Source: Asticcacaulis sp. ZE23SCel15
GTDB lineage: Bacteria > Pseudomonadota > Alphaproteobacteria > Caulobacterales > Caulobacteraceae
Direction of reading: 5' to 3'
DNA length: 64,000 nt
Assembly: GCF_030505395.1 (NCBI RefSeq)
Contig: NZ_CP130044.1
Location: forward strand, 3,023,001-3,087,000
Part shown: one piece after another, positions 1 to 64,000 of the stretch
Layout: every line of letters begins with the position of its first letter
Position numbering within the stretch: position 1 is the first letter of the stretch
The notes under the pieces: generated by a model
The model's input: only the letters and a program-made list of their open reading frames with translations
The model's database searches: none
What the model was told of the DNA's origin: nothing
Made by a program: the position numbers and the translations under genes

Positions 1-425
1 TAAATGATCTCTGCCAGGCCGGGAAAGTCCGTGACCGGGCGACCATTATTCAACAGAAGACCGGTAAGCCTGTAAAATTCGAAATCACTGAACACACCCG
101 GTTGTCGGTTGAAAGACTGCTCGCGCAATTACCTAGTGGCGGCTCAGGGCACCTCTTCCCCGGCCGATCAAAACACCGGCCTCATATTTCCACAAGACAG
201 TATTCTCGGATCGTGCACACTTGGGTCGAGAGTATCGGACTGGAGACGACGATGTATGGAACCCATACTATGCGTCGAACGAAAGCGTCACAGCTATATC
301 GAAAGACAGGAAACTTACGAGCAGTGCAACTCCTCCTGGGTCATACCAAGCTGGAAAGCACGGTGAGGTATCTGGGCATCGAGGTTGATGACGCTCTGGA
401 ATTGGCCGAGCAGATCGATCTTTGA
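1..425 (+). CDS. Tyrosine recombinase (mini-integrase), C-terminal part, cut by the window edge
   Basis: The frame is open from base 3 to a TGA ending at 425, so about 140 residues of the C-terminal end are visible and the start lies outside the window. The HTMRR stretch is the HxxR box of tyrosine recombinases, LLGHTKLEST the following conserved box, and the Tyr in VRYLGIEVDDAL the likely nucleophile. The sequence resembles the stand-alone integrases of about 200 residues that are common in Alpha- and Gammaproteobacteria and lack the N-terminal SAM-like arm-binding domain; that comparison is from memory. Such enzymes often sit with accessory DNA, which fits the small orphan gene and accessory loci that follow. 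The catalytic Arg of box I would lie upstream and cannot be checked. Confidence 0.85.
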   Translation, partial: NDLCQAGKVRDRATIIQQKTGKPVKFEITEHTRLSVERLLAQLPSGGSGHLFPGRSKHRPHISTRQYSRIVHTWVESIGLETTMYGTHTMRRTKASQLYRKTGNLRAVQLLLGHTKLESTVRYLGIEVDDALELAEQIDL

Positions 426-495
426 TGCAGACGGCGTCGACCTTGGCGAGATATGCTACATGCCTAAAAGCGAGTCTCTTGGTCGACCCGCCACA

Positions 496-738
496 TCAAA
501 CGCCTGAAGAGATGGCGGCAGACGCATCCGGTACTTTTTCCAATTCAACAGCAGGGACAGCCGTAACGGAATAGCGCGCATCATCCCAAACCACGAGCGC
601 AACGTCTGGGTCGCCATTCGCAATGGTACTCTCGCGCACAACCAGATCTTCCTTATCCGGTACGGTGGTTACGGTTCCAAGTCCTTTGATTTTGTGGCTG
701 ACGCGATCTTCGTTTTGATAAGACAGGGATAGGGTCAT
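496..738 (-). CDS. Small protein with an SH3/UvrD-tail-like motif
   Basis: Hypothetical protein of 80 residues. The ATG at 738 is preferred over an upstream start at 774 because AAAGGAG lies directly before it with good spacing. The segment DRVSHKIKGLGTVTTV resembles the VxHxxFGxGxV motif of the small beta-barrel tail of UvrD/PcrA helicases, followed by beta-rich sequence with a WDD turn. In UvrD that tail contacts RNA polymerase, so a nucleic-acid or RNA-polymerase-related role is possible, but this is inference from one motif. It converges on the integrase gene, 70 bases away, and probably belongs to the same accessory unit. Function unknown. Confidence 0.6.
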   Translation of the reverse strand: MTLSLSYQNEDRVSHKIKGLGTVTTVPDKEDLVVRESTIANGDPDVALVVWDDARYSVTAVPAVELEKVPDASAAISSGV

Positions 739-863
739 ATTGGCTCCTTTGTCGTGATTTTGATAGTGCGGCATCGTTTGATACCTGACCGTCGGTGCAT
801 GCTGGCCGTGTCTTTGATCACAGTCCAGTCAAGTTCACGGCAGCTAAATGTGATCGACGTGAT

Positions 864-884
864 AGGAATATTTTGGGTATTCCT
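864..884. promoter_or_regulatory. Operator-like inverted repeat (7-base arms)
   Basis: AGGAATA at 864-870 and TATTCCT at 878-884 are exact inverted repeats around a 7-base centre. The size and position, about 250 bases before the first organosulfur gene, suit a dimeric regulator such as a LysR-type protein (CysB/Cbl class proteins control sulfonate genes in other bacteria). No regulator gene lies next to it in the window, so the binder is unknown. Confidence 0.4.
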
Positions 885-920
885 GACCCTATGAAAACGA
901 GCCACATGTAAGAACTATAA

Positions 921-970
921 CAAATTAGCTACTCTCCCGATTTAAGGCAGAATTTCTAATTTGCAAATTA
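921..970. promoter_or_regulatory. Cluster of CAAATTA half-sites including a perfect 14-base palindrome
   Basis: CAAATTAG at 921-928, CTAATTTG at 956-963 and CAAATTA at 964-970 form an inverted set; 957-970 (TAATTTGCAAATTA) is a perfect palindrome. A related CTAATTT recurs near 1022-1028. The cluster lies in the AT-rich segment just upstream of the first organosulfur gene and looks like a multi-site operator or promoter region. AT-rich DNA makes short palindromes easier to find by chance. Confidence 0.4.
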
Positions 971-1134
971 ACACAGAATTAGTAGGAATAAAAACACGCC
1001 GACCATATGAATGGGGCGCTACTAATTTCGTGGCCGGACGTCAACGTCGCCGTATCCCCATCATTCAGGTCTGAGCAGCGCCCATGTCATGGTGCGCGAC
1101 CTCGGACTTCAGCGATTTAGAAAGGCTCATTATC

Positions 1135-2226
1135 ATGGGCAACCCTTCCGGCATTCGCCTTGACGGCGCATATGAAATTCCAAACCTGTGGTACACACGC
1201 TGCCCGGTGCCGACACCACTGGGACTGGCCGTACAACTGGGCTATTTTCGCGATGAATTTACCTCTGACGGGCTTGAACTGAAATCGCTTCAGGAAAGCC
1301 TTGATCCGGCCGTCATAAAATCGCATTTTGATCACACCCTGCAAAACTCATTTCGTCAGGGCGGAAATATTCCGGCGATCTGGGCCAAGGCTAATGGCCG
1401 CGACACGCGCGTGATCGGTCTGAACTGGACGGATGAATCGCTGCTGATTATCACCCTGCACGGCTCCGGCATCCGCACGATTAAAGACCTGAAGGGCCGC
1501 AGATTGGCCCTGCCCGTCAATCCGGGCAGCATAGACTTCAACCGCGCCACGGCACTTCGGGCCTATTACAAGGCGCTGGAACTGGAGGGGCTTGGCCTTA
1601 AGGACGTTGAACTATTTGATATTTTGGCCCCGGCCGCGATTGCGGTTGGCTCAGACGTTGACACGTCCGGCCACCGCATCCGCAGACGTTCAGGTTACTT
1701 TGCCGAAATCAAAGCCCTGCTTAACGGTGAGGTTGATGCGATCTTCGTCAAGGGCGTGTCCGGCCTTGAAATCACCCGCGCGCTGGCGGCTCACATTGTC
1801 ACCGACATCGGCTTTCATCCCGACCCGAAGGTGCGCATTAACAATGGTGCGCCGCGTACCCTGACGGTCGATTCCGAACTGCTTGAGGCCCGCCCTGATC
1901 TGGTCGCCCGCTTCCTTAAACGTGTGGTCGAAGCCGGGGACTGGGCGCGTCAGCATCCGAATGAGACCCATGACTTCATTGCCCGTGAGACCTCATCCTT
2001 CCCCGATCTGGTGCGCGCGGCCTACGGCGAAAATGTTCACCACAACCTGGACACTTACCTGAATGATGAGGCCATTAACGCCTTGTCCGATTTCAAGGAT
2101 TTCCTGTTCGAACATGGCTTCTTGAAATCCAATTTTTCCGTGCCCGACTGGATCTCCAGAGTGCCGTTCGAGCGGCTGGAAGCCGACAGCGCTTCTATTC
2201 AAGCTTCTGGCCGCATCCCTGCATAA
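1135..2226 (+). CDS. DszB-type sulfinate desulfinase-like protein 1
   Basis: A 363-residue protein without signal peptide or lipobox. It has the periplasmic-binding-protein fold seen in NMT1/SsuA proteins, but its N-terminus matches DszB (2'-hydroxybiphenyl-2-sulfinate desulfinase): Cys23 in TRCPVP, His64 in SHFDH and Arg74 in FRQGGNIP fall where DszB has its catalytic Cys27, His60 and Arg70 (alignment from memory). DszB cleaves an aryl C-S bond, releasing sulfite in the cytoplasm. It would routinely be annotated as an ABC substrate-binding protein; the missing export signal and the intact triad argue against that. It opens the organosulfur locus and has a paralogue at 10285. Start chosen for AAAGG nine bases upstream. 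Substrate unknown; a sulfinate or related organosulfur compound is inferred. Confidence 0.75.
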   Translation: MGNPSGIRLDGAYEIPNLWYTRCPVPTPLGLAVQLGYFRDEFTSDGLELKSLQESLDPAVIKSHFDHTLQNSFRQGGNIPAIWAKANGRDTRVIGLNWTDESLLIITLHGSGIRTIKDLKGRRLALPVNPGSIDFNRATALRAYYKALELEGLGLKDVELFDILAPAAIAVGSDVDTSGHRIRRRSGYFAEIKALLNGEVDAIFVKGVSGLEITRALAAHIVTDIGFHPDPKVRINNGAPRTLTVDSELLEARPDLVARFLKRVVEAGDWARQHPNETHDFIARETSSFPDLVRAAYGENVHHNLDTYLNDEAINALSDFKDFLFEHGFLKSNFSVPDWISRVPFERLEADSASIQASGRIPA

Positions 2227-2230
2227 ATAT

Positions 2231-2246
2231 CCCGTCACAAGACGGG
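2231..2246 (+). terminator. Short hairpin between desulfinase 1 and the receptor gene
   Basis: CCCGTC and GACGGG form a perfect 6-base stem with an ACAA loop directly after the stop codon. There is no U-run, so partial termination, RNA processing or mRNA stabilisation are all possible. It may set different expression levels for the cytosolic enzyme and the outer-membrane receptor. Confidence 0.4.
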
Positions 2247-2273
2247 TCATAAATAACGAAAAGTAATATCCCA

Positions 2274-4778
2274 ATGACGACCTCCCCGAACGTCGTGCAG
2301 GCCTCTGCGCGCCGCACCCTGTGGCTTGCCTCGGCGGCCACCCTGTCCCTGATTACCGCGCCCGCCTTTACTCAAAAAGCGTTTACGCAAGACCTTTTGC
2401 TCGCCTCCGCCGATGATGTGGCGCAATCCGTGACCCGCGAAGCTCAGGCCGAAAAAGACCTGAAAAAAGACGACCGCGAAGACCGCATCGAAACCATCGT
2501 CGTCACCGCCAATAAGCGCTCGGAAAGCGTCCAAAAGGTGCCGACCGCCATTTCCGTGGTCGGCGGTGCCCAGTTGGAACGTAATGAAATCCGCTCGGCC
2601 GGCGATGTCGTGCGCTTTATCCCCAACGCCTCGGCCGCTCAGACCGAGTCGCGCAACCGTCCGCGCTGGTTCATCCGCGGCGTCGGCTCCAACGATCCGG
2701 GCGCCAATGTCGTCAATCCCGTCGGCGTCTATATCGACGAAGTGTATTTGAATGCCCCTTGGTTCCAGGCCTTCCCGGCCTTTGACCTTGACCGGGTCGA
2801 AGTCCTGCGTGGCCCGCAAGGCACCCTGTGGGGCAAGAACACGGTTGGTGGCGCGATCCACTATATTTCGCGCAAGCCTCAGTTTGAGACCGGCGGCTAT
2901 GCCCGCGTCGGTGTCGGCAATCTTGATGCCTATAACGCTCAGGGCGCTGTGACCGGCCCGGTCAGCGAAAACATCGCCGCGCGCCTGTCGTTTAGTCTGG
3001 AAAACCGTGGCGGGGTCGCCACCAACAATGTCACCGGCGAAGACGATTTCGGCAAGGTCAAGGACGCCGCCCTGCGCTTTCAGTTGCTGGGTAAGGTCTC
3101 TGATAATATTGAAGTCCTGGCCTCAGTACGCGCCCGCAATTCCGACGGCACGCCGATCGCCCGTTACATTGAGCCCGCCTTCCCCGATAACGCCACATTC
3201 AAGGGCGCATCGGCGCCTGCTGATGACTATGGCAACACCCCGACCAATGCGCCGGATGTCGGATCATCTAACGTCGACGGCTCGTCCCGCACCGACCAAA
3301 AGGGGGCTACCTTCACCGTCAACTGGACGCCGGGTGATTACACTTTCACCTCGATCACCGCCTATGATGACGGCCAGCAAGTCTCGAAATCCGATGGTGA
3401 TTTCACGGCGTTCGAAGGCTCACGCTCCTATGCGGATATCCAGAGCACCCAAGTCACGCAGGAGTTCCGCATCACCTCGCCGCGTGATGACCGCTTCAAC
3501 TGGATCGCCGGGTTTCATTATTTCTATGAGGATTTCTCATCCAATTCCTCAACCGCCACCCTGCAGACCACGGCTTATCTTGATCGCGGCACCGGGGCTC
3601 AGCGCTGGCGCCACACCTATTTCCAGAACGTGAAATATGATCAGGAAGCCAAGTCCTACGCTTTGTTTGGATCGGGCACCTATAACTTTACCGGCAAGTT
3701 CTCGATCACTGGTGGCCTGCGCTATACGACCGAACAGCGTGACGCTAAGATCGACATCCTGAACGGTCTGGGCGAAGCCTCGACCCGCCGCCTGAACACG
3801 GTAGATCCCGCCACCGCCGCGACCACCGCCAAGCCGCTGATTACCTTTATCAATACCGGCCAGTGGTGGCTACGGTCAGCGGTGACCTCATCGGCCCCGT
3901 ATCAGCCCTATGTGTCGGAACCTTCCAAGACCTGGAACCGCTGGACGTGGGATATAACCCCGCAATATAAGGTTTCCGACGATATCCTGTTGTACGCCAA
4001 GCACGCCCGTGGTTTCCGCTCCGGCACCTTTCAGGCCAGCGCCACCCAGTCCAACCAGTTTGATCCGAGCGGTATTGAGCCCGAAGACCTCTATTCCTAC
4101 GAAGGCGGCGTAAAATCGCAGTGGTGGGATAAGCGCGTGCGCGTCAACCTGTCGGCCTTCTATTACGACTACAAAAAGGCGCAGGTGCTGGTGCAGGGCG
4201 TGCCCATCGTCACCGGCGGGACCACCGCCTTTGCCGCGCGCCTGATCAATGCTCAGGGCTGGTCGAAGGGGATCGAGCTTGATATCTCGGCCAAGCCCAC
4301 CCCGAACCTGCGCCTTGATGCGGCACTCGGCACGCTCGATACCGAATATACGCAAGACTTCATCCCCAACAACCCCAATACCGGCCTGCTGTTCGGCAAG
4401 GGTAATGAGTTCACCCGCGCGCCGAAGTTCTCCGGCACGGTCGGGGCGGAATACCGCATCGCGACCAGCTTTGGGGACGTCACGCTGGCCACCGACTGGA
4501 GCTATCGCACCTCACAGTGGTTCACCGTTAATGCCCAGGAAAGCGATCCCACCAAGCTCGATTATCTGGTGTCTCAGTATCAGAAACAAAAAGGTTATGC
4601 GCTCGGCAATGCCCGCGTCACAGCCGCCATTGGCGATGATCTGGAGGTTTCAGCCTATGTCAGCAACCTGACTGATGAGACCTACAAAATCCTGACCTTC
4701 GGTACCCAGCAGGGCGCACGTCTGACCACCTATGGCGACCCGCGCACCTATGGCGTGACCGTCTCGGCCAAGTTCTAA
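2274..4778 (+). CDS. TonB-dependent outer-membrane receptor (organosulfur locus)
   Basis: An 834-residue TonB-dependent receptor. The N-terminus has a basic and hydrophobic signal region (about 13-33). IETIVVTANKR at about 72-82 is the TonB box and start of the plug; RPRWFIRGVGSNDPG and VEVLRGPQGTLWGKNTVGGAI are typical plug motifs. The rest is a beta-barrel ending in an aromatic Phe (SAKF). The family imports large or scarce ligands using the proton-motive force via TonB/ExbBD. Its place between a desulfinase gene and an SsuA-like lipoprotein suggests that it brings a sulfonate, sulfinate or other bulky organosulfur compound into the periplasm. The Shine-Dalgarno sequence is weak. The substrate cannot be read from sequence. 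Confidence 0.9.
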   Translation: MTTSPNVVQASARRTLWLASAATLSLITAPAFTQKAFTQDLLLASADDVAQSVTREAQAEKDLKKDDREDRIETIVVTANKRSESVQKVPTAISVVGGAQLERNEIRSAGDVVRFIPNASAAQTESRNRPRWFIRGVGSNDPGANVVNPVGVYIDEVYLNAPWFQAFPAFDLDRVEVLRGPQGTLWGKNTVGGAIHYISRKPQFETGGYARVGVGNLDAYNAQGAVTGPVSENIAARLSFSLENRGGVATNNVTGEDDFGKVKDAALRFQLLGKVSDNIEVLASVRARNSDGTPIARYIEPAFPDNATFKGASAPADDYGNTPTNAPDVGSSNVDGSSRTDQKGATFTVNWTPGDYTFTSITAYDDGQQVSKSDGDFTAFEGSRSYADIQSTQVTQEFRITSPRDDRFNWIAGFHYFYEDFSSNSSTATLQTTAYLDRGTGAQRWRHTYFQNVKYDQEAKSYALFGSGTYNFTGKFSITGGLRYTTEQRDAKIDILNGLGEASTRRLNTVDPATAATTAKPLITFINTGQWWLRSAVTSSAPYQPYVSEPSKTWNRWTWDITPQYKVSDDILLYAKHARGFRSGTFQASATQSNQFDPSGIEPEDLYSYEGGVKSQWWDKRVRVNLSAFYYDYKKAQVLVQGVPIVTGGTTAFAARLINAQGWSKGIELDISAKPTPNLRLDAALGTLDTEYTQDFIPNNPNTGLLFGKGNEFTRAPKFSGTVGAEYRIATSFGDVTLATDWSYRTSQWFTVNAQESDPTKLDYLVSQYQKQKGYALGNARVTAAIGDDLEVSAYVSNLTDETYKILTFGTQQGARLTTYGDPRTYGVTVSAKF

Positions 4779-4792
4779 GGGAGGATATTCGT

Positions 4793-5902
4793 ATGTCCAC
4801 GACCATGTTCAGAGCACTTCCTCGGCGCACCCTTTTGACCGGCCTTATCGGCATCACAGCGGCCCTTGCGGCCTGCGGCGAAAAACCGGCCTCAGCGCCT
4901 GCCGCCAAGCTGCCGGAAACGGTGACCATCGCGGCTATCTCCTACACCTATCAGGGCAAGCCGACCTTTAATGGGCTGTCTCAGGTGGTGATCAATCAGG
5001 GATGGCTTGAAGGGGAGCTTAAGAAAAAGGGTGTCGCTCTGAACTGGTTGCCGGTGCCAACTTCGGTCGGCGGCCCGCTGATCAACGAAGGCTTTGCGGC
5101 CAAGCGCATCGACTTTGCGGGCTACGGTGATTTTCCGGCCCTGATCGCCAAGTCGGGGGGCGTGGACATCCGCGCCATCACCTCCTCAGGTCAGGGCAAC
5201 AATGCCTATCTGATTGTGCGCAAGGGGCTGGAGGCCAAATCCATCGAGGATTTAAAGGGCAAGTCGCTGGCTATCCATCGCGGCCGTCCGTGGGAGCTGA
5301 CACTGGCCAAGCTGCTGGATTCCAAGGGCCTGAAGCTTACCGATTTCAAGATCTATAATCTCAACCCGCAGGCCGCCTATTCAGCACTGGCGGCCGGTAA
5401 GGTCGATGCGGTCTTTACCCTGTCCGAGGCCATCCTTCAGGAAGACAAGGGGGCCGGCACCATCATCTGGTCGACCAAGTCCAATCCCGAATGGAAGATG
5501 CGCACCGGCCTGTTTGCCCGCACCGAGTTCACGACGCAAAACCCGGAGCTGACCCAATTGGTGGTCAACGCCTACATCAAGGCGGCGCACTGGGCCTCAC
5601 AGCCGGAAAACCGCGCCGCATTCCTTGAGCTGGCGTCGCGCGGCAATAATCCGACCAGCGTGCTGGAACGCGATTACGCTAACGAAGGCGGTGACTGGAA
5701 CGACCATTTCTCGCCCATCATTGATCAGGGCTTTATCAACCATTTCGATGATGTGTCAAAATACACCTTTGAGAACAAGCTTGTCCAAAAAGAGGTCGCC
5801 AGCCGCGATTTCATCGACCCAACCTTTGTCAATCAAGGCATTGATGAACTGGGCCTGACAGGGTTCTGGAAAGAAACACCCGTCACAGGTCCGGTTCAAT
5901 GA
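4793..5902 (+). CDS. ssuA: SsuA-type sulfonate ABC transporter binding lipoprotein
   Basis: A 369-residue periplasmic binding protein of the SsuA/TauA/NMT1 class. The signal sequence has twin arginines (PRRTLLTG) and a lipobox ending LAAC, so Cys28 is the probable lipidated residue. Motifs such as IDFAGYGDFPALIA and EDLKGKSLAIHRG are typical of aliphatic-sulfonate binding proteins. It lies 14 bases after the receptor gene and overlaps the next start codon by four bases (ATGA). Unlike the two DszB-like proteins in this locus it has an export signal, so it is the true binding component for the SsuBC-type transporter downstream. Exact ligand unknown. Confidence 0.85.
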   Translation: MSTTMFRALPRRTLLTGLIGITAALAACGEKPASAPAAKLPETVTIAAISYTYQGKPTFNGLSQVVINQGWLEGELKKKGVALNWLPVPTSVGGPLINEGFAAKRIDFAGYGDFPALIAKSGGVDIRAITSSGQGNNAYLIVRKGLEAKSIEDLKGKSLAIHRGRPWELTLAKLLDSKGLKLTDFKIYNLNPQAAYSALAAGKVDAVFTLSEAILQEDKGAGTIIWSTKSNPEWKMRTGLFARTEFTTQNPELTQLVVNAYIKAAHWASQPENRAAFLELASRGNNPTSVLERDYANEGGDWNDHFSPIIDQGFINHFDDVSKYTFENKLVQKEVASRDFIDPTFVNQGIDELGLTGFWKETPVTGPVQ

Positions 5903-7158
5903 GTTCGGCCCCGGAGTCCTTATCCCCCTCTGGTGCCGGAACGTCCGAGGCGGCGGCCCCGGCTAATCCTCCCCTGGCCGCCGCCTCACCGGCTGTTTTT
6001 CTGGCCGGGTTCTCAACCCTTGCCCTGATCAGCGGCATCTCGATCGGTCTGGCTAAGGTCGTCACCCAGTTTTTCGCGCTGGCCATCGGTGCCGATGCCT
6101 TTCAGATCGGCCTGATCATGGCGATGGAATCGATTGGCATGGTTCTGGTCACCGTCCCCGCCGGTTTCATCATCGCCCGCTTTGGAGCCCGCAGGGTTTA
6201 CGCCATCGCCTCATTAGGCCCGCTAATCGTCAATCTGCTGCTGCCCTTCGCCAGTGGAGTCATCGGTCTGGCGATCGGTCGTCTGGTGATCGGGTTGTGC
6301 ATTCCATTCCGGATCGTGTCGATGAACTCGACCTTTCTGGCCCAGCTTAACCGCATCGGGGTGGGTAAGGCCGGTTGGTATCGCGGCGCGCTGACGGCAG
6401 GTCTGGCCCTGATCGGCCCGGCGCTGGCCACCGTACTTACCCAGCATGTCGACTATGTCTGGTCGTTCGCCATTATCGCCGCCCTGTTTGGCATTATGGC
6501 GGTGGGGTCGCTCTATTTCTTCACCGACGAAGCGCCCTCTACGCCCGCCCCCAAAGCCTTAAGCGCATCCGGCATCGCCTCTGAGGCCCGCACCTTACTG
6601 CGCAACAAAGACGTATCAGAAAGCTGCGTCATCGAATTTATCTCCTCGGCCACAGGATCATTGTTTGCCGCCTTCATCATCGTTGTGGCCGCCCACCTGA
6701 ACGGCCTCACCAAAGAGGACGGCGTCCATATCATGCTGTTCCACGGGGCGATGACGGTGCTGGCCCTGTTCGGAGCCGGCCGCCTGACGCGCACGCTCAA
6801 CAAATGGATCGCCTACGGGATCGGTTTGGTTCTGGGGACACTGGCCCTGATCATTCTGGGTACGGCCAGCGGGTTTGCCGCCCTTGCCATCGGGGCTGTC
6901 CTGCTCAGCGCGGGTCAATCCATCGTCCACCTCGTCAACATGCGGCTGTTGAGCACCCATCCCGGCGAAAAATCCAAAGTGTCGGGCCTGTTTAACCTGT
7001 CGTCCATGACCGGCTCCAGCGTCGGGGCGCTGGCGGGCGGGATCGTGTCCAAATTCGCCGGTGTCCAGTCGATCTACCTGTTGTGGCTGCCGGTGCTGTG
7101 GCTGGCCGCAGGCTACCTGTTCTTCGTTCTCAAAGGGACCAACCCTCATGAAGCCTGA
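5899..7158 (+). CDS. Major facilitator superfamily transporter
   Basis: A 419-residue polytopic membrane protein with about twelve hydrophobic segments in two halves, separated by a charged loop near residues 205-235. RFGARRVYAIASLGP after the second segment is the MFS loop 2-3 signature. It is translationally coupled to ssuA (ATGA overlap) and overlaps the next gene by 11 bases, so it is part of the same operon. MFS carriers are unusual inside an Ssu-type operon; it may export sulfite or the desulfurised product, or provide a second uptake route. Direction and substrate are not evident. Confidence 0.85.
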   Translation: MSSAPESLSPSGAGTSEAAAPANPPLAAASPAVFLAGFSTLALISGISIGLAKVVTQFFALAIGADAFQIGLIMAMESIGMVLVTVPAGFIIARFGARRVYAIASLGPLIVNLLLPFASGVIGLAIGRLVIGLCIPFRIVSMNSTFLAQLNRIGVGKAGWYRGALTAGLALIGPALATVLTQHVDYVWSFAIIAALFGIMAVGSLYFFTDEAPSTPAPKALSASGIASEARTLLRNKDVSESCVIEFISSATGSLFAAFIIVVAAHLNGLTKEDGVHIMLFHGAMTVLALFGAGRLTRTLNKWIAYGIGLVLGTLALIILGTASGFAALAIGAVLLSAGQSIVHLVNMRLLSTHPGEKSKVSGLFNLSSMTGSSVGALAGGIVSKFAGVQSIYLLWLPVLWLAAGYLFFVLKGTNPHEA

Positions 7159-8005
7159 GCTAGAGCGCATTCCGAAAAGTGTGAAGCGGTTTTCGGATTC
7201 AAATGCGCGTAAAAGTAAAATTTCAGAGCGCCGATCTGATTCAGTCAGATCGGAAAACGCTCTGAAACTCATCCTGTCGGTCGGATCGCCTCTGCTGCTG
7301 CTTATCGTGTGGCAGGCCGTGACCGCGTTTAAACTGTTCCCGCCCGAAGTGCTGGTCTCGCCTACCGCCGTCGTATCCGCCTTTGGCGAAGTCATCACCA
7401 CCGGTGAACTGCAGCGCCACCTGTCGGAAAGCCTGACCCGTCTGGCAGGCGGCTTTACCGCCGGTGCGTCGCTGGGGCTGCTGTTCGGGCTGGCGCTGGC
7501 GCTATCGAAAACGGTGGAGCGGGTATTCGGCCCGACGTTTCAGGCCCTGCGTCAGGTGCCGGTTCTGGCCTTTATCCCCATGCTAATCCTGCTACTGGGC
7601 ATCGACGAAGTGTTCAAGATCATCATCATCGCCAAGGCCGCCTTTTTCCCCGTGGCCTTGGCCGCCTACGACAGCGTTAAGGGCGTGCCGAAATCCTATT
7701 TTGAGGTGTCGTCGCTGTACCGGGCGCCGTGGTGGGTGCTGATCAGTAAAATCCTGATCCCCGCCACCATCCCCAATATTCTGGCCGGCGTGCGCCTGAG
7801 CCTGACCCGCTCGTGGCTGGTGCTGGTGGCGGCGGAACTGATCGTGGCCGATAGCGGTCTGGGCCAGATGATGGAGATGGGCCGTCAGATGTTCCGCCTC
7901 GATATCGTCATGGTCGGGGTGATCGTCGCCGGGGTCATCGGCTTTGGCCTTGACCGCCTGTTTCAGCTTTTGCAAGCGCACGCCCTGCGCTGGAAGACCG
8001 CGTGA
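7148..8005 (+). CDS. ssuC: SsuC-type ABC transporter permease 1, with a repeat-derived N-terminal extension
   Basis: A 285-residue inner-membrane permease of the SsuC/TauC/NrtB family. The transmembrane part starts near residue 42; GVPKSYFEVSSLYRAP is the EAA loop that contacts the ATPase. The ATG at 7148 has AGGGA upstream and overlaps the MFS gene by 11 bases. Residues from about 5 to 40 are highly charged and encoded by a palindromic repeat (7162-7267) that stays in frame, so this permease has an N-terminal tail that its relatives should lack. It works with SsuA, the second permease and SsuB to import the substrate at the cost of ATP. Confidence 0.85.
   Translation: MKPELERIPKSVKRFSDSNARKSKISERRSDSVRSENALKLILSVGSPLLLLIVWQAVTAFKLFPPEVLVSPTAVVSAFGEVITTGELQRHLSESLTRLAGGFTAGASLGLLFGLALALSKTVERVFGPTFQALRQVPVLAFIPMLILLLGIDEVFKIIIIAKAAFFPVALAAYDSVKGVPKSYFEVSSLYRAPWWVLISKILIPATIPNILAGVRLSLTRSWLVLVAAELIVADSGLGQMMEMGRQMFRLDIVMVGVIVAGVIGFGLDRLFQLLQAHALRWKTA
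7162..7267. repeat. Palindromic repeat element inserted inside ssuC
   Basis: About 106 bases made of two hairpins. The first has outer arms GCGCAT (7165-7170) / ATGCGC (7203-7208) and inner arms TCCGAAAA (7171-7178) / TTTTCGGA (7190-7197). The second has outer arms TTTCAGAGCG (7221-7230) / CGCTCTGAAA (7258-7267) and inner arms CCGATCTGA (7231-7239) / TCAGATCGG (7245-7253). The motif around TTCCGAAAAGTGTGAAGCGG is familiar from small dispersed repeats in alphaproteobacterial genomes, usually intergenic. Here it lies within a coding sequence and reads through without a stop. I see no second copy in this window. Confidence 0.85.
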
Positions 8006-8013
8006 GGCCGATC

Positions 8014-8802
8014 ATGACATTAAAAACCCTCAACTTAAACGCCTTCAAACCGGTCTGGCTACTGGGCCTGATCCCGCCTGTCCTGTTCCTTTTGTGGTGG
8101 GATCATGAAGCCGCCAAGGGTGGCGCCAATGCTCTGGCCTTCGTATCTCTGGCACAGGTAGGTCAGGCCCTTATCGATATGTTTGCCACCGGTGAACTGG
8201 GCCTGTCCTATGGCTCCAGCCTTGGCCGCGCCTTGTCGGGCCTGCTGATCGGCGGCGGTATCGGCACACTGGTCGGCATTGCCATGGGCCTGTCAAAGCC
8301 GGTCGAATGGGCCGCGTCGCCCATCTACAATAGCTTTCGTCAGGTGCCGATTTTGGGCTGGCTACCGCTGATCGGCCTGTGGTTTGGCTCAGGGGATCTG
8401 TCTAAGCTGATCATCGTCGCCCTGTCGGCCTTTTACCCGACCGTGCTCTATACCTTTGAGGGGCTAAAGCAGGTCGAGGCCCGCCTGCTCGATGTCGGCA
8501 GTGTGTACCGCCTCAACGGCTGGCAGACCTTCTGGCGCATCCAGTGGCCCGCTGCCTTGCCCTCCATCTTTACCGGCCTGTTTCAGGCACTGGCCTTCAC
8601 ATGGATTTCAACCATCGGGGTTGAGCTTCTGTTCTCCTCCGGTGCCGGTCTGGGTGCCCTGATGCAGCAGGCCCAGCTACAGGCCCGCCTTGATATTGTT
8701 CTGGTCTGCATCCTGTTTGTCGGCCTCACCGGCTTTGCCATTAATTTTCTCATCAAACGCCTCAGCCAGCACGTCTTAAGCTGGCGCAGCATCAGAGCTT
8801 AG
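8014..8802 (+). CDS. ssuC: SsuC-type ABC transporter permease 2
   Basis: A 262-residue second permease of the same family. VEARLLDVGSVYRLNG is the EAA loop. The ATG at 8014 is preferred because TGAGG lies six bases upstream; a GTG at 8002 would overlap the previous stop codon. With permease 1 it probably forms a heterodimer, whereas SsuC and TauC transporters normally use two copies of one permease. It lies directly before the ATPase gene. Confidence 0.87.
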   Translation: MTLKTLNLNAFKPVWLLGLIPPVLFLLWWDHEAAKGGANALAFVSLAQVGQALIDMFATGELGLSYGSSLGRALSGLLIGGGIGTLVGIAMGLSKPVEWAASPIYNSFRQVPILGWLPLIGLWFGSGDLSKLIIVALSAFYPTVLYTFEGLKQVEARLLDVGSVYRLNGWQTFWRIQWPAALPSIFTGLFQALAFTWISTIGVELLFSSGAGLGALMQQAQLQARLDIVLVCILFVGLTGFAINFLIKRLSQHVLSWRSIRA

Positions 8803-8812
8803 GAATCCACGT

Positions 8813-9655
8813 ATGGACTACGTTCCCCACTCTCAAATCCCCGGCCACAAGGTCAAACAGACCGGCGCCGTCTCGCTCAAAGGCATCAAGAAGCAGTTCA
8901 ATTTTAAGGACCGCGAACTGAAGGTTCTGTCGGAGTTTTCACTTGATGTGCAACCCGGTGAATTTGTCTCAATCGTTGGCCCGTCCGGTTGCGGTAAATC
9001 CACCTTATTGCGCCTGATTGCGGGACTTGACGATACCTATGACGGCACCATCGCCCTGGATGGTCAGCGCGTCGCCGGCACGTCTCTGGAGCGCGGCCTG
9101 GTCTTTCAGGATCACCGCCTGTTTCCGTGGATGACGCTGGAAGACAATATCGCTCTGGCCCTCACTAACCGTCAGATTTCAAAGGATGCCAAGGCCAAGC
9201 TGGTCGCTGATCATATCGCTTTGGTCGGTCTCAAGGGCTTTGAAAAAGCCTTCCCGCATCAGCTTTCCGGCGGCATGGCCCAACGCGCGGCCATTGCGCG
9301 CTCACTGGTCAATGAGCCCAAGGTGCTGCTGCTGGATGAGCCGTTCGGCGCGCTCGATGCCCTGACCCGCGTGCACCTCCAAACCGAGCTTCAGCGCATC
9401 TGGCTGGCGCAGGGGTCAACCATGATCATGATCACCCATGATGTCGAAGAAGCGCTCTATCTCGGTGACCGCGTGGTGGTCATGCAGGCCAATCCGGGCC
9501 GCATCACCCATACCGTCGATGTCAATCTGCCTCATCCGCGTGACCGCGCCTCACCAGTTCTGCATAGGCTGAAAGATGAGATTCTGGCCGAGTTGACCAA
9601 TGTGCCTGAGCCTTCAAATCCGATCGTGCGCCTGATCAAGGGAGACGACCAATGA
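8813..9655 (+). CDS. ssuB: SsuB-type ABC transporter ATP-binding protein
   Basis: A 280-residue ATPase of the nitrate/sulfonate/taurine group. Walker A is GPSGCGKST at 56-64, the Q-loop is VFQDHRLFPW, the signature is LSGGMAQRAAIARSL and Walker B is VLLLDEPFGALD, followed by the H-loop in MITHDVEEAL. All ATPase residues appear intact. It energises the two permeases encoded just upstream. The stop codon overlaps the next start (ATGA), which ties uptake to the flavin-dependent enzymes downstream. Confidence 0.92.
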   Translation: MDYVPHSQIPGHKVKQTGAVSLKGIKKQFNFKDRELKVLSEFSLDVQPGEFVSIVGPSGCGKSTLLRLIAGLDDTYDGTIALDGQRVAGTSLERGLVFQDHRLFPWMTLEDNIALALTNRQISKDAKAKLVADHIALVGLKGFEKAFPHQLSGGMAQRAAIARSLVNEPKVLLLDEPFGALDALTRVHLQTELQRIWLAQGSTMIMITHDVEEALYLGDRVVVMQANPGRITHTVDVNLPHPRDRASPVLHRLKDEILAELTNVPEPSNPIVRLIKGDDQ

Positions 9656-10272
9656 GCTTCGATATCTTGACCAAATGGCCCACTACAACCCGGCAAAGCG
9701 ACTATCCCGTCGATCCGATATTTACCGGCCGCTGGTCATCGCGCGCCCTGACCGGAGAGCCGATCCCGGAGACCGATCTCTATACCTGTTTCGAGGCGGC
9801 GCGCTGGGCCCCTTCGGCCTTTAATGCTCAGCCGTGGCGGTTCATCTATGCCCACCGCGATGGCCGCGACTGGGATGCGCTGTTCTCTCTCCTCAACGCC
9901 AAGAACCAGTCCTGGGCGCACAAAGCCTCAGCCATAATCTTTGTCGTCTCGCGCAAGGATTTTATATTTCAGGATCAAACCGTGCCGGTCGGCAGTCATT
10001 CGTTCGACGCCGGTGCCGCCTGGGGCGCATTCGCCCATCAGGCTCATTTGCTGGGATATTCGACCCGCGCCATCGGCGGCTTTGACCGTAAGGCCGCGCC
10101 TGACATTTTAAGCGTACCTGACAACCACCATGTCGAAGCCGCCATAGCCATTGGCCGCCGTGCGGGGCTCGATGACCTGCCGGAGACCTTTCACGCGCAG
10201 GAAACCCCGTCGATGCGACGCCCCTTACAGACCTTCGTCTTCGAAGGCCGCTTTCACTCATCACATGATTAG
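9652..10272 (+). CDS. Nitroreductase-family flavoprotein, probable reduced-flavin supplier
   Basis: A 206-residue protein of the FMN-dependent nitroreductase family. The sequence ARWAPSAFNAQPWRF near residues 49-63 is the family's FMN-binding signature, and AWGAFAHQAHLLGYSTRAIGGFD is the typical later segment. These enzymes use NAD(P)H to reduce FMN-bound substrates. SsuD-type monooxygenases need FMNH2 from a partner reductase (SsuE, MsuE or DszD), and no other reductase is encoded here, so supplying reduced flavin is a reasonable inference; direct reduction of a substrate is the alternative. It overlaps ssuB by four bases. Confidence 0.8.
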   Translation: MSFDILTKWPTTTRQSDYPVDPIFTGRWSSRALTGEPIPETDLYTCFEAARWAPSAFNAQPWRFIYAHRDGRDWDALFSLLNAKNQSWAHKASAIIFVVSRKDFIFQDQTVPVGSHSFDAGAAWGAFAHQAHLLGYSTRAIGGFDRKAAPDILSVPDNHHVEAAIAIGRRAGLDDLPETFHAQETPSMRRPLQTFVFEGRFHSSHD

Positions 10273-10284
10273 GAGGAACTGACC

Positions 10285-11352
10285 ATGCCGTCCCGCCTTG
10301 CCCCTTTGGTACCATCCGACACCGTATTCATCACCCGCTGCCCGGTACCGACCGCCACGGCCATCGCCCTCAATCAGGGCTGGTTTGCCGAAGCTTTTAG
10401 CGATCACGGTTTCAAGACCGAAACCTTACAGGATTCCAACGATCCGAAACTGCGGTCCCAGCATTTCTACCATGACCTTAAGGCCCTGTTCCGCGAAGGC
10501 GGCAATGTCCCGGCCTTCTGGTCGCGGGCGCGCAATCTGGCCACCAACGGTGAAGACCACACCCTCGTCATCGGCCTGACGTGGGTGGATGAAACACAAC
10601 TCTTATTGGCGCGGCCCGGTTCGGGAATCCGCGACCTGTCCGACCTGAAGGGCAAGACGCTCGGCCTGTCGAACGCCGCGGGCGCGGTTGATATCTGGCG
10701 GGCTATGGGTTTGCGCGGCTATGAGACCTCGCTTAATCTGGCGGGTTTGACCTTTGACGATGTCACCCTGAAAAACCTGACGGCACCGGAGGTTAACTGG
10801 CAAACCCCTCGTCGCGGCGGGACATGGTCGCAGGCCAGCGAGCAGGCTCTGCTGAACGGCGATGTCGATGTCATCTACGCTAAGGGTGCGCCCGCCGTCG
10901 CGCTAAAGGAAAAGCATGGGCTGGACGTTGTGCTTGATATCAACACCCTGACCGATCCGGCTTTGCGCATCAATAACGGCACGCCGCGCCCGATCACTAT
11001 CCACAAGCATCTCCTGAGCGATCATCCCGAACTGGTGAAGCTTTATCTGCAAATCCTCAACCGCGCGTCGGCCTGGGCCAAAAACCATTCAGACAGCGTG
11101 GCCGATATCATCGCTTTCGAGACCGGCACCACCACCGATGCCGTTCACAAAGGCTATGGCGCAGGGCTGTCCCACACCCTCGATGTCAATCTGTCGAAGG
11201 CGCGCATTGATGCCTTTCAGGATCAGGCCGATTTTCTGCATAGCCACGGCCTGATCGATGCCCCTGTCAATGTTCGCAACTGGATCGCCGCCGAACCGCT
11301 TCAGGCGGCGCTTAATGATCCGCTGCCCCTCACTGCCAATAAAGCTGCTTAA
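10285..11352 (+). CDS. DszB-type sulfinate desulfinase-like protein 2
   Basis: A 355-residue paralogue of the protein at 1135, again without signal peptide. Cys19 in TRCPVP, His60 in SQHFYHD and Arg70 in FREGGNVP correspond to the DszB catalytic Cys, His and Arg. The two copies share SGIR-LSDLKG-type and INNGTPR motifs but differ widely elsewhere, so they are old paralogues and may act on different substrates or as a pair. AGGAGG lies just upstream, the strongest ribosome-binding site of the locus. The gene sits between the flavoprotein and the two luciferase-like monooxygenases, which suits a desulfinase that acts after oxidation. Without biochemistry a sensor or cytosolic binding role cannot be excluded. 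Confidence 0.75.
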   Translation: MPSRLAPLVPSDTVFITRCPVPTATAIALNQGWFAEAFSDHGFKTETLQDSNDPKLRSQHFYHDLKALFREGGNVPAFWSRARNLATNGEDHTLVIGLTWVDETQLLLARPGSGIRDLSDLKGKTLGLSNAAGAVDIWRAMGLRGYETSLNLAGLTFDDVTLKNLTAPEVNWQTPRRGGTWSQASEQALLNGDVDVIYAKGAPAVALKEKHGLDVVLDINTLTDPALRINNGTPRPITIHKHLLSDHPELVKLYLQILNRASAWAKNHSDSVADIIAFETGTTTDAVHKGYGAGLSHTLDVNLSKARIDAFQDQADFLHSHGLIDAPVNVRNWIAAEPLQAALNDPLPLTANKAA

Positions 11353-11363
11353 GGAACATTCTG

Positions 11364-12332
11364 ATAAGTCTTGAATTTTACTGGTATCTGCCGACCGCCG
11401 GCGATGGCCGCTCGAAAGCCTTCGATCAACTGGCACCTGCCAAGGGTACGCCCAACGCCACCATCCGCGATCTGCGTAAAAGCCATTACACCAATATCGA
11501 CTACATCACTCAGGTCGCCCGCGCTGGCGAACTGACTGGCTTTGATGGCCTGATAGCACCCGATGACGTGGCGGGCGAAGCGTCATGGATCGTAGCCGGC
11601 CTGATCGCCCGCGACATCAAGCGCCCGACAATCATCGCTGAGTTTTCCCCCGGCGCGGGCTCAGCCGTCTATTTCGCCAAGAAGGCCGTGACCTTTCAGC
11701 GCTACAGCGGCAACCGTCTGGGCTGGTCGCTAGCCACGTCAACGGATGCGGCCACCCGCAAAGCCCTGGGTGATTTCGTCACTGACGGCGATATTGCACG
11801 ACGTTTGGAAGAGCTTCTGATCGTCTCCAAAGGCGTCGGATCATCCGATGATTTTACCTTTAAGGGTGAGTTTTTCGAGGTCTTAAAAGGCGGCTTTGGC
11901 GGGCCGTTATCAGGCTGGCAATTGCCGGAAATCAGCCTGACAGGCGAAAGTTCCGAAGCGCTGGAGATTTCAGCCGGTTACGGCGATGTCCATGTCTTTG
12001 AACTGGGCACCGCTGATCTGGCCACCAAAATCGCCCGCCTGAAAGCGCTGACCGCCACCAAGGGCCGCACCCTTAAAATCGCGCTTAAGGCCCGCATCTT
12101 TGCCCATGATGACCTTGATCGCGCCGCATTAGAGGCCAAACGCTCAGGCTTTGAAGACAACTCTCAAACCTTGACCGGCGATTACGACAGCCTGGCCGAA
12201 GATCTCCTCCTGCTGGGCGAACTCGGCGTCGATCGTTTTCAACTGTTCGCCCCTCACAGCCTTGAGACCGCCTACCGCATCGGCGAGCACGTCCTGCCGC
12301 GCATCCGGCAAGCCCTCCGCAAAGCCGCATAA
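11364..12332 (+). CDS. Luciferase-like (SsuD-family) FMNH2-dependent monooxygenase 1, no canonical start codon
   Basis: The frame encodes about 322 residues of the bacterial-luciferase family, beginning SLEFYWYLPTAGDGRS, which matches the conserved beginning of SsuD-type enzymes (E. coli: FWFLPTHGDG). There is no in-frame ATG, GTG or TTG until GTG 11568, which would remove the first beta strand and 68 residues. The homologous start position holds ATA (11364), eight bases after AAGGA. Either ATA is used, or the start is mutated or misread; CTG 11361 is a weaker option. The protein is shorter than SsuD (about 380) and lacks the loop that carries the LWAG...LVRGG motif. It is followed 12 bases later by the second monooxygenase. 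Confidence 0.75.
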   Translation: MSLEFYWYLPTAGDGRSKAFDQLAPAKGTPNATIRDLRKSHYTNIDYITQVARAGELTGFDGLIAPDDVAGEASWIVAGLIARDIKRPTIIAEFSPGAGSAVYFAKKAVTFQRYSGNRLGWSLATSTDAATRKALGDFVTDGDIARRLEELLIVSKGVGSSDDFTFKGEFFEVLKGGFGGPLSGWQLPEISLTGESSEALEISAGYGDVHVFELGTADLATKIARLKALTATKGRTLKIALKARIFAHDDLDRAALEAKRSGFEDNSQTLTGDYDSLAEDLLLLGELGVDRFQLFAPHSLETAYRIGEHVLPRIRQALRKAA

Positions 12333-12344
12333 GGAGTTACAGAT

Positions 12345-13496
12345 ATGTCCATTGATTTTTTCTGGCGACTGCCGACCCACGGCTGCTCGACCTCGGTGCG
12401 TAATCCCAGCCTGACCCGCGGCGACTGGGTGCCCCTGACCGAAGGCAACCAGGCCCCCGGCCTTTATGACGGTCGGCCCGATGGTTCGACCTATATCGAC
12501 CATGTCGCCCAGATCGCCAAGGCGGCCGAGATTTCCGGCTTTCACGGCGGCCTGATCCCGTCATTCCCCATGACTGACGATCCGTGGGTGATTTCGTCCC
12601 ACCTGGCGCGTGAAACCAAGACTTTCCGGTTCATGATCGCCTTTCAGCCGGGCTTTATCAATCCGGTAGAAACGGCACGCCTGACCGCCTCCCTGCAACG
12701 GGCGACCGGCGGGCGGGCCCTGTTCAACATCATCACCGGCGGCGGTGGCCCTTCGCAACTGTGGTGGGGTGACAGCTTCGCTCACGATGACCGCTATGGC
12801 CGCACGACCGAGTTTTTGGACATCCTCAAAGGCGTCTGGAAAGAAGGCCCCTATAGCCAGAACGGCAAGTTCTATAGCGTCGAAAATGGCCAGTTACCAG
12901 CGGCGCTGGCCGCCACCGACCTTCCGGAAATCTATTTCTCCGGGTCATCGGACGCGGCCTTGCAATCGGCCTCAAAACACGCCGACTATTACCTGTCGTG
13001 GCTGGAACCGTTTGAGCAATTGAAAGCCAAGTTCGGCGCGGTAAAGGAAAAAACTGACGCTCTGGGTCGCAAGATCAAGTGCTCGGTCCGCGTTGATCTG
13101 ATCGCCCGACCGACCGAAGAAGAAGCCTGGGCCGACGCCAAGGCCGGTTTTGAGGCCACCGCCCACAAGCGTAGCGATAGCTTTAAACAGGCTTCCAATT
13201 CCGTCGGTGCTGCCCGTCAGGCGGCTTTCAAAGCCTCGGATGCCAAACACTATGATGAGCTGATCATCGGGCCCAACCTGTGGACTGGTTTCTCGCTCCT
13301 GCGCGGCGGTCCGGCGCTGGGCATCGTCGGCTCCTATGAGCAGTGCGCCCAGAAACTGGATGAATTGATCGCCCTTGGCACCGACAGTTTCATCCTCGCC
13401 GGTACCCCGCACCTCGAAGAAGCTTACCGCGTCGGCGAAGAAGTCCTCCCCCTCGTCCGGGGCCGTCAGGCCTCATTGTCCATTGCTGCTGAATAA
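12345..13496 (+). CDS. SsuD-like alkanesulfonate monooxygenase with altered active site
   Basis: A 383-residue luciferase-like monooxygenase, close to SsuD in length and in motifs such as FFWRLPTHG, PNLWTGFSLLRGG and PHLEEAYRVGEE. SsuD uses FMNH2 and O2 to split an alkanesulfonate into an aldehyde and sulfite. Against E. coli SsuD (from memory), Arg226 and Arg297 are kept as Arg249 and Arg320, but Cys54, His228 and Tyr331 are replaced by Thr77, Asp251 and Thr354. The enzyme therefore probably acts on another organosulfur substrate or with different proton transfer. AAGGAG lies upstream. It follows monooxygenase 1 with a 12-base gap; the two may work as a pair. Confidence 0.87.
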   Translation: MSIDFFWRLPTHGCSTSVRNPSLTRGDWVPLTEGNQAPGLYDGRPDGSTYIDHVAQIAKAAEISGFHGGLIPSFPMTDDPWVISSHLARETKTFRFMIAFQPGFINPVETARLTASLQRATGGRALFNIITGGGGPSQLWWGDSFAHDDRYGRTTEFLDILKGVWKEGPYSQNGKFYSVENGQLPAALAATDLPEIYFSGSSDAALQSASKHADYYLSWLEPFEQLKAKFGAVKEKTDALGRKIKCSVRVDLIARPTEEEAWADAKAGFEATAHKRSDSFKQASNSVGAARQAAFKASDAKHYDELIIGPNLWTGFSLLRGGPALGIVGSYEQCAQKLDELIALGTDSFILAGTPHLEEAYRVGEEVLPLVRGRQASLSIAAE

Positions 13497-13508
13497 GGAA
13501 ACATGCTC

Positions 13509-14213
13509 ATGTCTACATTGTCTCAAACCGTGCTCGACTTTGTTGAACAGGTTAAAACCGATGCCGCGATTGCGTTTAAGGGTCTGCGCGACACCCACAC
13601 CATCTCCCCGGCGGGTACCGTCAATTTCGTTCAGCGGGTCCCCGATGAGCACCTGATCGTCTCGATCGGCTATCCCGGCCCGTTCGCGCCCAACTCTGAG
13701 CTGAAACCTGCGGTCTATGATTTTGACGGTAACCTGCTTTTGGGTGAGGCCAAAAACTCCGGTGGTGGTGGGCGCTACCTGCCGATCTTTCGTAAGCATG
13801 ACGATATCACCACCGTCAGCCACGTCCACTCGGTCTATTTAGGCGCATGGTCGCAAAGCCACCGCACCTTGCCTATCCGCTATGTACCGGTGCAGCGCTG
13901 GACCCGCATCCGTGAACTGCCGGTCTATATCGACCGTCGTCAGGGTGAGGCCAACTACATCCTTGAGCGCCTTGAGGAGGACAATAGCCACTTCGCCATT
14001 CTTGAGGCCAATGGCGGCTCAACCGTGTGGGGCCGCAAGGGTATTCTGGCGCTGGCCAACACCATCGTAAACCTCGAAGAAGGCGCGCGCCTGCAAGCGA
14101 TTGCTGAAACCCTAGGCGGCTCCAAACTCTATGGTCCCGGCGTACTAGAACAGCAATGGAAGATGAGCGGCCTGTGGCGCCCTGAAGATGAAGTAGCGGT
14201 CGCCGCTGAGTAA
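13509..14213 (+). CDS. Class II aldolase/adducin-like protein
   Basis: A 234-residue protein of the class II aldolase/adducin fold. His105 and His107 in VSHVHSVYLGAW form the usual metal-binding HxH pair. Near the C-terminus, where aldolases have a third metal ligand in a NHG motif, this protein reads ANGGSTVWG, so that His seems replaced by Gly; the chemistry may be changed or lost. The ATG at 13509 is preferred over 13503 because AGGA is then nine bases away. As the last gene of the organosulfur operon it may process the aldehyde or carbon skeleton left after desulfonation. This role is inference from position. Confidence 0.78.
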   Translation: MSTLSQTVLDFVEQVKTDAAIAFKGLRDTHTISPAGTVNFVQRVPDEHLIVSIGYPGPFAPNSELKPAVYDFDGNLLLGEAKNSGGGGRYLPIFRKHDDITTVSHVHSVYLGAWSQSHRTLPIRYVPVQRWTRIRELPVYIDRRQGEANYILERLEEDNSHFAILEANGGSTVWGRKGILALANTIVNLEEGARLQAIAETLGGSKLYGPGVLEQQWKMSGLWRPEDEVAVAAE

Positions 14214-14221
14214 CTCCGGTC

Positions 14222-14251
14222 CGGCCGTCTGTGATCAAACCCAGACGGCCG
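14222..14251 (+). terminator. Terminator hairpin at the end of the organosulfur operon
   Basis: CGGCCGTCTG (14222-14231) pairs perfectly with CAGACGGCCG (14242-14251) over a 10-base loop, 8 bases after the last stop codon. A modest T-rich stretch (GTGTTTT) follows after several bases, so this is an imperfect intrinsic terminator. Confidence 0.7.
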
Positions 14252-14416
14252 ATCGAAGTGTTTTGCGCCCTTTCCGGACACCCCCATCACAACCGATGCC
14301 TTTGCTGTAAATCGGACGTTCATGTCGCATCCGAAGAGCATGGTGCATAAGGGATGGACTTCTGCTAGCTGTAACCGAGCTTACGAGAAAGCATCAACAC
14401 GCCCGGAGAAACGATA

Positions 14417-14908
14417 ATGCTCACGCTGCCAAAGATCGTTCAGCTTGAACCAAAAAGATATGTCGCTGTGCGACAACGGGTCAAAGCGCCATTTGGAGAC
14501 GAGATACCACCCGCCCTTGACGAACTGTTCGCCGCATTTGACGCGGTCGGTGCCTCTCGAAAAGGAAATGAGTTTATCAAGTACAACCGGATCGATATGC
14601 CAGAGCTGGAAATCGAATGCGGGCTAACCACCGAAGACGTTATTCCACTATCGGGGCGCATGGTCGAGGGCGTGCTTCCAGCAGGACGATATGTGAGCTT
14701 ATCCTATACTGGGCACTACGATGGCCTTCTGACAGTAAACGCGATGCTGGTGGGCTGGGCAAAGGAGACGGGAACTTTTTTCGACGCAGCAGAGACGCCT
14801 GGGGGAGACGTGTTTGCGGCGCGCCTCGAAGTTTATCATAACAATCCGGTCGATGAGCCGGACCCCAGCAAGTGGCATACGACATTACTGTTTAAGCTTA
14901 AGGATTGA
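14417..14908 (+). CDS. GyrI-like/AraC effector-binding domain protein
   Basis: A 163-residue stand-alone small-molecule-binding domain of the GyrI/SOUL-like class, as found fused to AraC and MerR regulators. The motifs RYVAVRQRV at the start, YNRIDMPELEIECGL, LPAGRYVSLSYTGHYDGL and LEVYHNNPVDEPDPSKWHTTLLFKL are typical of the family, including the conserved Glu-rich central strand. GGAG lies about nine bases upstream. It has no DNA-binding domain. It is separated from the organosulfur operon by the terminator and from the SIR2 gene by 150 bases, and has its own promoter region. It may bind a toxic hydrophobic ligand or a regulator partner. Confidence 0.8.
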   Translation: MLTLPKIVQLEPKRYVAVRQRVKAPFGDEIPPALDELFAAFDAVGASRKGNEFIKYNRIDMPELEIECGLTTEDVIPLSGRMVEGVLPAGRYVSLSYTGHYDGLLTVNAMLVGWAKETGTFFDAAETPGGDVFAARLEVYHNNPVDEPDPSKWHTTLLFKLKD

Positions 14909-15062
14909 GCTTAAAGACCATTTATCCGCGTTTGAGGAGTAAAATACCGTCCACCAGATGAGTCGTTCTAGCGCCCAGAGCGGTCATTCGGAGAGCGCCA
15001 AAATATCCCACAAGCGGACATTAATCCTGCGGCAATGGAGAGAACTCGATAGAGGAACATAC

Positions 15063-18000
15063 CTAGGCCCCATTCGTCCATCTGAATGAGCAAATCCATC
15101 TCAAGACAAAAGCTTCAGCCTGAGTAGGTGTCACTAAGACCCCATCACTCCAAGTTTCATCTATTCGCTTTTGGACTTTGCAGGCTTTGGGCGGCGAGAC
15201 GGATTTCCATTTCTCCTTAGAAGCAACGAGGAAGGATGTCGCGGCATCTACTTCTCCTCTGATTAAGAGCAGTTCGCCAATCCATTGTCGAATATATGCT
15301 TGGTTTTCCTGATCATTATCGTAAATTCCAGAGTCGATGATCTGAGCAGATTTTTGGTAACAAATTAACGCTGGATCAACTTGTCCCATGAGTTGGAAAC
15401 AACGACCAACATTGCCGTAAAATGCCCCCCCCCTGTCCTTGTCATAGGTGGTAGGGCTCAGCACCTCATCGACTTCCGAGCCGTGAAGAAAGTATTGCAG
15501 AGCTAGGTCGACCGCGCCCGAATCCCGTTGGGCCAGCGCCAGATTATGATCCGACGAATATTCCGTATCCACACCGCTATTTTTCTTCAGGTCGGCGCCA
15601 TCACTTCCCCATTTAATGGCGGACAGATTGTCCCCTGACATCCAATACATGTAAGTCTGCATGTCACAGTAATTGATGTACCTCGCATCCTTGCCATCCA
15701 AGGTGAGCTCATAATTCTCGATAGCTGATCGTGCGTCATCCAGCCTACCAACGTTGACCAAGCTACGGTGAAGCTCTGTGAACACTAAATCGAAATACTG
15801 ATGCTTTCTCCACTCGTCGACATTGATTGCATTTAATAATTTCTGCGTGACCCTAATAAATTCTGACGGTGAGGCGCTCCTACGGATCGCCCATCTTATT
15901 TCCTGAAGGCGCTCAAATGCCTGGGAGAAATGGCCCGCGTTGACACAAAGCTCCGCCCCTTCAATCCAGTGCTTTACTGTGGAGTACGAAGGACGTTTAT
16001 CCAGCTCCGACCTGTGTGTCCCGAAGAAGGCCGCATAGAACGAGAGAATAGTATCAATATACCAGACGCGGTCAGCGCGCTTGAATGTCTTGTGAATGAA
16101 GGCGCGAATTACAGGATGGAGCTCAAACCGCTCTTCGTCATCGTCGGTCTTCTTGACGACGACTAGATTAAGGTCTCTTAGAACGCGAACAGCTTTGCTC
16201 ATCTGATTAAAATTGATCTTGGACCGGAGGTAGTCCGCCAGTTGCAGCACCGAAACCGGCCTCAAAGTCTCAGCCAACGCCTGCAAAACCATCTGTTCCC
16301 GGTCCCGTAAACTAAGCCAGATCGAGCGCAAAGTAGCATCCGGAATTTCACCGGAACCCGACGAGATATTTCGGAGAAGGTCTTCCAACTTGACAGCGGG
16401 CGCTCGCTTCGCCACCTGAGCAGCAAGCAAATCGAGCCAGAATGCGTGCCCGCCCGTTGTTTCATGCGCCTTCTCTGCGAGAGCGACTGAAACTTTAGCC
16501 CCCCGCAGATCAAACAGTTCTCGAGCGGCGTCTAAATCTAAGCCCTCCAGCCGTTTTGTAAAGATGTCTTGATCATCGTAAGTCAGCGCGGGTCGGCATG
16601 TGAATACTAAGGTAGCGCTCGACTTATTCGCAAGAAACCTCTCGACGAATGCCCCGGCTGCACCGACAAGCGCCCGCAATTCAAGATCCACATAATGGTC
16701 GACATTGTCGAAAACGATGAGAATTCGTAGGTCTTGTGTCAGGTTGCAGAACAAGTCAGCCAGCACCTCAATTGACTGCTTGGATAGTTCCGCGCTTGAT
16801 ACGCGACCATCGTTGAGGGCCTCGATCAAGTACAGTACATGGTCTTCAAAAGTTTCGCTTTGCTCTTTGCAGTCTCGCCATACGCGATGATCGTAACGGC
16901 GGTCCGTATTCTCACTTCCCATCAAACTCGCGGCCAACGCCGATTTACCCTGACCGCCTATACCCGTTATGTAGGCAACGCGATATTTTCCATCCTCCAA
17001 TTCCTTCAAATCGTCGGATCGTCCGACATAGTAATCTAGGACGGGGGGCTGATCATCCTCGAAGATTAAAAGCGAGACGAGCTTCTGACTGGCGCTGATC
17101 TTTTCTCTCAAAAAAATAGCAGGCGCCTCTTCGGCATCCGTATCTGCATCCACTTCCGAAGGGTCTGGTCGCAGGGGCAATGGCCGCGTAGGAACCATGG
17201 GGGTCTCAATATTCGCCCATCCCCGCTCCAACGCGGGCAGAAAATCGTGGCAATCAATTCCTCCGTAGAAAGAAATCCGCCCACGGTCGAGACCAGGCCG
17301 CAAATATTCGAGCAATTGTGTTCGGATCTGAGGCACTGCGTCACGGAAACACCAGATGATTTCTGGATACGCGCTATCATCGAGAACGACTTCGACTAAA
17401 GCTTGGGTGAACGCATCGTCCCACCCCCCGTAAGCGAGCACGACAACTATCTGATTTCGCAGCAAATTTGCTAAGGAAGACCGCAGTTGGGGGCGTTTTT
17501 GGTTCAATTGTTTAGGAGTGTGCAGCGTATCGGCCCCATACCAATATCCGTGCAAGTGGACGATATGAGCGCCGTCCCCGTTGGTAAGCGCGAGATTCCC
17601 GTCTCTATGAAGCGTTGTGCGGAAGGAGGTTCCCCCAGCTCTAGATACCGCAATGCTGATCAACGGATCGAAATTGGTTGTTAGTATTGTTTTTCCAAAT
17701 CGGTTTGGAAAGCCAACAGCTAGTTTTCCCAAAGCTTCAACACCGCTCGTAAGCGCCCATCCATTGGCATCCACCTCAAAAGCTCGACATGCGTCTTCAG
17801 ATGTAGCAGCATCAATGGCGTAATCCGAACCGGTCGAATCGGCACTCAAACGGGCCAGTGCTACGGCTTTCCGAATGACCAGATTGGCGGCTTGAGGTCC
17901 GCGACGCCCAAGCAGAAAGTGAAACGCGTCTTGGTATTTATTCTCACTTCCCGCGATGAACCTTGCAAGTTCATCTCTTTGGGTGTCGGCAAAATCACTT

Positions 18001-18191
18001 GAAATAAGGTCTATTATTCCAGCGACACCCGGAATGCCTTTCTTTCCAGCATGCTGGGGGGCTGTTAGAGCCGAGCCTACAACAAATACTATCTGACGGT
18101 CAGAGTTGGAGATTCCGTTGGTTAGCCGCTCGATAAGAGCTGCCTGATCGTAATAATCAGTTTCGTCAGATAATGTTGTAAAGTCTGTCAC
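15063..18191 (-). CDS. SIR2-STAND (NB-ARC)-TPR protein, probable anti-phage sensor-effector
   Basis: A 1042-residue three-part protein. Residues about 30-315 form a SIR2-like domain: TTNFDPLI (Asn173, Asp175) and HLHG (His214) match the conserved Asn, Asp and His of NAD-cleaving SIR2 defence domains, while the usual glycine-rich start appears as VFVVGSALTAP. Residues about 390-700 are a STAND/NB-ARC ATPase with Walker A GIGGQGKSA (410-418), Walker B LRILIVFDNVDHY (488-500) and a TCRP sensor, then a winged-helix-like part. The C-terminus has TPR-like helices. Known relatives (Avs5, DSR, Thoeris ThsA) deplete NAD on phage sensing and stop cell growth. Translation starts at GTG 18191 after AGAAG. 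The gene is AT-richer than its surroundings, and no partner gene is obvious. Confidence 0.82.
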   Translation of the reverse strand: MTDFTTLSDETDYYDQAALIERLTNGISNSDRQIVFVVGSALTAPQHAGKKGIPGVAGIIDLISSDFADTQRDELARFIAGSENKYQDAFHFLLGRRGPQAANLVIRKAVALARLSADSTGSDYAIDAATSEDACRAFEVDANGWALTSGVEALGKLAVGFPNRFGKTILTTNFDPLISIAVSRAGGTSFRTTLHRDGNLALTNGDGAHIVHLHGYWYGADTLHTPKQLNQKRPQLRSSLANLLRNQIVVVLAYGGWDDAFTQALVEVVLDDSAYPEIIWCFRDAVPQIRTQLLEYLRPGLDRGRISFYGGIDCHDFLPALERGWANIETPMVPTRPLPLRPDPSEVDADTDAEEAPAIFLREKISASQKLVSLLIFEDDQPPVLDYYVGRSDDLKELEDGKYRVAYITGIGGQGKSALAASLMGSENTDRRYDHRVWRDCKEQSETFEDHVLYLIEALNDGRVSSAELSKQSIEVLADLFCNLTQDLRILIVFDNVDHYVDLELRALVGAAGAFVERFLANKSSATLVFTCRPALTYDDQDIFTKRLEGLDLDAARELFDLRGAKVSVALAEKAHETTGGHAFWLDLLAAQVAKRAPAVKLEDLLRNISSGSGEIPDATLRSIWLSLRDREQMVLQALAETLRPVSVLQLADYLRSKINFNQMSKAVRVLRDLNLVVVKKTDDDEERFELHPVIRAFIHKTFKRADRVWYIDTILSFYAAFFGTHRSELDKRPSYSTVKHWIEGAELCVNAGHFSQAFERLQEIRWAIRRSASPSEFIRVTQKLLNAINVDEWRKHQYFDLVFTELHRSLVNVGRLDDARSAIENYELTLDGKDARYINYCDMQTYMYWMSGDNLSAIKWGSDGADLKKNSGVDTEYSSDHNLALAQRDSGAVDLALQYFLHGSEVDEVLSPTTYDKDRGGAFYGNVGRCFQLMGQVDPALICYQKSAQIIDSGIYDNDQENQAYIRQWIGELLLIRGEVDAATSFLVASKEKWKSVSPPKACKVQKRIDETWSDGVLVTPTQAEAFVLRWICSFRWTNGA

Positions 18192-18236
18192 AATTCTTCT
18201 AGCTTTTTTATTTTTCCGTTACCTTATAGTACCCGC

Positions 18237-18252
18237 TGCGCGCGAGCGCGCA
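18237..18252. promoter_or_regulatory. GC-rich palindrome upstream of the SIR2-STAND gene
   Basis: TGCGCGC (18237-18243) and GCGCGCA (18246-18252) are exact inverted repeats with a two-base centre, 46 bases before the GTG start of the SIR2-STAND gene, next to a TATAGT-like -10 region (about 18225-18231, seen on either strand as TATAGT/ACTATA). It is a candidate operator or transcription-stalling hairpin in the leader. Confidence 0.35.
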
Positions 18253-18524
18253 ATACCTTTACTGTGGGCCAAGCTCGGCAACCGCTGTACCTAGCGTACA
18301 ATAAAGTCCGCCTCATGATGTCGGCCGAGCAGTGCCTTGAGAAACTCATGATCCTCAGCATCGAAGGATGGCGCTCAGTCAGTATTTGTGTAGGTCACAA
18401 CGATTTAGGCCCGAGGGCAGCGCGACCACTTCGAACAGACGTTCTCGTTGCGGTGTTAACAGCGGACAATAAGGCGCTTCCGTCGCGGACCTGCATTGCT
18501 CAATGGATATGGCTCGAAGCGGCC

Positions 18525-18926
18525 ATGTCAATTCTTTCGATTGCGGCGCCAGTCTGGTTCGCTTGGTTGTCAACGCGGCAAATTGGCCAGCGCTTCAAGC
18601 TTGCGGAAGATTACGGGTTCAAAGCAGCGGTTGCGCAAGCCTATGAGGGGTATCGAAAGGAAGCGGTGAGGCTAGATCCTCAGCTTGAGGCTCGATTGTT
18701 CGGTTCAGCGCTTGATCGATTGGAAGAACCGCCATCCAGGTTCCTTCCTCATGTCGATCATAATAGTCCTTACGAAGCGCTCCTGGAATCGACCGGATTC
18801 CAGCGCGCACTCGAAAAGTTGCCAAACCTTCGCGAAACCATGCAGGCAGTTCTGGACAAGGTGTCGGCAAATGACGCTAGTGTAGTGGCTAGGGTGTCGA
18901 CTTCTGTCAGAGCACAGGATGAGTAA
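18525..18926 (+). pseudogene. Truncated membrane-anchored coiled-coil protein remnant (3' part)
   Basis: The frame from 18264 to 18926 is open, but only its last 140 or so residues look like a real protein: a short hydrophobic segment (SILSIAAPVWFAWL) followed by RQIGQRFKLAEDYGFKA and VAQAYEGYRKEAVRLDPQLEARLFGSALDRLEE. These motifs resemble the C-terminal end of larger proteobacterial membrane proteins of unknown function (from memory). The long N-terminal part expected before the membrane segment is absent, and the upstream residues look random, with no ribosome-binding site. I read it as the 3' remnant of a gene cut during insertion or deletion next to the SIR2 locus; translation of a short protein from ATG 18525 cannot be excluded. 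Confidence 0.5.
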
Positions 18927-19610
18927 TCCGATCAGTTCGATGGCAAGTCGTTGATGTTCAATATGGCAGGGTGATGATATACACCTTGCCAACAATCTAA
19001 GCACGCCTTCAGGCTTGCAGGAGTTGTCAAGAAAACGGGTGTCGTTAACGGCCAATGTAGCTACACGAGATACGGTCGAATCCGCCCCTCAACTTTAGCG
19101 TCGAGTCAAATCGTATGTATTTTACTTGGAGATTCCGAACGCGGCCACCAAACCAACATTCTTCAGTATGTGATATGTGCGTGAAGTGAAGGTGCGGCCA
19201 CCATCCTAGAATTGCCGCAAATTAAATTTTCCAAAGCCGGCCAAGCCATCGCCATGTCCGCTTTTTGAGCGCTTAGATAGGGTGCCAATGTCTCCTTCGG
19301 GCCAAAACCAGCAATACTCATTATTGACCGTGCCTGTCTGGCACCGCTCTAAACTTTGATTCAACGCGTTCGAAGCCGATTTAACTTGCAAAATACAAGC
19401 TATCCAAAATCAACATCCAAACACTTTTGCAAATTAGTAAGATCAAGAGACGAATCACGTCGCTATTGACGACTTCGGAATCGAACCCAGCACGAAAATA
19501 ATCGTGGGGGTATCAAGAGGGATGCTGCCAAAATTGACTGCCAATATATTCTTTTAATTCAATTGCCTAACTGTCGCATGCAATTCCTGCAACCGCACCA
19601 TTTTCCTTGA
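18927..19610. other. Long AT-rich stretch without recognisable genes
   Basis: About 680 bases between the truncated remnant and tonB. Only short open frames occur (the best is 61 codons on the minus strand at 19206-19391, without ribosome-binding site or family features). A 10-base direct repeat GCGGCCACCA occurs at 19141-19150 and 19194-19203. It looks like decayed accessory DNA at the right edge of the SIR2 segment, plus whatever terminates tonB. Confidence 0.55.
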
Positions 19611-20354
19611 TCAATTTTGAAGACTGAACTCAAGCTCAGTTGTCATTTCCACTACATCACCCTTGACGTCTTTTGGGGGTTTGGGCATGGGCTCCGCGCG
19701 CTTTAGTACATCCAAGGCTTCACGATCAAAGGCTGCAATCCCGGACGATTTTACCACACGGCTCGACAAGACACGTCCCTGTCGATCAAGGGTGAAGCTG
19801 ATTATGACTCCCCCCTCCTGACGCAGACGTTTGGCACCGCGCGGATAGGTTTTATGTCTCTCAATCCAGGTCCGCACCTGCGCCATGTAGGACTTGGTGT
19901 GGCTACGTCCTGAACTGGCTACGGCAGGCAGGGTGCTCGATGCTGCGGGCTGACTTGTTGTCACATATGTCGGGGCCACCTGATTTCCTGAAGTCTGCTC
20001 AGGCGCGTTACCCGGACCATCATCGTTCAATGAAGTTGCACCGACGTCAGGTCCGCTGGCTACATCCACAGGGGTTGATTTGATTGAAACCGGTGCAACT
20101 GAGTTTGGCGACGGGGCAGTCTTAGCTGCGTCTTCGGGCGAGGCTTCGGTTGCGCTGTTATCAGGCGCATCCGCCCCCTCTGCCGCATCAGTCACATCAA
20201 ATTCAGGGGCAACCATAGTGATAGTTATTCCGCCGTCATCCAGCACCGTCAGATCAGGCTTTGGTGACAACCAAAGCGCCATAGCGAGTAAGCCTCCGTT
20301 CATTAGAACGGAGGCTCCTACGGCCAGAACGTGAGTTCTTATCGACGCAGACAT
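19611..20354 (-). CDS. tonB: TonB family energy-transducing protein
   Basis: A 247-residue TonB-like protein: cytoplasmic start, one membrane anchor at about 8-29, a long low-complexity periplasmic linker rich in Ala, Pro, Ser, Thr and Asp (about 50-155), and a C-terminal TonB domain (YPRGAKRLRQEGGVIISFTL, then GRVLSSRVVKSSG and FDREALDVLKRAEPMPKPP). The linker is less Pro-Glu/Pro-Lys rich than in E. coli TonB. It transmits inner-membrane energy to outer-membrane receptors. It starts six bases after the receptor gene at 20361 ends, so it is a dedicated TonB transcribed with that receptor. No exbB or exbD is seen nearby. Confidence 0.88.
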   Translation of the reverse strand: MSASIRTHVLAVGASVLMNGGLLAMALWLSPKPDLTVLDDGGITITMVAPEFDVTDAAEGADAPDNSATEASPEDAAKTAPSPNSVAPVSIKSTPVDVASGPDVGATSLNDDGPGNAPEQTSGNQVAPTYVTTSQPAASSTLPAVASSGRSHTKSYMAQVRTWIERHKTYPRGAKRLRQEGGVIISFTLDRQGRVLSSRVVKSSGIAAFDREALDVLKRAEPMPKPPKDVKGDVVEMTTELEFSLQN

Positions 20355-20360
20355 TGAGGA

Positions 20361-22541
20361 TTAGAATGTCTTGCCGACGCTGAGCTTCACCGTTCTGCCT
20401 TCCGCGGGCAGGGAGGATAGATGCCGTTGGAAATATTCATCGCCGATATTATCGACGCTTAAGCGCACATCCACACCGCGCAGCACGGCCTCGCCCTGCG
20501 GCTTCCAGACGGCATAGAGGCTGTGGATATTATAGTCGTCGGTCGTGTCGGTGACTGCGCCGGTTGTGGCATTATATTTGTACGCTTCTTTGGCGAACTC
20601 ACCGCGCCAGCCCAGTGTCAGGTTCCACGACGGGATGACATAACCGGCATTGAGCGTCAGTTCATCAGCAGGGATAGTATTAAGCGGAATGATTGGTTTG
20701 GGCAGACCCGCACTGGTGAGTCCGGTGCGATCCTCGCCATCCACAATAGATAAGGCCGCACGAGTGAAGAACCGGCGGGTGGCATATTCCGCCTCAAGCT
20801 CAACCCCTTCATAGCGGGCCTTACCGAAGTTCTGGAAATAGTAATCTCCGGGACTGCCCCGGGCGATCAGATTGTCGACATCGTTGCGGAACACCGTCAC
20901 CTTGGCGTGGAACTTGTCACGATCGGCAAACAGGCTGTCAAAGGCCACAGCACCACCGACTTCGATATTATCGGATTCTTCGTTATGCAGGTTGAGGTTG
21001 GCTGGCTGCTGAGTCAGGGGCGTGCCTGCAACCGCCGAATAGATTTCATCCAGCACGGGCATACGCACGGTGCGCGACACCGACCCGAACAGATTGAAAT
21101 TGTCGTTGAGGCTATAAAGCACCGCGATCTTCGGCGACACGCCAGTGTCCTCAACCAACTCCGGTTTCGTTTGGGTGGCGATCAGGTAATCCAACTCCAG
21201 CTTGACCCGGTCCACGCGCACGCCGGGGATGATGGTCAGTTTTTCTTTCCAGATAAACTCGCCCTGAATGAAGGCGCTGTAGCGGGTCAGGTCGCCTTCC
21301 GGGTGGGTGGTGGCACCCGGATTGATATAGCTGCCGTCCTGACGGTAGCGAGGGTTGCGGCGTTCCTGCTTATAGGTTTGCAGGCCCGTCGTCACAAAGG
21401 CGTTCCAGTCCGGTCCGAAGGTCAAGGTCGAGGTGTTTTCCAGCCGCCCCTGCACGGTTTTATAGACGTAGGATGAATTATAGCCGACGCCATTGGGGCT
21501 GAACCCAGCGTTTTCGGTCTGATCGACCTGCATGTTGGAATAGGCGAACTGCGCCTTCACATCCAGCCAGTCATTGCCTTCAAACGCATTGTCGTAGCCG
21601 ACAATATAGCTTTCGTTTTCGGTTTTGCGGCGTACCGGCGTGGTCGCGAACGCTTCGGCCTGATCATAGACCTGATAGGAATCGTTCTGCCAGTTTTCGG
21701 CCGACGCCCACACGCTGTGGCTCTTGTCGCCACCCACATAATAACGCGCCTTGGCCAGCACGGAATCGCCTTCCGCCTTGGATGGGACTACCACATCGCC
21801 GTTGCCATCAGTATAGTCATCACTGACCCGCGACGACAGACTGAGCAACAGATCAAGGTTGTCGGTCGGACGCCCCGCTATGATCACCGACCCGGCGCGG
21901 GCATCTGCATTGGATTCCCCGCTGCCTTTTACGCGCACCATCAGGCGGTCATCGCCGCGTAGGAAATCCGAGGCATCCTTGGTCTGGAAATTGATCACAC
22001 CCGCCAGAGCGCCTGCACCGTAAAGGGTTGAGGACGACGGCCCGCGCAGCACTTCGACGCGCTTATAAAGCTCTGGCTCCGAGAAGAAGCCGCCCATGCG
22101 GTACTGCTCGAAAAACTTTGAGACGCCATCGACATTGATCAGGATGCGGCTGTCGGAATCGGCCACACCCGTGCCCATGCCGCGGATGTTAAAGCCCTGC
22201 CCCAGACCGCTGACGCCGCCGACCGCCGACACGCCCGGAATCCCTTCCAGCAGGTCGCCGATGGTCGAGGCCTGAGCGTTGTCGATGTCTTCCTGATCAA
22301 GCGTGGTGACCGACTGCGGCGTATCGATAGCGACCTTATCGACGCCGGTCGAGACCACAATCTTACCCAGCGACAGTTGCGAGACCGCGCCGTCGTCCTG
22401 TTCTGTGCCGGTATCGGTTTTGGAATCGGCATCCTGCGCCAAAGCGGCGGGTGCTGCGACCTGCCCCCCCGCTGCCAGCGCTAACGCCAATCCCAAAACC
22501 GATACACTTACGCCCCCACGGCGCCCTGAAAACTTCGACAT
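20361..22541 (-). CDS. TonB-dependent iron/siderophore or haem-type receptor
   Basis: A 726-residue TonB-dependent receptor. ATG 22541 has AAGGAG eight bases upstream and is preferred over GTG 22550. The signal peptide ends near ALAQDA; KIVVSTGVDK is the TonB box, followed by a plug with QGFNIRGMGTG and KRVEVLRGPSSSTLYGAGALAGVINF. The barrel ends in VKLSVGKTF with the C-terminal Phe needed for assembly. A Fur-box-like site lies about 120 bases upstream, and its own TonB follows, so it is probably iron-regulated. The neighbouring DUF4198 and EF-hand genes are often found with metal or haem receptors. The exact ligand (ferric siderophore, haem or another metal complex) is not evident. Confidence 0.9.
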   Translation of the reverse strand: MSKFSGRRGGVSVSVLGLALALAAGGQVAAPAALAQDADSKTDTGTEQDDGAVSQLSLGKIVVSTGVDKVAIDTPQSVTTLDQEDIDNAQASTIGDLLEGIPGVSAVGGVSGLGQGFNIRGMGTGVADSDSRILINVDGVSKFFEQYRMGGFFSEPELYKRVEVLRGPSSSTLYGAGALAGVINFQTKDASDFLRGDDRLMVRVKGSGESNADARAGSVIIAGRPTDNLDLLLSLSSRVSDDYTDGNGDVVVPSKAEGDSVLAKARYYVGGDKSHSVWASAENWQNDSYQVYDQAEAFATTPVRRKTENESYIVGYDNAFEGNDWLDVKAQFAYSNMQVDQTENAGFSPNGVGYNSSYVYKTVQGRLENTSTLTFGPDWNAFVTTGLQTYKQERRNPRYRQDGSYINPGATTHPEGDLTRYSAFIQGEFIWKEKLTIIPGVRVDRVKLELDYLIATQTKPELVEDTGVSPKIAVLYSLNDNFNLFGSVSRTVRMPVLDEIYSAVAGTPLTQQPANLNLHNEESDNIEVGGAVAFDSLFADRDKFHAKVTVFRNDVDNLIARGSPGDYYFQNFGKARYEGVELEAEYATRRFFTRAALSIVDGEDRTGLTSAGLPKPIIPLNTIPADELTLNAGYVIPSWNLTLGWRGEFAKEAYKYNATTGAVTDTTDDYNIHSLYAVWKPQGEAVLRGVDVRLSVDNIGDEYFQRHLSSLPAEGRTVKLSVGKTF

Positions 22542-22601
22542 GCCCCACACTCCTTGAAAATCGACGCCTCTAACGTAACGTCACACAAATCAGATTAAAA
22601 T

Positions 22602-22616
22602 TGCGATTAATTCGCA
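22602..22616. promoter_or_regulatory. TGCGA-N5-TCGCA palindrome before the iron receptor
   Basis: TGCGA (22602-22606) and TCGCA (22612-22616) flank TTAAT, about 60 bases upstream of the receptor start, within a run of three TTAA motifs (22595, 22607, 22617). The TTAA spacings are 8 and 6 bases, not the 7 expected for a Caulobacter CtrA site. It could be an operator of the leftward receptor operon. Confidence 0.3.
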
Positions 22617-22663
22617 TTAACGGCGTGATAGGCGTGCAAACCACCCCTGTCAAGCCACTTGCA

Positions 22664-22682
22664 AATAATAATAATTCTCATT
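22664..22682. promoter_or_regulatory. Fur-box-like site in the divergent iron promoter
   Basis: AATAATAATAATTCTCATT agrees with the 19-base Fur consensus (GATAATGATAATCATTATC) at about 13 positions, including both AATAAT-type half-sites on the left. It lies between the leftward receptor-tonB pair and the rightward DUF4198/EF-hand pair, so one site could control both under iron sufficiency. Confidence 0.6.
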
Positions 22683-22745
22683 AGTAGAAAGTGATAATTC
22701 AGCCACGCCCGAATTATTCAGCGTCGCAAACGAAAAGGAAACCTG

Positions 22746-23549
22746 ATGTCAAAACCCTTATGGCTCAAAGCCAGCCCTCTGTTTTTTATAGGCTTAATGG
22801 CCAGTTCAGCCCTGGCCCACTCCCCCTATCTGCGTCCAAACCACTTCACGCCGGATAAGGCCCGCAAGCATGTCACCGTCGAAGCCTCGTTTGCGGAAGG
22901 CCAGATCAGGCCAGATGTCGCTATGAAATCGGACGCCTTTAACCTCACGGCCCCTGATGGCGCGACCACGCCCCTGACCCCGGCGGCGATCTTGAAAGAC
23001 GCGGTTCTGCTTGAGCCCGCCCTGCCTGTTGAGGGCACCTACCGCATCTCATCGGGAGTGCGTACCGGCCGCGTCGCCAAGGCCACGATAAAGGACGGCA
23101 AGGTCGTCTTTGGCGAAGGCCCCGCCTCAGCTCCGAAAGCGGGTGATAAGGTCGTCGATGTCCAGAGCCTGACGCGCGCCGATGTCTATGTCACCAAGGG
23201 CGCGCCCACGACCGGCGCCTACGCCAAGCCGCAAACCGGTGTGGCTATCCAGCCCGTCACCGCGCCCAATGACGCCTATGCCAATGAACCTTTCAGCTTT
23301 GCTGTGCTCAATTCCGGTAAGCCGGTGGCCAGTGAAGATATCGAAATCGTCCGTGACGGCGAAATCTACGAAGCTAAGAAAGCGGCCCCTTTACACCTGA
23401 AAACCGGTGCCGACGGCACGGCCCGCTTCACGCCTTCGAAAACCGGCGTCTACCTCATTCAGGTGCGCGTCCGAAGCCAAAGCCCTGACCGCGCCGATCT
23501 GTGGCTGTCGGAAACCGCCACCCTCACCCTCGAAGTTCTGCCTCAATAG
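22746..23549 (+). CDS. DUF4198 periplasmic protein
   Basis: A 267-residue secreted protein: signal peptide 1-24 ending SALA, mature N-terminus HSPYLRPNHF. An early His after the signal peptide and beta-sandwich segments are typical of DUF4198, a family linked to periplasmic metal handling (NikK-like proteins) and often found beside TonB-dependent receptors. The last part (GADGTARFTPSKTGVYLIQV) is the recognisable Ig-like end of the family. AAGGAAACCTG precedes the start. Divergent from the receptor across the Fur-like site, so probably induced by the same signal. The metal is not known. Confidence 0.8.
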   Translation: MSKPLWLKASPLFFIGLMASSALAHSPYLRPNHFTPDKARKHVTVEASFAEGQIRPDVAMKSDAFNLTAPDGATTPLTPAAILKDAVLLEPALPVEGTYRISSGVRTGRVAKATIKDGKVVFGEGPASAPKAGDKVVDVQSLTRADVYVTKGAPTTGAYAKPQTGVAIQPVTAPNDAYANEPFSFAVLNSGKPVASEDIEIVRDGEIYEAKKAAPLHLKTGADGTARFTPSKTGVYLIQVRVRSQSPDRADLWLSETATLTLEVLPQ

Positions 23550-23563
23550 CATTGGATAAAGTC

Positions 23564-24058
23564 ATGAAATTAATTGGTAAAATTGCCATCGTCACCACAC
23601 TTGCCATCGCCGGTCAGGCAATGGCCGCCTCCCATTCGACCACCACCTTCATTGAAGAACAGGACACTAATAAAGACGGAATCGTAACTCTGGCGGAATT
23701 TGATGCCGAACGCGCCGCGCATTTCAAGGTCATGGATGCTGACGGCAATGACACCCTGTCAGAGGCAGAGTATGTCGGTGAATACGAAACACGTCTGAAC
23801 ACACAGCTTAAGTCGGTCACCGACGTTGAAAAGAAAAAAGAGCAATACCAGCGCCAGATGCGTCAGGCCAAGGTGCGCTTTGGTGTGCTCGATAAGGACA
23901 AGGACGCCAAAATCGCCTTCGCGGAATTTCAGGCGTCCGGCCACGCCATGTTTAACCGCCACGACGCCGACAAGGACAACACCATCACCACCAAAGACGT
24001 GGAAATCCTGACCCAGCAAAAGAAAGACAAAAAGGGCGACGATTTCGTCAATCCGTAA
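23564..24058 (+). CDS. Secreted EF-hand calcium-binding protein
   Basis: A 164-residue exported protein: signal peptide 1-21 ending QAMA, then four EF-hand-like loops (DTNKDGIVTLAEF, DADGNDTLSEAEY, DKDKDAKIAFAEF, DADKDNTITTKDV) in two pairs. Loop residues at positions 1, 3, 5 and 12 are mostly acidic or polar as required; the third loop has Ala at the usual Gly position. The start at 23564 is chosen because it begins the signal peptide; upstream residues overlap the DUF4198 gene in another frame. It lies 14 bases after that gene and likely shares its promoter. It ends in a clear terminator. A periplasmic calcium- or metal-binding role is inferred. Confidence 0.85.
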   Translation: MKLIGKIAIVTTLAIAGQAMAASHSTTTFIEEQDTNKDGIVTLAEFDAERAAHFKVMDADGNDTLSEAEYVGEYETRLNTQLKSVTDVEKKKEQYQRQMRQAKVRFGVLDKDKDAKIAFAEFQASGHAMFNRHDADKDNTITTKDVEILTQQKKDKKGDDFVNP

Positions 24059-24071
24059 TATGCCCTGAACC

Positions 24072-24096
24072 GGCCTGCGTCCCTGTGGCGCAGGCC
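24072..24096 (+). terminator. Terminator hairpin after the EF-hand gene
   Basis: GGCCTGCG (24072-24079) and CGCAGGCC (24089-24096) form a perfect 8-base stem with a 9-base loop, 13 bases after the stop codon. Only a weak A/T stretch (AAAGTCT) follows. Confidence 0.65.
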
Positions 24097-24200
24097 AAAG
24101 TCTCCGTAGCTCACATTTTCTTTATGTGCGCACACGCCGCATCGCATCTTAAAATAATCAGGCGTAAGCTACAGTTCATTATAACCTATGGGAGACGACT

Positions 24201-24467
24201 ATGACCACCTACAGCCACCGCTTTTTCGATAAGAATACTGGCGAGGAAATTTATGCCTCAGATGACTTCCGCTTTACAGCCGCGCCTGCGATAAACCATC
24301 GGATATCTGATCCTGAATTTCGTCAGCGTTACGGTGGCCCCGCGGTCGTAAACCGTGTTGAAGCCGGTGATGAACAGGGCGACGAAGTGGAACTGCTCGT
24401 CTATGTCGATGGGGCCGAAGAGATACTGAATAATCAGGATCAGGAAGACGGTTATCGAAGGTCATAG
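24201..24467 (+). CDS. Small acidic hypothetical protein
   Basis: An 88-residue acidic protein (TYSHRFFDKNTGEEIYASDD at the start, then EAGDEQGDEVELLVYVDGAEEIL). It has a good start context (GGGAGACGACT before ATG) and normal codon use. No signal peptide, membrane segment or known motif is visible, and I do not recognise the family. It stands alone between the EF-hand gene and the cytochrome gene, probably as a single-gene transcript. Confidence 0.6.
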   Translation: MTTYSHRFFDKNTGEEIYASDDFRFTAAPAINHRISDPEFRQRYGGPAVVNRVEAGDEQGDEVELLVYVDGAEEILNNQDQEDGYRRS

Positions 24468-24680
24468 CCCTATGGTAAATTGAGTTGCCAGCCGCTCCGA
24501 ACCAGTATCTAGCCCCGCTCAGAGTCACGCGCGGTGGATCGCACGGCATTGGACCCCCTTGCAACTAACGGTAACCAATCACATTATCTAGAAATGCTGT
24601 GCATGCACTTTCCGGCTCGCCAAAGTCTGATCCATCTTGTAAAAGCCATGTAATTCATAGGTTAGGCTTGAGGTTTGGAC

Positions 24681-25181
24681 ATGCGGTTCGGAGTAAAATC
24701 ACGGTTTTTTGTATTAGGCCTGGCCATATCTCTGACGGCGTGTGAACCGGCTCCCAAACCCGCCACATCTCCTAAATCGTCATCTCATGCGCCTTCGGCC
24801 ACCCTGAGCGAAGCTGAAAAAGCACAGGTTCTGGCGTCACTGCCAGCACCTTATAATACCGCAAGCCTCGAAGAGGGTAAAAAGCAGTTTGGCAAATGCC
24901 GTTCGTGCCATGTGTTGATCGAGACGACCGCGACCACGACCGGCCCTCATCTGTACGGAGTATTGGGTCGAAAAGCTGGCACCGAAGGCAGCTATCCTTA
25001 TTCAGACGCTATGAAAGCCCATAATGTGACTTGGGATTTCGCCACTCTCGACACCTTCCTGACCAAGCCACGCGACGCGGTTCCAGGCACCAAAATGGCA
25101 TTTTTAGGCATTAAAGAGGCCAAGGATCGCGAAAATCTTTTGGCCTATATTACGGTCGAAACCGCTAAGAAACCGCAATAA
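24681..25181 (+). CDS. Lipoprotein cytochrome c
   Basis: A 166-residue c-type cytochrome. The N-terminus is a lipoprotein signal (LGLAISLTACEP, lipobox LTAC), followed by a Pro/Ser-rich linker and one class I cytochrome c domain: CRSCH binds haem covalently, GPHLYGVLGRKAG is the typical segment after it, and Met in PGTKMAFLG is the distal ligand. It is like membrane-anchored cytochrome c2/c552 electron carriers, probably facing the periplasm. ATG 24681 is chosen over a TTG at 24675. It converges, without a gap, on the minus-strand gene at 25182. Confidence 0.88.
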   Translation: MRFGVKSRFFVLGLAISLTACEPAPKPATSPKSSSHAPSATLSEAEKAQVLASLPAPYNTASLEEGKKQFGKCRSCHVLIETTATTTGPHLYGVLGRKAGTEGSYPYSDAMKAHNVTWDFATLDTFLTKPRDAVPGTKMAFLGIKEAKDRENLLAYITVETAKKPQ

Positions 25182-25961
25182 CTAAAACCGCTTCCATATT
25201 GATAAAGACAAAGCTTTTACCTGTGGAACATTTTCGCCGGCAAGAGTATGGCGCGAGCCTAATTGCACGCTGATATCCTGCCTGTCTCCGAAATGGCGCA
25301 CAACGCTTACCTCGGCATTTGTCCACTTAGCGCGCCCCCAGGCTTCCTTATCGGTTTGCCCCGCATAGACTTGCGCCATAACCATCCATTTCGGATCGGG
25401 TTTAATACCAACCGTCGCATCCACCCGCACCTGATCGGCTTCTTTTTCGCGCCAGCGTTTCGCCACCTGCACATCGAGGAAGGCGTCCTTGCCTGCAATC
25501 TTAAAACTCTTGCCACCATAGGCGCGCACCTCGGTATCGGTACCTTTGGATATTGCCTGATCAAAATCACTGCGGCGGCCTTTACCCAGCCCTTCGACAC
25601 CCGCGCCCACCGCTAAGATAGCCGTATCGGTCTTCGCCACAGTCACGCGACCTCCAATCTCAACAGACCCCAGCCCTGAATAGGATGTGCTATCGGTTTT
25701 AAAGTCCTGATAATCAGCCTTAGCATACACAGTTACGCGATCATTAAGACCATAATCGCTGTAGACCGAGACATTGCGCGTATCCCACTTGCCAATAGAC
25801 GCCGTGTTGCCATCACCATCAAAGCCTTTATCGGCCGTGGACGGTTCCAGCTTAATTATGACCTGTCCGCGACCGCTTTCCTGCGGCCAGGCACCGGCAA
25901 TACTTAGGCTGGGCATAAGCAAAAGCGCAAATACCGCAAACACTCTATAGAAAAAACTCAT
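25182..25961 (-). CDS. Secreted beta-rich protein, probable outer-membrane protein
   Basis: A 259-residue protein with signal peptide (FYRVFAVFALLLMPSLSIAG) and mature start AWPQESGRGQVIIKLE. The rest alternates charged and hydrophobic residues as in a beta-barrel (DYGLNDRVTVYAKADYQDF, SVEIGGRVTVAKTDTAILAVGAGVEG) and ends in an aromatic residue (SIWKRF), as outer-membrane proteins do. Relatives are annotated as hypothetical proteins. ATG 25961 is preferred over TTG 25991 because a G-rich Shine-Dalgarno-like run precedes it and the signal peptide starts there. Function unknown. Confidence 0.72.
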   Translation of the reverse strand: MSFFYRVFAVFALLLMPSLSIAGAWPQESGRGQVIIKLEPSTADKGFDGDGNTASIGKWDTRNVSVYSDYGLNDRVTVYAKADYQDFKTDSTSYSGLGSVEIGGRVTVAKTDTAILAVGAGVEGLGKGRRSDFDQAISKGTDTEVRAYGGKSFKIAGKDAFLDVQVAKRWREKEADQVRVDATVGIKPDPKWMVMAQVYAGQTDKEAWGRAKWTNAEVSVVRHFGDRQDISVQLGSRHTLAGENVPQVKALSLSIWKRF

Positions 25962-26036
25962 CCCCGCCCCCGAAGCCAATTGGTTTGACAAATCAAGGTT
26001 TAAGCGAATCGGTAAAAAGTTCCCTAATGGCGCGCA

Positions 26037-26519
26037 TTACGCGGCGCGTGAAATCACCAACTTGCCTTCGCTGACTTTGAGGATTTTCACAGATTCGCGC
26101 GCCTTGAGCTTAGCGTCCTCATCCCCTTCAATGACCGCTGGCCACTCTACGCCGTCATAAATCACGCGGCCTTCGTGTGAGCCGCCAAAGCCTTCAACAA
26201 CAGTGGCTGTCTTACCGACTAAACGCTGGCCAGGATCATTAATATCGCCTGCAGGCGCGTCTTTTTTCATAAAGCGACGCGACAATATCGACAGGGTAAG
26301 TGTCAGGACAGAAAAGATAATTACCTGAAACACAAAACCGATAGGCAACCCGGTCAGGGTCAGTAAGGCCACAACCCCGGCCGATGCCGCAGGCCAAAGC
26401 AGCCATTCCGTACCCAACATAATCTCAAGACCAAGCACAATGACACCCAGGGTCAACCATACCCAAAAGGCCTGCATGCCCAGCGGCTCAGATGTCAAAA
26501 GCGTTGCAAAATCAGGCAT
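26037..26519 (-). CDS. NfeD-family membrane protein
   Basis: A 160-residue protein of the short NfeD type: two to three membrane segments (about 17-75) and a C-terminal OB-fold domain (QRLVGKTATVVEGFGGSHEGRVIYDGVEWPAV). NfeD proteins are encoded with SPFH/stomatin proteins and act with them in membrane microdomains and protein quality control. Here the gene lies 15 bases after the SPFH gene, the usual arrangement. It lacks the N-terminal protease domain of long NfeD proteins. Confidence 0.9.
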   Translation of the reverse strand: MPDFATLLTSEPLGMQAFWVWLTLGVIVLGLEIMLGTEWLLWPAASAGVVALLTLTGLPIGFVFQVIIFSVLTLTLSILSRRFMKKDAPAGDINDPGQRLVGKTATVVEGFGGSHEGRVIYDGVEWPAVIEGDEDAKLKARESVKILKVSEGKLVISRAA

Positions 26520-26534
26520 GTTAATCTCCTGTCC

Positions 26535-27464
26535 TTACTTTTTAGCTGAAGCTTGATCATTGGTCAGGGACTTAACCAGTTCGGTAACCCCACCTACGGT
26601 CCCGGCCAGACTGGACAGCTCGGTCGGCAGGATGATGGTCTTAGTGTTCGGGGACATTGCAAACTTGCCGAACGCCTCAACGTACTTTTGCGCAATGAAA
26701 TAGTTGATAGCGTTGACATCGCCCTTAGCGATCGCTTCGGACACCATTTCCGTCGCCTTGGCTTCAGCTTCGGCCGCGCGTTCGCGGGCTTCGGCATCAC
26801 GATAGGCCGCTTCGCGGCGCCCCTCGGCTTCAAGAACGGTCGCCTGCTTGTTACCCTCGGCACGAGTAATCGCGGCCTGCTTGTCACCATCCGCTTCGAT
26901 GATCTGAGCGCGGCGCTCACGTTCGGCTTTCATCTGACGCGCCATTGAATCTGTGATATCAAGAGGCGGCTTCAAATCTTTGATTTCAATTCGATTTACC
27001 TTTACGCCCCACGGGCTGGTTGCCTGATCAATCACGGTCAGAAGACGTGAATTTATGGAATTGCGTTGCGACAAAACCTCATCCAGTTCCATGCCACCGA
27101 CCACGGTCCGCAAGTTCGTCATGGCCAGTTGCGTCACCGCATTATCAAGATTATCGACGCGGTACGCCGCCGCCGCGGCATCCATGACTTGCGTAAAGAC
27201 GATACCATCGACCTTAACCACCACGTTGTCCTTAGTGATGACTTCTTGTTGGGGCACATCGACCACGCGCTCCATCATATTGACCCGCCGGCCAATGCTT
27301 TCAACGAAGGGCGTCAGGAACGAAATGCCGGGCTTCAACGTACGCGTATAGCGGCCAAAACGCTCAACCGTAAACTCACGTCCCTGCGGTACGATCTTGA
27401 TGATGCTGAAGGCGATGACGATCGCCAGAATAAGGATGACTGCGGAAAATGCACTTACGAACAT
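26535..27464 (-). CDS. SPFH/Band 7 (stomatin-like, QmcA type) protein
   Basis: A 309-residue slipin/QmcA-type protein: an N-terminal membrane anchor (about 3-23), the SPFH domain (VPQGREFTVERFGRYTRTLKPGISFL onward in parts), the conserved RVVDVPQQEVITKDNV and a helical coiled coil rich in Ala, Glu and Arg (about 185-245: QMKAERERRAQIIEADGD and repeats). It forms oligomers at the inner membrane with NfeD, affecting protease access and membrane organisation. Full length; upstream of the nfeD-like gene in one operon. Confidence 0.92.
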   Translation of the reverse strand: MFVSAFSAVILILAIVIAFSIIKIVPQGREFTVERFGRYTRTLKPGISFLTPFVESIGRRVNMMERVVDVPQQEVITKDNVVVKVDGIVFTQVMDAAAAAYRVDNLDNAVTQLAMTNLRTVVGGMELDEVLSQRNSINSRLLTVIDQATSPWGVKVNRIEIKDLKPPLDITDSMARQMKAERERRAQIIEADGDKQAAITRAEGNKQATVLEAEGRREAAYRDAEARERAAEAEAKATEMVSEAIAKGDVNAINYFIAQKYVEAFGKFAMSPNTKTIILPTELSSLAGTVGGVTELVKSLTNDQASAKK

Positions 27465-27539
27465 TCAGGGGTTCCCTCTTGCCTTGTTTTGCCCGCCTAA
27501 ACTCTACCCTAAATCACACGATTTCAAAGCCTAATCGGC

Positions 27540-27974
27540 TCACCGTGCGTCCATAAGTGCGCGTGATTTCAGCAATACATCTTTAAGGTCATCCTCAACG
27601 ACTAAATCCAATGCCGCCTCCAACGTCACGAAAGATGCCTGATCAGCATCGTCACCGGCCACCGGTTCTCCAGCCACCCAACGCGCCAGATAATCAATAA
27701 GCACATAGTGAAACCCATCCGGATACGCCTCGGAGGGCGGTTCCATAATCTCATAAACTTCGATCAAGGGGCCAAGTTCGGCTTCGACGCCGGTTTCCTC
27801 ACCCAATTCCCGCAAAGCCGTGTTCGCTATCGGCTCAAACCGATCCATCTTGCCACCTGGGATCGACCATTGCCCCTGGCGAGGGGCTCGACCGCGCCGG
27901 ATCAGCAAGACCTCATCACCCCGCCAGCACACAACGCCGATCGCCGGTATTGGATAATGAGTTTTGACTTGCAC
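27540..27974 (-). CDS. NUDIX hydrolase
   Basis: A 144-residue single-domain NUDIX protein. The box GGKMDRFEPIANTALRELGE followed by ETGV fits GX5EX7REUXEEXGU except for the position of the early Glu, which is present as E in RFEPI. Such enzymes hydrolyse nucleoside-diphosphate derivatives (ADP-ribose, NADH, oxidised nucleotides). It resembles ADP-ribose pyrophosphatase-type enzymes but the substrate is not readable. It is divergent from the FAD-linked dehydrogenase across 76 bases. Confidence 0.88.
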   Translation of the reverse strand: MQVKTHYPIPAIGVVCWRGDEVLLIRRGRAPRQGQWSIPGGKMDRFEPIANTALRELGEETGVEAELGPLIEVYEIMEPPSEAYPDGFHYVLIDYLARWVAGEPVAGDDADQASFVTLEAALDLVVEDDLKDVLLKSRALMDAR

Positions 27975-28050
27975 TTACAGATTCTCCGTATAAACCCCAA
28001 CGCTTATAAGCCAAACACTTACAACAGCGCTGCTTTTAGGGATACTTACC

Positions 28051-29484
28051 ATGACCGCCGCCGCCCAATTTGCTGAATGCCCGCCGGTTGCACCGGAAAT
28101 TCTGGCAGAAATCAAGTCCGTACTGGGCGAAGGTGGCTACAGCGAAGACGCTTTACGCGTCGAAGCCAAATTGACCGAATGGCGCGGCAAATGGAAGGGC
28201 CACACCCCCCTTCTAGTCCTGCCGAAAACGACGGAGGAACTCTCTAAAGTCGTCAAGATTTGCTATGAACAGGGCGTAGCTATTACCCCGCAAGGCGGCA
28301 ACACAGGCTTAGTCGGCGGTCAGATTCCATTTGGCGAAATTCTGGTGTCGCTGGAACGTATGCGCGCCATCCGCGATGTCGCCCCAACGGATGATACTAT
28401 GGTGCTGGAGGCAGGCATCACCCTGTTGGAAGCGCAACAGATTGCCGAAAACGCCGGACGTCACTTCCCGTTATCTCTGGCAGCCGAGGGCACGGCCACC
28501 ATCGGTGGCGTCATCAGCACCAATGCTGGCGGCACGGCGGTCTTACGCTACGGCGTGACCCGCGATCTGGTTTCCGGTCTTGAGGTGGTTTTGCCCAATG
28601 GTGACATTTTCCGCGGCCTCAAGCGCTTGCGTAAAGACAATACCGGCTACGACCTCAAGCAGATGTTTATCGGCGCCGAAGGCACATTGGGTATCATCAC
28701 GGCAGCCTCGCTAAAGCTGTTTCCGGTGATGAATTCGCGTTCTGTGGCTATTGTCGGCTTTGAAACCTCACAAAAAGCCATTGATCTTCTGGCCCGCGCC
28801 AAACAGGAAACGGGCGGTCAGGTCGAGGCGTTTGAACTGATGGGGCGCTATGGCCTGTCGCTGGTGCTCAAGAACATTCCTGATACCCGTGAACCGCTTG
28901 AGGCTGAATATCCGTGGTATGCCCTTATCGAAGTGGCATCGGGTGATCCTGATGGCGCTGAAACCTCAATGGAGCGCCTGCTGGGGGCTGCGTTTGAGGA
29001 AGAGTTGATCCTTGATGCGGCCATCGCCCAGAACGACACCCAAGCTGCTGCCTTTTGGCGGTTGCGCGAAGAACACTCGGCTGCCGAAAAGGTAGAGGGT
29101 GCGGCCTGGAAACATGACATTTCCGTCCCATTGTCACGCATGGCCGAATATATGGAAGAAGGCGCCAAGGCGATCGAAGCCTTCCTGCCCGGTGCGCGAC
29201 TGGTGGCCTTTGGTCACGTTGGCGATGGCAACGTCCACTTTAACGTCATAGTCCCGGAAGGTATGGACGCCAAAGCCTTCAATGACTTACGTGACGAAGG
29301 TTCCAAAGTGGTTCATGATCTGGTGCACCAGTATGAAGGCTCAATTTCAGCTGAGCATGGCCTTGGGCGCATGAAAACTCAGGAAGCTCTGTTGTACAAA
29401 GACCCTACTGCGGTGGCCGCCATGCGCGCAGTACGTCTGGCGCTCGATCCAAAGCGGATCATGAACCCGCATGTACTGTTTTAA
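28051..29484 (+). CDS. FAD-linked 2-hydroxyacid dehydrogenase (D-2-hydroxyglutarate/D-lactate type)
   Basis: A 477-residue FAD_binding_4/FAD-oxidase_C protein of the GlcD/D2HGDH/DLD class. The N-terminal half carries the PCMH-type FAD site (TPQGGNTGLVGGQIP, then FPLSLAAEGTATIGGVISTNAGG and YDLKQMFIGAEGTLGIITAAS). The C-terminal half has the metal-site motifs GHVGDGNVHFN and SAEHGLGRMK. It oxidises a D-2-hydroxyacid and passes electrons to quinone or an electron-transfer protein. The substrate is inferred only to this level. The gene ends in RIMNPHVLF, and the same ten codons recur just downstream (29537-29569). Confidence 0.9.
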   Translation: MTAAAQFAECPPVAPEILAEIKSVLGEGGYSEDALRVEAKLTEWRGKWKGHTPLLVLPKTTEELSKVVKICYEQGVAITPQGGNTGLVGGQIPFGEILVSLERMRAIRDVAPTDDTMVLEAGITLLEAQQIAENAGRHFPLSLAAEGTATIGGVISTNAGGTAVLRYGVTRDLVSGLEVVLPNGDIFRGLKRLRKDNTGYDLKQMFIGAEGTLGIITAASLKLFPVMNSRSVAIVGFETSQKAIDLLARAKQETGGQVEAFELMGRYGLSLVLKNIPDTREPLEAEYPWYALIEVASGDPDGAETSMERLLGAAFEEELILDAAIAQNDTQAAAFWRLREEHSAAEKVEGAAWKHDISVPLSRMAEYMEEGAKAIEAFLPGARLVAFGHVGDGNVHFNVIVPEGMDAKAFNDLRDEGSKVVHDLVHQYEGSISAEHGLGRMKTQEALLYKDPTAVAAMRAVRLALDPKRIMNPHVLF

Positions 29485-29536
29485 TTCTGAAATGCGCTTT
29501 ATTTTTAGTGCGCTTAACGCTTCGCTCTTTTAGCGC

Positions 29537-29569
29537 AGGCGTATCATGAATCCGCACGTCTTGTTCTGA
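29537..29569 (+). pseudogene. Second copy of the last codons of an FAD-dehydrogenase gene
   Basis: Bases 29540-29569 read RIMNPHVLF-stop, the same nine residues and stop as the end of the intact gene (29455-29484), but with changes at eight or so silent positions (CGG/CGT, AAC/AAT, CAT/CAC, GTA/GTC, CTG/TTG, TTT/TTC, TAA/TGA). Only this tail (plus one Arg codon before it) is present, preceded by an in-frame TAG. It is best read as the leftover 3' end of a diverged homologous gene. Confidence 0.65.
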
Positions 29570-30373
29570 TCAGCCTTCAATCAGCAAGGCGCTGTCGCTG
29601 AAAACCTTATCGACAAGTTGCGCAAGATCAATCGGGCGGAAGGGTTTGGTCAAAGAGGCATTAGCCCCGTTATTCACGGCCTGCTTTAGCGCGCTGGCCT
29701 TCTCATGCTTTTGAGCCGAATCGACAGAATCCTCACCGGACATGGCGATAATCCGCGCTGGCGGCCAGGTGTCGTGAATGACCGAAATGCCTTCGATCCC
29801 GCCCATGCCGGGCATAAAAATGTCGGTGATAATCATGTCAACATGGGCAATATCAATGCGCACAAACGCCTCTTCGACCGTTTGCGCTTCCGAAATCTGA
29901 TAGCCTTCTTTCGACAGGGTTGATGCTACCAACTTACGCGTCGTGCCGGAATTGTCGATCACCAGAATATGCCGCGACCTTTGGGGCGCATTACGTAAAA
30001 TATTGACCTTGTCGATGATGGCTTTGATGTCAGAGATTGCGAACGGTTTACCGATAACAAAATCTGCCTGAGCCCGACGGGCCATGTTGAGGGTTGCCTT
30101 CAAAACCTGGCCACCCGCGCCGCCAGCGCTCATGACAGCGATCGGCACACCGGCACTGAGTTTGCGAAAATCCGGCATCAGCATGAGGGTATTTTCGGTG
30201 CCGATATAGACATCCAGCAACATCAGATCGACCGTTCTGTGCCTTAGCGCCTCAAAAACAGCGTCATGGTCAAAGCATAACAGCGTCGACCACCCCAGCT
30301 TTTCCATCATTTTAGAAATCAGTTGTGCCTGCGTGCGGCTATCTTCGAGCACAAGGACCGTACCGGCTGACAT
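29570..30373 (-). CDS. Tandem-receiver response regulator 1
   Basis: A 267-residue protein made of two CheY-like receiver domains and no output domain. Receiver 1 (about 5-125) has the acidic pair Glu10-Asp11 and phospho-acceptor Asp54 in DLMLLDVYI, and Lys in GKPF. Receiver 2 (about 140-262) has ILVIDNSGTTRKL with one Asp of the usual acidic pair replaced by Asn, acceptor Asp in IITDIFMPGMGG, and Lys in LTKPF. ATG 30373 matches the start of the paralogue next door. Such proteins in Caulobacterales relatives act in phosphorelays or as competitive phosphate sinks. The target is not seen; no histidine kinase gene is nearby. Confidence 0.88.
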   Translation of the reverse strand: MSAGTVLVLEDSRTQAQLISKMMEKLGWSTLLCFDHDAVFEALRHRTVDLMLLDVYIGTENTLMLMPDFRKLSAGVPIAVMSAGGAGGQVLKATLNMARRAQADFVIGKPFAISDIKAIIDKVNILRNAPQRSRHILVIDNSGTTRKLVASTLSKEGYQISEAQTVEEAFVRIDIAHVDMIITDIFMPGMGGIEGISVIHDTWPPARIIAMSGEDSVDSAQKHEKASALKQAVNNGANASLTKPFRPIDLAQLVDKVFSDSALLIEG

Positions 30374-30470
30374 CACGCAACACTCACACAAAACAGGGGG
30401 CATGGATGCCCGGCGCCTTAAACTATATCAACAGGCTTAGCTTGAAGTTAATCCAGAGCCCCATCAGGCT

Positions 30471-31259
30471 TTAAGCCGCTAAAAACTTTTCAGATAAAAC
30501 GGCATCAACCAACATCGTCAAATCAGACGCTGTAAACGGTTTAGGCAACTGCGCCGTAGCCCCGATTTTGCGGGCCGCTGATAAAGCTTTCATGCAGTCA
30601 AGCTGTTCAAGTTCAGCGCCTGCCGACATGGCGATAACGTGAACTTCGGGCCACTGGCTGCGGATGATGTTGATCCCCTCCAGCCCGCCCATGCCCGGCA
30701 TGAAGATGTCCGTTATCACCACATCAACGTGGGCAATATCAACGCGTTCAAGTGCCTCTTCCATAGATGCTGCCTCACTGACGCGGTAACCTTTGTCATC
30801 AAGCGCTGCGGTCACCAGCTTTCGGACAACACGGCAGTCGTCTATGACCAGCATATGACGCCTGCGTAAGGGGGTCGCTTGAATAAGCTTGGTCTGAGTA
30901 AGGATATTCGCGATGGCCTGTGGCGTGAAAGGCTTGGCCAGCACAAAATCGGCCTTTGCCTGCCGCGCCATAGCCAGAGTTTCCTCAAGCACGGCCCCGC
31001 CAGCGCCGCCCGATGTCATAATCGCCACCGGCACATCAGGTGCTCGATCTCTCAGGTTAGGCATATATTTCAAAGTATTGCCGTCGCTGACATAAACATC
31101 AAGCAACATCAGATCGACCTTGAAATCCCGTATCATTGAATAGGCCGTCTTCAGGTCATGGCTTACAAGGGTTAAGCACCCCAATCCCTCAAGTATGCGG
31201 GAAATCAACTGAGCCTGTACGCGACTATCTTCTAAAATCAGTACCGTCCCCAGAGACAT
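30471..31259 (-). CDS. Tandem-receiver response regulator 2
   Basis: A 262-residue paralogue of the previous gene with the same two-receiver layout (MSLGTVLILEDSRVQAQ start; DLMLLDVYVSDGNTLKY; VITDIFMPGMGGLEG). Its second receiver keeps the full acidic pair (VIDDCRVVRKL), unlike paralogue 1. GGGGAG precedes the ATG. The two genes are consecutive on the minus strand, 98 bases apart, and arose by tandem duplication; sequence divergence is large, so the duplication is old. They may compete for the same phosphodonor. Confidence 0.88.
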   Translation of the reverse strand: MSLGTVLILEDSRVQAQLISRILEGLGCLTLVSHDLKTAYSMIRDFKVDLMLLDVYVSDGNTLKYMPNLRDRAPDVPVAIMTSGGAGGAVLEETLAMARQAKADFVLAKPFTPQAIANILTQTKLIQATPLRRRHMLVIDDCRVVRKLVTAALDDKGYRVSEAASMEEALERVDIAHVDVVITDIFMPGMGGLEGINIIRSQWPEVHVIAMSAGAELEQLDCMKALSAARKIGATAQLPKPFTASDLTMLVDAVLSEKFLAA

Positions 31260-31455
31260 GTGTAAAAGCTCCCCGTGCGCAGCTTGGAAAAGCTACGCTT
31301 TATCTGTGTGTATATGATTAATACGCAAAAACTACGCAGACAGGGCGCCAAACTCACGGCGGCCAGCTCAGGGCGGCAAAATAAAGCCCGGAAAATACGG
31401 TCTGCGTTTAAAAACTAAGATGACGCATTAGGTCAAATCAGTATAAAAAGTGTTC

Positions 31456-32229
31456 ATGCTCATACTGTTATCCCCAGCCAAATCGCTCAATACATCCCCT
31501 GTAGCCGATTGGGTTAAACCCACCTCACCGCGATTTTCCGCTCATACCAAAAATCTTCTTGCCGTGATGAAGACTAAAAGTCCGGATGATTTGCGCGGAT
31601 TAATGGACATATCGGATGATCTGGCGGAGTTAAATTACCGCCGCTATCAGAGGTTTACGCGTCAGGAGGCGCTGCCTGCAGCCTTGATATTCGATGGCGA
31701 CGTCTACGATGGTCTCAAGGCGCGCGAACTTAATCAGACCGACCTGATATGGATGCAGGATCATGTTCGCATATTATCCGGTCTTTATGGCGTACTGAGA
31801 CCGCTTGATCAGATGCGTCCCTATCGCCTCGAAATGGGGACATCCCTGCCGACAGATAAGGGTAAATCTCTGTATGCCTACTGGGGCGATGATATTGCCA
31901 ACGCACTTCTTAAGGATGCCAGGGCCGTAAAGGCGGACACGATACTTAATCTGGCAAGTCAGGAGTATGCCAAGGCCGCGCTTACCAAGGCGATGAAGCT
32001 TAAGGTTATCAATACACGGTTTCTGGATGAAAAAGATGGCAAGGCGCGCATCGTGTCATTCTTTGCCAAACGCGCACGCGGTTTGATGGCGCGTTACGTC
32101 ATCGACAATCGCATCGAAGACATCGAACAGGTCAAGGCTTTCGATATCGATGGCTACAGGTTTCACGCCGATCAATCGACACCAGCGGAGTGGGTGTTTT
32201 CACGCCCCCAACCGCCACTAAAATCCTAA
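31456..32229 (+). CDS. yaaA: Peroxide stress protein YaaA
   Basis: A 257-residue protein of the YaaA/DUF328 family. The start MLILLSPAKSLN is the family's conserved N-terminus, so ATG 31456 is used, not GTG 31450. Further hallmarks are FDGDVYDGLKA, RILSGLYGVLRPLDQMRPYRLEMGT and NLASQEYAKA, and the C-terminal FFAKRARGLMARYVI. In E. coli YaaA binds DNA and lowers free iron and oxidative damage under peroxide stress. Divergent from response regulator 2 over about 200 bases; converges on tsaC with a four-base overlap. Confidence 0.93.
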   Translation: MLILLSPAKSLNTSPVADWVKPTSPRFSAHTKNLLAVMKTKSPDDLRGLMDISDDLAELNYRRYQRFTRQEALPAALIFDGDVYDGLKARELNQTDLIWMQDHVRILSGLYGVLRPLDQMRPYRLEMGTSLPTDKGKSLYAYWGDDIANALLKDARAVKADTILNLASQEYAKAALTKAMKLKVINTRFLDEKDGKARIVSFFAKRARGLMARYVIDNRIEDIEQVKAFDIDGYRFHADQSTPAEWVFSRPQPPLKS

Positions 32230-33143
32230 CCAATAAACCCAGATGCGCGCTTCAGCCGATCATTAATAGCTTCACCGAGTCCGTGATCCGGGATGGGGGC
32301 GACGCAAATTTTAGAGGGATTAAGTTTGTCTGCATCCCTTAATGATTTAAAAAGGTTAGATGCCGCTTCTGATAGATCAGATGAAGCGCTAAGTTGGAAC
32401 ACCGGGCCAGTATAACTGGTCGGACCAAATGCCAGATACGCGCAGCCCGATTCGGGAAGAGTGACGTTAATCTCAACCTTAGCATCAGGGGCGTAATGCA
32501 GGGTTAGACGTCCGGGGGAGCGGTGCCCATCATGATCATCGCCTTCCAGAGGCCCAATAACCGATTTTATTTGCTGGCGCGTCACAGCGCCGGCCCGCAG
32601 ATAACGAACACCGTCCATCAGACTGACAACCGTGGATTCCAAGCCAATCTGGCAATCACCGCCGTCGATCGCCGCCGCCACATAAGCGCCGGTTTCCTCA
32701 ACGGCATCACGGAACCGGGTTGGGCTAGGCCGACCAGAGCGATTGGCAGAGGGTGCCACCACGCCACTACCAAAGGCTTGCAATATCTCAAGGGCCAGAG
32801 GATGGCTGGGCACCCGCACCGCCACGCTATCCAGACCAGCCCGCGCCAGATCACTGACCCGCCCATTATCTCTGGCGGGCAAAACGAGCGTCAGGGGGCC
32901 TGGCCAAAACACCCCAGCCAACGCGCGCGCGCGGTCGTCAAAGTAAGCAAGGCTTTCGGCTATCGCCAGATCAGCGACATGAACAATCAGAGGGTTGAAA
33001 TGCGGACGGCCTTTTGCAGAATATACCTTGGCAACGGCCGCTGCATCCCCCGCACTTGCCCCAAGACCATAAACGGTTTCGGTCGGCAAAAAGATGAGAT
33101 TTCCGGCATTTAGGGCGGTCACGGCGTCGCGAACAGAAGTCAT
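32226..33143 (-). CDS. tsaC: L-threonylcarbamoyladenylate synthase (Sua5/TsaC)
   Basis: A 305-residue Sua5-type enzyme: catalytic YrdC domain (about 1-190) with FLPTETVYGLGASA, KVYSAKGRPHFNPLIVHV and SGVVAPSANRSGRPSPT, then the C-terminal Sua5 domain (about 205-305) that distinguishes it from short TsaC. It makes threonylcarbamoyl-AMP from threonine, bicarbonate and ATP for the t6A modification of ANN-decoding tRNAs. Essential function in most bacteria; all the expected motifs are present. Confidence 0.93.
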   Translation of the reverse strand: MTSVRDAVTALNAGNLIFLPTETVYGLGASAGDAAAVAKVYSAKGRPHFNPLIVHVADLAIAESLAYFDDRARALAGVFWPGPLTLVLPARDNGRVSDLARAGLDSVAVRVPSHPLALEILQAFGSGVVAPSANRSGRPSPTRFRDAVEETGAYVAAAIDGGDCQIGLESTVVSLMDGVRYLRAGAVTRQQIKSVIGPLEGDDHDGHRSPGRLTLHYAPDAKVEINVTLPESGCAYLAFGPTSYTGPVFQLSASSDLSEAASNLFKSLRDADKLNPSKICVAPIPDHGLGEAINDRLKRASGFIG

Positions 33144-33179
33144 AGCGTGCCCATACCAAACCGCCCTGATGGCCTCAAC

Positions 33180-34463
33180 CTATTTCACGGCAGACGCACT
33201 CAAAGTGAAGTCCAGCTTCACGTCGGCAGGGATCTGATCGGTGGATGCCCAGTCTCCGGACCCCACGCCAAAACCAAGCCTGTCCAAATCAGCCTGTGCT
33301 GTGACATTGGCCACTTTCTTTACGCCAAATTCGGTGATTTTAAGATTAAATGGCAGGTCAAAGGACTTTGTCTGTCCATGCAGGGTTAGCTTACCCTTGG
33401 CCACAAAGCGTGTTTCAGAAATTTTTGTGAACGATTTGGCTTCGAATGTCGCCTTTGGGTGGCTGGCCACATTGAAAAATGAATCGCTTTTAAGCGTGTT
33501 GTCGCGCTCAGTATCATCTGTACTCACAGAGTTCAGGTTGATGACGACCTTGATCGAAGACGTCTCAAGTGCGACCGGATCGAAACGAATGTCAGCGCTG
33601 TAGTCGCTGAAACGTCCACGGATATTGGCCCCCTGAAATGACGTTAGAAAATCGAGACGGGTTTTGGCCTTATCTACCGTCCATTTTGTAACTGCGGGTG
33701 CCGTCACCGACAGGCTTGACATTTCTGAGGCCGCGACAGCGCTCACCATTTCCGAAGCTTCAGAACTTGAGGCAATGCCTTCAACAGGCGCGACATCAGC
33801 CGTAACCGCCTCAGACGTCGGAGGCGTCTCAGGTTTAGCGCCGCCAAATATCAGCGCCCCCGATATAATTGCGATCCCCACCGTAGCCGCCGGTATAATC
33901 CAGCGCCAATTCAACAGCGGCTTCGGCGTCAGTCCCGGAACCATCCGGGTGATGGTATTATCCTTATCGATGACATGATGTTTAAGGGCAGCCCCTATGT
34001 GCAAAGGTATCAACACATAGGTGATCAGTTTGGCCAGAATACCATGCGCCGCTTCCCACGCATCATGAGCTTGCTCAGATGCCGGCACCGGTAAATGCGG
34101 CCACGGCATAATGCCATAAAGCACAGTTTTGATGGCCATCGGGCTTGCAGATACCATGGCCCAACCCGTCAGCGGCAAACCAATCATGGCAACATAAAAT
34201 CCCCAATGGACAGCTTTTGCGGCCGCCATCTGCCATTTCGGGCCATCGACTTCTGGCGGGGCCTTATAGGCAAAACGTAGTCCCAGCCTGATAAAGCTCA
34301 GAAAAAGTATGGTTATGCCGATAGATTTATGAAGTTGAAAGCGGGCAAAGCGCCCCGCATCTTCATCCTCAAGCCGCCAACCCAGAATGATCATAAAGAT
34401 AATCAAGCCCGCAATCAGCCAGTGAAGCCAGCGGCTGTAACGATTATAGGTTTCAATAGGCAT
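33180..34463 (-). CDS. Cytochrome b561-YceI fusion protein
   Basis: A 427-residue two-domain protein. The N-terminal part (about 1-180) is a di-haem cytochrome b561 with four membrane segments and His in RWLHWLIAG, LHKSIGITI, AAHGILAKL and LIPLHIGAALKHH. A single extra segment (about 187-207) and an Ala/Ser/Glu-rich linker lead to a C-terminal YceI lipocalin-like domain (about 260-427: VTKWTVDKAKTRLDF, FSDYSADIRFDP), which binds polyprenyl or quinone-like lipids. Electron transfer from a bound quinone to or from the haem is a reasonable guess. ATG 34463 follows TGAGG by six bases; earlier ATGs in frame overlap this site. Confidence 0.88.
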   Translation of the reverse strand: MPIETYNRYSRWLHWLIAGLIIFMIILGWRLEDEDAGRFARFQLHKSIGITILFLSFIRLGLRFAYKAPPEVDGPKWQMAAAKAVHWGFYVAMIGLPLTGWAMVSASPMAIKTVLYGIMPWPHLPVPASEQAHDAWEAAHGILAKLITYVLIPLHIGAALKHHVIDKDNTITRMVPGLTPKPLLNWRWIIPAATVGIAIISGALIFGGAKPETPPTSEAVTADVAPVEGIASSSEASEMVSAVAASEMSSLSVTAPAVTKWTVDKAKTRLDFLTSFQGANIRGRFSDYSADIRFDPVALETSSIKVVINLNSVSTDDTERDNTLKSDSFFNVASHPKATFEAKSFTKISETRFVAKGKLTLHGQTKSFDLPFNLKITEFGVKKVANVTAQADLDRLGFGVGSGDWASTDQIPADVKLDFTLSASAVK

Positions 34464-34530
34464 GGTCATCCTCATTGGCAGAGCGCTTAGTGAAGCTCAT
34501 ATTGAACAATGAGGCCCATAAATCAAGACC

Positions 34531-34557
34531 AATATGTAATTATATATGTTACATATT
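34531..34557. promoter_or_regulatory. 9-base-arm operator palindrome between two divergent genes
   Basis: AATATGTAA (34531-34539) and TTACATATT (34549-34557) are perfect inverted repeats around a 9-base AT-only-but-one centre. The site lies in the 200-base gap between the b561-YceI gene and the acyl-CoA dehydrogenase gene. Its size suits a TetR- or MarR-type regulator, families that often control fatty-acid oxidation genes; no regulator gene is adjacent. Confidence 0.6.
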
Positions 34558-34679
34558 AAGGTGACGCTAACGTAAACTTATCTTGATCTTTTTATTATGT
34601 GGCTCATACTACGGATGAGGTCAGATCTAAGCGTTGGTCAAGACGCACCTGAGACCCGCCACATCCAAGGAAGCCCAAA

Positions 34680-36446
34680 ATGTCATATCGTCCAAGCATC
34701 AAAGATATCAGCTTTTGCCTGCAACAGGTTATAGGCATTGATGAATTCTACCAAAGCGAAGGCTTCCCCGACCTTGACAGCGATATTGTGAACGCGGTTT
34801 TGGAAGCTGCGGGCGATCTGGCGCGTGATGTTCTGGCCCCAATCAACGTCATTGGCGATCATCAGGGGGCGCGTCTGGAAAATGGTCAGGTCATTATCGC
34901 TGAGGGTTTCGGTGAGGCTTTGAAAGTTTATGCTGAGGGCGGCTGGAACGGTCTCACGGCCGAACCTGAACATGGCGGTCAGGGCTTGCCTAAAACGCTG
35001 GAGCAAGCCTGTTTTGAGCTGTTTCATTCTGCAAATATGGCCTTCACGCTTAACCCCACCCTCACCCTTGGCGCCATCGAAGCGCTCAGCGCCTATGGCA
35101 ACGCCCGCCAAAAAACGATTTATCTGCCCAAGCTGGTTAGTGGTGCGTGGTGCGGCACCATGAACCTGACCGAACCTCAGTCTGGCTCAGACCTGTCGAC
35201 CTTGACCACTATAGCGCAACCGACTGGCGAGGGCCTTTATCGCTTGACGGGACAAAAAATCTTCATCACCTGGGGTGATCACGAAGCCTGCGATAATATC
35301 GTGCATCTGGTTCTGGCGCGACTACCAGACGCCCCTGCCGGCACCAGAGGCATATCATTGTTCCTGTGCCCGAAATATCTGATCGATGAAAACGGCCATA
35401 TTGGAGAGCGTAACACCGTTCGTGCGGTCGGACTTGAGCACAAGATGGGCATTCACGCGTCTCCCACCTGCGTCATGGCCTATGAAGATGCTCTTGCTGA
35501 AATGGTAGGGCCGCCTAATGAAGGGCTGGCCGCCATGTTTGTGATGATGAACGCGGCCCGACTGGCCGTTGGCACGCAAGGCGTGGGGATCGCTGATCGG
35601 GCCTGGCAGCAGGCACAAACCTATGCCCATGAACGCCGTCAGGGTAAATCCGCCCTGACGGGTGCGTCAAACACCCCTATCTATGATCACCCTGATGTCA
35701 GGCTGACATTGGCGATATCAAAGGCTAAAATCGAAGCCGCACGCGCCATATGCTTGCTGACAGCGCAAGCTTTTGACCGCGCCCGTAAGGGGCCTGAAAG
35801 TGATCGTACGCGCGCCAAACGCAGAGAAGACTTTCTGGTTCCAATTGCCAAGGCGTGGAGCACGCAGGTCGGCTGCGATGTCGCCTCCGCCGGCGTTCAG
35901 GTACACGGAGGGATGGGGTTCATCGAAGAATCCGGCGCCGCCCAGCATTATCGTGACGCACGGATAGCACCCATTTATGAAGGCACCAACGGCATTCAGG
36001 CTGCAGATCTGGTCGGTCGAAAACTGTCTCAGGATAATGGTCTTGCGGCTCAGGAGCTTATTCAGGACATAAGCCATTTGATAGAACATAATGAATCTAA
36101 ATACGTATTCCATATCAAAGCCGCTCTGGAAATTTTCAAAACCGCCACAAAATGGATTATTGAAAATAAAACCAGTGACGGCGCATCGGTTGCTACCGCT
36201 GCCAACCGTTATCTTATGCTGAGTGGCGATCTTATCGGCGGATGGTTGCTGGCAAAGGCGGCGGTTGCCGCTAAGGAACTGATTGACCAAGGCCACGATG
36301 ACACGAGCTGGCTCAACACCAAGATTGCATTGAACGATATCTATGCCTCGCAAATATTGAGCGCAGCCTCTTCGCATATGACGGCTATACTAATGACAGC
36401 GGCACCGCTCCTGAGCCTCAGTTATGAAGCGGTGTTTCCGGAATAA
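34680..36446 (+). CDS. Acyl-CoA dehydrogenase (two-domain long form)
   Basis: A 588-residue acyl-CoA dehydrogenase of the longer type (about 590 residues). Motifs: MNLTEPQSGSDLSTLTT in the middle domain, KIFITWGDHE, VQVHGGMGFIEESGAAQHYRDARIAPIYEGTNG in parts (catalytic Glu in IYEGTNG), then an extra C-terminal helical domain of about 130 residues that ordinary ACADs lack. It introduces the double bond in acyl-CoA during beta-oxidation, with FAD. AAGGA lies upstream. The palindrome before it suggests control by a lipid-responsive regulator. The chain-length preference is not readable. Confidence 0.92.
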   Translation: MSYRPSIKDISFCLQQVIGIDEFYQSEGFPDLDSDIVNAVLEAAGDLARDVLAPINVIGDHQGARLENGQVIIAEGFGEALKVYAEGGWNGLTAEPEHGGQGLPKTLEQACFELFHSANMAFTLNPTLTLGAIEALSAYGNARQKTIYLPKLVSGAWCGTMNLTEPQSGSDLSTLTTIAQPTGEGLYRLTGQKIFITWGDHEACDNIVHLVLARLPDAPAGTRGISLFLCPKYLIDENGHIGERNTVRAVGLEHKMGIHASPTCVMAYEDALAEMVGPPNEGLAAMFVMMNAARLAVGTQGVGIADRAWQQAQTYAHERRQGKSALTGASNTPIYDHPDVRLTLAISKAKIEAARAICLLTAQAFDRARKGPESDRTRAKRREDFLVPIAKAWSTQVGCDVASAGVQVHGGMGFIEESGAAQHYRDARIAPIYEGTNGIQAADLVGRKLSQDNGLAAQELIQDISHLIEHNESKYVFHIKAALEIFKTATKWIIENKTSDGASVATAANRYLMLSGDLIGGWLLAKAAVAAKELIDQGHDDTSWLNTKIALNDIYASQILSAASSHMTAILMTAAPLLSLSYEAVFPE

Positions 36447-36452
36447 CCGCGT

Positions 36453-37367
36453 TTAAGGCTTTGAGGTTTTCACACTGGACGGCTTAGCCCCGCTGTTCGT
36501 TGGGCGCGTCGGATCGGGCACGATATCGCCAGTAGAATTATCCGGCGTCTTCGGCGGCCCTGAAGACACCGGGCGAACAACCAATCGTTGGCGCAAGGCT
36601 TCTTCATCTTGCGACTTCAAAAGCTTGTCGATTGTAGAGCGCACAAAGACCGCATGGGTCACCAACCCAAGCTCAAGCCGACGGTTATCCTGCTCGACCT
36701 GCTTGGTCAAAATCCCGGCAATAAAGGTCAGGGATGGCTGTTCGGTTCCGGGATGGCGGATAGTGCGATCCGTCATAAACACAGGCCCGCCTGAATTTCC
36801 AGGAATAGCCGTTAAATCAATAAGAAAAGTCGGATAGTTCGTGCTGGGTGTAAGCGGATAGGACGCAACCCTGCCCGCACGCAAAATCGGAAATCCCGCC
36901 GGATTAGCTGACAAGCCATGCGGATACCCCAAGGTCATCATCTCATCGCCGGGACTGATGTGATACTCCGTAAACGTTTTCTCATCAGCCAGCCAGGCAA
37001 CCGGAACCACATTGTCTCTATAGGCTGCAGGCACTTCGACCGGAATGACCGCGACATCTTCCTTGCCATGCTGCACCCACAAAGGTCCGCGATCGGAACA
37101 AATCGTCAGCTTAGACGGGCCATACTGCCATTTACCCGTAGCCCCCTCGAACCGCCAACCGATGCGTACTTCGTTCGACGGCATCTTTTCAAAAACATGA
37201 GCGGCCGTCACCAAGACGATTTCAGGCGGATTATTGGCAGAATTATAGCCCCGTGGTATCGACACTAGAAACCCGGTGCCAACCATACGCTTTCCATCGG
37301 CCAGAGGCTGATCGATTTGCACCGTTGCTTTAATCAGTTCCAGTGTTAAATCAGCTTCCATCAGCAT
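36453..37367 (-). CDS. Trypsin-like serine protease without export signal
   Basis: A 304-residue protein with a trypsin-like fold: His in LVTAAHVF, Asp in KEDVAVIPVE and Ser in PGNSGGPVF form the triad. No signal peptide or membrane segment is visible from ATG 37367 (or 37361), so it would be cytoplasmic unless an upstream start adds one; the frame reaches 37397 without a hydrophobic stretch. The C-terminal 40 residues are Pro/Ser/Thr-rich (PVSSGPPKTPDNSTGDIVP). No PDZ domain follows, unlike DegP. Its substrate is unknown. It converges on the acyl-CoA dehydrogenase gene with a six-base gap. Confidence 0.82.
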   Translation of the reverse strand: MLMEADLTLELIKATVQIDQPLADGKRMVGTGFLVSIPRGYNSANNPPEIVLVTAAHVFEKMPSNEVRIGWRFEGATGKWQYGPSKLTICSDRGPLWVQHGKEDVAVIPVEVPAAYRDNVVPVAWLADEKTFTEYHISPGDEMMTLGYPHGLSANPAGFPILRAGRVASYPLTPSTNYPTFLIDLTAIPGNSGGPVFMTDRTIRHPGTEQPSLTFIAGILTKQVEQDNRRLELGLVTHAVFVRSTIDKLLKSQDEEALRQRLVVRPVSSGPPKTPDNSTGDIVPDPTRPTNSGAKPSSVKTSKP

Positions 37368-37509
37368 TACGCCCTTGAACCAAAAGGTTTGAACCAAACC
37401 TTACCAAACCGTCATTTGACGGATAGTTAAGAAGCGTCGCAATCTCGTTACAAAGCTCGATCATTTTCATCCCCCGGCCTTATGGCCAATCTGACAAAGG
37501 TGTCATCAC

Positions 37510-39750
37510 ATGAAAAGCCGCATAAATCGCAGAAACATGCTTGTAAGCAGCATAAGTGTTGGATTTATGGTCAACTCTGCTTTTGGTGCCACACCCGCCC
37601 TATCCGCTTCAGGAAGTCATATGTCTAAACTTACCGCCCCAAAGGCTAAAAAGGTTCCCTTCAAAATCGAACAACTGGGATACGGTCGTACTGATGACTA
37701 TCACTGGATGAAGGATGATCGCTGGCAGGAGGTTTTGCGCGATCCTGATATCATTAAAACCGACGTCAATGATCACCTGACACTTGAAAATGCCTATTCC
37801 AAAGACATGCTGAAGCCTACCGAAGCGTTACAGGCGACATTGTTTGAGGAAATGAAAGGCCGCATCAAGGAAGACGATTCATCTGTACCCGCAGCCGATG
37901 GCGCCTGGGAATACTATGTACGCTACAACACCGGCGCACAACATCCGATTAATGCTAGAAAACCACGCGGCAAAGACAAGATCAGCAAGGAAATCATTCC
38001 CTTTGCCGCGGTGCCTGCCGACGAGCAGATTTTGCTGGACGAAGACGCCGCCGCTAAAGGCCTGGAGTATTACGCAACCGGCACGACGACCCACAGCCCG
38101 GATCACAAGCTCTATGCCTGGTCCGAAGATACACAAGGGTCAGAGGTCTACAAAATACACGTTAAGGATCTGGTGACCGGAGAGCGCCTTGGTAAGCCCG
38201 TTGAGAGCGCCACGGGCGATTTCGTATTTTCGCCGGATTCTCAATATTTGTTCTGGACGTTTCGGGACGATAATGGTCGCCCCTCAAAAATTTATCGCCG
38301 TCCTGCCAATGGCGGGGAAGACGTCCTGATCTATGACGAAAAAGACCCCGGTTTCTTTATCGGTGTTGGCAGCCTGTCATCCGATAAGTTTATCATCATC
38401 AGTATAGGCAATCAGGAAACCTCAGAGGTCTGGCTGATTCCGGCATCCGACCCAACAAAAGCGCCTGTATGCGTCGAACCTCGTGTGACCGGTGTCATGT
38501 ATGAGGTTGATCACTGGGACGATCGCTTCGTAATTCTTACCAATGCCGATGATGCCGTGGATTTCAAGCTGATGACGTCCACAGCCACCATGCCTTCAAA
38601 ATCCACCTGGCAGCCGTGGGTCGCCCACCGCCCCGGCACTTACATCACCGGCTTTAGCCTTTATAAGGGCCACTTGGTTAGGGTTGAGCGTGAAAACGCC
38701 AATTCACGTATTATCGTAACGAAAAAAGCTGACCTTAGCGACCACGAGATAGTCGTTAAGGAAGAAGCCTACGCCCTTGGGTTAGGCGGTTCACTGGAAT
38801 ACGATACAACGGTGATGCGTTACACCTACACGTCCCCGACCACGCCATCCCAGACCTATGACTACGACATGGACAGCCGGCAAAAAACCTTGCGCAAGAC
38901 ACAGGTTATACCTTCCGGTCACAATCCGAACGACTATGTCGCCAAGCGCCTGTACGCAAAGGCGCCGGATGGCATTGAGGTGCCCATTACCGTACTCATG
39001 AAAAAAGACGTGAAACTGGACGGCAAGGCCCCGATTCTGCTCTACGGTTACGGTTCCTACGGTATTCCGATGGAGCCCGCTTTTTCAATCCGCAACCTAA
39101 GCCTCGTGAACCGTGGCTGGATTTACGCCACCGCCCATATTCGCGGCGGGTCTGAAAAAGGCCGCGGCTGGTTCATGGATGGTCGTAAATTCAAGAAAAA
39201 GAACACCTTTACCGACTTTATCGCCAGCGCAGAACACCTGACCGCGAATGGCTATGGCTCAAAAGGCCGCATCGTAGCCTATGGCGGATCGGCCGGCGGG
39301 ATGCTCATGGGGGCCATTACCAACATGCGGCCTGACCTGTGGGCTGGTGTGATTGGCGCTGTGCCGTTCGTAGACGTACTCAACACTATGAGCGATACCT
39401 CCCTGCCCCTGACTCCGCCGGAATGGCCGGAATGGGGCAATCCGATCGAAGATAAGGCTGCCTACGATTATATCGCCTCCTACAGCCCCTATGATAATAT
39501 TACCGCCAAGGCGTATCCGCCAGTGCTGGCAACAGGCGGCCTGAGCGACCCCCGTGTTACCTACTGGGAACCTATGAAGTGGATTTCCAAGCTACGCGAA
39601 TTTAATACGTCTCAGGCGCCGATGTTGCTGAAAATCAATATGGAAGCGGGGCATGGCGGGGCTTCGGGTCGCTTTGACTTCCTGAAAGAAATTGCTTTCG
39701 ATTATGCGTTTGCTATCTGGGCCGTCGATAAAGGATATCTGAAAGCGTAA
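37510..39750 (+). CDS. Oligopeptidase B / prolyl oligopeptidase family (S9A)
   Basis: A 746-residue S9 peptidase with N-terminal signal-like sequence (twin Arg then hydrophobic, about 7-33), a beta-propeller (about 60-440) and an alpha/beta-hydrolase domain. Catalytic Ser in YGGSAGGMLMG, Asp in GLSDPRVTYWEP and His in EAGHGGASGRFDF are all present. The stretch SEKGRGWFMDGRKFKKKNTFTDF is typical of oligopeptidase B (PtrB), which cleaves short peptides after Arg or Lys. Exported forms are known in this group. It is followed without a gap by the GNAT gene. Confidence 0.92.
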   Translation: MKSRINRRNMLVSSISVGFMVNSAFGATPALSASGSHMSKLTAPKAKKVPFKIEQLGYGRTDDYHWMKDDRWQEVLRDPDIIKTDVNDHLTLENAYSKDMLKPTEALQATLFEEMKGRIKEDDSSVPAADGAWEYYVRYNTGAQHPINARKPRGKDKISKEIIPFAAVPADEQILLDEDAAAKGLEYYATGTTTHSPDHKLYAWSEDTQGSEVYKIHVKDLVTGERLGKPVESATGDFVFSPDSQYLFWTFRDDNGRPSKIYRRPANGGEDVLIYDEKDPGFFIGVGSLSSDKFIIISIGNQETSEVWLIPASDPTKAPVCVEPRVTGVMYEVDHWDDRFVILTNADDAVDFKLMTSTATMPSKSTWQPWVAHRPGTYITGFSLYKGHLVRVERENANSRIIVTKKADLSDHEIVVKEEAYALGLGGSLEYDTTVMRYTYTSPTTPSQTYDYDMDSRQKTLRKTQVIPSGHNPNDYVAKRLYAKAPDGIEVPITVLMKKDVKLDGKAPILLYGYGSYGIPMEPAFSIRNLSLVNRGWIYATAHIRGGSEKGRGWFMDGRKFKKKNTFTDFIASAEHLTANGYGSKGRIVAYGGSAGGMLMGAITNMRPDLWAGVIGAVPFVDVLNTMSDTSLPLTPPEWPEWGNPIEDKAAYDYIASYSPYDNITAKAYPPVLATGGLSDPRVTYWEPMKWISKLREFNTSQAPMLLKINMEAGHGGASGRFDFLKEIAFDYAFAIWAVDKGYLKA

Positions 39751-40302
39751 ATGCCTGTTTCACATTCGATTTTAGTCCGCAAAGCCACCTTTGCGGACTT
39801 TTCCGCCATAACCGAAATTTACGGCCATAACTGCCTTTATGGGACGGGCACCTTCGCGCTTGAGCCCGCGACACCGCAGGAGATGATGTCGCGCTGGCAT
39901 GAGATCCGCCAAATGGACCTGCCTTATCTGGTAGCCGTGGAAGGTGATAATGTGCTTGGCTTCGCCTATGCCTCACCTTTTCGCACCCGCCCCGGATACC
40001 GCTACGGCATTGAAGACAGCATCTATATCCACCCGGACCACCACGGAAAAGGTATAGGAAAGGCGCTATTGTCCGAATTGGTCACCACGACGACAACTCT
40101 TGGCTATTACACCATGATCGCCGTAATTGGTGATGGTGAGAATGCGGCTTCAATTGCCGTCCATAAATCCATGGGCTTTGTAGAAACTGGCCGCTTGCCC
40201 AATGCGGGTTACAAACTTGACCGTTGGCTGGATGTCGTTTTCATGTGCCGCGAATTGCGGCCATTAGATAATCCGCCGGTTGGGACGGGCTGGAGCCAGT
40301 AG
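39751..40302 (+). CDS. GNAT N-acetyltransferase (phosphinothricin/methionine-sulfoximine type)
   Basis: A 183-residue GNAT. SIYIHPDHHGKGIGKALLSEL carries the acetyl-CoA pyrophosphate-binding motif (HGKGIGKAL), and YGTGTFALEPATPQEMMSRW with HKSMGFVETGRLPNAGYKLDRWLDVVFM is the pattern of the phosphinothricin acetyltransferase/MddA group. Members acetylate methionine sulfoximine-type or other amino compounds. Its ATG directly follows the stop codon of the oligopeptidase gene, so the two are cotranscribed; it might act on products of peptide breakdown. Substrate not proven. Confidence 0.9.
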   Translation: MPVSHSILVRKATFADFSAITEIYGHNCLYGTGTFALEPATPQEMMSRWHEIRQMDLPYLVAVEGDNVLGFAYASPFRTRPGYRYGIEDSIYIHPDHHGKGIGKALLSELVTTTTTLGYYTMIAVIGDGENAASIAVHKSMGFVETGRLPNAGYKLDRWLDVVFMCRELRPLDNPPVGTGWSQ

Positions 40303-40425
40303 GTCGTCCTGTTATCATAGCTAATTCCGCTTTAGCTCGGAAAATTCGACCTATTCATGGTCCGTAAATTGTGGCCCGGAAATTGCTTAATCTGTCGAAC
40401 AAGCAGATCGTAGCAACGGTGCCAT

Positions 40426-41574
40426 ATGACCAGTCTTCAATTTTTATTGCCACAGCCCCCGGTGAGTGCTGTGCGCGACCCGATCATAGACATTGCCCGC
40501 GGCAGTGCCATGCTGCTTGTCATCTTTGGCCATACCTTGCTGATCTTTTTCCTTGCGCGTCCTGATGGTGGATTTGATCCTCATGCCTTTGCGACGGCTC
40601 AGGCTATACAATCCTTCCATATGCCTGCCTTTTATTTCATTTCCGGTATGGCGGCCTTGCGCCTGCATGAGCGTAATTTTTACCAGGTTGTGTCGCAAGC
40701 CCTAACGCTCGTCTTCTTTGCCTACACCACACACCTTATAGCTGTGCCGTTAGTGGGTACCGTTCACGGTGATTTTAGCCATCCTGTGAGCCTCGTTAAG
40801 ATGGCCGTGCGCCCCTTGTTATTGGGTAAGGATTTCGCACTAATGGTGCCCTGGTTCCTGATATCTTTGGCAGCCGTACAATGCCTGGCTTGGGTTTATC
40901 TTCATAGCTCGCCTACGGTCAGGATAGCCCTTGCGACCACTCTGGCAGCTATTTTTATGGCTGATGCTCATGGTCTTAAGGTCATATTCATGGACAACAC
41001 CTGGGGCATCGGTCTATTCTTTTTCCTGATGGGACGTGCGTTTAGCGGCCTTAAAAAACCAGCAATCACACCTCGGCTCGCCGCCGTCGCGGCATCGGTA
41101 ACGATAGGGCTTGTTACCATCCTTCATCCCTTGAACAAGGGATGCGCTTTAGATCCGATTTCGAATTGCAATCAAAGCATTTACCCGTCCTTTGGTGTTA
41201 ATATCGTTGCCGGGCAAGTAGGCTTTTTACCCCTGTTTCTGGTGACCGCATTTCTGGGCATTGCCAGCCTGATCTTACTCGCGCAAGCCGTGAAACCCTT
41301 CCGTGCATCGGTCTTACTGGTATGGATTGGTCAGAATACCCTAAGCCTGCTGATCTTAAACGGGGCTTTTCTGGTACTTGCTACGCCCGTGTTGGCCGCG
41401 CACATCTCACTCAGACCATGGGCATGGCTGTTGTGGTCTATGCTTATTACCGCAGGACATGTAGCGGTTTTACCGTTTATCAAACCGGGGATGGACCGGC
41501 TTCAAAACCTTTGTCGTCAGGCCGGTGACGGTGTGATCCACATAGCCCAAAAACATTTTCCGGAACGGATTTAG
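40426..41574 (+). CDS. Membrane acyltransferase family protein
   Basis: A 382-residue protein with about ten hydrophobic segments. IIDIARGSAMLLVIFGHTLLIF at the N-terminus, with Arg and His in RG...FGH, is the acyltransferase-3/fucose-4-O-acetylase signature. Such proteins acylate sugars or lipids at the inner membrane, for instance in capsule, O-antigen or peptidoglycan decoration. It is not next to a polysaccharide cluster but ends six bases from lpxB on the opposite strand. Weak Shine-Dalgarno. Acceptor unknown. Confidence 0.82.
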   Translation: MTSLQFLLPQPPVSAVRDPIIDIARGSAMLLVIFGHTLLIFFLARPDGGFDPHAFATAQAIQSFHMPAFYFISGMAALRLHERNFYQVVSQALTLVFFAYTTHLIAVPLVGTVHGDFSHPVSLVKMAVRPLLLGKDFALMVPWFLISLAAVQCLAWVYLHSSPTVRIALATTLAAIFMADAHGLKVIFMDNTWGIGLFFFLMGRAFSGLKKPAITPRLAAVAASVTIGLVTILHPLNKGCALDPISNCNQSIYPSFGVNIVAGQVGFLPLFLVTAFLGIASLILLAQAVKPFRASVLLVWIGQNTLSLLILNGAFLVLATPVLAAHISLRPWAWLLWSMLITAGHVAVLPFIKPGMDRLQNLCRQAGDGVIHIAQKHFPERI

Positions 41575-41579
41575 GATAG

Positions 41580-42770
41580 TTAAGCTTGTGTCAGTTTAAG
41601 AAAATCGACAACGCTCTGTGCGGCCAGTTCGGCGGGTGGACGCTGCCCTCGCCCCATCTGGTCAAGCGCCGCGTACTGGGCTTCAATCTGTGATCGGCGC
41701 ACCTGTGGATTATCCAGTCGCTCACGTACCGCCCTGACCAGATTATCAACCGTGCAGTCTTTTTGAAGATATTCCGGTGCAATTGCCTTACCGGCAACGA
41801 TGTTGAACAGGGTTACATATTTCAAAGACGACAGAGCCTTGAAAATATAATAGGTCAACGGCTCGACCTTATAGGCAATGATCATCGGACAGCCAGCCAG
41901 TGCCAACTCCGTCGACACCGTACCGGAACAGGCGAGCGCGAGGTCAACCGCCTTCATGGCTGAAAGCTTTTCTTCTTCAGTATCAATCAGGTACACGCGA
42001 TTTTTAAGATCGCCAATCGCTTCATGCACTAGAGCTTTGACCGTATCCGCAACCGGCAACACAACCTTTAGATCAGGACGTTCCACCAGCAATCGTTCAA
42101 TCGTCGCTTTGAATACCGGCATAAGCCGTTTGATTTCCGAAGGACGGCTGCCCGGCAAAACCAGCAACATCTGCTGTCCTTCTCTGCGATCAAGCACCCG
42201 ATCAATCGCTTTAGGATCAGCTTTAGTGAAATCGACATTCAGCGCCGGGTTACCGACCACTACGGTCTTCAACCCTTCGCGCTCAAAATAGGGGGCATCC
42301 ATAGGGTGCAGCGCCAGCAAAAGATCAACACTGCGCGCCAGGGTTTTGGCACGCCCCGGACGCGTTGCCCAGACCTGTGGCCCGACATATTTAATCAATG
42401 CCACATCCGGCATAACCGCCCGGATAGCGTGGGCGACCCTTAAGGTGAACCCCCAGGAATTGATCAGTATCACAGCATCTGGTTTTTCACGGATAGCCAG
42501 TGCAACCGTATCGGCTACCCGCGCTTTGACGCGTTTATAGGCCTTCAAGCCTTCTACCATGCCCAAAATGGATAACTCGGCGATATCGAACGGGCTTTTA
42601 AGCCCCAACGCCGCCATGCGCGCGCCGCCAATGCCGACAAAGCGCAACTCCGCATCCGAACGGGCTATGAGTTGTGTCATCAGACCCGCCCCCAGCACGT
42701 CCCCCGACGCCTCAGCCGCGACCAGCATGATGGTTTTAACGGGGTGGGCTGTCGCTGTCGTCGAAGCCAT
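41580..42770 (-). CDS. lpxB: Lipid-A-disaccharide synthase LpxB
   Basis: A 396-residue LpxB. Motifs AAEASGDVLGAGL near residue 17, IGGARMAALGL, KYVGPQVWATRPGRAKTLARSVD, VLPGSRPSEIKRLMPVF and LALACSGTVSTELALAGCPM are all present. It joins UDP-2,3-diacylglucosamine and lipid X to the tetra-acyl disaccharide of lipid A, at the inner membrane. ATG 42770 has GGGAG nine bases upstream; it overlaps lpxI by 35 bases, so the two are translationally coupled. Last gene of the envelope cluster. Confidence 0.95.
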   Translation of the reverse strand: MASTTATAHPVKTIMLVAAEASGDVLGAGLMTQLIARSDAELRFVGIGGARMAALGLKSPFDIAELSILGMVEGLKAYKRVKARVADTVALAIREKPDAVILINSWGFTLRVAHAIRAVMPDVALIKYVGPQVWATRPGRAKTLARSVDLLLALHPMDAPYFEREGLKTVVVGNPALNVDFTKADPKAIDRVLDRREGQQMLLVLPGSRPSEIKRLMPVFKATIERLLVERPDLKVVLPVADTVKALVHEAIGDLKNRVYLIDTEEEKLSAMKAVDLALACSGTVSTELALAGCPMIIAYKVEPLTYYIFKALSSLKYVTLFNIVAGKAIAPEYLQKDCTVDNLVRAVRERLDNPQVRRSQIEAQYAALDQMGRGQRPPAELAAQSVVDFLKLTQA

Positions 42771-43590
42771 AGATGAATACTCCCAATCGGTCAGCCGCCG
42801 CATAGGTGGCTACTTTGTCAACGACCAGCAGTTTCCCGACCTGCCCGACTATGCCACACAAACCGGCTTGCGCCACCGCCTCCACCGTCGATATACCAAT
42901 AGTCGGCATATCCAGACGTAAGTCCTGTATCGGCTTGGCCACCTTTGCCAAAACTCCCTTGCGATCCGCAAGCGAGCCTTTCAGGGCCGGTGAAAGACCG
43001 CTGATGCGTGCAAGCATCAAGTCAGTCCCCTCCTGAGCCTCAACGGCCAGTGTGATTTTATTTGCAACCACAGCCGCCTGACCAATGTCCAGAGCCCCGA
43101 TCACATTGGCAATACGAATAGCCTCAACCATATCGTCATGGCCTTTGGCGGACGGTTCAGGCCCAGCCTGCAGCCCGTGACCAACTAAAAGCTGCGGGTT
43201 AGCCTCATGCGCCCCTTCAATAACATACCCTTTAGACTCAAACATATGGGCAACTTGCCGCAGGAGGCTGTCATCACCACCCCGTCCTGCCGCCTGAATG
43301 GCGGGCAAATGGGCAGCCCCCCCGGCATCATGTTCAAGCGTATCAAAATCAGGTCGACGCACATAGCCGACCATACATATGTTTTGGCAGGCTTCCTGCG
43401 CCAACAGGCTGAAAATAAAACCAAAATCGCCTAGTCCGACATCGTAACCAGGATGATCTGTAAGCTCAGGTTCCGCAAATTCTTTGAGACGCAGGACGCA
43501 GTAGGGCCGATCGGTTGCCTTAAGATAGCGCGCCACTTCGACCGGAACCGCGCCCCCGCCCGCGATTAGCGCCAGTTTGCCCGACGTCAC
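42736..43590 (-). CDS. lpxI: UDP-2,3-diacylglucosamine pyrophosphatase LpxI
   Basis: A 284-residue LpxI (DUF1009) protein. Features: LALIAGGGAVPVEVARYLK, VGLGDFGFIFSLL, MVGYVRRPDF, LQAGPEPSAKGHDDMVEAIRI and VVANKITLAVEAQEGTDLML, with DMPTIGISTVEAVAQAGLCG near the end. It cleaves UDP-2,3-diacylglucosamine to lipid X, replacing LpxH of Gammaproteobacteria; typical of Alphaproteobacteria. It lies between lpxA and lpxB, overlapping lpxB by 35 bases. Confidence 0.95.
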   Translation of the reverse strand: MTSGKLALIAGGGAVPVEVARYLKATDRPYCVLRLKEFAEPELTDHPGYDVGLGDFGFIFSLLAQEACQNICMVGYVRRPDFDTLEHDAGGAAHLPAIQAAGRGGDDSLLRQVAHMFESKGYVIEGAHEANPQLLVGHGLQAGPEPSAKGHDDMVEAIRIANVIGALDIGQAAVVANKITLAVEAQEGTDLMLARISGLSPALKGSLADRKGVLAKVAKPIQDLRLDMPTIGISTVEAVAQAGLCGIVGQVGKLLVVDKVATYAAADRLGVFIYGFDDSDSPPR

Positions 43591-43594
43591 GGCT

Positions 43595-44383
43595 CTACTC
43601 CGCCGGCAGGCAAATGGGACGATTGGAATCCTCGCGAATAAAGTTCACGATTTCCACGATCTGCGCCACCTCGGAAAAGTTTTCGAGCACATCATCAAGG
43701 CGCTCCTGAAGTGTGCCCTCATCCGCGAACATCATCCGATATGCGGTACGCAGCGACAAAATCAGATCCCGTGAAAAACCACGGCGCTTAAGACCCACCA
43801 GATTGAGCCCCTCCAAACGAGCATGGTTCCCCCAGACCGAGCCATAGGGGATGACATCCTTGGTCACCATCGCCGCGCCACCCACGAAGCTATAGCGCCC
43901 GATACGCGCAAACTGATGCACGCCACATAACCCGCCCAGGAACACAAAATCACCGACCTGTACGTGCCCACCTAGCGATGCATTATTGGCCATGACGACA
44001 TTGTTCCCGACCACGCAGTCATGAGCTACGTGTGAGCCGACCATAAACAAACAGTCATTCCCGACGCGCGTGACCGCACCACCCTTGACGGTTCCAGTGT
44101 GCATGGTGACATGCTCCCGGATCTGATTCCGCTCGCCGACGATCAGACGCGTAACAGCGCTTTTGTCATGAGCCAAGTGCTGCGGATGACCACCCAAAAC
44201 CGCAAACGGATGGATCACCGTCCCCGCCCCGATTTCGGTATGGCCAGTAATCACGGCATGGGAGATCAGTTCTACCCCATCACCTAACACCGCGTCAGGT
44301 CCCACAATCGACCAGGGACCAATTTTGACATCCGCTCCGATTTTAGCTCCGTGGTGGATAATGGCGCTCGGATGAATAGTCAT
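43595..44383 (-). CDS. lpxA: UDP-N-acetylglucosamine acyltransferase LpxA
   Basis: A 262-residue LpxA with a left-handed parallel beta-helix of hexapeptide repeats ([20 protein letters not shown] onward) and a C-terminal helical part. The catalytic His is in [30 protein letters not shown] and [16 protein letters not shown] are family motifs. It adds the 3-O-acyl chain to UDP-GlcNAc, the first step of lipid A synthesis, using acyl-ACP. Ends four bases before lpxI starts; starts directly at the end of fabZ. Confidence 0.96.
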
Positions 44384-44893
44384 TTATTTCGGGCTCTCGA
44401 CAACCATGGCTGCGAATTCGCACTCACAGACGACCTTGCCGTTGACATAGGCTTCGCCTTTGAATTTGAAGACATCACCGCGGTGACGCAAAACCTCCAC
44501 CTTCATATGAAGCGTATCGCCAGGACGCACAGGACTTCTGAAGCGAGCGCCATCCACCGACATAAAGAAAATAGTTTTGCCTTCGACGTCAGCATCCAGA
44601 GATTTCGACATCAGGACCGCACCGGTCTGCCCAATAGCTTCGATGATCAGAACACCGGGCATGACGGGATTTTCAGGAAAATGTCCCGGAAAGAACGGCT
44701 CATTAAACGTGACGTTCTTGATGCCGGTCATGGTTTTATTCTTGACCCAGTTCTCACCACGATCAATCAACAAAAATGGATACCGATGCGGTATACGCCG
44801 GAGAATTTCAGCGTAATCTATACTTTCCCCCGCCACAACGTCGGTGTTATCGGCCTTAATTTCGGCCACGGCCTGATCGGCGTCTTCTGTCAT
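44384..44893 (-). CDS. fabZ: 3-hydroxyacyl-ACP dehydratase FabZ
   Basis: A 169-residue FabZ. IPHRYPFLLIDR, the catalytic His in FFPGHFPENPVMPGV and Glu in LIIEAIGQTGA are intact. It dehydrates 3-hydroxyacyl-ACP in fatty acid synthesis and competes with LpxA/LpxD for the same substrate. ATG 44893 is chosen because it lies 7 bases after the lpxD stop; a longer open frame to 45046 would overlap lpxD and adds basic, unlike residues. It has about 20 extra N-terminal residues compared with E. coli FabZ (TEDADQAVAEIKADNTDVVA). Confidence 0.94.
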   Translation of the reverse strand: MTEDADQAVAEIKADNTDVVAGESIDYAEILRRIPHRYPFLLIDRGENWVKNKTMTGIKNVTFNEPFFPGHFPENPVMPGVLIIEAIGQTGAVLMSKSLDADVEGKTIFFMSVDGARFRSPVRPGDTLHMKVEVLRHRGDVFKFKGEAYVNGKVVCECEFAAMVVESPK

Positions 44894-44900
44894 TGAGTGG

Positions 44901-45917
44901 TTAACCCTTATCTTTCTGAGCCGCCTGTTTAGACAGCCAAGCCGCTTCGCGCAAGAACTGACGCGACGGTTTAGCCGGAAAACCAGACCACATCTCGCCT
45001 TCGGGCACATCTTTATAGACAACCGCCCCCGCAGCCACCTTGGCACGCGCGCCCACAGCTATATGGTCTATCAATCCGGCACGGCCACCAAACATAGCAC
45101 CATCACCGATGCGGGCCGATCCTGAAATGCCAGCGTGAGCCGCAATAATGCACTGGCGGCCAATCTGAACATTATGGGCGATCTGGACCATATTGTCGAT
45201 CTTGGTCGCTTCACCGATCACCGTATCATCATAGGCGCCGCGATCAATACAGGTTCCGGAACCGACGCTAATGTCATCCTGCAAGATAACCCGGCCAAGT
45301 TGAGGCACGTCAACCAGCCCGCGCTCATCGCCACTCACCCCAAAGCCCGCTTCTCCGATATGCGCACCGGAGGCAATATGAACACGATCCCCCATTAGAG
45401 TGCAGTATATTGTGGCGTGAGCCCCAATCCGGCAATTACGGCCAATAGTACAGCCCGGCCCGATAACACTGTAGGCTTCTAACCGCGTACCCGACCCGAT
45501 TTCTGCATTTTGACCAATAACCACACCGATGCCGATATAAACATCGTCTTCAATGCGTGCTGTTGGGTGTACTGAGGCCATGCCGTCGTGACGAACAGGC
45601 TTATAAAGGGCATTTGCCAGTCGTGCCCACGCCGCCTGTGGTGATTTCACAACCAGAGCCAGCCCCTCCGCAGGCACCATCGCGGCGTCATCCTCGCTCA
45701 CGAATACAAAACCGGCGCGCGTTTTTTTCAACGAAGACAAATAGCGTCTATCACTGAAAAATGCAGCCTCATCGGGCCCCGCAACGGATAAAGGGGCGCA
45801 GGCCTTTATTGGCCCGCCCCCTTTAACGGAAGTCTCAGTATATTTCGCCCGTGTAAGCGCCACGACCTGGTCCAAATTGAGACTTGACGCGACCTCAAAA
45901 AATCTCAGATCAGGCAT
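44901..45917 (-). CDS. lpxD: UDP-3-O-acylglucosamine N-acyltransferase LpxD
   Basis: A 338-residue LpxD: an N-terminal uridine-binding domain (about 1-105) followed by the hexapeptide-repeat beta-helix (about 110-300). The catalytic His is in DNMVQIAHNVQIG; IDRGAYDDTVIGEATKIDN precedes it, and GGRAGLIDHIAVG with MWSGFPAKPSRQFLRE closes the family pattern. It adds the second 3-hydroxyacyl chain, giving UDP-2,3-diacylglucosamine. Follows the skp/ompH-like gene in the order usual for Proteobacteria. Confidence 0.96.
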   Translation of the reverse strand: MPDLRFFEVASSLNLDQVVALTRAKYTETSVKGGGPIKACAPLSVAGPDEAAFFSDRRYLSSLKKTRAGFVFVSEDDAAMVPAEGLALVVKSPQAAWARLANALYKPVRHDGMASVHPTARIEDDVYIGIGVVIGQNAEIGSGTRLEAYSVIGPGCTIGRNCRIGAHATIYCTLMGDRVHIASGAHIGEAGFGVSGDERGLVDVPQLGRVILQDDISVGSGTCIDRGAYDDTVIGEATKIDNMVQIAHNVQIGRQCIIAAHAGISGSARIGDGAMFGGRAGLIDHIAVGARAKVAAGAVVYKDVPEGEMWSGFPAKPSRQFLREAAWLSKQAAQKDKG

Positions 45918-45941
45918 GAGTGTTTACGGACGTCCTGTTAT

Positions 45942-46610
45942 TTAGTTCTTTTTAGTTGCCGCGGCCGGTGCCGGGGCGGCTGCCGTCGGACGGGCTTGCG
46001 GCGTAATGCGCTCACGATCAAAGGTCATGGTCTTCTTGACAGCGTTAAGCTTGGTCACAACCTGTCCGGTTATATCCATAGCCGGGTTGGCGAAAAGAAC
46101 CGAATTACGATCAACCAGAATCCCGCAACCCTTTTCCGTATAAACGGCACGCAGTTGGGGTTCAAGGTCAGTGGCGATTTGACGCTGGGCCTTGGCTTCG
46201 GTTGCCTGAAGTTCCTGACCGCGCAATTGCACCTTCTGTTCAAAGCCCTGAACCTTACCCTGGAAGGCCTGAGCCTTGGTTTGCAGGGCCTCACCTTGCA
46301 GGGTCTTTGCGTTGACCTGATCCTGCAGTGATTTACCTTCGGTTTCAATGGCGGTGCGCTCAGGCTTGATTTCAGCCTCAACCGCAGCGCTCAACTGGCG
46401 CATACGCTCACCGGCAGCCTTGCCCATGTCAGAGCCGGCAATGGCGTCTTCAACTGAATAGACGCAGACGCCCGGAATCACCGGACCTGGGTTCATGGCC
46501 GGTTGCGCCGGGGCAGCAGCCGGTGCCGTCTGGGCCGAAACCTGACCGGCCATAAGCGCCGCAGCGCTGGCGAGAACGAGCAGAGATTTTTTCATCGATG
46601 TAACACTCAT
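45942..46610 (-). CDS. OmpH/Skp-family periplasmic chaperone
   Basis: A 222-residue exported protein. Signal peptide: KKSLLVLASAAALMAGQVSAQ from residue 7. The middle (about 75-175) is long, charged and helical with many Gln, Lys and Ala, as in Skp tentacles (AQAFQGKVQGFEQKVQLRGQ), and the end is Ala/Pro-rich. Skp holds unfolded outer-membrane proteins for BamA. ATG 46610 is taken as start; a longer frame to 46763 would overlap bamA, and ATG 46595 is the alternative. It lies 44 bases after bamA, the standard position. Confidence 0.9.
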   Translation of the reverse strand: MSVTSMKKSLLVLASAAALMAGQVSAQTAPAAAPAQPAMNPGPVIPGVCVYSVEDAIAGSDMGKAAGERMRQLSAAVEAEIKPERTAIETEGKSLQDQVNAKTLQGEALQTKAQAFQGKVQGFEQKVQLRGQELQATEAKAQRQIATDLEPQLRAVYTEKGCGILVDRNSVLFANPAMDITGQVVTKLNAVKKTMTFDRERITPQARPTAAAPAPAAATKKN

Positions 46611-46654
46611 GGCTTTGTTGCTTTCCCGGAGATGTGCCTCCGGAGATAAACGGT

Positions 46655-49036
46655 TTAAAACTGGGTCGACTGCGAGAAACGGAAAGTTTCCGTCTTGTCG
46701 TAATCTTCGCGCGAGAGGACCTGTGAAATATCGAACTGGATCGGCCCCATAGGGGATTTCCAACGAATGGTTACACCGGCTGCTGCCCGCAATGACATAT
46801 CATCTACGATATTTGTGTTCACGGTGCTACCACTCATCTTAAGGCGGTCATCTACACCGCCGAGCGTACCGAAATCCACGAATAAGGCTGTTTTGAGGCC
46901 GTACTGCTCAGGCAGACCGTTCGGGATGCCCAGTTCGACCGTACCGATGGCATAGGTTTGGCCGCCCAGGGCATAGGTTGAGCTTTGATCGCGCGGGCCA
47001 ATACCGGCATTTTCAAAGCCGCGGAACGTCGTGCCGCCCTTGAAGAAGCGGTCATTGATGCGGACTGCGTCACCGCCAAATGGGGTTATATTTCCGGCTA
47101 AACCTTGCAGATGCAGGATCATGTCCTTACGGAAGCCGTAATACCAATGCGCCTCAAGTTCAGAGCGAACATATTTCACGTCACCGCCCAGGCCCGCAAA
47201 ATCCTGACGGGCAATAGCCTGCCAGCCGCGCGTCGCCTGCACAAAGTCATTCCGACGGTCGAACGACAAGGTGTAGCCCACGCTCGATGTCACGCCGGTG
47301 CCGCAGCTATAGATAAGGTCATCACACTGGGTTGATGTGGTGCCGTAGGACAAGTCGTCCGAACGCAGGTTGTAGCGCAGGCGCAGCAGGCTATAGCCAT
47401 TCAGGCTGTAGCCCAGACGCAGACCAAAACCGTTACTTTCGGACTTATAACTGGTGTATTCCGAGTAATCGAGCGCCGATGAGAACAGGTCGATACCGGC
47501 CTGCACATCACAATTCAAGAAATGCGGTTCAGTAAAGCTGATGTCGACATTTCTCTGGATAGAGCCCGTTGAAATCCGGGCCCGCACGTTCTGGCCACGA
47601 CCGCGGAAGTTACGCTCAGTGATACCCACGTCAAAAATGAACTTTTCATAAGACGAGAAGCCTGCCCCAAACGACAGTTCGCCGGTGGGCTGCTCCGTGA
47701 CCGCCACTTCGATATTGGTCTTGTCAGCCGTAGTCGATGGCACTTCCTTGATTTCAACGTCTTTGAAGAACCCAAGCGCGTTGACATACATCTTAGAGCG
47801 CTCAAGCAGGGCCTTATTGTAGGCATCGCCTTCGGACAGCAGCATTTCGCGACGCACGACACGGTCGAGCGTGCGGCCATTGCCGACCACATCGATCTTA
47901 TCGATATAGACGCGCGCACCTTCGCGGACATTATAGGTCACATCAACGGTACGGTTCTGAGGATCGCCCTCGTCACGCGGGCGAATGTCCACAAACGCAA
48001 AACCTGCGGAACCGGCCGCAAAGGTCAGATTATCGACGCCTTTTTCGATCAGATCGCTTTCATAGAGATCGCCGCCTTTGAACGGAATAACGCGTTCCAG
48101 ATTCTGGGCATTCAGTTTGTCGTTTTCGGTTTTGACCGTAACACGACCGAAGTTATATTTTTCACCTTCGTCCAGCGTGTAGGTTATCGCAAAGTCCTTA
48201 CGATCCGGCGACAGTTCAGCCACGGACGACACCACGCGGAAATCATAGTAACCGCGATTGGTGTAGTGCTTTCTCAACTGTTCACGGTCGTAATCCATAC
48301 GGTCCGGATCATAGTTGTCGTTCGACGAGAAGAACTTCCACCAGATCGACTTTTTGGTGACGACGACACTTGAAAGATCGCTGTCCGAGAAAGCTTTGTT
48401 ACCGATAAAGTTCATGCTCGACACACCGGTCTTGACGCCTTCATCGATTTCAAAAATCAGATCGACACGCTTTTGCGGCAGCTCAACGATCTTGGGCGTG
48501 ACGGTCGCCGAAATCCGGCCAGAGCGGCGGTAAAGTTCAATAATACGCTGAACATCGGCCTGAACCTTGGCACGGGTAAACACACCACGGGGACGGATGG
48601 TCACTTCCTCACGCAGCTTGTCTTTGGATAGGGCGCTGTTGCCTTCAAAAACCACTTGGTTGATGATCGGGCTTTCGACAACGCTGACCACCATTTCAGC
48701 GCCATTCATGACGATCTGAACGTCGGAAAACAGTTCTGTGCGGAATAGGGTTTTTACCGATTGGTCGATCGCCAGAGGCGTTGCGGGCTGGCCCACCTGC
48801 ACCGGCAGATACGAAATGATCGTCTGCGAATCGATGCGCTCATTACCTTCGACACGGATACGGCCAATATTGATCGCCGCTTGTGGTGCCACCGCTGGCT
48901 GGGTCTGCACCGGATCAACAGGCGCCGTTTGCGCCATGGCCGGAGTGGTCAGAAGCCCTAGGCTTAGAAACGCCAGAACGCTGACGCCCGATTGAAGCTT
49001 TCGTGAAGAAGTATGCACGTTGAGGCCCTTAGTCAT
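46655..49036 (-). CDS. bamA: Outer-membrane protein assembly factor BamA
   Basis: A 793-residue BamA: signal peptide ending AMAQ, five POTRA domains (about 45-425; INIGRIRVEGNERI begins the first) and a C-terminal 16-strand barrel. The conserved loop motif FKGGTTFRGF near residue 665 is the VRGF-type motif needed for function, and the last residue is Phe (SQSTQF). It is the central insertase for outer-membrane beta-barrel proteins, including the TonB receptors in this window. Between rseP and skp as in most Alphaproteobacteria. Confidence 0.96.
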   Translation of the reverse strand: MTKGLNVHTSSRKLQSGVSVLAFLSLGLLTTPAMAQTAPVDPVQTQPAVAPQAAINIGRIRVEGNERIDSQTIISYLPVQVGQPATPLAIDQSVKTLFRTELFSDVQIVMNGAEMVVSVVESPIINQVVFEGNSALSKDKLREEVTIRPRGVFTRAKVQADVQRIIELYRRSGRISATVTPKIVELPQKRVDLIFEIDEGVKTGVSSMNFIGNKAFSDSDLSSVVVTKKSIWWKFFSSNDNYDPDRMDYDREQLRKHYTNRGYYDFRVVSSVAELSPDRKDFAITYTLDEGEKYNFGRVTVKTENDKLNAQNLERVIPFKGGDLYESDLIEKGVDNLTFAAGSAGFAFVDIRPRDEGDPQNRTVDVTYNVREGARVYIDKIDVVGNGRTLDRVVRREMLLSEGDAYNKALLERSKMYVNALGFFKDVEIKEVPSTTADKTNIEVAVTEQPTGELSFGAGFSSYEKFIFDVGITERNFRGRGQNVRARISTGSIQRNVDISFTEPHFLNCDVQAGIDLFSSALDYSEYTSYKSESNGFGLRLGYSLNGYSLLRLRYNLRSDDLSYGTTSTQCDDLIYSCGTGVTSSVGYTLSFDRRNDFVQATRGWQAIARQDFAGLGGDVKYVRSELEAHWYYGFRKDMILHLQGLAGNITPFGGDAVRINDRFFKGGTTFRGFENAGIGPRDQSSTYALGGQTYAIGTVELGIPNGLPEQYGLKTALFVDFGTLGGVDDRLKMSGSTVNTNIVDDMSLRAAAGVTIRWKSPMGPIQFDISQVLSREDYDKTETFRFSQSTQF

Positions 49037-49133
49037 ATGTTCTGTATCATTTTTATGTTCGGACGGCGGTCCGTGTTTCGCTAACCATAAACAATCGCAG
49101 CCACCGGCACTTCGGTATTTGCAGAGTTGTTAA

Positions 49134-50333
49134 TTACGAAAACAGTCCCCCAAAGAATTTCACTACCCCTGTATGATTTAGATCGTTCCAAGTCGCGAAC
49201 AACATCAAACCCAGCAGGGTTACAAGTCCCAGTCTGTAGCCATAGCCCTGTATGGCCGAATTTAGCGGCTTTTGCATAACCGCCTCATAGGTATAAAACA
49301 AGAGGTGACCACCATCCAGCACCGGCACCGGCAGCAGATTAAGGAAGCCAATGCCCACCGAAATGACCGCGGCCATAGTGATCATGTTTAAAGCAACTAA
49401 AAGCAGCCTCTCTTCTAAAGGTGCCTTCACTTTCATGGTTTCAGAAGTAATATCTCCGGTGGCCTTAGTCATACCAATAATACCGCTTAGCTGGTCACCA
49501 TTTTCTTTTCCCGCGAAAATGCGGCCAATATAGGTCACATTCGTATCAAGCACTTGCCAGGTCATTTTGGCCCCTTCGACAAGCGCCGTGTGCGGCGCAA
49601 ACCGCTGCCAGCGCATATCGCCGCCCATCTCAATACCTAAACGACCGGCCTTGATGCGATGCCCCCCTGAGCCAACTTCACGTTCTTTACGCGCAGGCGT
49701 TGCTTTCAGAACAACCGATGCGCCGTCACGCAGTACGGTAATGTCGATCGTACTATCCGCCCGCATCATGATGAGGGTGAGGGCATCCTGATGATTTTCG
49801 ACATCGCGACCATCGATTTCTGTGATGAGGTCACCGGGTTTAAAGCCCGCCGCTGCCGCCGGAGAGTTTGGCTCAACGCTAACGACACTTGCGGGCGTTT
49901 GCCCTTTGCCGATAAACATCAGTACGCCCGCAAACAGCACAATCGCCAGAACGAAATTGGCAAAAGGCCCCGCAGCGACGATTAGCATCCGCTGCCAGAC
50001 CGGCTTGAAATGGAAATAAGCTTTTTCCGCCCCCTCGCCTTCTTTGGCGACAATGGCGGTGCGAGCAGCATCGAGTTCCTTGGCATCCGGCGACATAGAG
50101 GACACATGCTCATCACCGGCAAATTTCACATATCCGCCCAAAGGAATGGCGCTCAGGCACCATTCAACCCCGTTTTTATCGGTACGCGCCAAAAGCTTGT
50201 GTCCGAAACCTACTGAAAAACGCTCAATCTTAGTCTTGAACAACCGCGCGACGCTGAAATGACCCAGTTCATGAATCGTCACAATGACACTAATCAGAAT
50301 CAGAAATTGCAAGATGGTGACAATAGCATGCAT
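49134..50333 (-). CDS. rseP: Site-2 intramembrane metalloprotease RseP
   Basis: A 399-residue S2P protease. The zinc site HELGH is in IVTIHELGHFSVARL of the first membrane helix, and PVPVLDGGHLLFYTYEA holds the third ligand Asp in the second catalytic helix. A PDZ domain lies between them (about 130-260: VSVEPNSPAAAAGFKPGDLITEID). It cleaves anti-sigma factors or signal peptides in the inner membrane as part of the envelope stress response. Gene order dxr-rseP-bamA is typical. Confidence 0.96.
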   Translation of the reverse strand: MHAIVTILQFLILISVIVTIHELGHFSVARLFKTKIERFSVGFGHKLLARTDKNGVEWCLSAIPLGGYVKFAGDEHVSSMSPDAKELDAARTAIVAKEGEGAEKAYFHFKPVWQRMLIVAAGPFANFVLAIVLFAGVLMFIGKGQTPASVVSVEPNSPAAAAGFKPGDLITEIDGRDVENHQDALTLIMMRADSTIDITVLRDGASVVLKATPARKEREVGSGGHRIKAGRLGIEMGGDMRWQRFAPHTALVEGAKMTWQVLDTNVTYIGRIFAGKENGDQLSGIIGMTKATGDITSETMKVKAPLEERLLLVALNMITMAAVISVGIGFLNLLPVPVLDGGHLLFYTYEAVMQKPLNSAIQGYGYRLGLVTLLGLMLFATWNDLNHTGVVKFFGGLFS

Positions 50334-50353
50334 GTAGCGCGTATCTCTCTGGT

Positions 50354-51574
50354 TTAGGCGCGAAGCTTTGGAACGCTTGAGGCTGAACGATCACAAAAGC
50401 CGCCCACCAGAGCGCGAATGCGAGCATCAAGCTCAAGAATAGTCCCGACATCCTGACTTGTGTCATTAATCGCTTTAGAAGGCAATTGGGCCCGCATCAT
50501 GGCAGCTTCGACATTTTCGGCGATTTGCGTAAAGGCGAGGCGTTTCTGCAAAAAGGCGGCAACGCAAACCTCATTGGCGGCGTTAAAGACGACCGGCATG
50601 TCGCCACCAGCCTTAAGGGCCTCACGCGCCAGCTTTAACATCGGGAACGCGTCTTCATCTGGCGCTTCAAACGTCAAAGCCCCAAGGGTTTTGAGATCAA
50701 ATCCCGGCGCCTGCCAGGCTGTGCGACGCGGCCAGTTCAGGCAATAGGAAATCGGCACCCGCATATCCGCCGGCCCCATCTGAGCCAGACTGGAGCCATC
50801 CTTATATTCCACCATCGAATGAATGACCGACTGCGGATGGATCACCACATCAATCTGATCGGCAGGCATATCAAACAAATAGGCAGCCTCAATGAATTCA
50901 AGGCCTTTGTTGGCCAGACTGGCGCTATCGATCGTGATCTTAGCCCCCATCGACCAGTTCGGATGCTTTAGCGCTTGCTCAACCGTAACCCGGCTCAACT
51001 GATCGCGGCTGTAGCCTCTGAAAGGCCCGCCTGATGCCGTCAGCACAAGGCGATTGACCATATCCTTTTGGGTGCCATCAAGGACTTGGAAAATGGCGTT
51101 GTGCTCAGAATCAACGGGCAAAATACACCCGCCAGCCGCTTTCGCACGCGCCAGTAAGGCCGGACCGCAGCATACCAGGGCTTCTTTGTTGGCCAAGGCC
51201 ACAGTCGCACCGGTTCCCGCTGCCGCCCAAACTGGCTCAAGGCCCGCAATACCGACTATGGCAGCCATAACCCAGTCCACCGGACGGGACGCCGCCTCAA
51301 TCACCGCAGCGTCGCCACAGGCAATCTCAAGGCCTGAGCCCTCCATCAGGCTCTGAAAAGCGCCCCACGATTCAGTGTCGGCAATGACCGTTAAGTTGGG
51401 GCGAAATTTGCGCGCCTGTTGCGCCAAAAGCTCAATATTTTTACCGCCACACAGAACATCGATGCGGTACTTAGGCTCAATCGCGTTCAATTCTTCGATC
51501 AGCGCCAGAGTCGACACACCTATGGACCCGGTAGATCCCAAAACCGTGACGGACTTTGGCAGCGCATTTAGCAT
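50354..51574 (-). CDS. dxr: 1-deoxy-D-xylulose-5-phosphate reductoisomerase
   Basis: A 406-residue Dxr (IspC). The NADPH site is VLGSTGSIGVSTLALI at the N-terminus; ANKEALVCCG, PVDSEHNAIFQ, TASGGPFRGY and HPNWSMGAKITIDSASLANKGLE line the substrate and metal site. It makes 2-C-methylerythritol 4-phosphate, the committed step of the non-mevalonate isoprenoid pathway, feeding undecaprenyl synthesis by UppS two genes upstream. It shares one base with the cdsA stop. Confidence 0.96.
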   Translation of the reverse strand: MLNALPKSVTVLGSTGSIGVSTLALIEELNAIEPKYRIDVLCGGKNIELLAQQARKFRPNLTVIADTESWGAFQSLMEGSGLEIACGDAAVIEAASRPVDWVMAAIVGIAGLEPVWAAAGTGATVALANKEALVCCGPALLARAKAAGGCILPVDSEHNAIFQVLDGTQKDMVNRLVLTASGGPFRGYSRDQLSRVTVEQALKHPNWSMGAKITIDSASLANKGLEFIEAAYLFDMPADQIDVVIHPQSVIHSMVEYKDGSSLAQMGPADMRVPISYCLNWPRRTAWQAPGFDLKTLGALTFEAPDEDAFPMLKLAREALKAGGDMPVVFNAANEVCVAAFLQKRLAFTQIAENVEAAMMRAQLPSKAINDTSQDVGTILELDARIRALVGGFCDRSASSVPKLRA

Positions 51575-52416
51575 CAGAGCACGGTTCCCAGCATGACCAG
51601 AAGACGGATACCACCAATAGCGACAATCGCAAACATCAGACCGTCCACCCGATCAAGCAGACCACCATGCCCCGGAATGAGCGAACCCGAATCCTTGACG
51701 CCGTAGCGTCGCTTCAGCATCGATTCCCACAGATCGCCCGCCATAGTGGCCAAAGCCGTCAGGAGCCCTACGATCTGCGCCGATGTGCTCGATTTAAAAA
51801 GCCCCGTAAGATCGGACAAGGTCCCTGCGGCCAGCATCCCCGCCATCATGCCGCCCGCAAACCCCGCCCAGGTCTTATTCGGAGAATACTTGCGCCAAAG
51901 CTTGGGCCCACCGACAGCCCGACCGACCAAATAGGCCGCACTGTCCGCCGTCCAGGCGATCAGGAAGGCAAACAGCACCCATTCAAAGCCATTGCCGGTC
52001 TGACGCAGCCAAATCAAAACGAAGGCGGGCCAGCCAATGTAACAGGCACCATAGGCCGCATCCCGCCACGGCCCGCCTAAACGACGGATATAGGCGGCAG
52101 AACAGGCTGCTCCAAACAGCAAAAGGACCACGGAGACAAGCGGATGAAATGGATCGTAGGGCTTATTCAGCGCCTCAGCAAATATGCCTGCCAATGCCGG
52201 CAAACAGACCGCAACGGCCATGCGTGTCGGCGTTTTGGGCGCTGCCATAGCGCCCCACTCAATACTGAGTAAGGCCACCCCGACACTGATCAGAACCAAA
52301 AACGCCCAATCGCCAAGATGCACAATATAAAGTACAACCGGCACCAGAACGATGGCGGAAGCGATGCGAATACTCAGTTCCCGAATGGACGACCCTGTGG
52401 ATTTAGGCGGAGACAT
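51574..52416 (-). CDS. cdsA: Phosphatidate cytidylyltransferase CdsA
   Basis: A 280-residue integral membrane enzyme with about eight hydrophobic segments. The C-terminal signature SxxKRxxxxKDSGxxxPGHGGxxDRxD is present as SMLKRRYGVKDSGSLIPGHG followed by GLLDRVDG, with the metal-binding Asp residues. FLIAWTADSAAYLVGRAVGG holds the earlier Asp. It makes CDP-diacylglycerol for phospholipid synthesis. It starts 14 bases within the end of uppS. Confidence 0.96.
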   Translation of the reverse strand: MSPPKSTGSSIRELSIRIASAIVLVPVVLYIVHLGDWAFLVLISVGVALLSIEWGAMAAPKTPTRMAVAVCLPALAGIFAEALNKPYDPFHPLVSVVLLLFGAACSAAYIRRLGGPWRDAAYGACYIGWPAFVLIWLRQTGNGFEWVLFAFLIAWTADSAAYLVGRAVGGPKLWRKYSPNKTWAGFAGGMMAGMLAAGTLSDLTGLFKSSTSAQIVGLLTALATMAGDLWESMLKRRYGVKDSGSLIPGHGGLLDRVDGLMFAIVAIGGIRLLVMLGTVL

Positions 52417-53176
52417 GTCCTGCCTCTACCGCGCCAAAGCGCCGGTCACGCTCCTTGAAAATACGTAGTGCGTCCTCAAGGTGAACCCGATCATAGTCGG
52501 GCCACAGAACGTCCTGAAATACAAATTCCGCATAGGCTGCCTCCCACAGCAGAAAGTTTGACAGCCGGTGCTCACCCGAAGTGCGGATCATCAAATCAAG
52601 CGGAGGCAAATCATGCGTCGATAACAACCCACCAAAAACCTCCGGCGTCAGATCATCAACTTGCGCGTCACCGGATTTAACCTTGGCCGCAAAGCGCTTG
52701 GCGGCATCCACCACATCGGCCTGTGCGCCGTAGTTAAGCGCTACCTGAAGGAAAAAGCGCGAATTGTTGCGGGTATCATCATGCGCCTTACGCACACATT
52801 CCACGATATCTTTGGGCAGGCCATCCTGCTGACCGATGATGCGGACGCAAACGCCTTCTTTCGCCAACTTCGCAAGGTCGGATTCAATAAACGTCCGCAA
52901 AAGCCCCATCAAATCACTGACTTCTGCCGCGGGCCTGCGCCAGTTTTCCGTTGAGAATGCAAACACCGTCATATGGGTGACACCAAGATCACCGGCTGCC
53001 CGAATGGTGCGGCGCAGAGCATTAACACCGGCCTTATGGCCCATCGTCCGCATCTGCCCGCGCGCCTTGGCCCACCGGCCATTGCCGTCCATGATAATCG
53101 CCACATGCAGCGGTGAAACCGGCGCTTTATCAGCCTCCCGCGTGTCGGATACCTGTGTCGTTACGCCAGCGGGCAT
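52403..53176 (-). CDS. uppS: Undecaprenyl diphosphate synthase
   Basis: A 257-residue cis-prenyltransferase. The catalytic Asp is in AIIMDGNGRWAKARG, followed by GHKAGVNALRR, FAFSTENWRRP and the C-terminal DLMIRTSGEHRLSNFLLWE and FQDVLWPDY. It extends farnesyl diphosphate to the C55 carrier lipid for peptidoglycan and O-antigen. The usual start MxxxP... is preceded here by about 20 extra residues. Overlaps cdsA by 14 bases. All active-site residues are intact. Confidence 0.96.
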   Translation of the reverse strand: MPAGVTTQVSDTREADKAPVSPLHVAIIMDGNGRWAKARGQMRTMGHKAGVNALRRTIRAAGDLGVTHMTVFAFSTENWRRPAAEVSDLMGLLRTFIESDLAKLAKEGVCVRIIGQQDGLPKDIVECVRKAHDDTRNNSRFFLQVALNYGAQADVVDAAKRFAAKVKSGDAQVDDLTPEVFGGLLSTHDLPPLDLMIRTSGEHRLSNFLLWEAAYAEFVFQDVLWPDYDRVHLEDALRIFKERDRRFGAVEAGHVSA

Positions 53177-53299
53177 ATACGTTTCCCTGGGTTATCAGCC
53201 GAGTTCCGCGGCCCTGAATATTGCGCCTGCTATTAAAGCCGCATGTTTGATATCACCATAAACCGTGATCCGCCATAGGTGCGGCTGAACCGCGCCCGC

Positions 53300-53857
53300 T
53301 TAGACCTGCATAATTTCGGCTTCCTTGATCTTTAGCTGTTCATCGATGCGCTTAATGGCAGCATCGGTGAAGCTCTGGATCTCAGTGATCATTTTCTTTT
53401 GTTCGTCTTCGGAAATATGGGAGTCTTTTTCCGCCTTCTTGATGTCATCATTGGCATCACGGCGAATATTGCGCACAGCCACGCGCTTTTCCTCAGCATA
53501 TTTACCGGCAATCTTGACCAGATCCTTGCGGCGCTCTTCGGTAAGTGGCGGGATTGGTACGCGCAGGGTCGTACCATCCGTGACTGGATTCAGCCCCAGA
53601 CCCGAATTACGGATCGCCTTTTCTACAGATATCACCAGGCCCTTATCCCAGACATTGACGCTAATCATGCGCGGTTCAGGCACGCTGATGGCCGCACACG
53701 ACGTAATCGGCATGGTTGAGCCGTAAGCGTCAACAACAATACCTTCAAGCAGGGATGAAGACGCGCGCCCGGTGCGCAGGCCGCCGAAATCTTCTTTCAG
53801 TGACGTCACCGACTTATCCATGCGGTCCTTGTACTTAGCCAGTTCGGGTTTGCTCAT
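53300..53857 (-). CDS. frr: Ribosome-recycling factor
   Basis: A 185-residue RRF, the family's standard length. [41 protein letters not shown] in part, and [21 protein letters not shown] are the conserved motifs; the C-terminal helix ends [15 protein letters not shown]. With EF-G it splits the post-termination ribosome. Between pyrH and uppS, the usual order. Divergent features: none. Confidence 0.97.
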
Positions 53858-53881
53858 GATATGTCTCGTTATTTTAGATGA

Positions 53882-54619
53882 TTATTCTGAAATGACCGTA
53901 TAGGTGCCGCGCCCGTGGACCACATCGCGCAGCGCCCCGTCTGATCGGATGGAGAATACAACGATAGGAATGCTGTTGTCGCGCATCATGCTGACAGCCG
54001 ACGCATCCATGACCTTGAGATCTTTAGCCAAGACCTCATGATAGCTCAACGTGTCATAACGCCGTGCCGCAGGATCTTTTTTCGGATCAGCCGTGTAAAC
54101 GCCGTCAACCGAAGTACCTTTAAACAGCGCGTCGCAGTTCATTTCCGCCGCCCGCAACGCTGCCGCCGTATCCGTCGTAAAATAAGGCGCGCCTGTGCCT
54201 GCCGCAAAAATCACGACACGACCTTTTTCAAGATGCCGCTCGGCACGGCGACGAATGAAGGGCTCGCAAACCGCATTCATCTGAATGGCCGATTGCACAC
54301 GGGTATCGACCCCCAGTTGCTCAAGCGCATTCTGCATGGCCAAAGCGTTCATAACGGTGGCCAGCATACCCATGTAATCAGCACTGGAGCGTTCCATCCC
54401 AACCGCCGCCTTCGACAGCCCGCGAAAGATGTTGCCGCCGCCGATCACCAGACAAAGCTCAACGCCCATCCGTGCCACTTCAGCGATCTCTTCGGCCACC
54501 GCCTTAACGGTGTTCATATCGATCCCGAACCCCTGCTCACCCATGAGGACTTCACCGGAGACCTTGAGGAGGATGCGTTTATAACGAAGGTCAGCCGTTG
54601 CCACAGCAGGTTCAGTCAT
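53882..54619 (-). CDS. pyrH: UMP kinase PyrH
   Basis: A 245-residue UMP kinase of the amino-acid kinase fold: [69 protein letters not shown] and [17 protein letters not shown] are all present, and the end has the [13 protein letters not shown] motif. It phosphorylates UMP to UDP and is regulated by GTP and UTP in this family. It follows a terminator after tsf and starts its own short operon pyrH-frr. Confidence 0.97.
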
Positions 54620-54707
54620 ATCGGTATCTCCGGGGAATCAATGGTCTAATCAGGATTTGGATTTTTCGCTCTCTGCTCTAGCCGGTTATTACCCATTTGA
54701 AAAGACA

Positions 54708-54740
54708 AAGGGCGCGAACACTATTACGTGTCGCGCCCTT
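54708..54740 (-). terminator. Intrinsic terminator downstream of tsf
   Basis: On the minus strand a perfect 10-base stem (AAGGGCGCGA with TCGCGCCCTT, arms 54708-54717 and 54731-54740), a 13-base loop that can pair further, then a T-rich run (TTTGTCTTTTC). It lies 27 bases after the tsf stop and separates rpsB-tsf from pyrH-frr. Confidence 0.85.
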
Positions 54741-54766
54741 ATTATCATCAAAAATGTGGATTAGGC

Positions 54767-55672
54767 TTAAGCCTGCCCCCCCATCATTGAGGCGACTTCA
54801 GCCGCGAAGTCTTCAGTCTTTTTCTCAACGCCTTCACCCAGAGCCAGACGCGTAAAGGCGGTTACCTTCACATCGGTGCCGAGCGACTTAGCGGTTTCCG
54901 CGACGAACTGCTCGATAGTTTGATCCGGGTTCATGACGAAGGATTGCTTCAGAAGCACGACTTCTTCAAAGAACTTGCGGATGCGGCCTTCGACCATTTT
55001 CTCGACCACGCCTGCGGGCTTGCCTGATTCCAGCGCTTGCTCGGTGAAAATCGCCTTTTCACGCTCAACCGCCGCCGGATCGATATCATCCGTCGACAGC
55101 GAAATCGGCTGAGTGGCGGCGATGTGCATGGCAATTTTGCGGCCCATATCGTTCAAAACTGCCGGATCACCTGCCAATTCAACCGCCACCAGAACGGCGA
55201 TACGGCCGAGGTCCGGTGCAATCGAGTTGTGGATGTAGCTGGCGACCACGCCTTCGGACACCGAGTGTTTGGCCAGACGACGCACCATCATGTTTTCACC
55301 GATATTGGCGATCAGGTTCGTGATTTCGTCATTAACCGCCGACTGCACGCCTTCGACGCTATCAGTCGACAGGGCGGCCTTACCGGCATTGCGCGCCAAA
55401 GTCTGAAACAGTTCGTTACGGGCCACAAAATCGGTCTCAGAGTTAACCTCGACCGCCGCCGCCGTCTTGCCGTCCGAAGCCACGACCACCAGACCTTCTG
55501 CCGCCACGCGGTCAGACTTCTTGGCCGCCTTGGACAGGCCCTTGGTACGCAGCCAGTCCATGGATGCTTCGATGTCGCCACCGTTCTCAGACAGGGCCTT
55601 TTTGCAATCCATCATGCCGGAGCCGGATTTTTCGCGCAGTTCCTTCACGAGAGAGGCTGTAATTTCCACCAT
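54767..55672 (-). CDS. tsf: Elongation factor Ts
   Basis: A 301-residue EF-Ts: N-terminal UBA-like part ([21 protein letters not shown]), then [21 protein letters not shown] in part, SETDFVARN and the subdomain repeats. It exchanges nucleotide on EF-Tu. ATG 55672 has GGAGGATTCC upstream and starts the family's normal N-terminus; a start four codons earlier overlaps this site. It is downstream of rpsB with a strong hairpin in between. Confidence 0.97.
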
Positions 55673-55743
55673 GGAATCCTCCATAAATTTAAAAAGTTAA
55701 ACCGTATGAGCTAACCTTAGCTCACGGGTGTTGCCATTTAACG

Positions 55744-55829
55744 ACAACGGAGCCTGACAGGACTCAGAACTCCGTTGTGAAATCTTAAGTCAGGATCAAT
55801 CAGGCGCCTTCAGGCTCGATTGATCCTGA
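55744..55829 (-). terminator. Two strong hairpins between rpsB and tsf
   Basis: Two perfect inverted repeats: 55744-55752 with 55770-55778 (ACAACGGAG/CTCCGTTGT) and 55790-55801 with 55818-55829 (TCAGGATCAATC/GATTGATCCTGA). The second follows the rpsB stop by a few bases and is followed on the minus strand by a short T-containing run, so it may terminate partly or fix the 3' end of rpsB mRNA and set the rpsB:tsf ratio. Confidence 0.65.
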
Positions 55830-55835
55830 AGGAAT

Positions 55836-56612
55836 TTAGGCCTCGGTAGCTGCGTTGGCCTCAGCCGCCAGAGCCGGTTCGACCGGAGCTTCAGAAGCGC
55901 CCAGATCAACGCCAGACGCCACTTGACCAGCGGCCAGACCATCCAGAACCGCATCAGCGATCAGGTCGCAATAAAGTTGCAGCGCGCGCGCCGCATCGTC
56001 ATTGCCCGGAACCGGATAGGTGATGCCGTCAGGATCGGAGTTGGAGTCGAGGATGCCGATCACAGGAATATTCAGCTTGCGCGCTTCCTGAATGGCGATC
56101 AATTCCTTATTAGTGTCGATCACGAACATCAGATCGGGGATACCGCCCATGTCCTTGATGCCGCCCAGCGACAGTTCGAGCTTTTCACGTTCACGGGTAA
56201 GCGTCAGAAGTTCCTTCTTGGAACGACCAACCGGGTTACCATCCAGAACGCCTTCCAGTTCGCGCAGACGGGCGATCGAACCGGAAATGGTGCGCCAGTT
56301 CGTCAGCGTGCCACCCAACCAACGGTGATTGACATAATACTGAGCCGAGCGCTTAGCCGCAACCGCTACCGGGCCGGAAGCCTGACGCTTGGTGCCAACG
56401 AAAAGAACGCGGCCACCGCTGGCGGCGACTTCACGCGCCTTAAGCAGCGCCTGGTGAAACAGAGGCAGGCTCTGCGACAGGTCGATAATGTGGATGTTGG
56501 AACGCGAACCGAACAGGTAACGCTCCATCTTTGGGTTCCAGCGGTGAGTCTGGTGACCAAAGTGCGCGCCAGCTTCCAGCAGCAGGCGCATAGACAGTTC
56601 AGGCATAGCCAT
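55836..56612 (-). CDS. rpsB: 30S ribosomal protein S2
   Basis: A 258-residue S2. [26 protein letters not shown]-like [34 protein letters not shown] and [19 protein letters not shown] are the conserved motifs. ATG 56612 has AAGGA nine bases upstream; a longer frame to 56753 is not supported. The C-terminus has an alphaproteobacterial Ala-Glu-rich extension (about 230-258). First gene of the rpsB-tsf operon. Confidence 0.97.
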
Positions 56613-56815
56613 AAATTTATTCCTTCTTCCGATAAACCTCCGCAAACAGTTCAGTTCTCCAAGTGGAGGAACCTCGGTTAGCGACGAGTGACGAATGTCA
56701 CCGCGCCGCGCGTTTGCGTGCGAGATGGGGGCAACTAGGCACAATTTTAGCAAAAATCAAGCAAAATCCAGAAAGCCATTGGGAAAACCGTTTAGCCAGA
56801 GCTGAATAATCGTGC

Positions 56816-59800
56816 CTATATGTCTTCGTAATATAAAACGCCCGCCATTGATTTCAAGGCCCCACGCAGATGGCCATCAAGCCGGTAACGATCCGGCAAT
56901 TTAATTTCGACTTCCCGGTCAGAGCCCAGTTCCGTCAAAAGGCTAATTTCACCTCCGGATGGCGCCTTAGACTTATCCAAAAACTCTTTAAGAGTCACAA
57001 TATCCAATCCTCGTGACGAGACATGTAATCGCAGGCCGATATCATCCATTTTGAGCGTGTCAGCCATGAGTGCCGCTTCGTCTCCAAACATGCGCATTTC
57101 ACCTTCACGCCCGCCCTTACACCGAACCTTCACAACTATTGATTTCCCAGGATCGAGCACTTCGCGGCAACGGCGCAAGGCTTCAGGCTGAAACATAACC
57201 TCATATTCCCCAGTCGGATCAGACAAGGTCACAAAGGCAAATTTTTCACCAGATTGCGCCGAGGCACGCTCTTGCCGCCGCCGCACAACCCCTACCATCC
57301 GAAAGGCTTCTTGCCCCTCAGATGCCAGCCCGACAGCCTCAGCGTAAAGCGTGACACTTCGACGCTTGAAAACATCCAGCATATCACCCAAAGGATGGCC
57401 AGACAGATAAAACCCAACCGCCGCCAATTCATCATCCAGGCTGTCCGGACCGGAATTGCTCGCTACTTTTGGTAGACGTGGACGCGCCGCCTCTGTGGCC
57501 CCAAACAAAGTAACCTGAGAAGATGCCCGTTCCGCCGCAACACTTTGGGCATAAGCCATCAAAATATCCGCGGCCTGCACGATTTGGGTACGGTTAGGAT
57601 GGATTAAATCAAAGGCGCCAGCTTTCGCGAGATTTTCAATCGCACGTTTGTTGACGGCTTTCGGATCGATACGTTCAAGAAAATCGAACAAATCTTTGAA
57701 CTTGCCGCCCTCTTGACGCGCCTGAACCACGGTCTGCATAGCTTCAAAGCCAACATTTCGGATGGCTCCAAGCGCGTACAACACTTCGCCATTTTCGACA
57801 TCGAAATCCGCCATGGATCGATTAATATCCGGCGGGCAAATCTTCACACCGAAACGGCGTGCATCCTGATAAAATACGGCCAGTTTATCGGTATTGGCGA
57901 TATCGAGACTAAGCGTTGCCGCAAAAAACTCGACCGGATGATTGGCCTTTAGGTAGCCGGTTTGATACGAGATGAACGCATAGGCGGCTGCGTGCGATTT
58001 GTTAAAGCCGTAGCCCGCAAATTTATTCACAAGCTCAAAAATTGAGTCCGACTGCCTGGGGTCAACGCCCTTTTCACTCGCGCCGGAAATAAACCTTGCT
58101 TTCTGCAAGTCCATTTCTTCTTTTTTCTTCTTACCCATAGCCCGACGCAGAAGATCGGCTTCGCCAAGACTGTAACCTGACAGGATCTGGGCGATCTGCA
58201 TCACCTGCTCCTGATAGATGATAACGCCGTAAGTTTCTTTCAGTACCGGCTCAAGGCTAGAGTGCAGCATGTCGATATCGGCACGACCGAACTTACGATC
58301 AACATAGGTATCGATGTTATCCATTGGTCCAGGCCGATAGAGCGATATCAAGGCCGTGATTTCTTCAATCGAACCGCAGCGCATTTTGCGCAGGGTGTCA
58401 CGCATGCCCTGACTTTCAAGCTGGAACACGCCGATAGACTGACCTGACGCTAAAAGTTCATAGGTCGGGCCATCATCCAATGGCAGCGTCGAGAAATTAA
58501 TCTCCACGCCACGTTTACGCAAATACTTCATCGCACGATCAAGTACGGTTAGGGTTTTCAGCCCCAAAAAATCGAATTTAACAAGACCAGCACTTTCCAC
58601 CCATTTCATATTGAACTGGGTCGCGGGAATATCTGAACGCGGATCTCGATAAAGGGGCACTAATTCCGTTAAAGGGCGATCACCAATAACGATCCCGGCC
58701 GCGTGGGTCGATGCGTTACGGTATAATCCCTCTAGCCTTAAGGCTGTATCCAGCAGCTTTTTGACCGGCTCATCATCCTTGGCGGCTTGTCGCAACCGAG
58801 GTTCAAGATCAAGCGCCTGCGCCAGCGTCACAGGGTTGGCCGGGTTAGCGGGGATCATCTTAGCAAGGCGATCGACCTGCCCTAATGGCAACTGCATGAC
58901 CCGCCCGACGTCGCGCAAAACAGCGCGTGCCTGCAGCGTACCGAAAGTAATGATCTGCGCCACACGATCACGGCCGTACTTATTCTGAACATAGGTGATA
59001 ACTTCTTCGCGTCGCTCCTGACAAAAATCGATATCGAAGTCGGGCATTGAAACGCGTTCAGGATTAAGGAAGCGCTCAAAAAGCAATCCAAACCGCAGAG
59101 GATCAAGATCGGTAATGGTCAGTGCCCAAGCCACAAGCGAACCAGCCCCCGACCCCCGGCCCGGCCCGACCGGCACACCGTGCGTCTTGCCCCACTTGAT
59201 AAAGTCCGAAACGATCAGAAAGTAACCCGGAAATCCCATATTCTGGATAACGCCGATTTCACGCTCTAAACGATCCCAATAATCCTGTTCCGGAAAAGCA
59301 GGCTTAACTTCCTGAAGGCGCATTTTAAGCCCTTCCCGTGCCTGAAATGCCAGTTCTTCAGCCTCGTTACGGCCGTCACCTGTGTCAAATCTTGGCAAGA
59401 TCGGATCACGTTTAGCCACCAGAAATGCGCATCTCTTAGCAATCTCAAGCGTGTTATCACATGCTTCTGGCAGGTCTTTAAACGCCTCACGCATTTCACT
59501 TGCGGGACGCAACCAGTGATCTTTGGTTACCTTACGCCTGTCAGATACCCCCATGAACGTGCTATCAGATATGCACAATAAGGCTTCGTGAGCCTTGTAG
59601 AGATCTGCGCTGCCAAAATAGGCATCATTAGTCGCAACCAACGGAATGTCGTGGCCATAGCCGTATTCAACAAGCCCAGCCTCAGCCATGCCGCGCTCAA
59701 CACCGCCCATACCATAACCAGTATCATGCCGCTGTAACTCAATATAAAATCGGTCACCGAAAATCTCATGCATAGCTTTAAGGGCGACGCACGCTTCATC

Positions 59801-60259
59801 GGGTTTATTTTGCCTGAATAATGGATCGACCGGGCCATCAGGGCCGCCCGATAAAAGTATAAGCCCTTGATTATAGGCCGCAATTTTATCCCATGTAACA
59901 TGAGGTTCTTCGATACCATCTGACTCGACATAGGCAATCGAAGATAAATGACACAGATTGAGATACCCTCGCTCATCTTGAGCCAGCAGAACAACCGTGG
60001 GAATACGCGCCCACTTCTCGGTCAAACCACCGCCAATACCTTTGACAGGCAGGGCGCAACCTACAATTGGTTGAACCCCAATATCTTTACACGTTTGGGA
60101 AAATTCAAGCGCACCGTACAGGTTACAGCGATCGGTAATCGCAATCGCCGGCATCGAAAGATTTTGCGCCAGCTTGCCCATATCATAGGCCTTTATGGCC
60201 CCTTCAAGCAGTGAATAGGCTGAACGAACCCTCAGATGAATAAATCCGGTCTCGCTCAT
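56816..60259 (-). CDS. dnaE: DNA polymerase III alpha subunit DnaE
   Basis: A 1147-residue replicative polymerase. The N-terminal PHP domain starts [16 protein letters not shown], where the His usual in active PHP domains (HLRVHS) is Arg, so the PHP site may be inactive. The palm motifs are intact: [14 protein letters not shown], the catalytic aspartates in [10 protein letters not shown], and [12 protein letters not shown]. The finger segment (YNRPGPMD-like [16 protein letters not shown]), [18 protein letters not shown] and a C-terminal OB domain (about 995-1070) follow. It synthesises the chromosome with the beta clamp. Stands upstream of the lolDCE-proS set, all on one strand. Confidence 0.97.
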
Positions 60260-60507
60260 ATTCGTCTCCGCCAGAGGTTTGCTTAAGATGAGATTACCCG
60301 ATTCACCCTACCAGCATAGACAATTGGCAAACAACCCACACAAAGCCAGCGACCGATGCAAAGGACAGCAAATTATGTAATGTCGAAACCATTTTCGCAC
60401 TCCGTTAAATTCATGCTTTGTTCTATATTCCCTATTTGTTCCAAGTGCAAATAAATATGCACACAACAAGAACAAAAATAACAATGCATTGATTTTAAAA
60501 GATTAAA

Positions 60508-61212
60508 TCAAACGGCGCCCGTGGACAACTCCGTGAGCTTTCCGTTCTGAATGGTCACAACCCGGTCCATATGTCTGGCAAGTTCCAGATTATGAGTCGC
60601 AATCAGTGCCGCGACCTGTTGATGGCGAACCGTTTGTTTAAGTGCCTCAAAGACCTGCTTGGAGGTATCCGGATCAAGGTTACCCGTGGGTTCATCGGCC
60701 AATAGCAATCTGGGACTGTTGACCAAAGCCCGCGCAATCGCCACCCGCTGCTGCTCACCGCCAGAGAGTTGTGCGGGTTGATGGTTCAGGCGCTCGCCCA
60801 ATCCTACCTGCTCAAGTAAAGCCTTGGCGCGTGCCTCGGCCTCACGCACAGACCGTCCCAAAACTCTCTGAGGCAGCGCCACATTACCCAAGGCCGTAAA
60901 CTCAGGCAGCAGATGGTGAAACTGGTACACAAAGCCGATTTTAGTCAGTCGCGCCCGCGTGCGCAGCTTATCATTGGCACGCGTAAGGTCTTCACCATCA
61001 ATGATTAATTGCGCTTCTTCGGAAGTTTCCAGCAAACCAACGCAATGCAATAGCGAAGATTTCCCTGAACCGGACGGCCCAACAAGACCAACCACTTCAC
61101 CCGCATAGAGATCAAGATCGACACCTTTGAGCACTTCAAGTTGCGCCCCTTCGGCAACATTATAAGTGCGGTTCAGGCCCCGCAACGACATGACAACAGT
61201 TTTATTACTCAT
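60508..61212 (-). CDS. lolD: Lipoprotein-releasing ABC ATPase LolD
   Basis: A 234-residue ATPase with Walker [10 protein letters not shown], the LolD-specific motif [20 protein letters not shown], the signature [15 protein letters not shown] and Walker [13 protein letters not shown]. With LolC/E it extracts lipoproteins such as SsuA or the cytochrome here from the inner membrane for transfer by LolA. Overlaps the permease gene by eight bases. Confidence 0.95.
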
Positions 61213-62500
61213 AACGCAGCGCCTCTACAGGCTCTAAACGGGCTGCCCGTATCGCTGGCGGCAAGGTCGACAAACATGCTGCCAACAAAGACCAGAACAC
61301 AACAAACGCCACTTCGGTAGGCTCAATTTTGGCCGGAATATATGACAGGTAATAGACGTCCGGGTTGAAGACTTTGGTCTGAGTCACGAACTCAACCAAC
61401 TGCTGTATGGGACGGATAAAGATACAGAAAATGACGCCCAGCATAACACCGGCTATGGTCCCGCCTGCGCCCAAAGTGGCACCTGACAAGAAGAATATTT
61501 TCATAATCGAAGACCTGTCTGCGCCAAAGGTGCGCAAAATCGCTATGTCTTTGCCCTTGTTTTTGACCAGCATAACAAGACCGGAAATAATGTTCATAGC
61601 GGCAATGGCAACGATCAGACTTAGGATTAGGCGCATGACGTTACGCTCGACCTGAAGTGCCCCCCACAGGGACGCATTGCGCTCAGTCCAGTCCTGAACG
61701 ATCCCGCCCTGCCCCGCAGCACCAACAATCTGAGGGCGTATGGACTGGATCTGATATGGGTCTGTGACCTTGAGTTCGAGCGCGTCCCACTCCCCTTCTC
61801 TATCGAAGAAAAGCTGGGCCTGTTCGATCGGCATGTAAACAAACGACGCATCAAGCTCGCTGACCCCCACCTTGAAAACACCTGCAACCGTATAGGTTTT
61901 ACGCCGGGGTATGGCGCCAAAGGCGGTGGATGTCCCCGGCGTTAAAAGCGAAAGCTCATCGCCTGGGCCCACGCCCATATCGCGCGCCATGCCGTCACCG
62001 ATCAGAATACTGTCACCGCCGTAGTCGCCGACGCCGAAATCCTTGATGGAGCCTTCGGTGATATTTTCTACGACAATGGGTGTCTCTTTAAGGGTTTTCG
62101 CATCGACCCCACGGATATAGGCAAGACCGGCCACGCCCTGAACATTCTGCGCCATCCCCGGAGATTGCACGAATGGCGAGACCTGCGTTACCCCCGGCAC
62201 GGCCTCAAGCCGCTTGACCATGTCGTCGCGGTGACCAAAGTCATTGATCGCCATCCCGCCGACATAGGCGTGGCCGTTGAACGCCAGCAACCGTGACATC
62301 ATTTCATCGCGAAAGCCGTTCATCACGGCCATGACGATGATCAGAACCGCCACCGACAGCATGACGCCAAAAAAGCTGATGATCGAAATCAGCGCCACCC
62401 CGCCATCTTTGCGCTTGGCCCGCAGATACCGAAACGCCAGATCCAGTTCCCAAAGGGAAAAGCCCAGGGTTTTCTTCGGCTTTGGCAGCGCTTCTGACAT
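61205..62500 (-). CDS. Lipoprotein-releasing permease LolC/LolE
   Basis: A 431-residue FtsX-type permease of the LolC/E family: ALISIISFFGVMLSVAVLIIVMAVMNGFRDE in part forms the first membrane helix, the periplasmic domain (about 55-270) follows, and three membrane helices lie at about 285-415, ending [11 protein letters not shown] as usual. Alphaproteobacteria often use one LolC/E (LolF-like) protein as a homodimer; only one permease gene is seen here. Works with LolD. Confidence 0.94.
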   Translation of the reverse strand: MSEALPKPKKTLGFSLWELDLAFRYLRAKRKDGGVALISIISFFGVMLSVAVLIIVMAVMNGFRDEMMSRLLAFNGHAYVGGMAINDFGHRDDMVKRLEAVPGVTQVSPFVQSPGMAQNVQGVAGLAYIRGVDAKTLKETPIVVENITEGSIKDFGVGDYGGDSILIGDGMARDMGVGPGDELSLLTPGTSTAFGAIPRRKTYTVAGVFKVGVSELDASFVYMPIEQAQLFFDREGEWDALELKVTDPYQIQSIRPQIVGAAGQGGIVQDWTERNASLWGALQVERNVMRLILSLIVAIAAMNIISGLVMLVKNKGKDIAILRTFGADRSSIMKIFFLSGATLGAGGTIAGVMLGVIFCIFIRPIQQLVEFVTQTKVFNPDVYYLSYIPAKIEPTEVAFVVFWSLLAACLSTLPPAIRAARLEPVEALRYE

Positions 62501-62505
62501 GTGGG

Positions 62506-63822
62506 TTATGCCTTTGTCAGTTGATCGAGGACGGCATCAAATTCTGCGGTGTGGCGCTCACCCGTCTTGCGGTGCTTTATTTCGACCTTACCCTCGGCCA
62601 GCCCTTTAGGCCCGATGATCAGTTGCCACGGAATGCCGATCAGATCCATCGACGCGAATTTCGCGCCGGGGCGGTCTTCGGTATCGTCATAAAGCACCGA
62701 CTTACCGGCGGCCTCTAGTGCAGCATAGGCCTTTTCGCAGGCGGCATCGCAGGCGGCGTCCCCGGCCCGCAGATTTATCAGGGCGACATCAAAGGGTGCT
62801 ACGCTTTCAGGCCAGATTATACCGGCATCGTCGTGGCTGGCTTCAATAATGCCGCCGATCAGACGCGACACACCAACACCGTATGATCCCATATGGACAT
62901 GGGTTTGCGTCCCATCAGGGCCATTGACGGCGGCATTCATCGGCTCAGAATATTTCTTGCCGAAGTTGAAGATGTGGCCGACTTCGATTCCGCGCGCAGA
63001 TAGTTGTTTGTCCGCCGGCACGGCGCCAAAGGCGGCTTCATCGTGCATTTCTTCGGTAGCGGCATAAAGGGCTGTGCGCTCATCGACGATAGCTTGCAGA
63101 TCATCCCAATCGACATTGTCACCGGGCGCCGGCATATCGACCAGATCCTTGTGGCAAAAGACGGCACTTTCGCCGGTATCGGCCAGAATGATAAACTCGT
63201 GGCTCAAGTCGCCACCGATCGGGCCGGTATCAGCGCGCATCGGCACGGCCTTAAGCCCCAGACGCGAAAAGGTGTTGAGATAGGCCACAAACATGCGGTT
63301 ATAGGCCTTGCGCGCCGCCGCTTCGTCGATATCGAAGCTATAGGCATCTTTCATCAGGAATTCACGGCCCCGCATCACGCCAAAGCGCGGGCGTTGCTCA
63401 TCGCGGAATTTCCATTGAATATGATAGAGATTAAGCGGCAGGCTTTTGTACGACCTGACATAGGCACGGAAAATTTCCGTGATCATTTCTTCATTGGTCG
63501 GCCCGTAGAGCAGTTCACGCTCATGGCGGTCTTTGATGCGCAGCATTTCCTGACCATAGTCTTCGTAACGGCCGGATTCACGCCAAAGATCCGCCAGTTG
63601 CAGGGTCGGCATCAGAACCTCAATGGCACCGGCCTTTTGCATTTCCTCATGAACGATCTTTTCGATCTTTTTCAACACTCGCAGGCCCAACGGCAGCCAG
63701 GCATAGATACCGGCAGCCTCCTGGCGGATCATGCCGGTGCGCAACATCAGGCGATGCGATATGATCTGGGCTTCGGAAGGATTTTCTTTGAGGATGGGCA
63801 GGAAGTAGCGCGACAGGCGCAT
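62506..63822 (-). CDS. proS: Prolyl-tRNA synthetase, short form
   Basis: A 438-residue class II enzyme, the alphaproteobacterial short type lacking the editing (INS/YbaK) domain found in E. coli ProRS. Motif 2 is [21 protein letters not shown] in parts, TNEEMITEI and the C-terminal anticodon-binding domain (about 340-438) are present. It charges tRNA-Pro. Without the editing domain, mischarged Ala-tRNA-Pro must be handled by a separate YbaK/ProXp protein, not seen here. Upstream of the Lol genes in the usual order. Confidence 0.96.
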
Positions 63823-63903
63823 GAGCAGTATCCGTTAAGTCTGGTTTTGATTGTGCGTGACAATTAGCGGGGTTCGCGGGCGAAAATCAACGCCTTAACG
63901 TGA

Positions 63904-64000
63904 TCAGCTCGGAAATTCCGGCAAAGGGATAAGGCCGAACTGGATAATGATCATAACCAGCACCCAAATCCCCGCCGCAATGTAGGTTGTGGTCAGCAAT
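63904..64000 (-). CDS. DUF1467-like small membrane protein, C-terminal end (cut by the window)
   Basis: On the minus strand the last 31 codons read LLTTTYIAAGIWVLVMIIIQ and end PLPEFPS before TGA at 63904-63906. The single hydrophobic helix after a TT-x-IAAG motif fits the C-terminus of DUF1467 proteins (about 85 residues, two membrane helices), which lie upstream of proS in many Alphaproteobacteria. The start lies beyond the window. Function unknown. Confidence 0.6.
   Translation of the reverse strand, partial: LLTTTYIAAGIWVLVMIIIQFGLIPLPEFPS

Follow-up and report, generated by a model that had tools for sequence, protein, structure and literature searches.

A twelve-gene operon in Asticcacaulis sp. 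ZE23SCel15 very probably brings an organic sulfur compound into the cell and removes its sulfur. It lies in a stretch of 64,000 nt (GCF_030505395.1, NZ_CP130044.1 positions 3,023,001 to 3,087,000), hereafter called the window. The gene set, its conservation, the active-site residues and the sulfur-poor composition are shown directly, and we consider the following role likely: under sulfur starvation, the operon would serve to import a bulky, oxidised organosulfur compound, which would be desulfurised in the cytoplasm while its carbon goes unused. In many soils most of the sulfur is organic and, to our knowledge, little is known about the uptake of bulky organosulfur compounds by Gram-negative bacteria.

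According to the ORF list, the operon spans positions 1135-14213, with all twelve genes on the + strand. This layout had been predicted, as had four-base overlaps, which were seen between the genes for binding protein and MFS carrier (5899-5902), permeases A and B (8002-8005), and ATPase and nitroreductase (9652-9655). Scans with Pfam and with NCBIfam each backed the named classes for 10 of the 12 proteins (NMT1-fold, BPD permeases, MFS, nitroreductase, two Bac_luciferase, class II aldolase, TonB receptor); with the ATPase assigned from its motifs, the predicted classes were borne out. Neither scan matched a DszC-like acyl-CoA dehydrogenase (10 of the 12 proteins were covered by Pfam, the other two being the receptor and the ATPase), which agrees with the predicted absence of such a gene from the locus. 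The features are as follows.

890..1083, + strand: conserved upstream region; core AGAATTTCTAATTTG ... AATTAGTAGGAAT at 949-989
1135..2226, + strand: dszB1, predicted DszB-like desulfinase, 363 aa; 2DE2 E=4.4e-13; C27/H60/R70/G73
2274..4778, + strand: TonB-dependent receptor, 834 aa; PF00593 and NCBIfam TonB receptor models
4793..5902, + strand: SsuA/NMT1-type binding lipoprotein; PF09084 55.7 bits; TIGR01728 112.5 bits, below the SsuABC importer cut-off of 163.5; LAAC lipobox, read by eye in the translation
5899..7158, + strand: MFS carrier; PF07690 86 bits; best NCBIfam model TIGR00900 (H+ antiporter), below cut-off
7148..8005, + strand: ABC permease A, start uncertain; PF00528; in tblastn, homology to most relatives starts at about residue 39
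8002..8802, + strand: ABC permease B, SsuC/TauC/SaoP-like; PF00528; NF040733 and NF008470 below cut-offs
8813..9655, + strand: ABC ATPase; Walker A motif GPSGCGKST and ABC signature LSGGMAQR, taken from the translation and not from a family library; relatives 58-99% identical
9652..10272, + strand: nitroreductase-fold flavin oxidoreductase; PF00881; 2FRE, an NAD(P)H-flavin oxidoreductase, E=8e-58
10285..11352, + strand: dszB2, predicted DszB-like desulfinase, 355 aa; 2DE2 E=1.5e-16; quartet present
11364..12332, + strand: LLM1, luciferase-like protein of 322 aa, predicted to lack the SsuD/MsuD lid; PF00296
12345..13496, + strand: LLM2, luciferase-like monooxygenase with predicted lid; 7JV3 MsuD E=5e-66; 1NQK SsuD E=2e-64
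13503..14213, + strand: class II aldolase-like protein; PF00596 and family alignment

The strongest new evidence for a role in sulfur starvation is the amino acid composition. The median Cys+Met content was 0.9% for the operon proteins and 3.3% for the 41 other ORFs of the window, called mechanically at a length of at least 150 aa (Mann-Whitney p=8e-6). Neither the TonB receptor (834 residues) nor LLM1 has any Cys or internal Met. That the operon proteins hold so little sulfur suggests that they work when the cell is sulfur-starved. Outer-membrane receptors are generally sulfur-poor (median 1.7% Cys+Met), and the operon receptor ties for the lowest content among 65 receptor matches. Counted over the aligned parts of its relatives, the receptor has no Cys and no Met in eight of nine genomes and a single Met in the ninth, at identities down to 35%; the receptors of three related clusters (35-38% identical) have none, none and one. 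A habit of the family was rejected as the cause, because nine other receptors of the genome (23-26% identical) have 5-16 Cys+Met in the aligned part. The nearest paralogue (31% identical, L151) has none in its aligned part. As a separate observation, the genome encodes a second sulfur-free receptor at 2592104, which is absent from the matches listed for the operon receptor.

The twelve-gene order was present in 6 of 25 Asticcacaulis genomes, the source genome included, and the flanks, compared over 4.7-11 kb upstream and 0.3-16 kb downstream, mostly differ between them. The 60 pairwise dN/dS values (12 genes, five genome pairs, G003 set aside) ranged from 0.013 to 0.225, and the genes are thus under purifying selection. 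Since five other genomes share the order and dN/dS is low, the operon is more than a chance grouping. We also compared 79 loci with DszB-like genes, namely 78 of the best 80 of at least 555 (a Streptomyces-rich set) plus the Sphingobium locus L054. A luciferase-like oxygenase adjoins the DszB-like genes in 75 of these loci versus none of 11 control stretches, and an ABC ATPase in 72 versus one. A TonB receptor like that of the operon occurs in only eight of these 79 other loci and in one of the 11 controls. Genes for a rhodanese and an FMN reductase lie beside the dszB2 orthologues of genomes G016 and G005, and tauD beside that of G016. Gram-negative records contain many DszB-like genes; one scan of viral contigs yielded no relative of dszB2. 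An apparent DszB-LLM1 fusion in Rhodococcus sp. OK519 and two Actinomadura loci was discarded: the upstream part has no DszB match and, when frames were compared with the operon proteins, proved to be an out-of-frame open stretch.

The two luciferase-like proteins had been described as SsuD-type oxygenases, which holds in that both belong to the luciferase-like class and LLM2 is a relative of SsuD/MsuD. Both score, however, far below the cut-off of the SsuD equivalog TIGR03565 (LLM1 90.0 and LLM2 265.2 bits; cut-off 518.2). Against TIGR03860, the NtaA/DmoA model whose family presumably includes DszA, they reach 18.5 and 74.8 bits (cut-off 279.7) and are not DszA-like by this measure. LLM2 also carries Thr, Asp and Thr in place of Cys 54, His 228 and Tyr 331 of SsuD, which we take to be active-site residues. 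In an alignment of 12 of the 25 best LLM1 matches, a single Nocardia row and the first 14 LLM2 matches above 50% identity, LLM1 shows a deletion of about 50 residues relative to MsuD/SsuD and LLM2. By this alignment the deleted part corresponds to the lid over the active site described in PMC8234197, which LLM2 would retain. The proper start of LLM1 lacks ATG, GTG or TTG and reads ATA, where five of five relatives have ATG; a sequencing error is possible. Decay was considered and rejected: few operon genes exceed the dN/dS of LLM1 against four relatives (0.127-0.225), yet these values are far below 1, and LLM1 is therefore probably functional despite the ATA codon.

Class II aldolases have three metal-binding His residues. 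In the alignment of the aldolase-like family (23 rows, two duplicating others), the H-x-H motif is kept in all 23 rows, whereas the third His (N-H-G) is changed to N-G-G in 22, the operon protein among them, and retained only in L044. The operon protein thus lacks one of the three ligands of a class II aldolase, and it matched no solved structure at E<=0.001.

The original prediction knew of no described pathway that joins DszB and Ssu systems with TonB-dependent import. The novelty that this implies for DszB with Ssu-type transport is overstated: two actinobacterial clusters already combine a DszB-like protein, Ssu-type ABC genes and SsuD-like oxygenases, and both go up when organosulfur replaces sulfate. 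No TonB receptor is named for either cluster. The first is the benzothiophene cluster bdsABC of Gordonia terrae C-6, where eight genes (GTC6_01585-01620, bdsABC included) were 29-54-fold up by RT-qPCR and 92-188-fold up by RNA-seq on benzothiophene (PMC3868597). By gene number it encodes a binding protein, permease, ATPase, desulfinase, FMNH2-dependent monooxygenase and alkanesulfonate monooxygenase, all benzothiophene-induced. Judged by gene order and the annotation in that paper, the operon follows the bds order over 4793-14213, with MFS carrier, second permease and nitroreductase inserted, and the bds-type classes themselves occupy 4793-13496; loci of Rhodococcus (L133) and Nocardia (L126) are ordered like this block. 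The bds cluster has one desulfinase, the operon two, and TonB receptor, MFS carrier and nitroreductase are not listed for bds. The second cluster is that of Rhodococcus qingshengii IGTS8, in which the products of peg4799, 4801, 4802, 4804 and 4806 were more abundant in dibenzothiophene culture (PMC8557817). They correspond by order and annotation to SsuA, SsuB, DszB-like, SsuD and SsuA, and peg4799-4806 lack a named receptor; the table used has no entry for peg4800, 4803 and 4805.

Like dszABC of the 4S pathway, the operon combines a DszB-like desulfinase bearing Cys27/His60/Arg70/Gly73 with an adjoining flavin-dependent oxygenase and has Cys/Met-poor enzymes. Unlike dszABC, it has no DszC, its DszB-like proteins are only 28-29% identical to the canonical one, and LLM2 is SsuD-like and not of the NtaA/DmoA family. 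With ssuEADCB and msu it shares the class of ABC importer and LLM2 as SsuD/MsuD relative; it differs in its DszB-like proteins, receptor and lid-less partner, in a nitroreductase replacing SsuE, and in scores below the equivalog cut-offs. The plasmid locus of Sphingobium sp. TomTYG65 (AP027331, L054) also has a TonB receptor, LLM1, LLM2, nitroreductase, ABC genes, an aldolase-like protein and, in this case, three DszB-like genes. It differs in being split into divergent units, in lacking an MFS match and in additional genes, which encode a sigma-54-type activator, an NtaA/DmoA oxygenase and ABC-exporter-like proteins. The operon is new as a Gram-negative variant in which the TonB receptor is free of sulfur, the two DszB-like proteins belong to different clades, a putatively lid-less oxygenase lies beside a full one and the aldolase-like protein has a changed metal site. 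Among the open-licence papers listed in literature searches, none was seen to treat the Asticcacaulis operon or a DszB locus that includes a TonB receptor. A precedent for such a receptor is sftP of Pseudomonas putida S-313, which adjoins sulfate-ester genes. PMC7142613 links some sphingomonad TonB receptors to sulfonated aromatic amines.

The likeness to bds raises the question of a full thiophene-type locus, in which the substrate would enter unoxidised and LLM1 would perform the first S-oxidation, as proposed for Gordonia BdsB. Desulfinase, oxygenase and oxygenase follow each other in both, and in E. coli extract bdsABC, supplied with DszD, NADH and FMN, turned benzothiophene into o-hydroxystyrene (PMC3868597). 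We regard this as unlikely for the operon, which has no DszC-like gene and whose LLM1 lacks the lid by alignment; in addition, uptake through a TonB receptor and an ABC importer points to a polar substrate.

Ordinary sulfonate use, with LLM2 as an SsuD-like sulfonatase and the DszB-like proteins as cytoplasmic NMT1-fold binding or carrier proteins instead of enzymes, is a further rival reading. Their best models are binding-protein families (SsuA_fam in NCBIfam, NMT1 in Pfam), whereas their best solved relative is DszB (2DE2, 28-29% identity). Both carry the quartet of nucleophile Cys27, His60, Arg70 and Gly73 listed for DszB in PMC12168087, of which the binding lipoprotein has only the Gly. 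The quartet is kept in 103 of 110 DszB-like rows (18 of them Asticcacaulis, both operon proteins included), surveyed after setting aside matches aligned over <250 residues and the duplicate loci L060 and L061. The catalytic Cys is lost in the dszB2 orthologues of G005 and G016 and replaced by Ser in three Pseudomonas copies, and two Sphingobium copies lack His60. With such residues missing, certain members of the family may lack desulfinase activity, as sulfonate use would have it. In both operon proteins the catalytic Cys is the only Cys, in an operon poor in Cys, and DszB1 also has no internal Met; both DszB starts show, by eye, no visible export signal. Given also the three exchanged SsuD positions of LLM2, we consider sulfonate use to be quite improbable. 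A tree of 62 of the 112 surveyed rows and three dszB3 rows, with actinobacteria thinned, placed dszB1 and dszB2 (37% identical) in different clades and canonical DszB on a distant long branch. Import and oxidation of a sulfur-free compound (a siderophore, thiamine precursor or nitrate-type substrate) is very improbable: siderophore receptors are the best models of the receptor, a nitrate permease model matches the second permease and the NMT1/THI5 name comes from thiamine synthesis, but the NCBIfam models concerned all score below cut-offs, and the sulfur-poor proteins and sulfur-gene neighbours speak against it.

The predicted sulfur scavenging is well supported by sulfur-poor proteins, an intact DszB site, sulfur-gene neighbours elsewhere and the published induction of like-ordered clusters. 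Within the sulfur-starvation role, we infer substrate, reaction order, FMNH2 supply, export and regulation. The TonB receptor would carry the compound across the outer membrane, and the binding lipoprotein with the two-permease ABC importer would bring it into the cytoplasm. The nitroreductase-type enzyme would reduce FMN and supply FMNH2 to LLM2, which, probably together with LLM1, would use O2 to break the C-S bond; a sulfone would yield a sulfinate, a sulfonate sulfite. The desulfinases DszB1 and DszB2 would hydrolyse two different sulfinates to sulfite, destined for cysteine synthesis, while the MFS carrier may export the desulfurised skeleton and the aldolase-like protein may act on a carbonyl product. 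The likeliest substrate is a sulfone or sulfonate; with a simple sulfonate, LLM2 alone would free sulfite and DszB would be unneeded, which counts against this scheme. More tentatively, the operon may exemplify a widespread and apparently undescribed desulfination module, in which two desulfinases of different clades act on two sulfinates and LLM1 and LLM2 form a sulfone-splitting heterodimer reminiscent of the luciferase pair LuxA/LuxB. The lid-bearing LLM2 would be the catalytic subunit and LLM1 its partner, the aldolase-fold protein with its changed metal site would finish the chemistry and, in Gram-negatives, a receptor selected for sulfur-free residues may precede the module. Sulfur-free TonB receptors would then predict organosulfur receptors from sequence alone.

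The operon offers a complete candidate route from the outer membrane to sulfite that is open to testing, and it extends predicted DszB-like desulfinases well past dibenzothiophene degraders. The absence of Cys and Met could help to link orphan TonB receptors with sulfur starvation. Further desulfinases would also be of interest to biodesulfurisation, in which DszB turnover is slow (PMC12168087).

The region 890-1083 is probably the promoter/operator region. No Rfam family reached its gathering score within the window, and RNA regulation was dropped as a candidate. A regulon search with the upstream motif was equally unproductive: GAATTTCTAATTTG was found once in the genome, allowing <=1 mismatch, and therefore no other target is predicted. 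The upstream blocks are conserved across seven aligned upstream regions, most weakly in G003; nine pairs of upstream flanks share 81-300 bp, with 775 bp in one of these pairs.

The observation of a 12-gene putative desulfurisation locus, as described in the original prediction, stands, and family scans bore out the gene classes named for it. The Asticcacaulis genome carrying it comprises one contig of 3.77 Mb. Four-base overlaps occur at three junctions of the operon, which reads as follows.

Window 1135-14213, + strand: operon of 12 genes, in the order dszB1, TonB receptor, binding lipoprotein, MFS carrier, two permeases, ATPase, nitroreductase, dszB2, LLM1 (luciferase-like), LLM2 (luciferase-like monooxygenase), aldolase-like gene

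The best reading of its role is scavenging under sulfate starvation. The substrate would enter through the TonB receptor and then the lipoprotein and ABC importer, the nitroreductase would furnish FMNH2, LLM2 with LLM1 would cleave the C-S bond oxygenolytically, the two DszB enzymes would perform desulfination, and the MFS carrier would export the skeleton. Since DszC is absent, the most probable substrate is one that has already been oxidised, for example a sulfone or a sulfonate.

For both DszB1 and DszB2, the best solved structure was DszB of the dibenzothiophene pathway (28-29% identity), and the operon's binding protein showed 18.5% identity to DszB. Cys27, His60, Arg70, and Gly73 were all kept in 103 of the 110 DszB-like sequences aligned to DszB, those of DszB1 and DszB2 among them; the binding protein kept the Gly alone. 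The exceptions were two solitary dszB2 orthologues, three Pseudomonas proteins with Ser at position 27 (stretches L131, L134, and L138; in L131 and L134 this copy adjoins a Cys-keeping one), and two Sphingobium proteins with Asp at position 60. The solitary orthologues adjoin FMN reductase, rhodanese, and luciferase-like genes.

L039:10814-11881 and L040:9923-10957: dszB2 orthologues with the catalytic Cys replaced by Asp or Gly

In the tree, dszB1 fell among proteins of Pseudomonas, Methylobacillus, and Sphingobium, and dszB2 grouped weakly (88/69) with an Acetobacter protein; canonical DszB formed a distant long branch of unsure placement. This separate grouping argues that the two genes are not a recent duplicate. 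The genome encodes a third DszB-like protein, of a type also present in other Asticcacaulis genomes, and the stretch around its gene (L046) gave no oxygenase or ABC match.

Contig 1516973-1517995 (L046:9973-10995), - strand: third DszB-like gene, 340 aa, one Cys, no internal Met

The nearest relatives of LLM2 are MsuD and SsuD. It carries Thr, Asp, and Thr at the positions aligned to the active-site residues Cys54, His228, and Tyr331 of SsuD. According to the alignment, LLM1 lacks about 50 residues, the lid among them. Bacterial luciferase consists of a lid-bearing and a lid-less subunit, and by this resemblance LLM1 and LLM2 can be read as a possible heterodimer. The deletion is common to the LLM1 proteins of Sphingobium, Actinomadura, and the Asticcacaulis genome G017, and a smaller one occurs in L126 (Nocardia), L133 (Rhodococcus), and L127 (Nonomuraea). 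The MsuD lid shuts over FMN and substrate (PMC8234197). The start codon of LLM1 is ATA (window 11364-11366), with ATG in G002, G003, G004, G006, and G009; it is a rare start, a mutation, or an assembly error. The aldolase-like protein has H-x-H in 23/23 rows and N-G-G for N-H-G in 22/23.

A scan of genome contigs yielded at least 555 relatives, of which the best 80 were kept; 78 of them, together with a Sphingobium plasmid, made up 79 loci outside Asticcacaulis. Compared with a small control of 11 stretches, seven of them around the third DszB paralogue, these loci contained a luciferase-like oxygenase in 75 cases (controls, 0), an ABC ATPase in 72 (1), a permease in 58 (0), the aldolase-like gene in 12 (0), a receptor like that of the operon in eight (1), and a nitroreductase in four (0). 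Several loci have ABC-exporter-like genes in place of the MFS carrier, and L106 has both. At E<=1e-40, the LLM1 profile matched 10 of 385 genomes of the class, this one included, four of which had two matches within 10 kb. In Rhodococcus L133 and Nocardia L126, the order is binding protein, permease, ATPase, DszB, two luciferase-like genes, and aldolase-like gene. The first oxygenase of L133 is LLM1-like; that of L126 has higher identity to LLM1 and a better E-value against LLM2.

Clusters of like gene order have been described. GTC6_01620-01585 of Gordonia terrae C-6 encode a binding protein, permease, ATPase, desulfinase (bdsA), monooxygenase (bdsB), alkanesulfonate monooxygenase (bdsC), hypothetical protein, and binding protein; benzothiophene induces 8/8 of these genes, and E. 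coli extracts with bdsABC plus NADH, FMN, and DszD gave o-hydroxystyrene (PMC3868597). In Rhodococcus IGTS8, peg4799 (SsuA), 4801 (SsuB), 4802 (DszB-like), 4804 (SsuD), and 4806 (SsuA) were raised in dibenzothiophene culture (PMC8557817). Likened by gene order and annotation, both clusters show the actinobacterial order of L133 and L126, and the window block from 4793 shows it too, with the MFS carrier, second permease, and nitroreductase inserted. These clusters reduce the novelty originally claimed for the locus; what deserves following up is its receptor free of sulfur, its pair of oxygenases, and its two desulfinases.

The sulfur-poor composition is a result beyond the original claims. Excluding the start, median Cys+Met content was 0.9% for the 12 operon proteins versus 3.3% for 41 other window ORFs (p=8e-6). 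The receptor (834 aa) and LLM1 (322 aa) contain neither residue, DszB1 has one Cys, and DszB2 one Cys and one Met; the permeases, ATPase, and MFS carrier are less extreme (1.9-2.6%). A low content of Cys and Met is also reported for the 4S enzymes in the IGTS8 paper (PMC8557817). The genome has 65 receptor matches (median 1.7%), and the operon receptor shares the lowest value with one other. Its aligned part is free of Cys and Met in 6/6 full operons, as are the 36-38% identical receptors from G017 and G008; the Sphingobium receptor (35%) has one Met there. However, outer-membrane receptors are sulfur-poor in general, which counts, like the less extreme values of the permeases, ATPase, and MFS carrier, against a special meaning, and since the nearest paralogue in the genome is likewise Cys/Met-free in the aligned part, the receptor's sulfur-poverty may be partly inherited. 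Two further TonB receptors are candidate sulfur-starvation receptors; ORF listings revealed no evident sulfur operon around them (L144, L151).

Contig 2592104-2593453 (L144, L206): TonB receptor, 0 Cys+Met in the whole protein
Contig 164506-165867 (L151, L207): TonB receptor, 1 Cys+Met in the whole protein

A dszB2 search of 61 genomes gave matches in 19, every one within Asticcacaulis. The gene-neighbourhood comparison proposed with the original prediction found the complete 12-gene order in 6 of 25 genus genomes (that of the window, G002, G003, G004, G006, and G009) and an almost complete set on the Sphingobium plasmid, where three DszB-like genes and an activator of sigma-54 type are present. 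G017 has a nine-gene form with dszB divergent from receptor-permease-permease-ATPase-binding protein-LLM1-LLM2-aldolase, an arrangement that G012 follows as far as the fetched stretch reaches. G008 shows a third form without LLM1 and LLM2 and with an NtaA-type oxygenase nearby, all that G015 retains is dszB1 and half of the receptor gene, its first part (L041:8479-10851), and in G005 and G016 the dszB2 orthologue adjoins other sulfur genes. With dN/dS values of 0.013-0.225, every gene of the operon shows purifying selection.

A tyrosine recombinase gene ends directly 5' of the operon, which may therefore be mobile.

Window 1-425, + strand: end of a tyrosine recombinase gene (L045:12802-13425, Phage_integrase match)

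When the upstream flanks of the full operons and of the G015 remnant were compared, eight pairs had 81-300 bases in common and the window/G004 pair 775; the G003 flank had no common stretch at the threshold used. The common stretches always end at the operon, and the flanks differ beyond them. In G004 and G002 (L034, L035), short same-orientation repeats lie in both operon flanks (87 bp at 83%, 56 bp at 91%); they may be of the dispersed kind or may have been left by a transfer. Elsewhere in the window, we observed a gene that looks like a STAND-type defence gene (15063-18191, - strand, 1042 aa; SIR2-like, NB-ARC, and weak TPR matches) and, at 19611-24058, grouped genes for a TonB protein, TonB receptor, DUF4198 protein, and EF-hand protein, perhaps a separate metal-uptake group.
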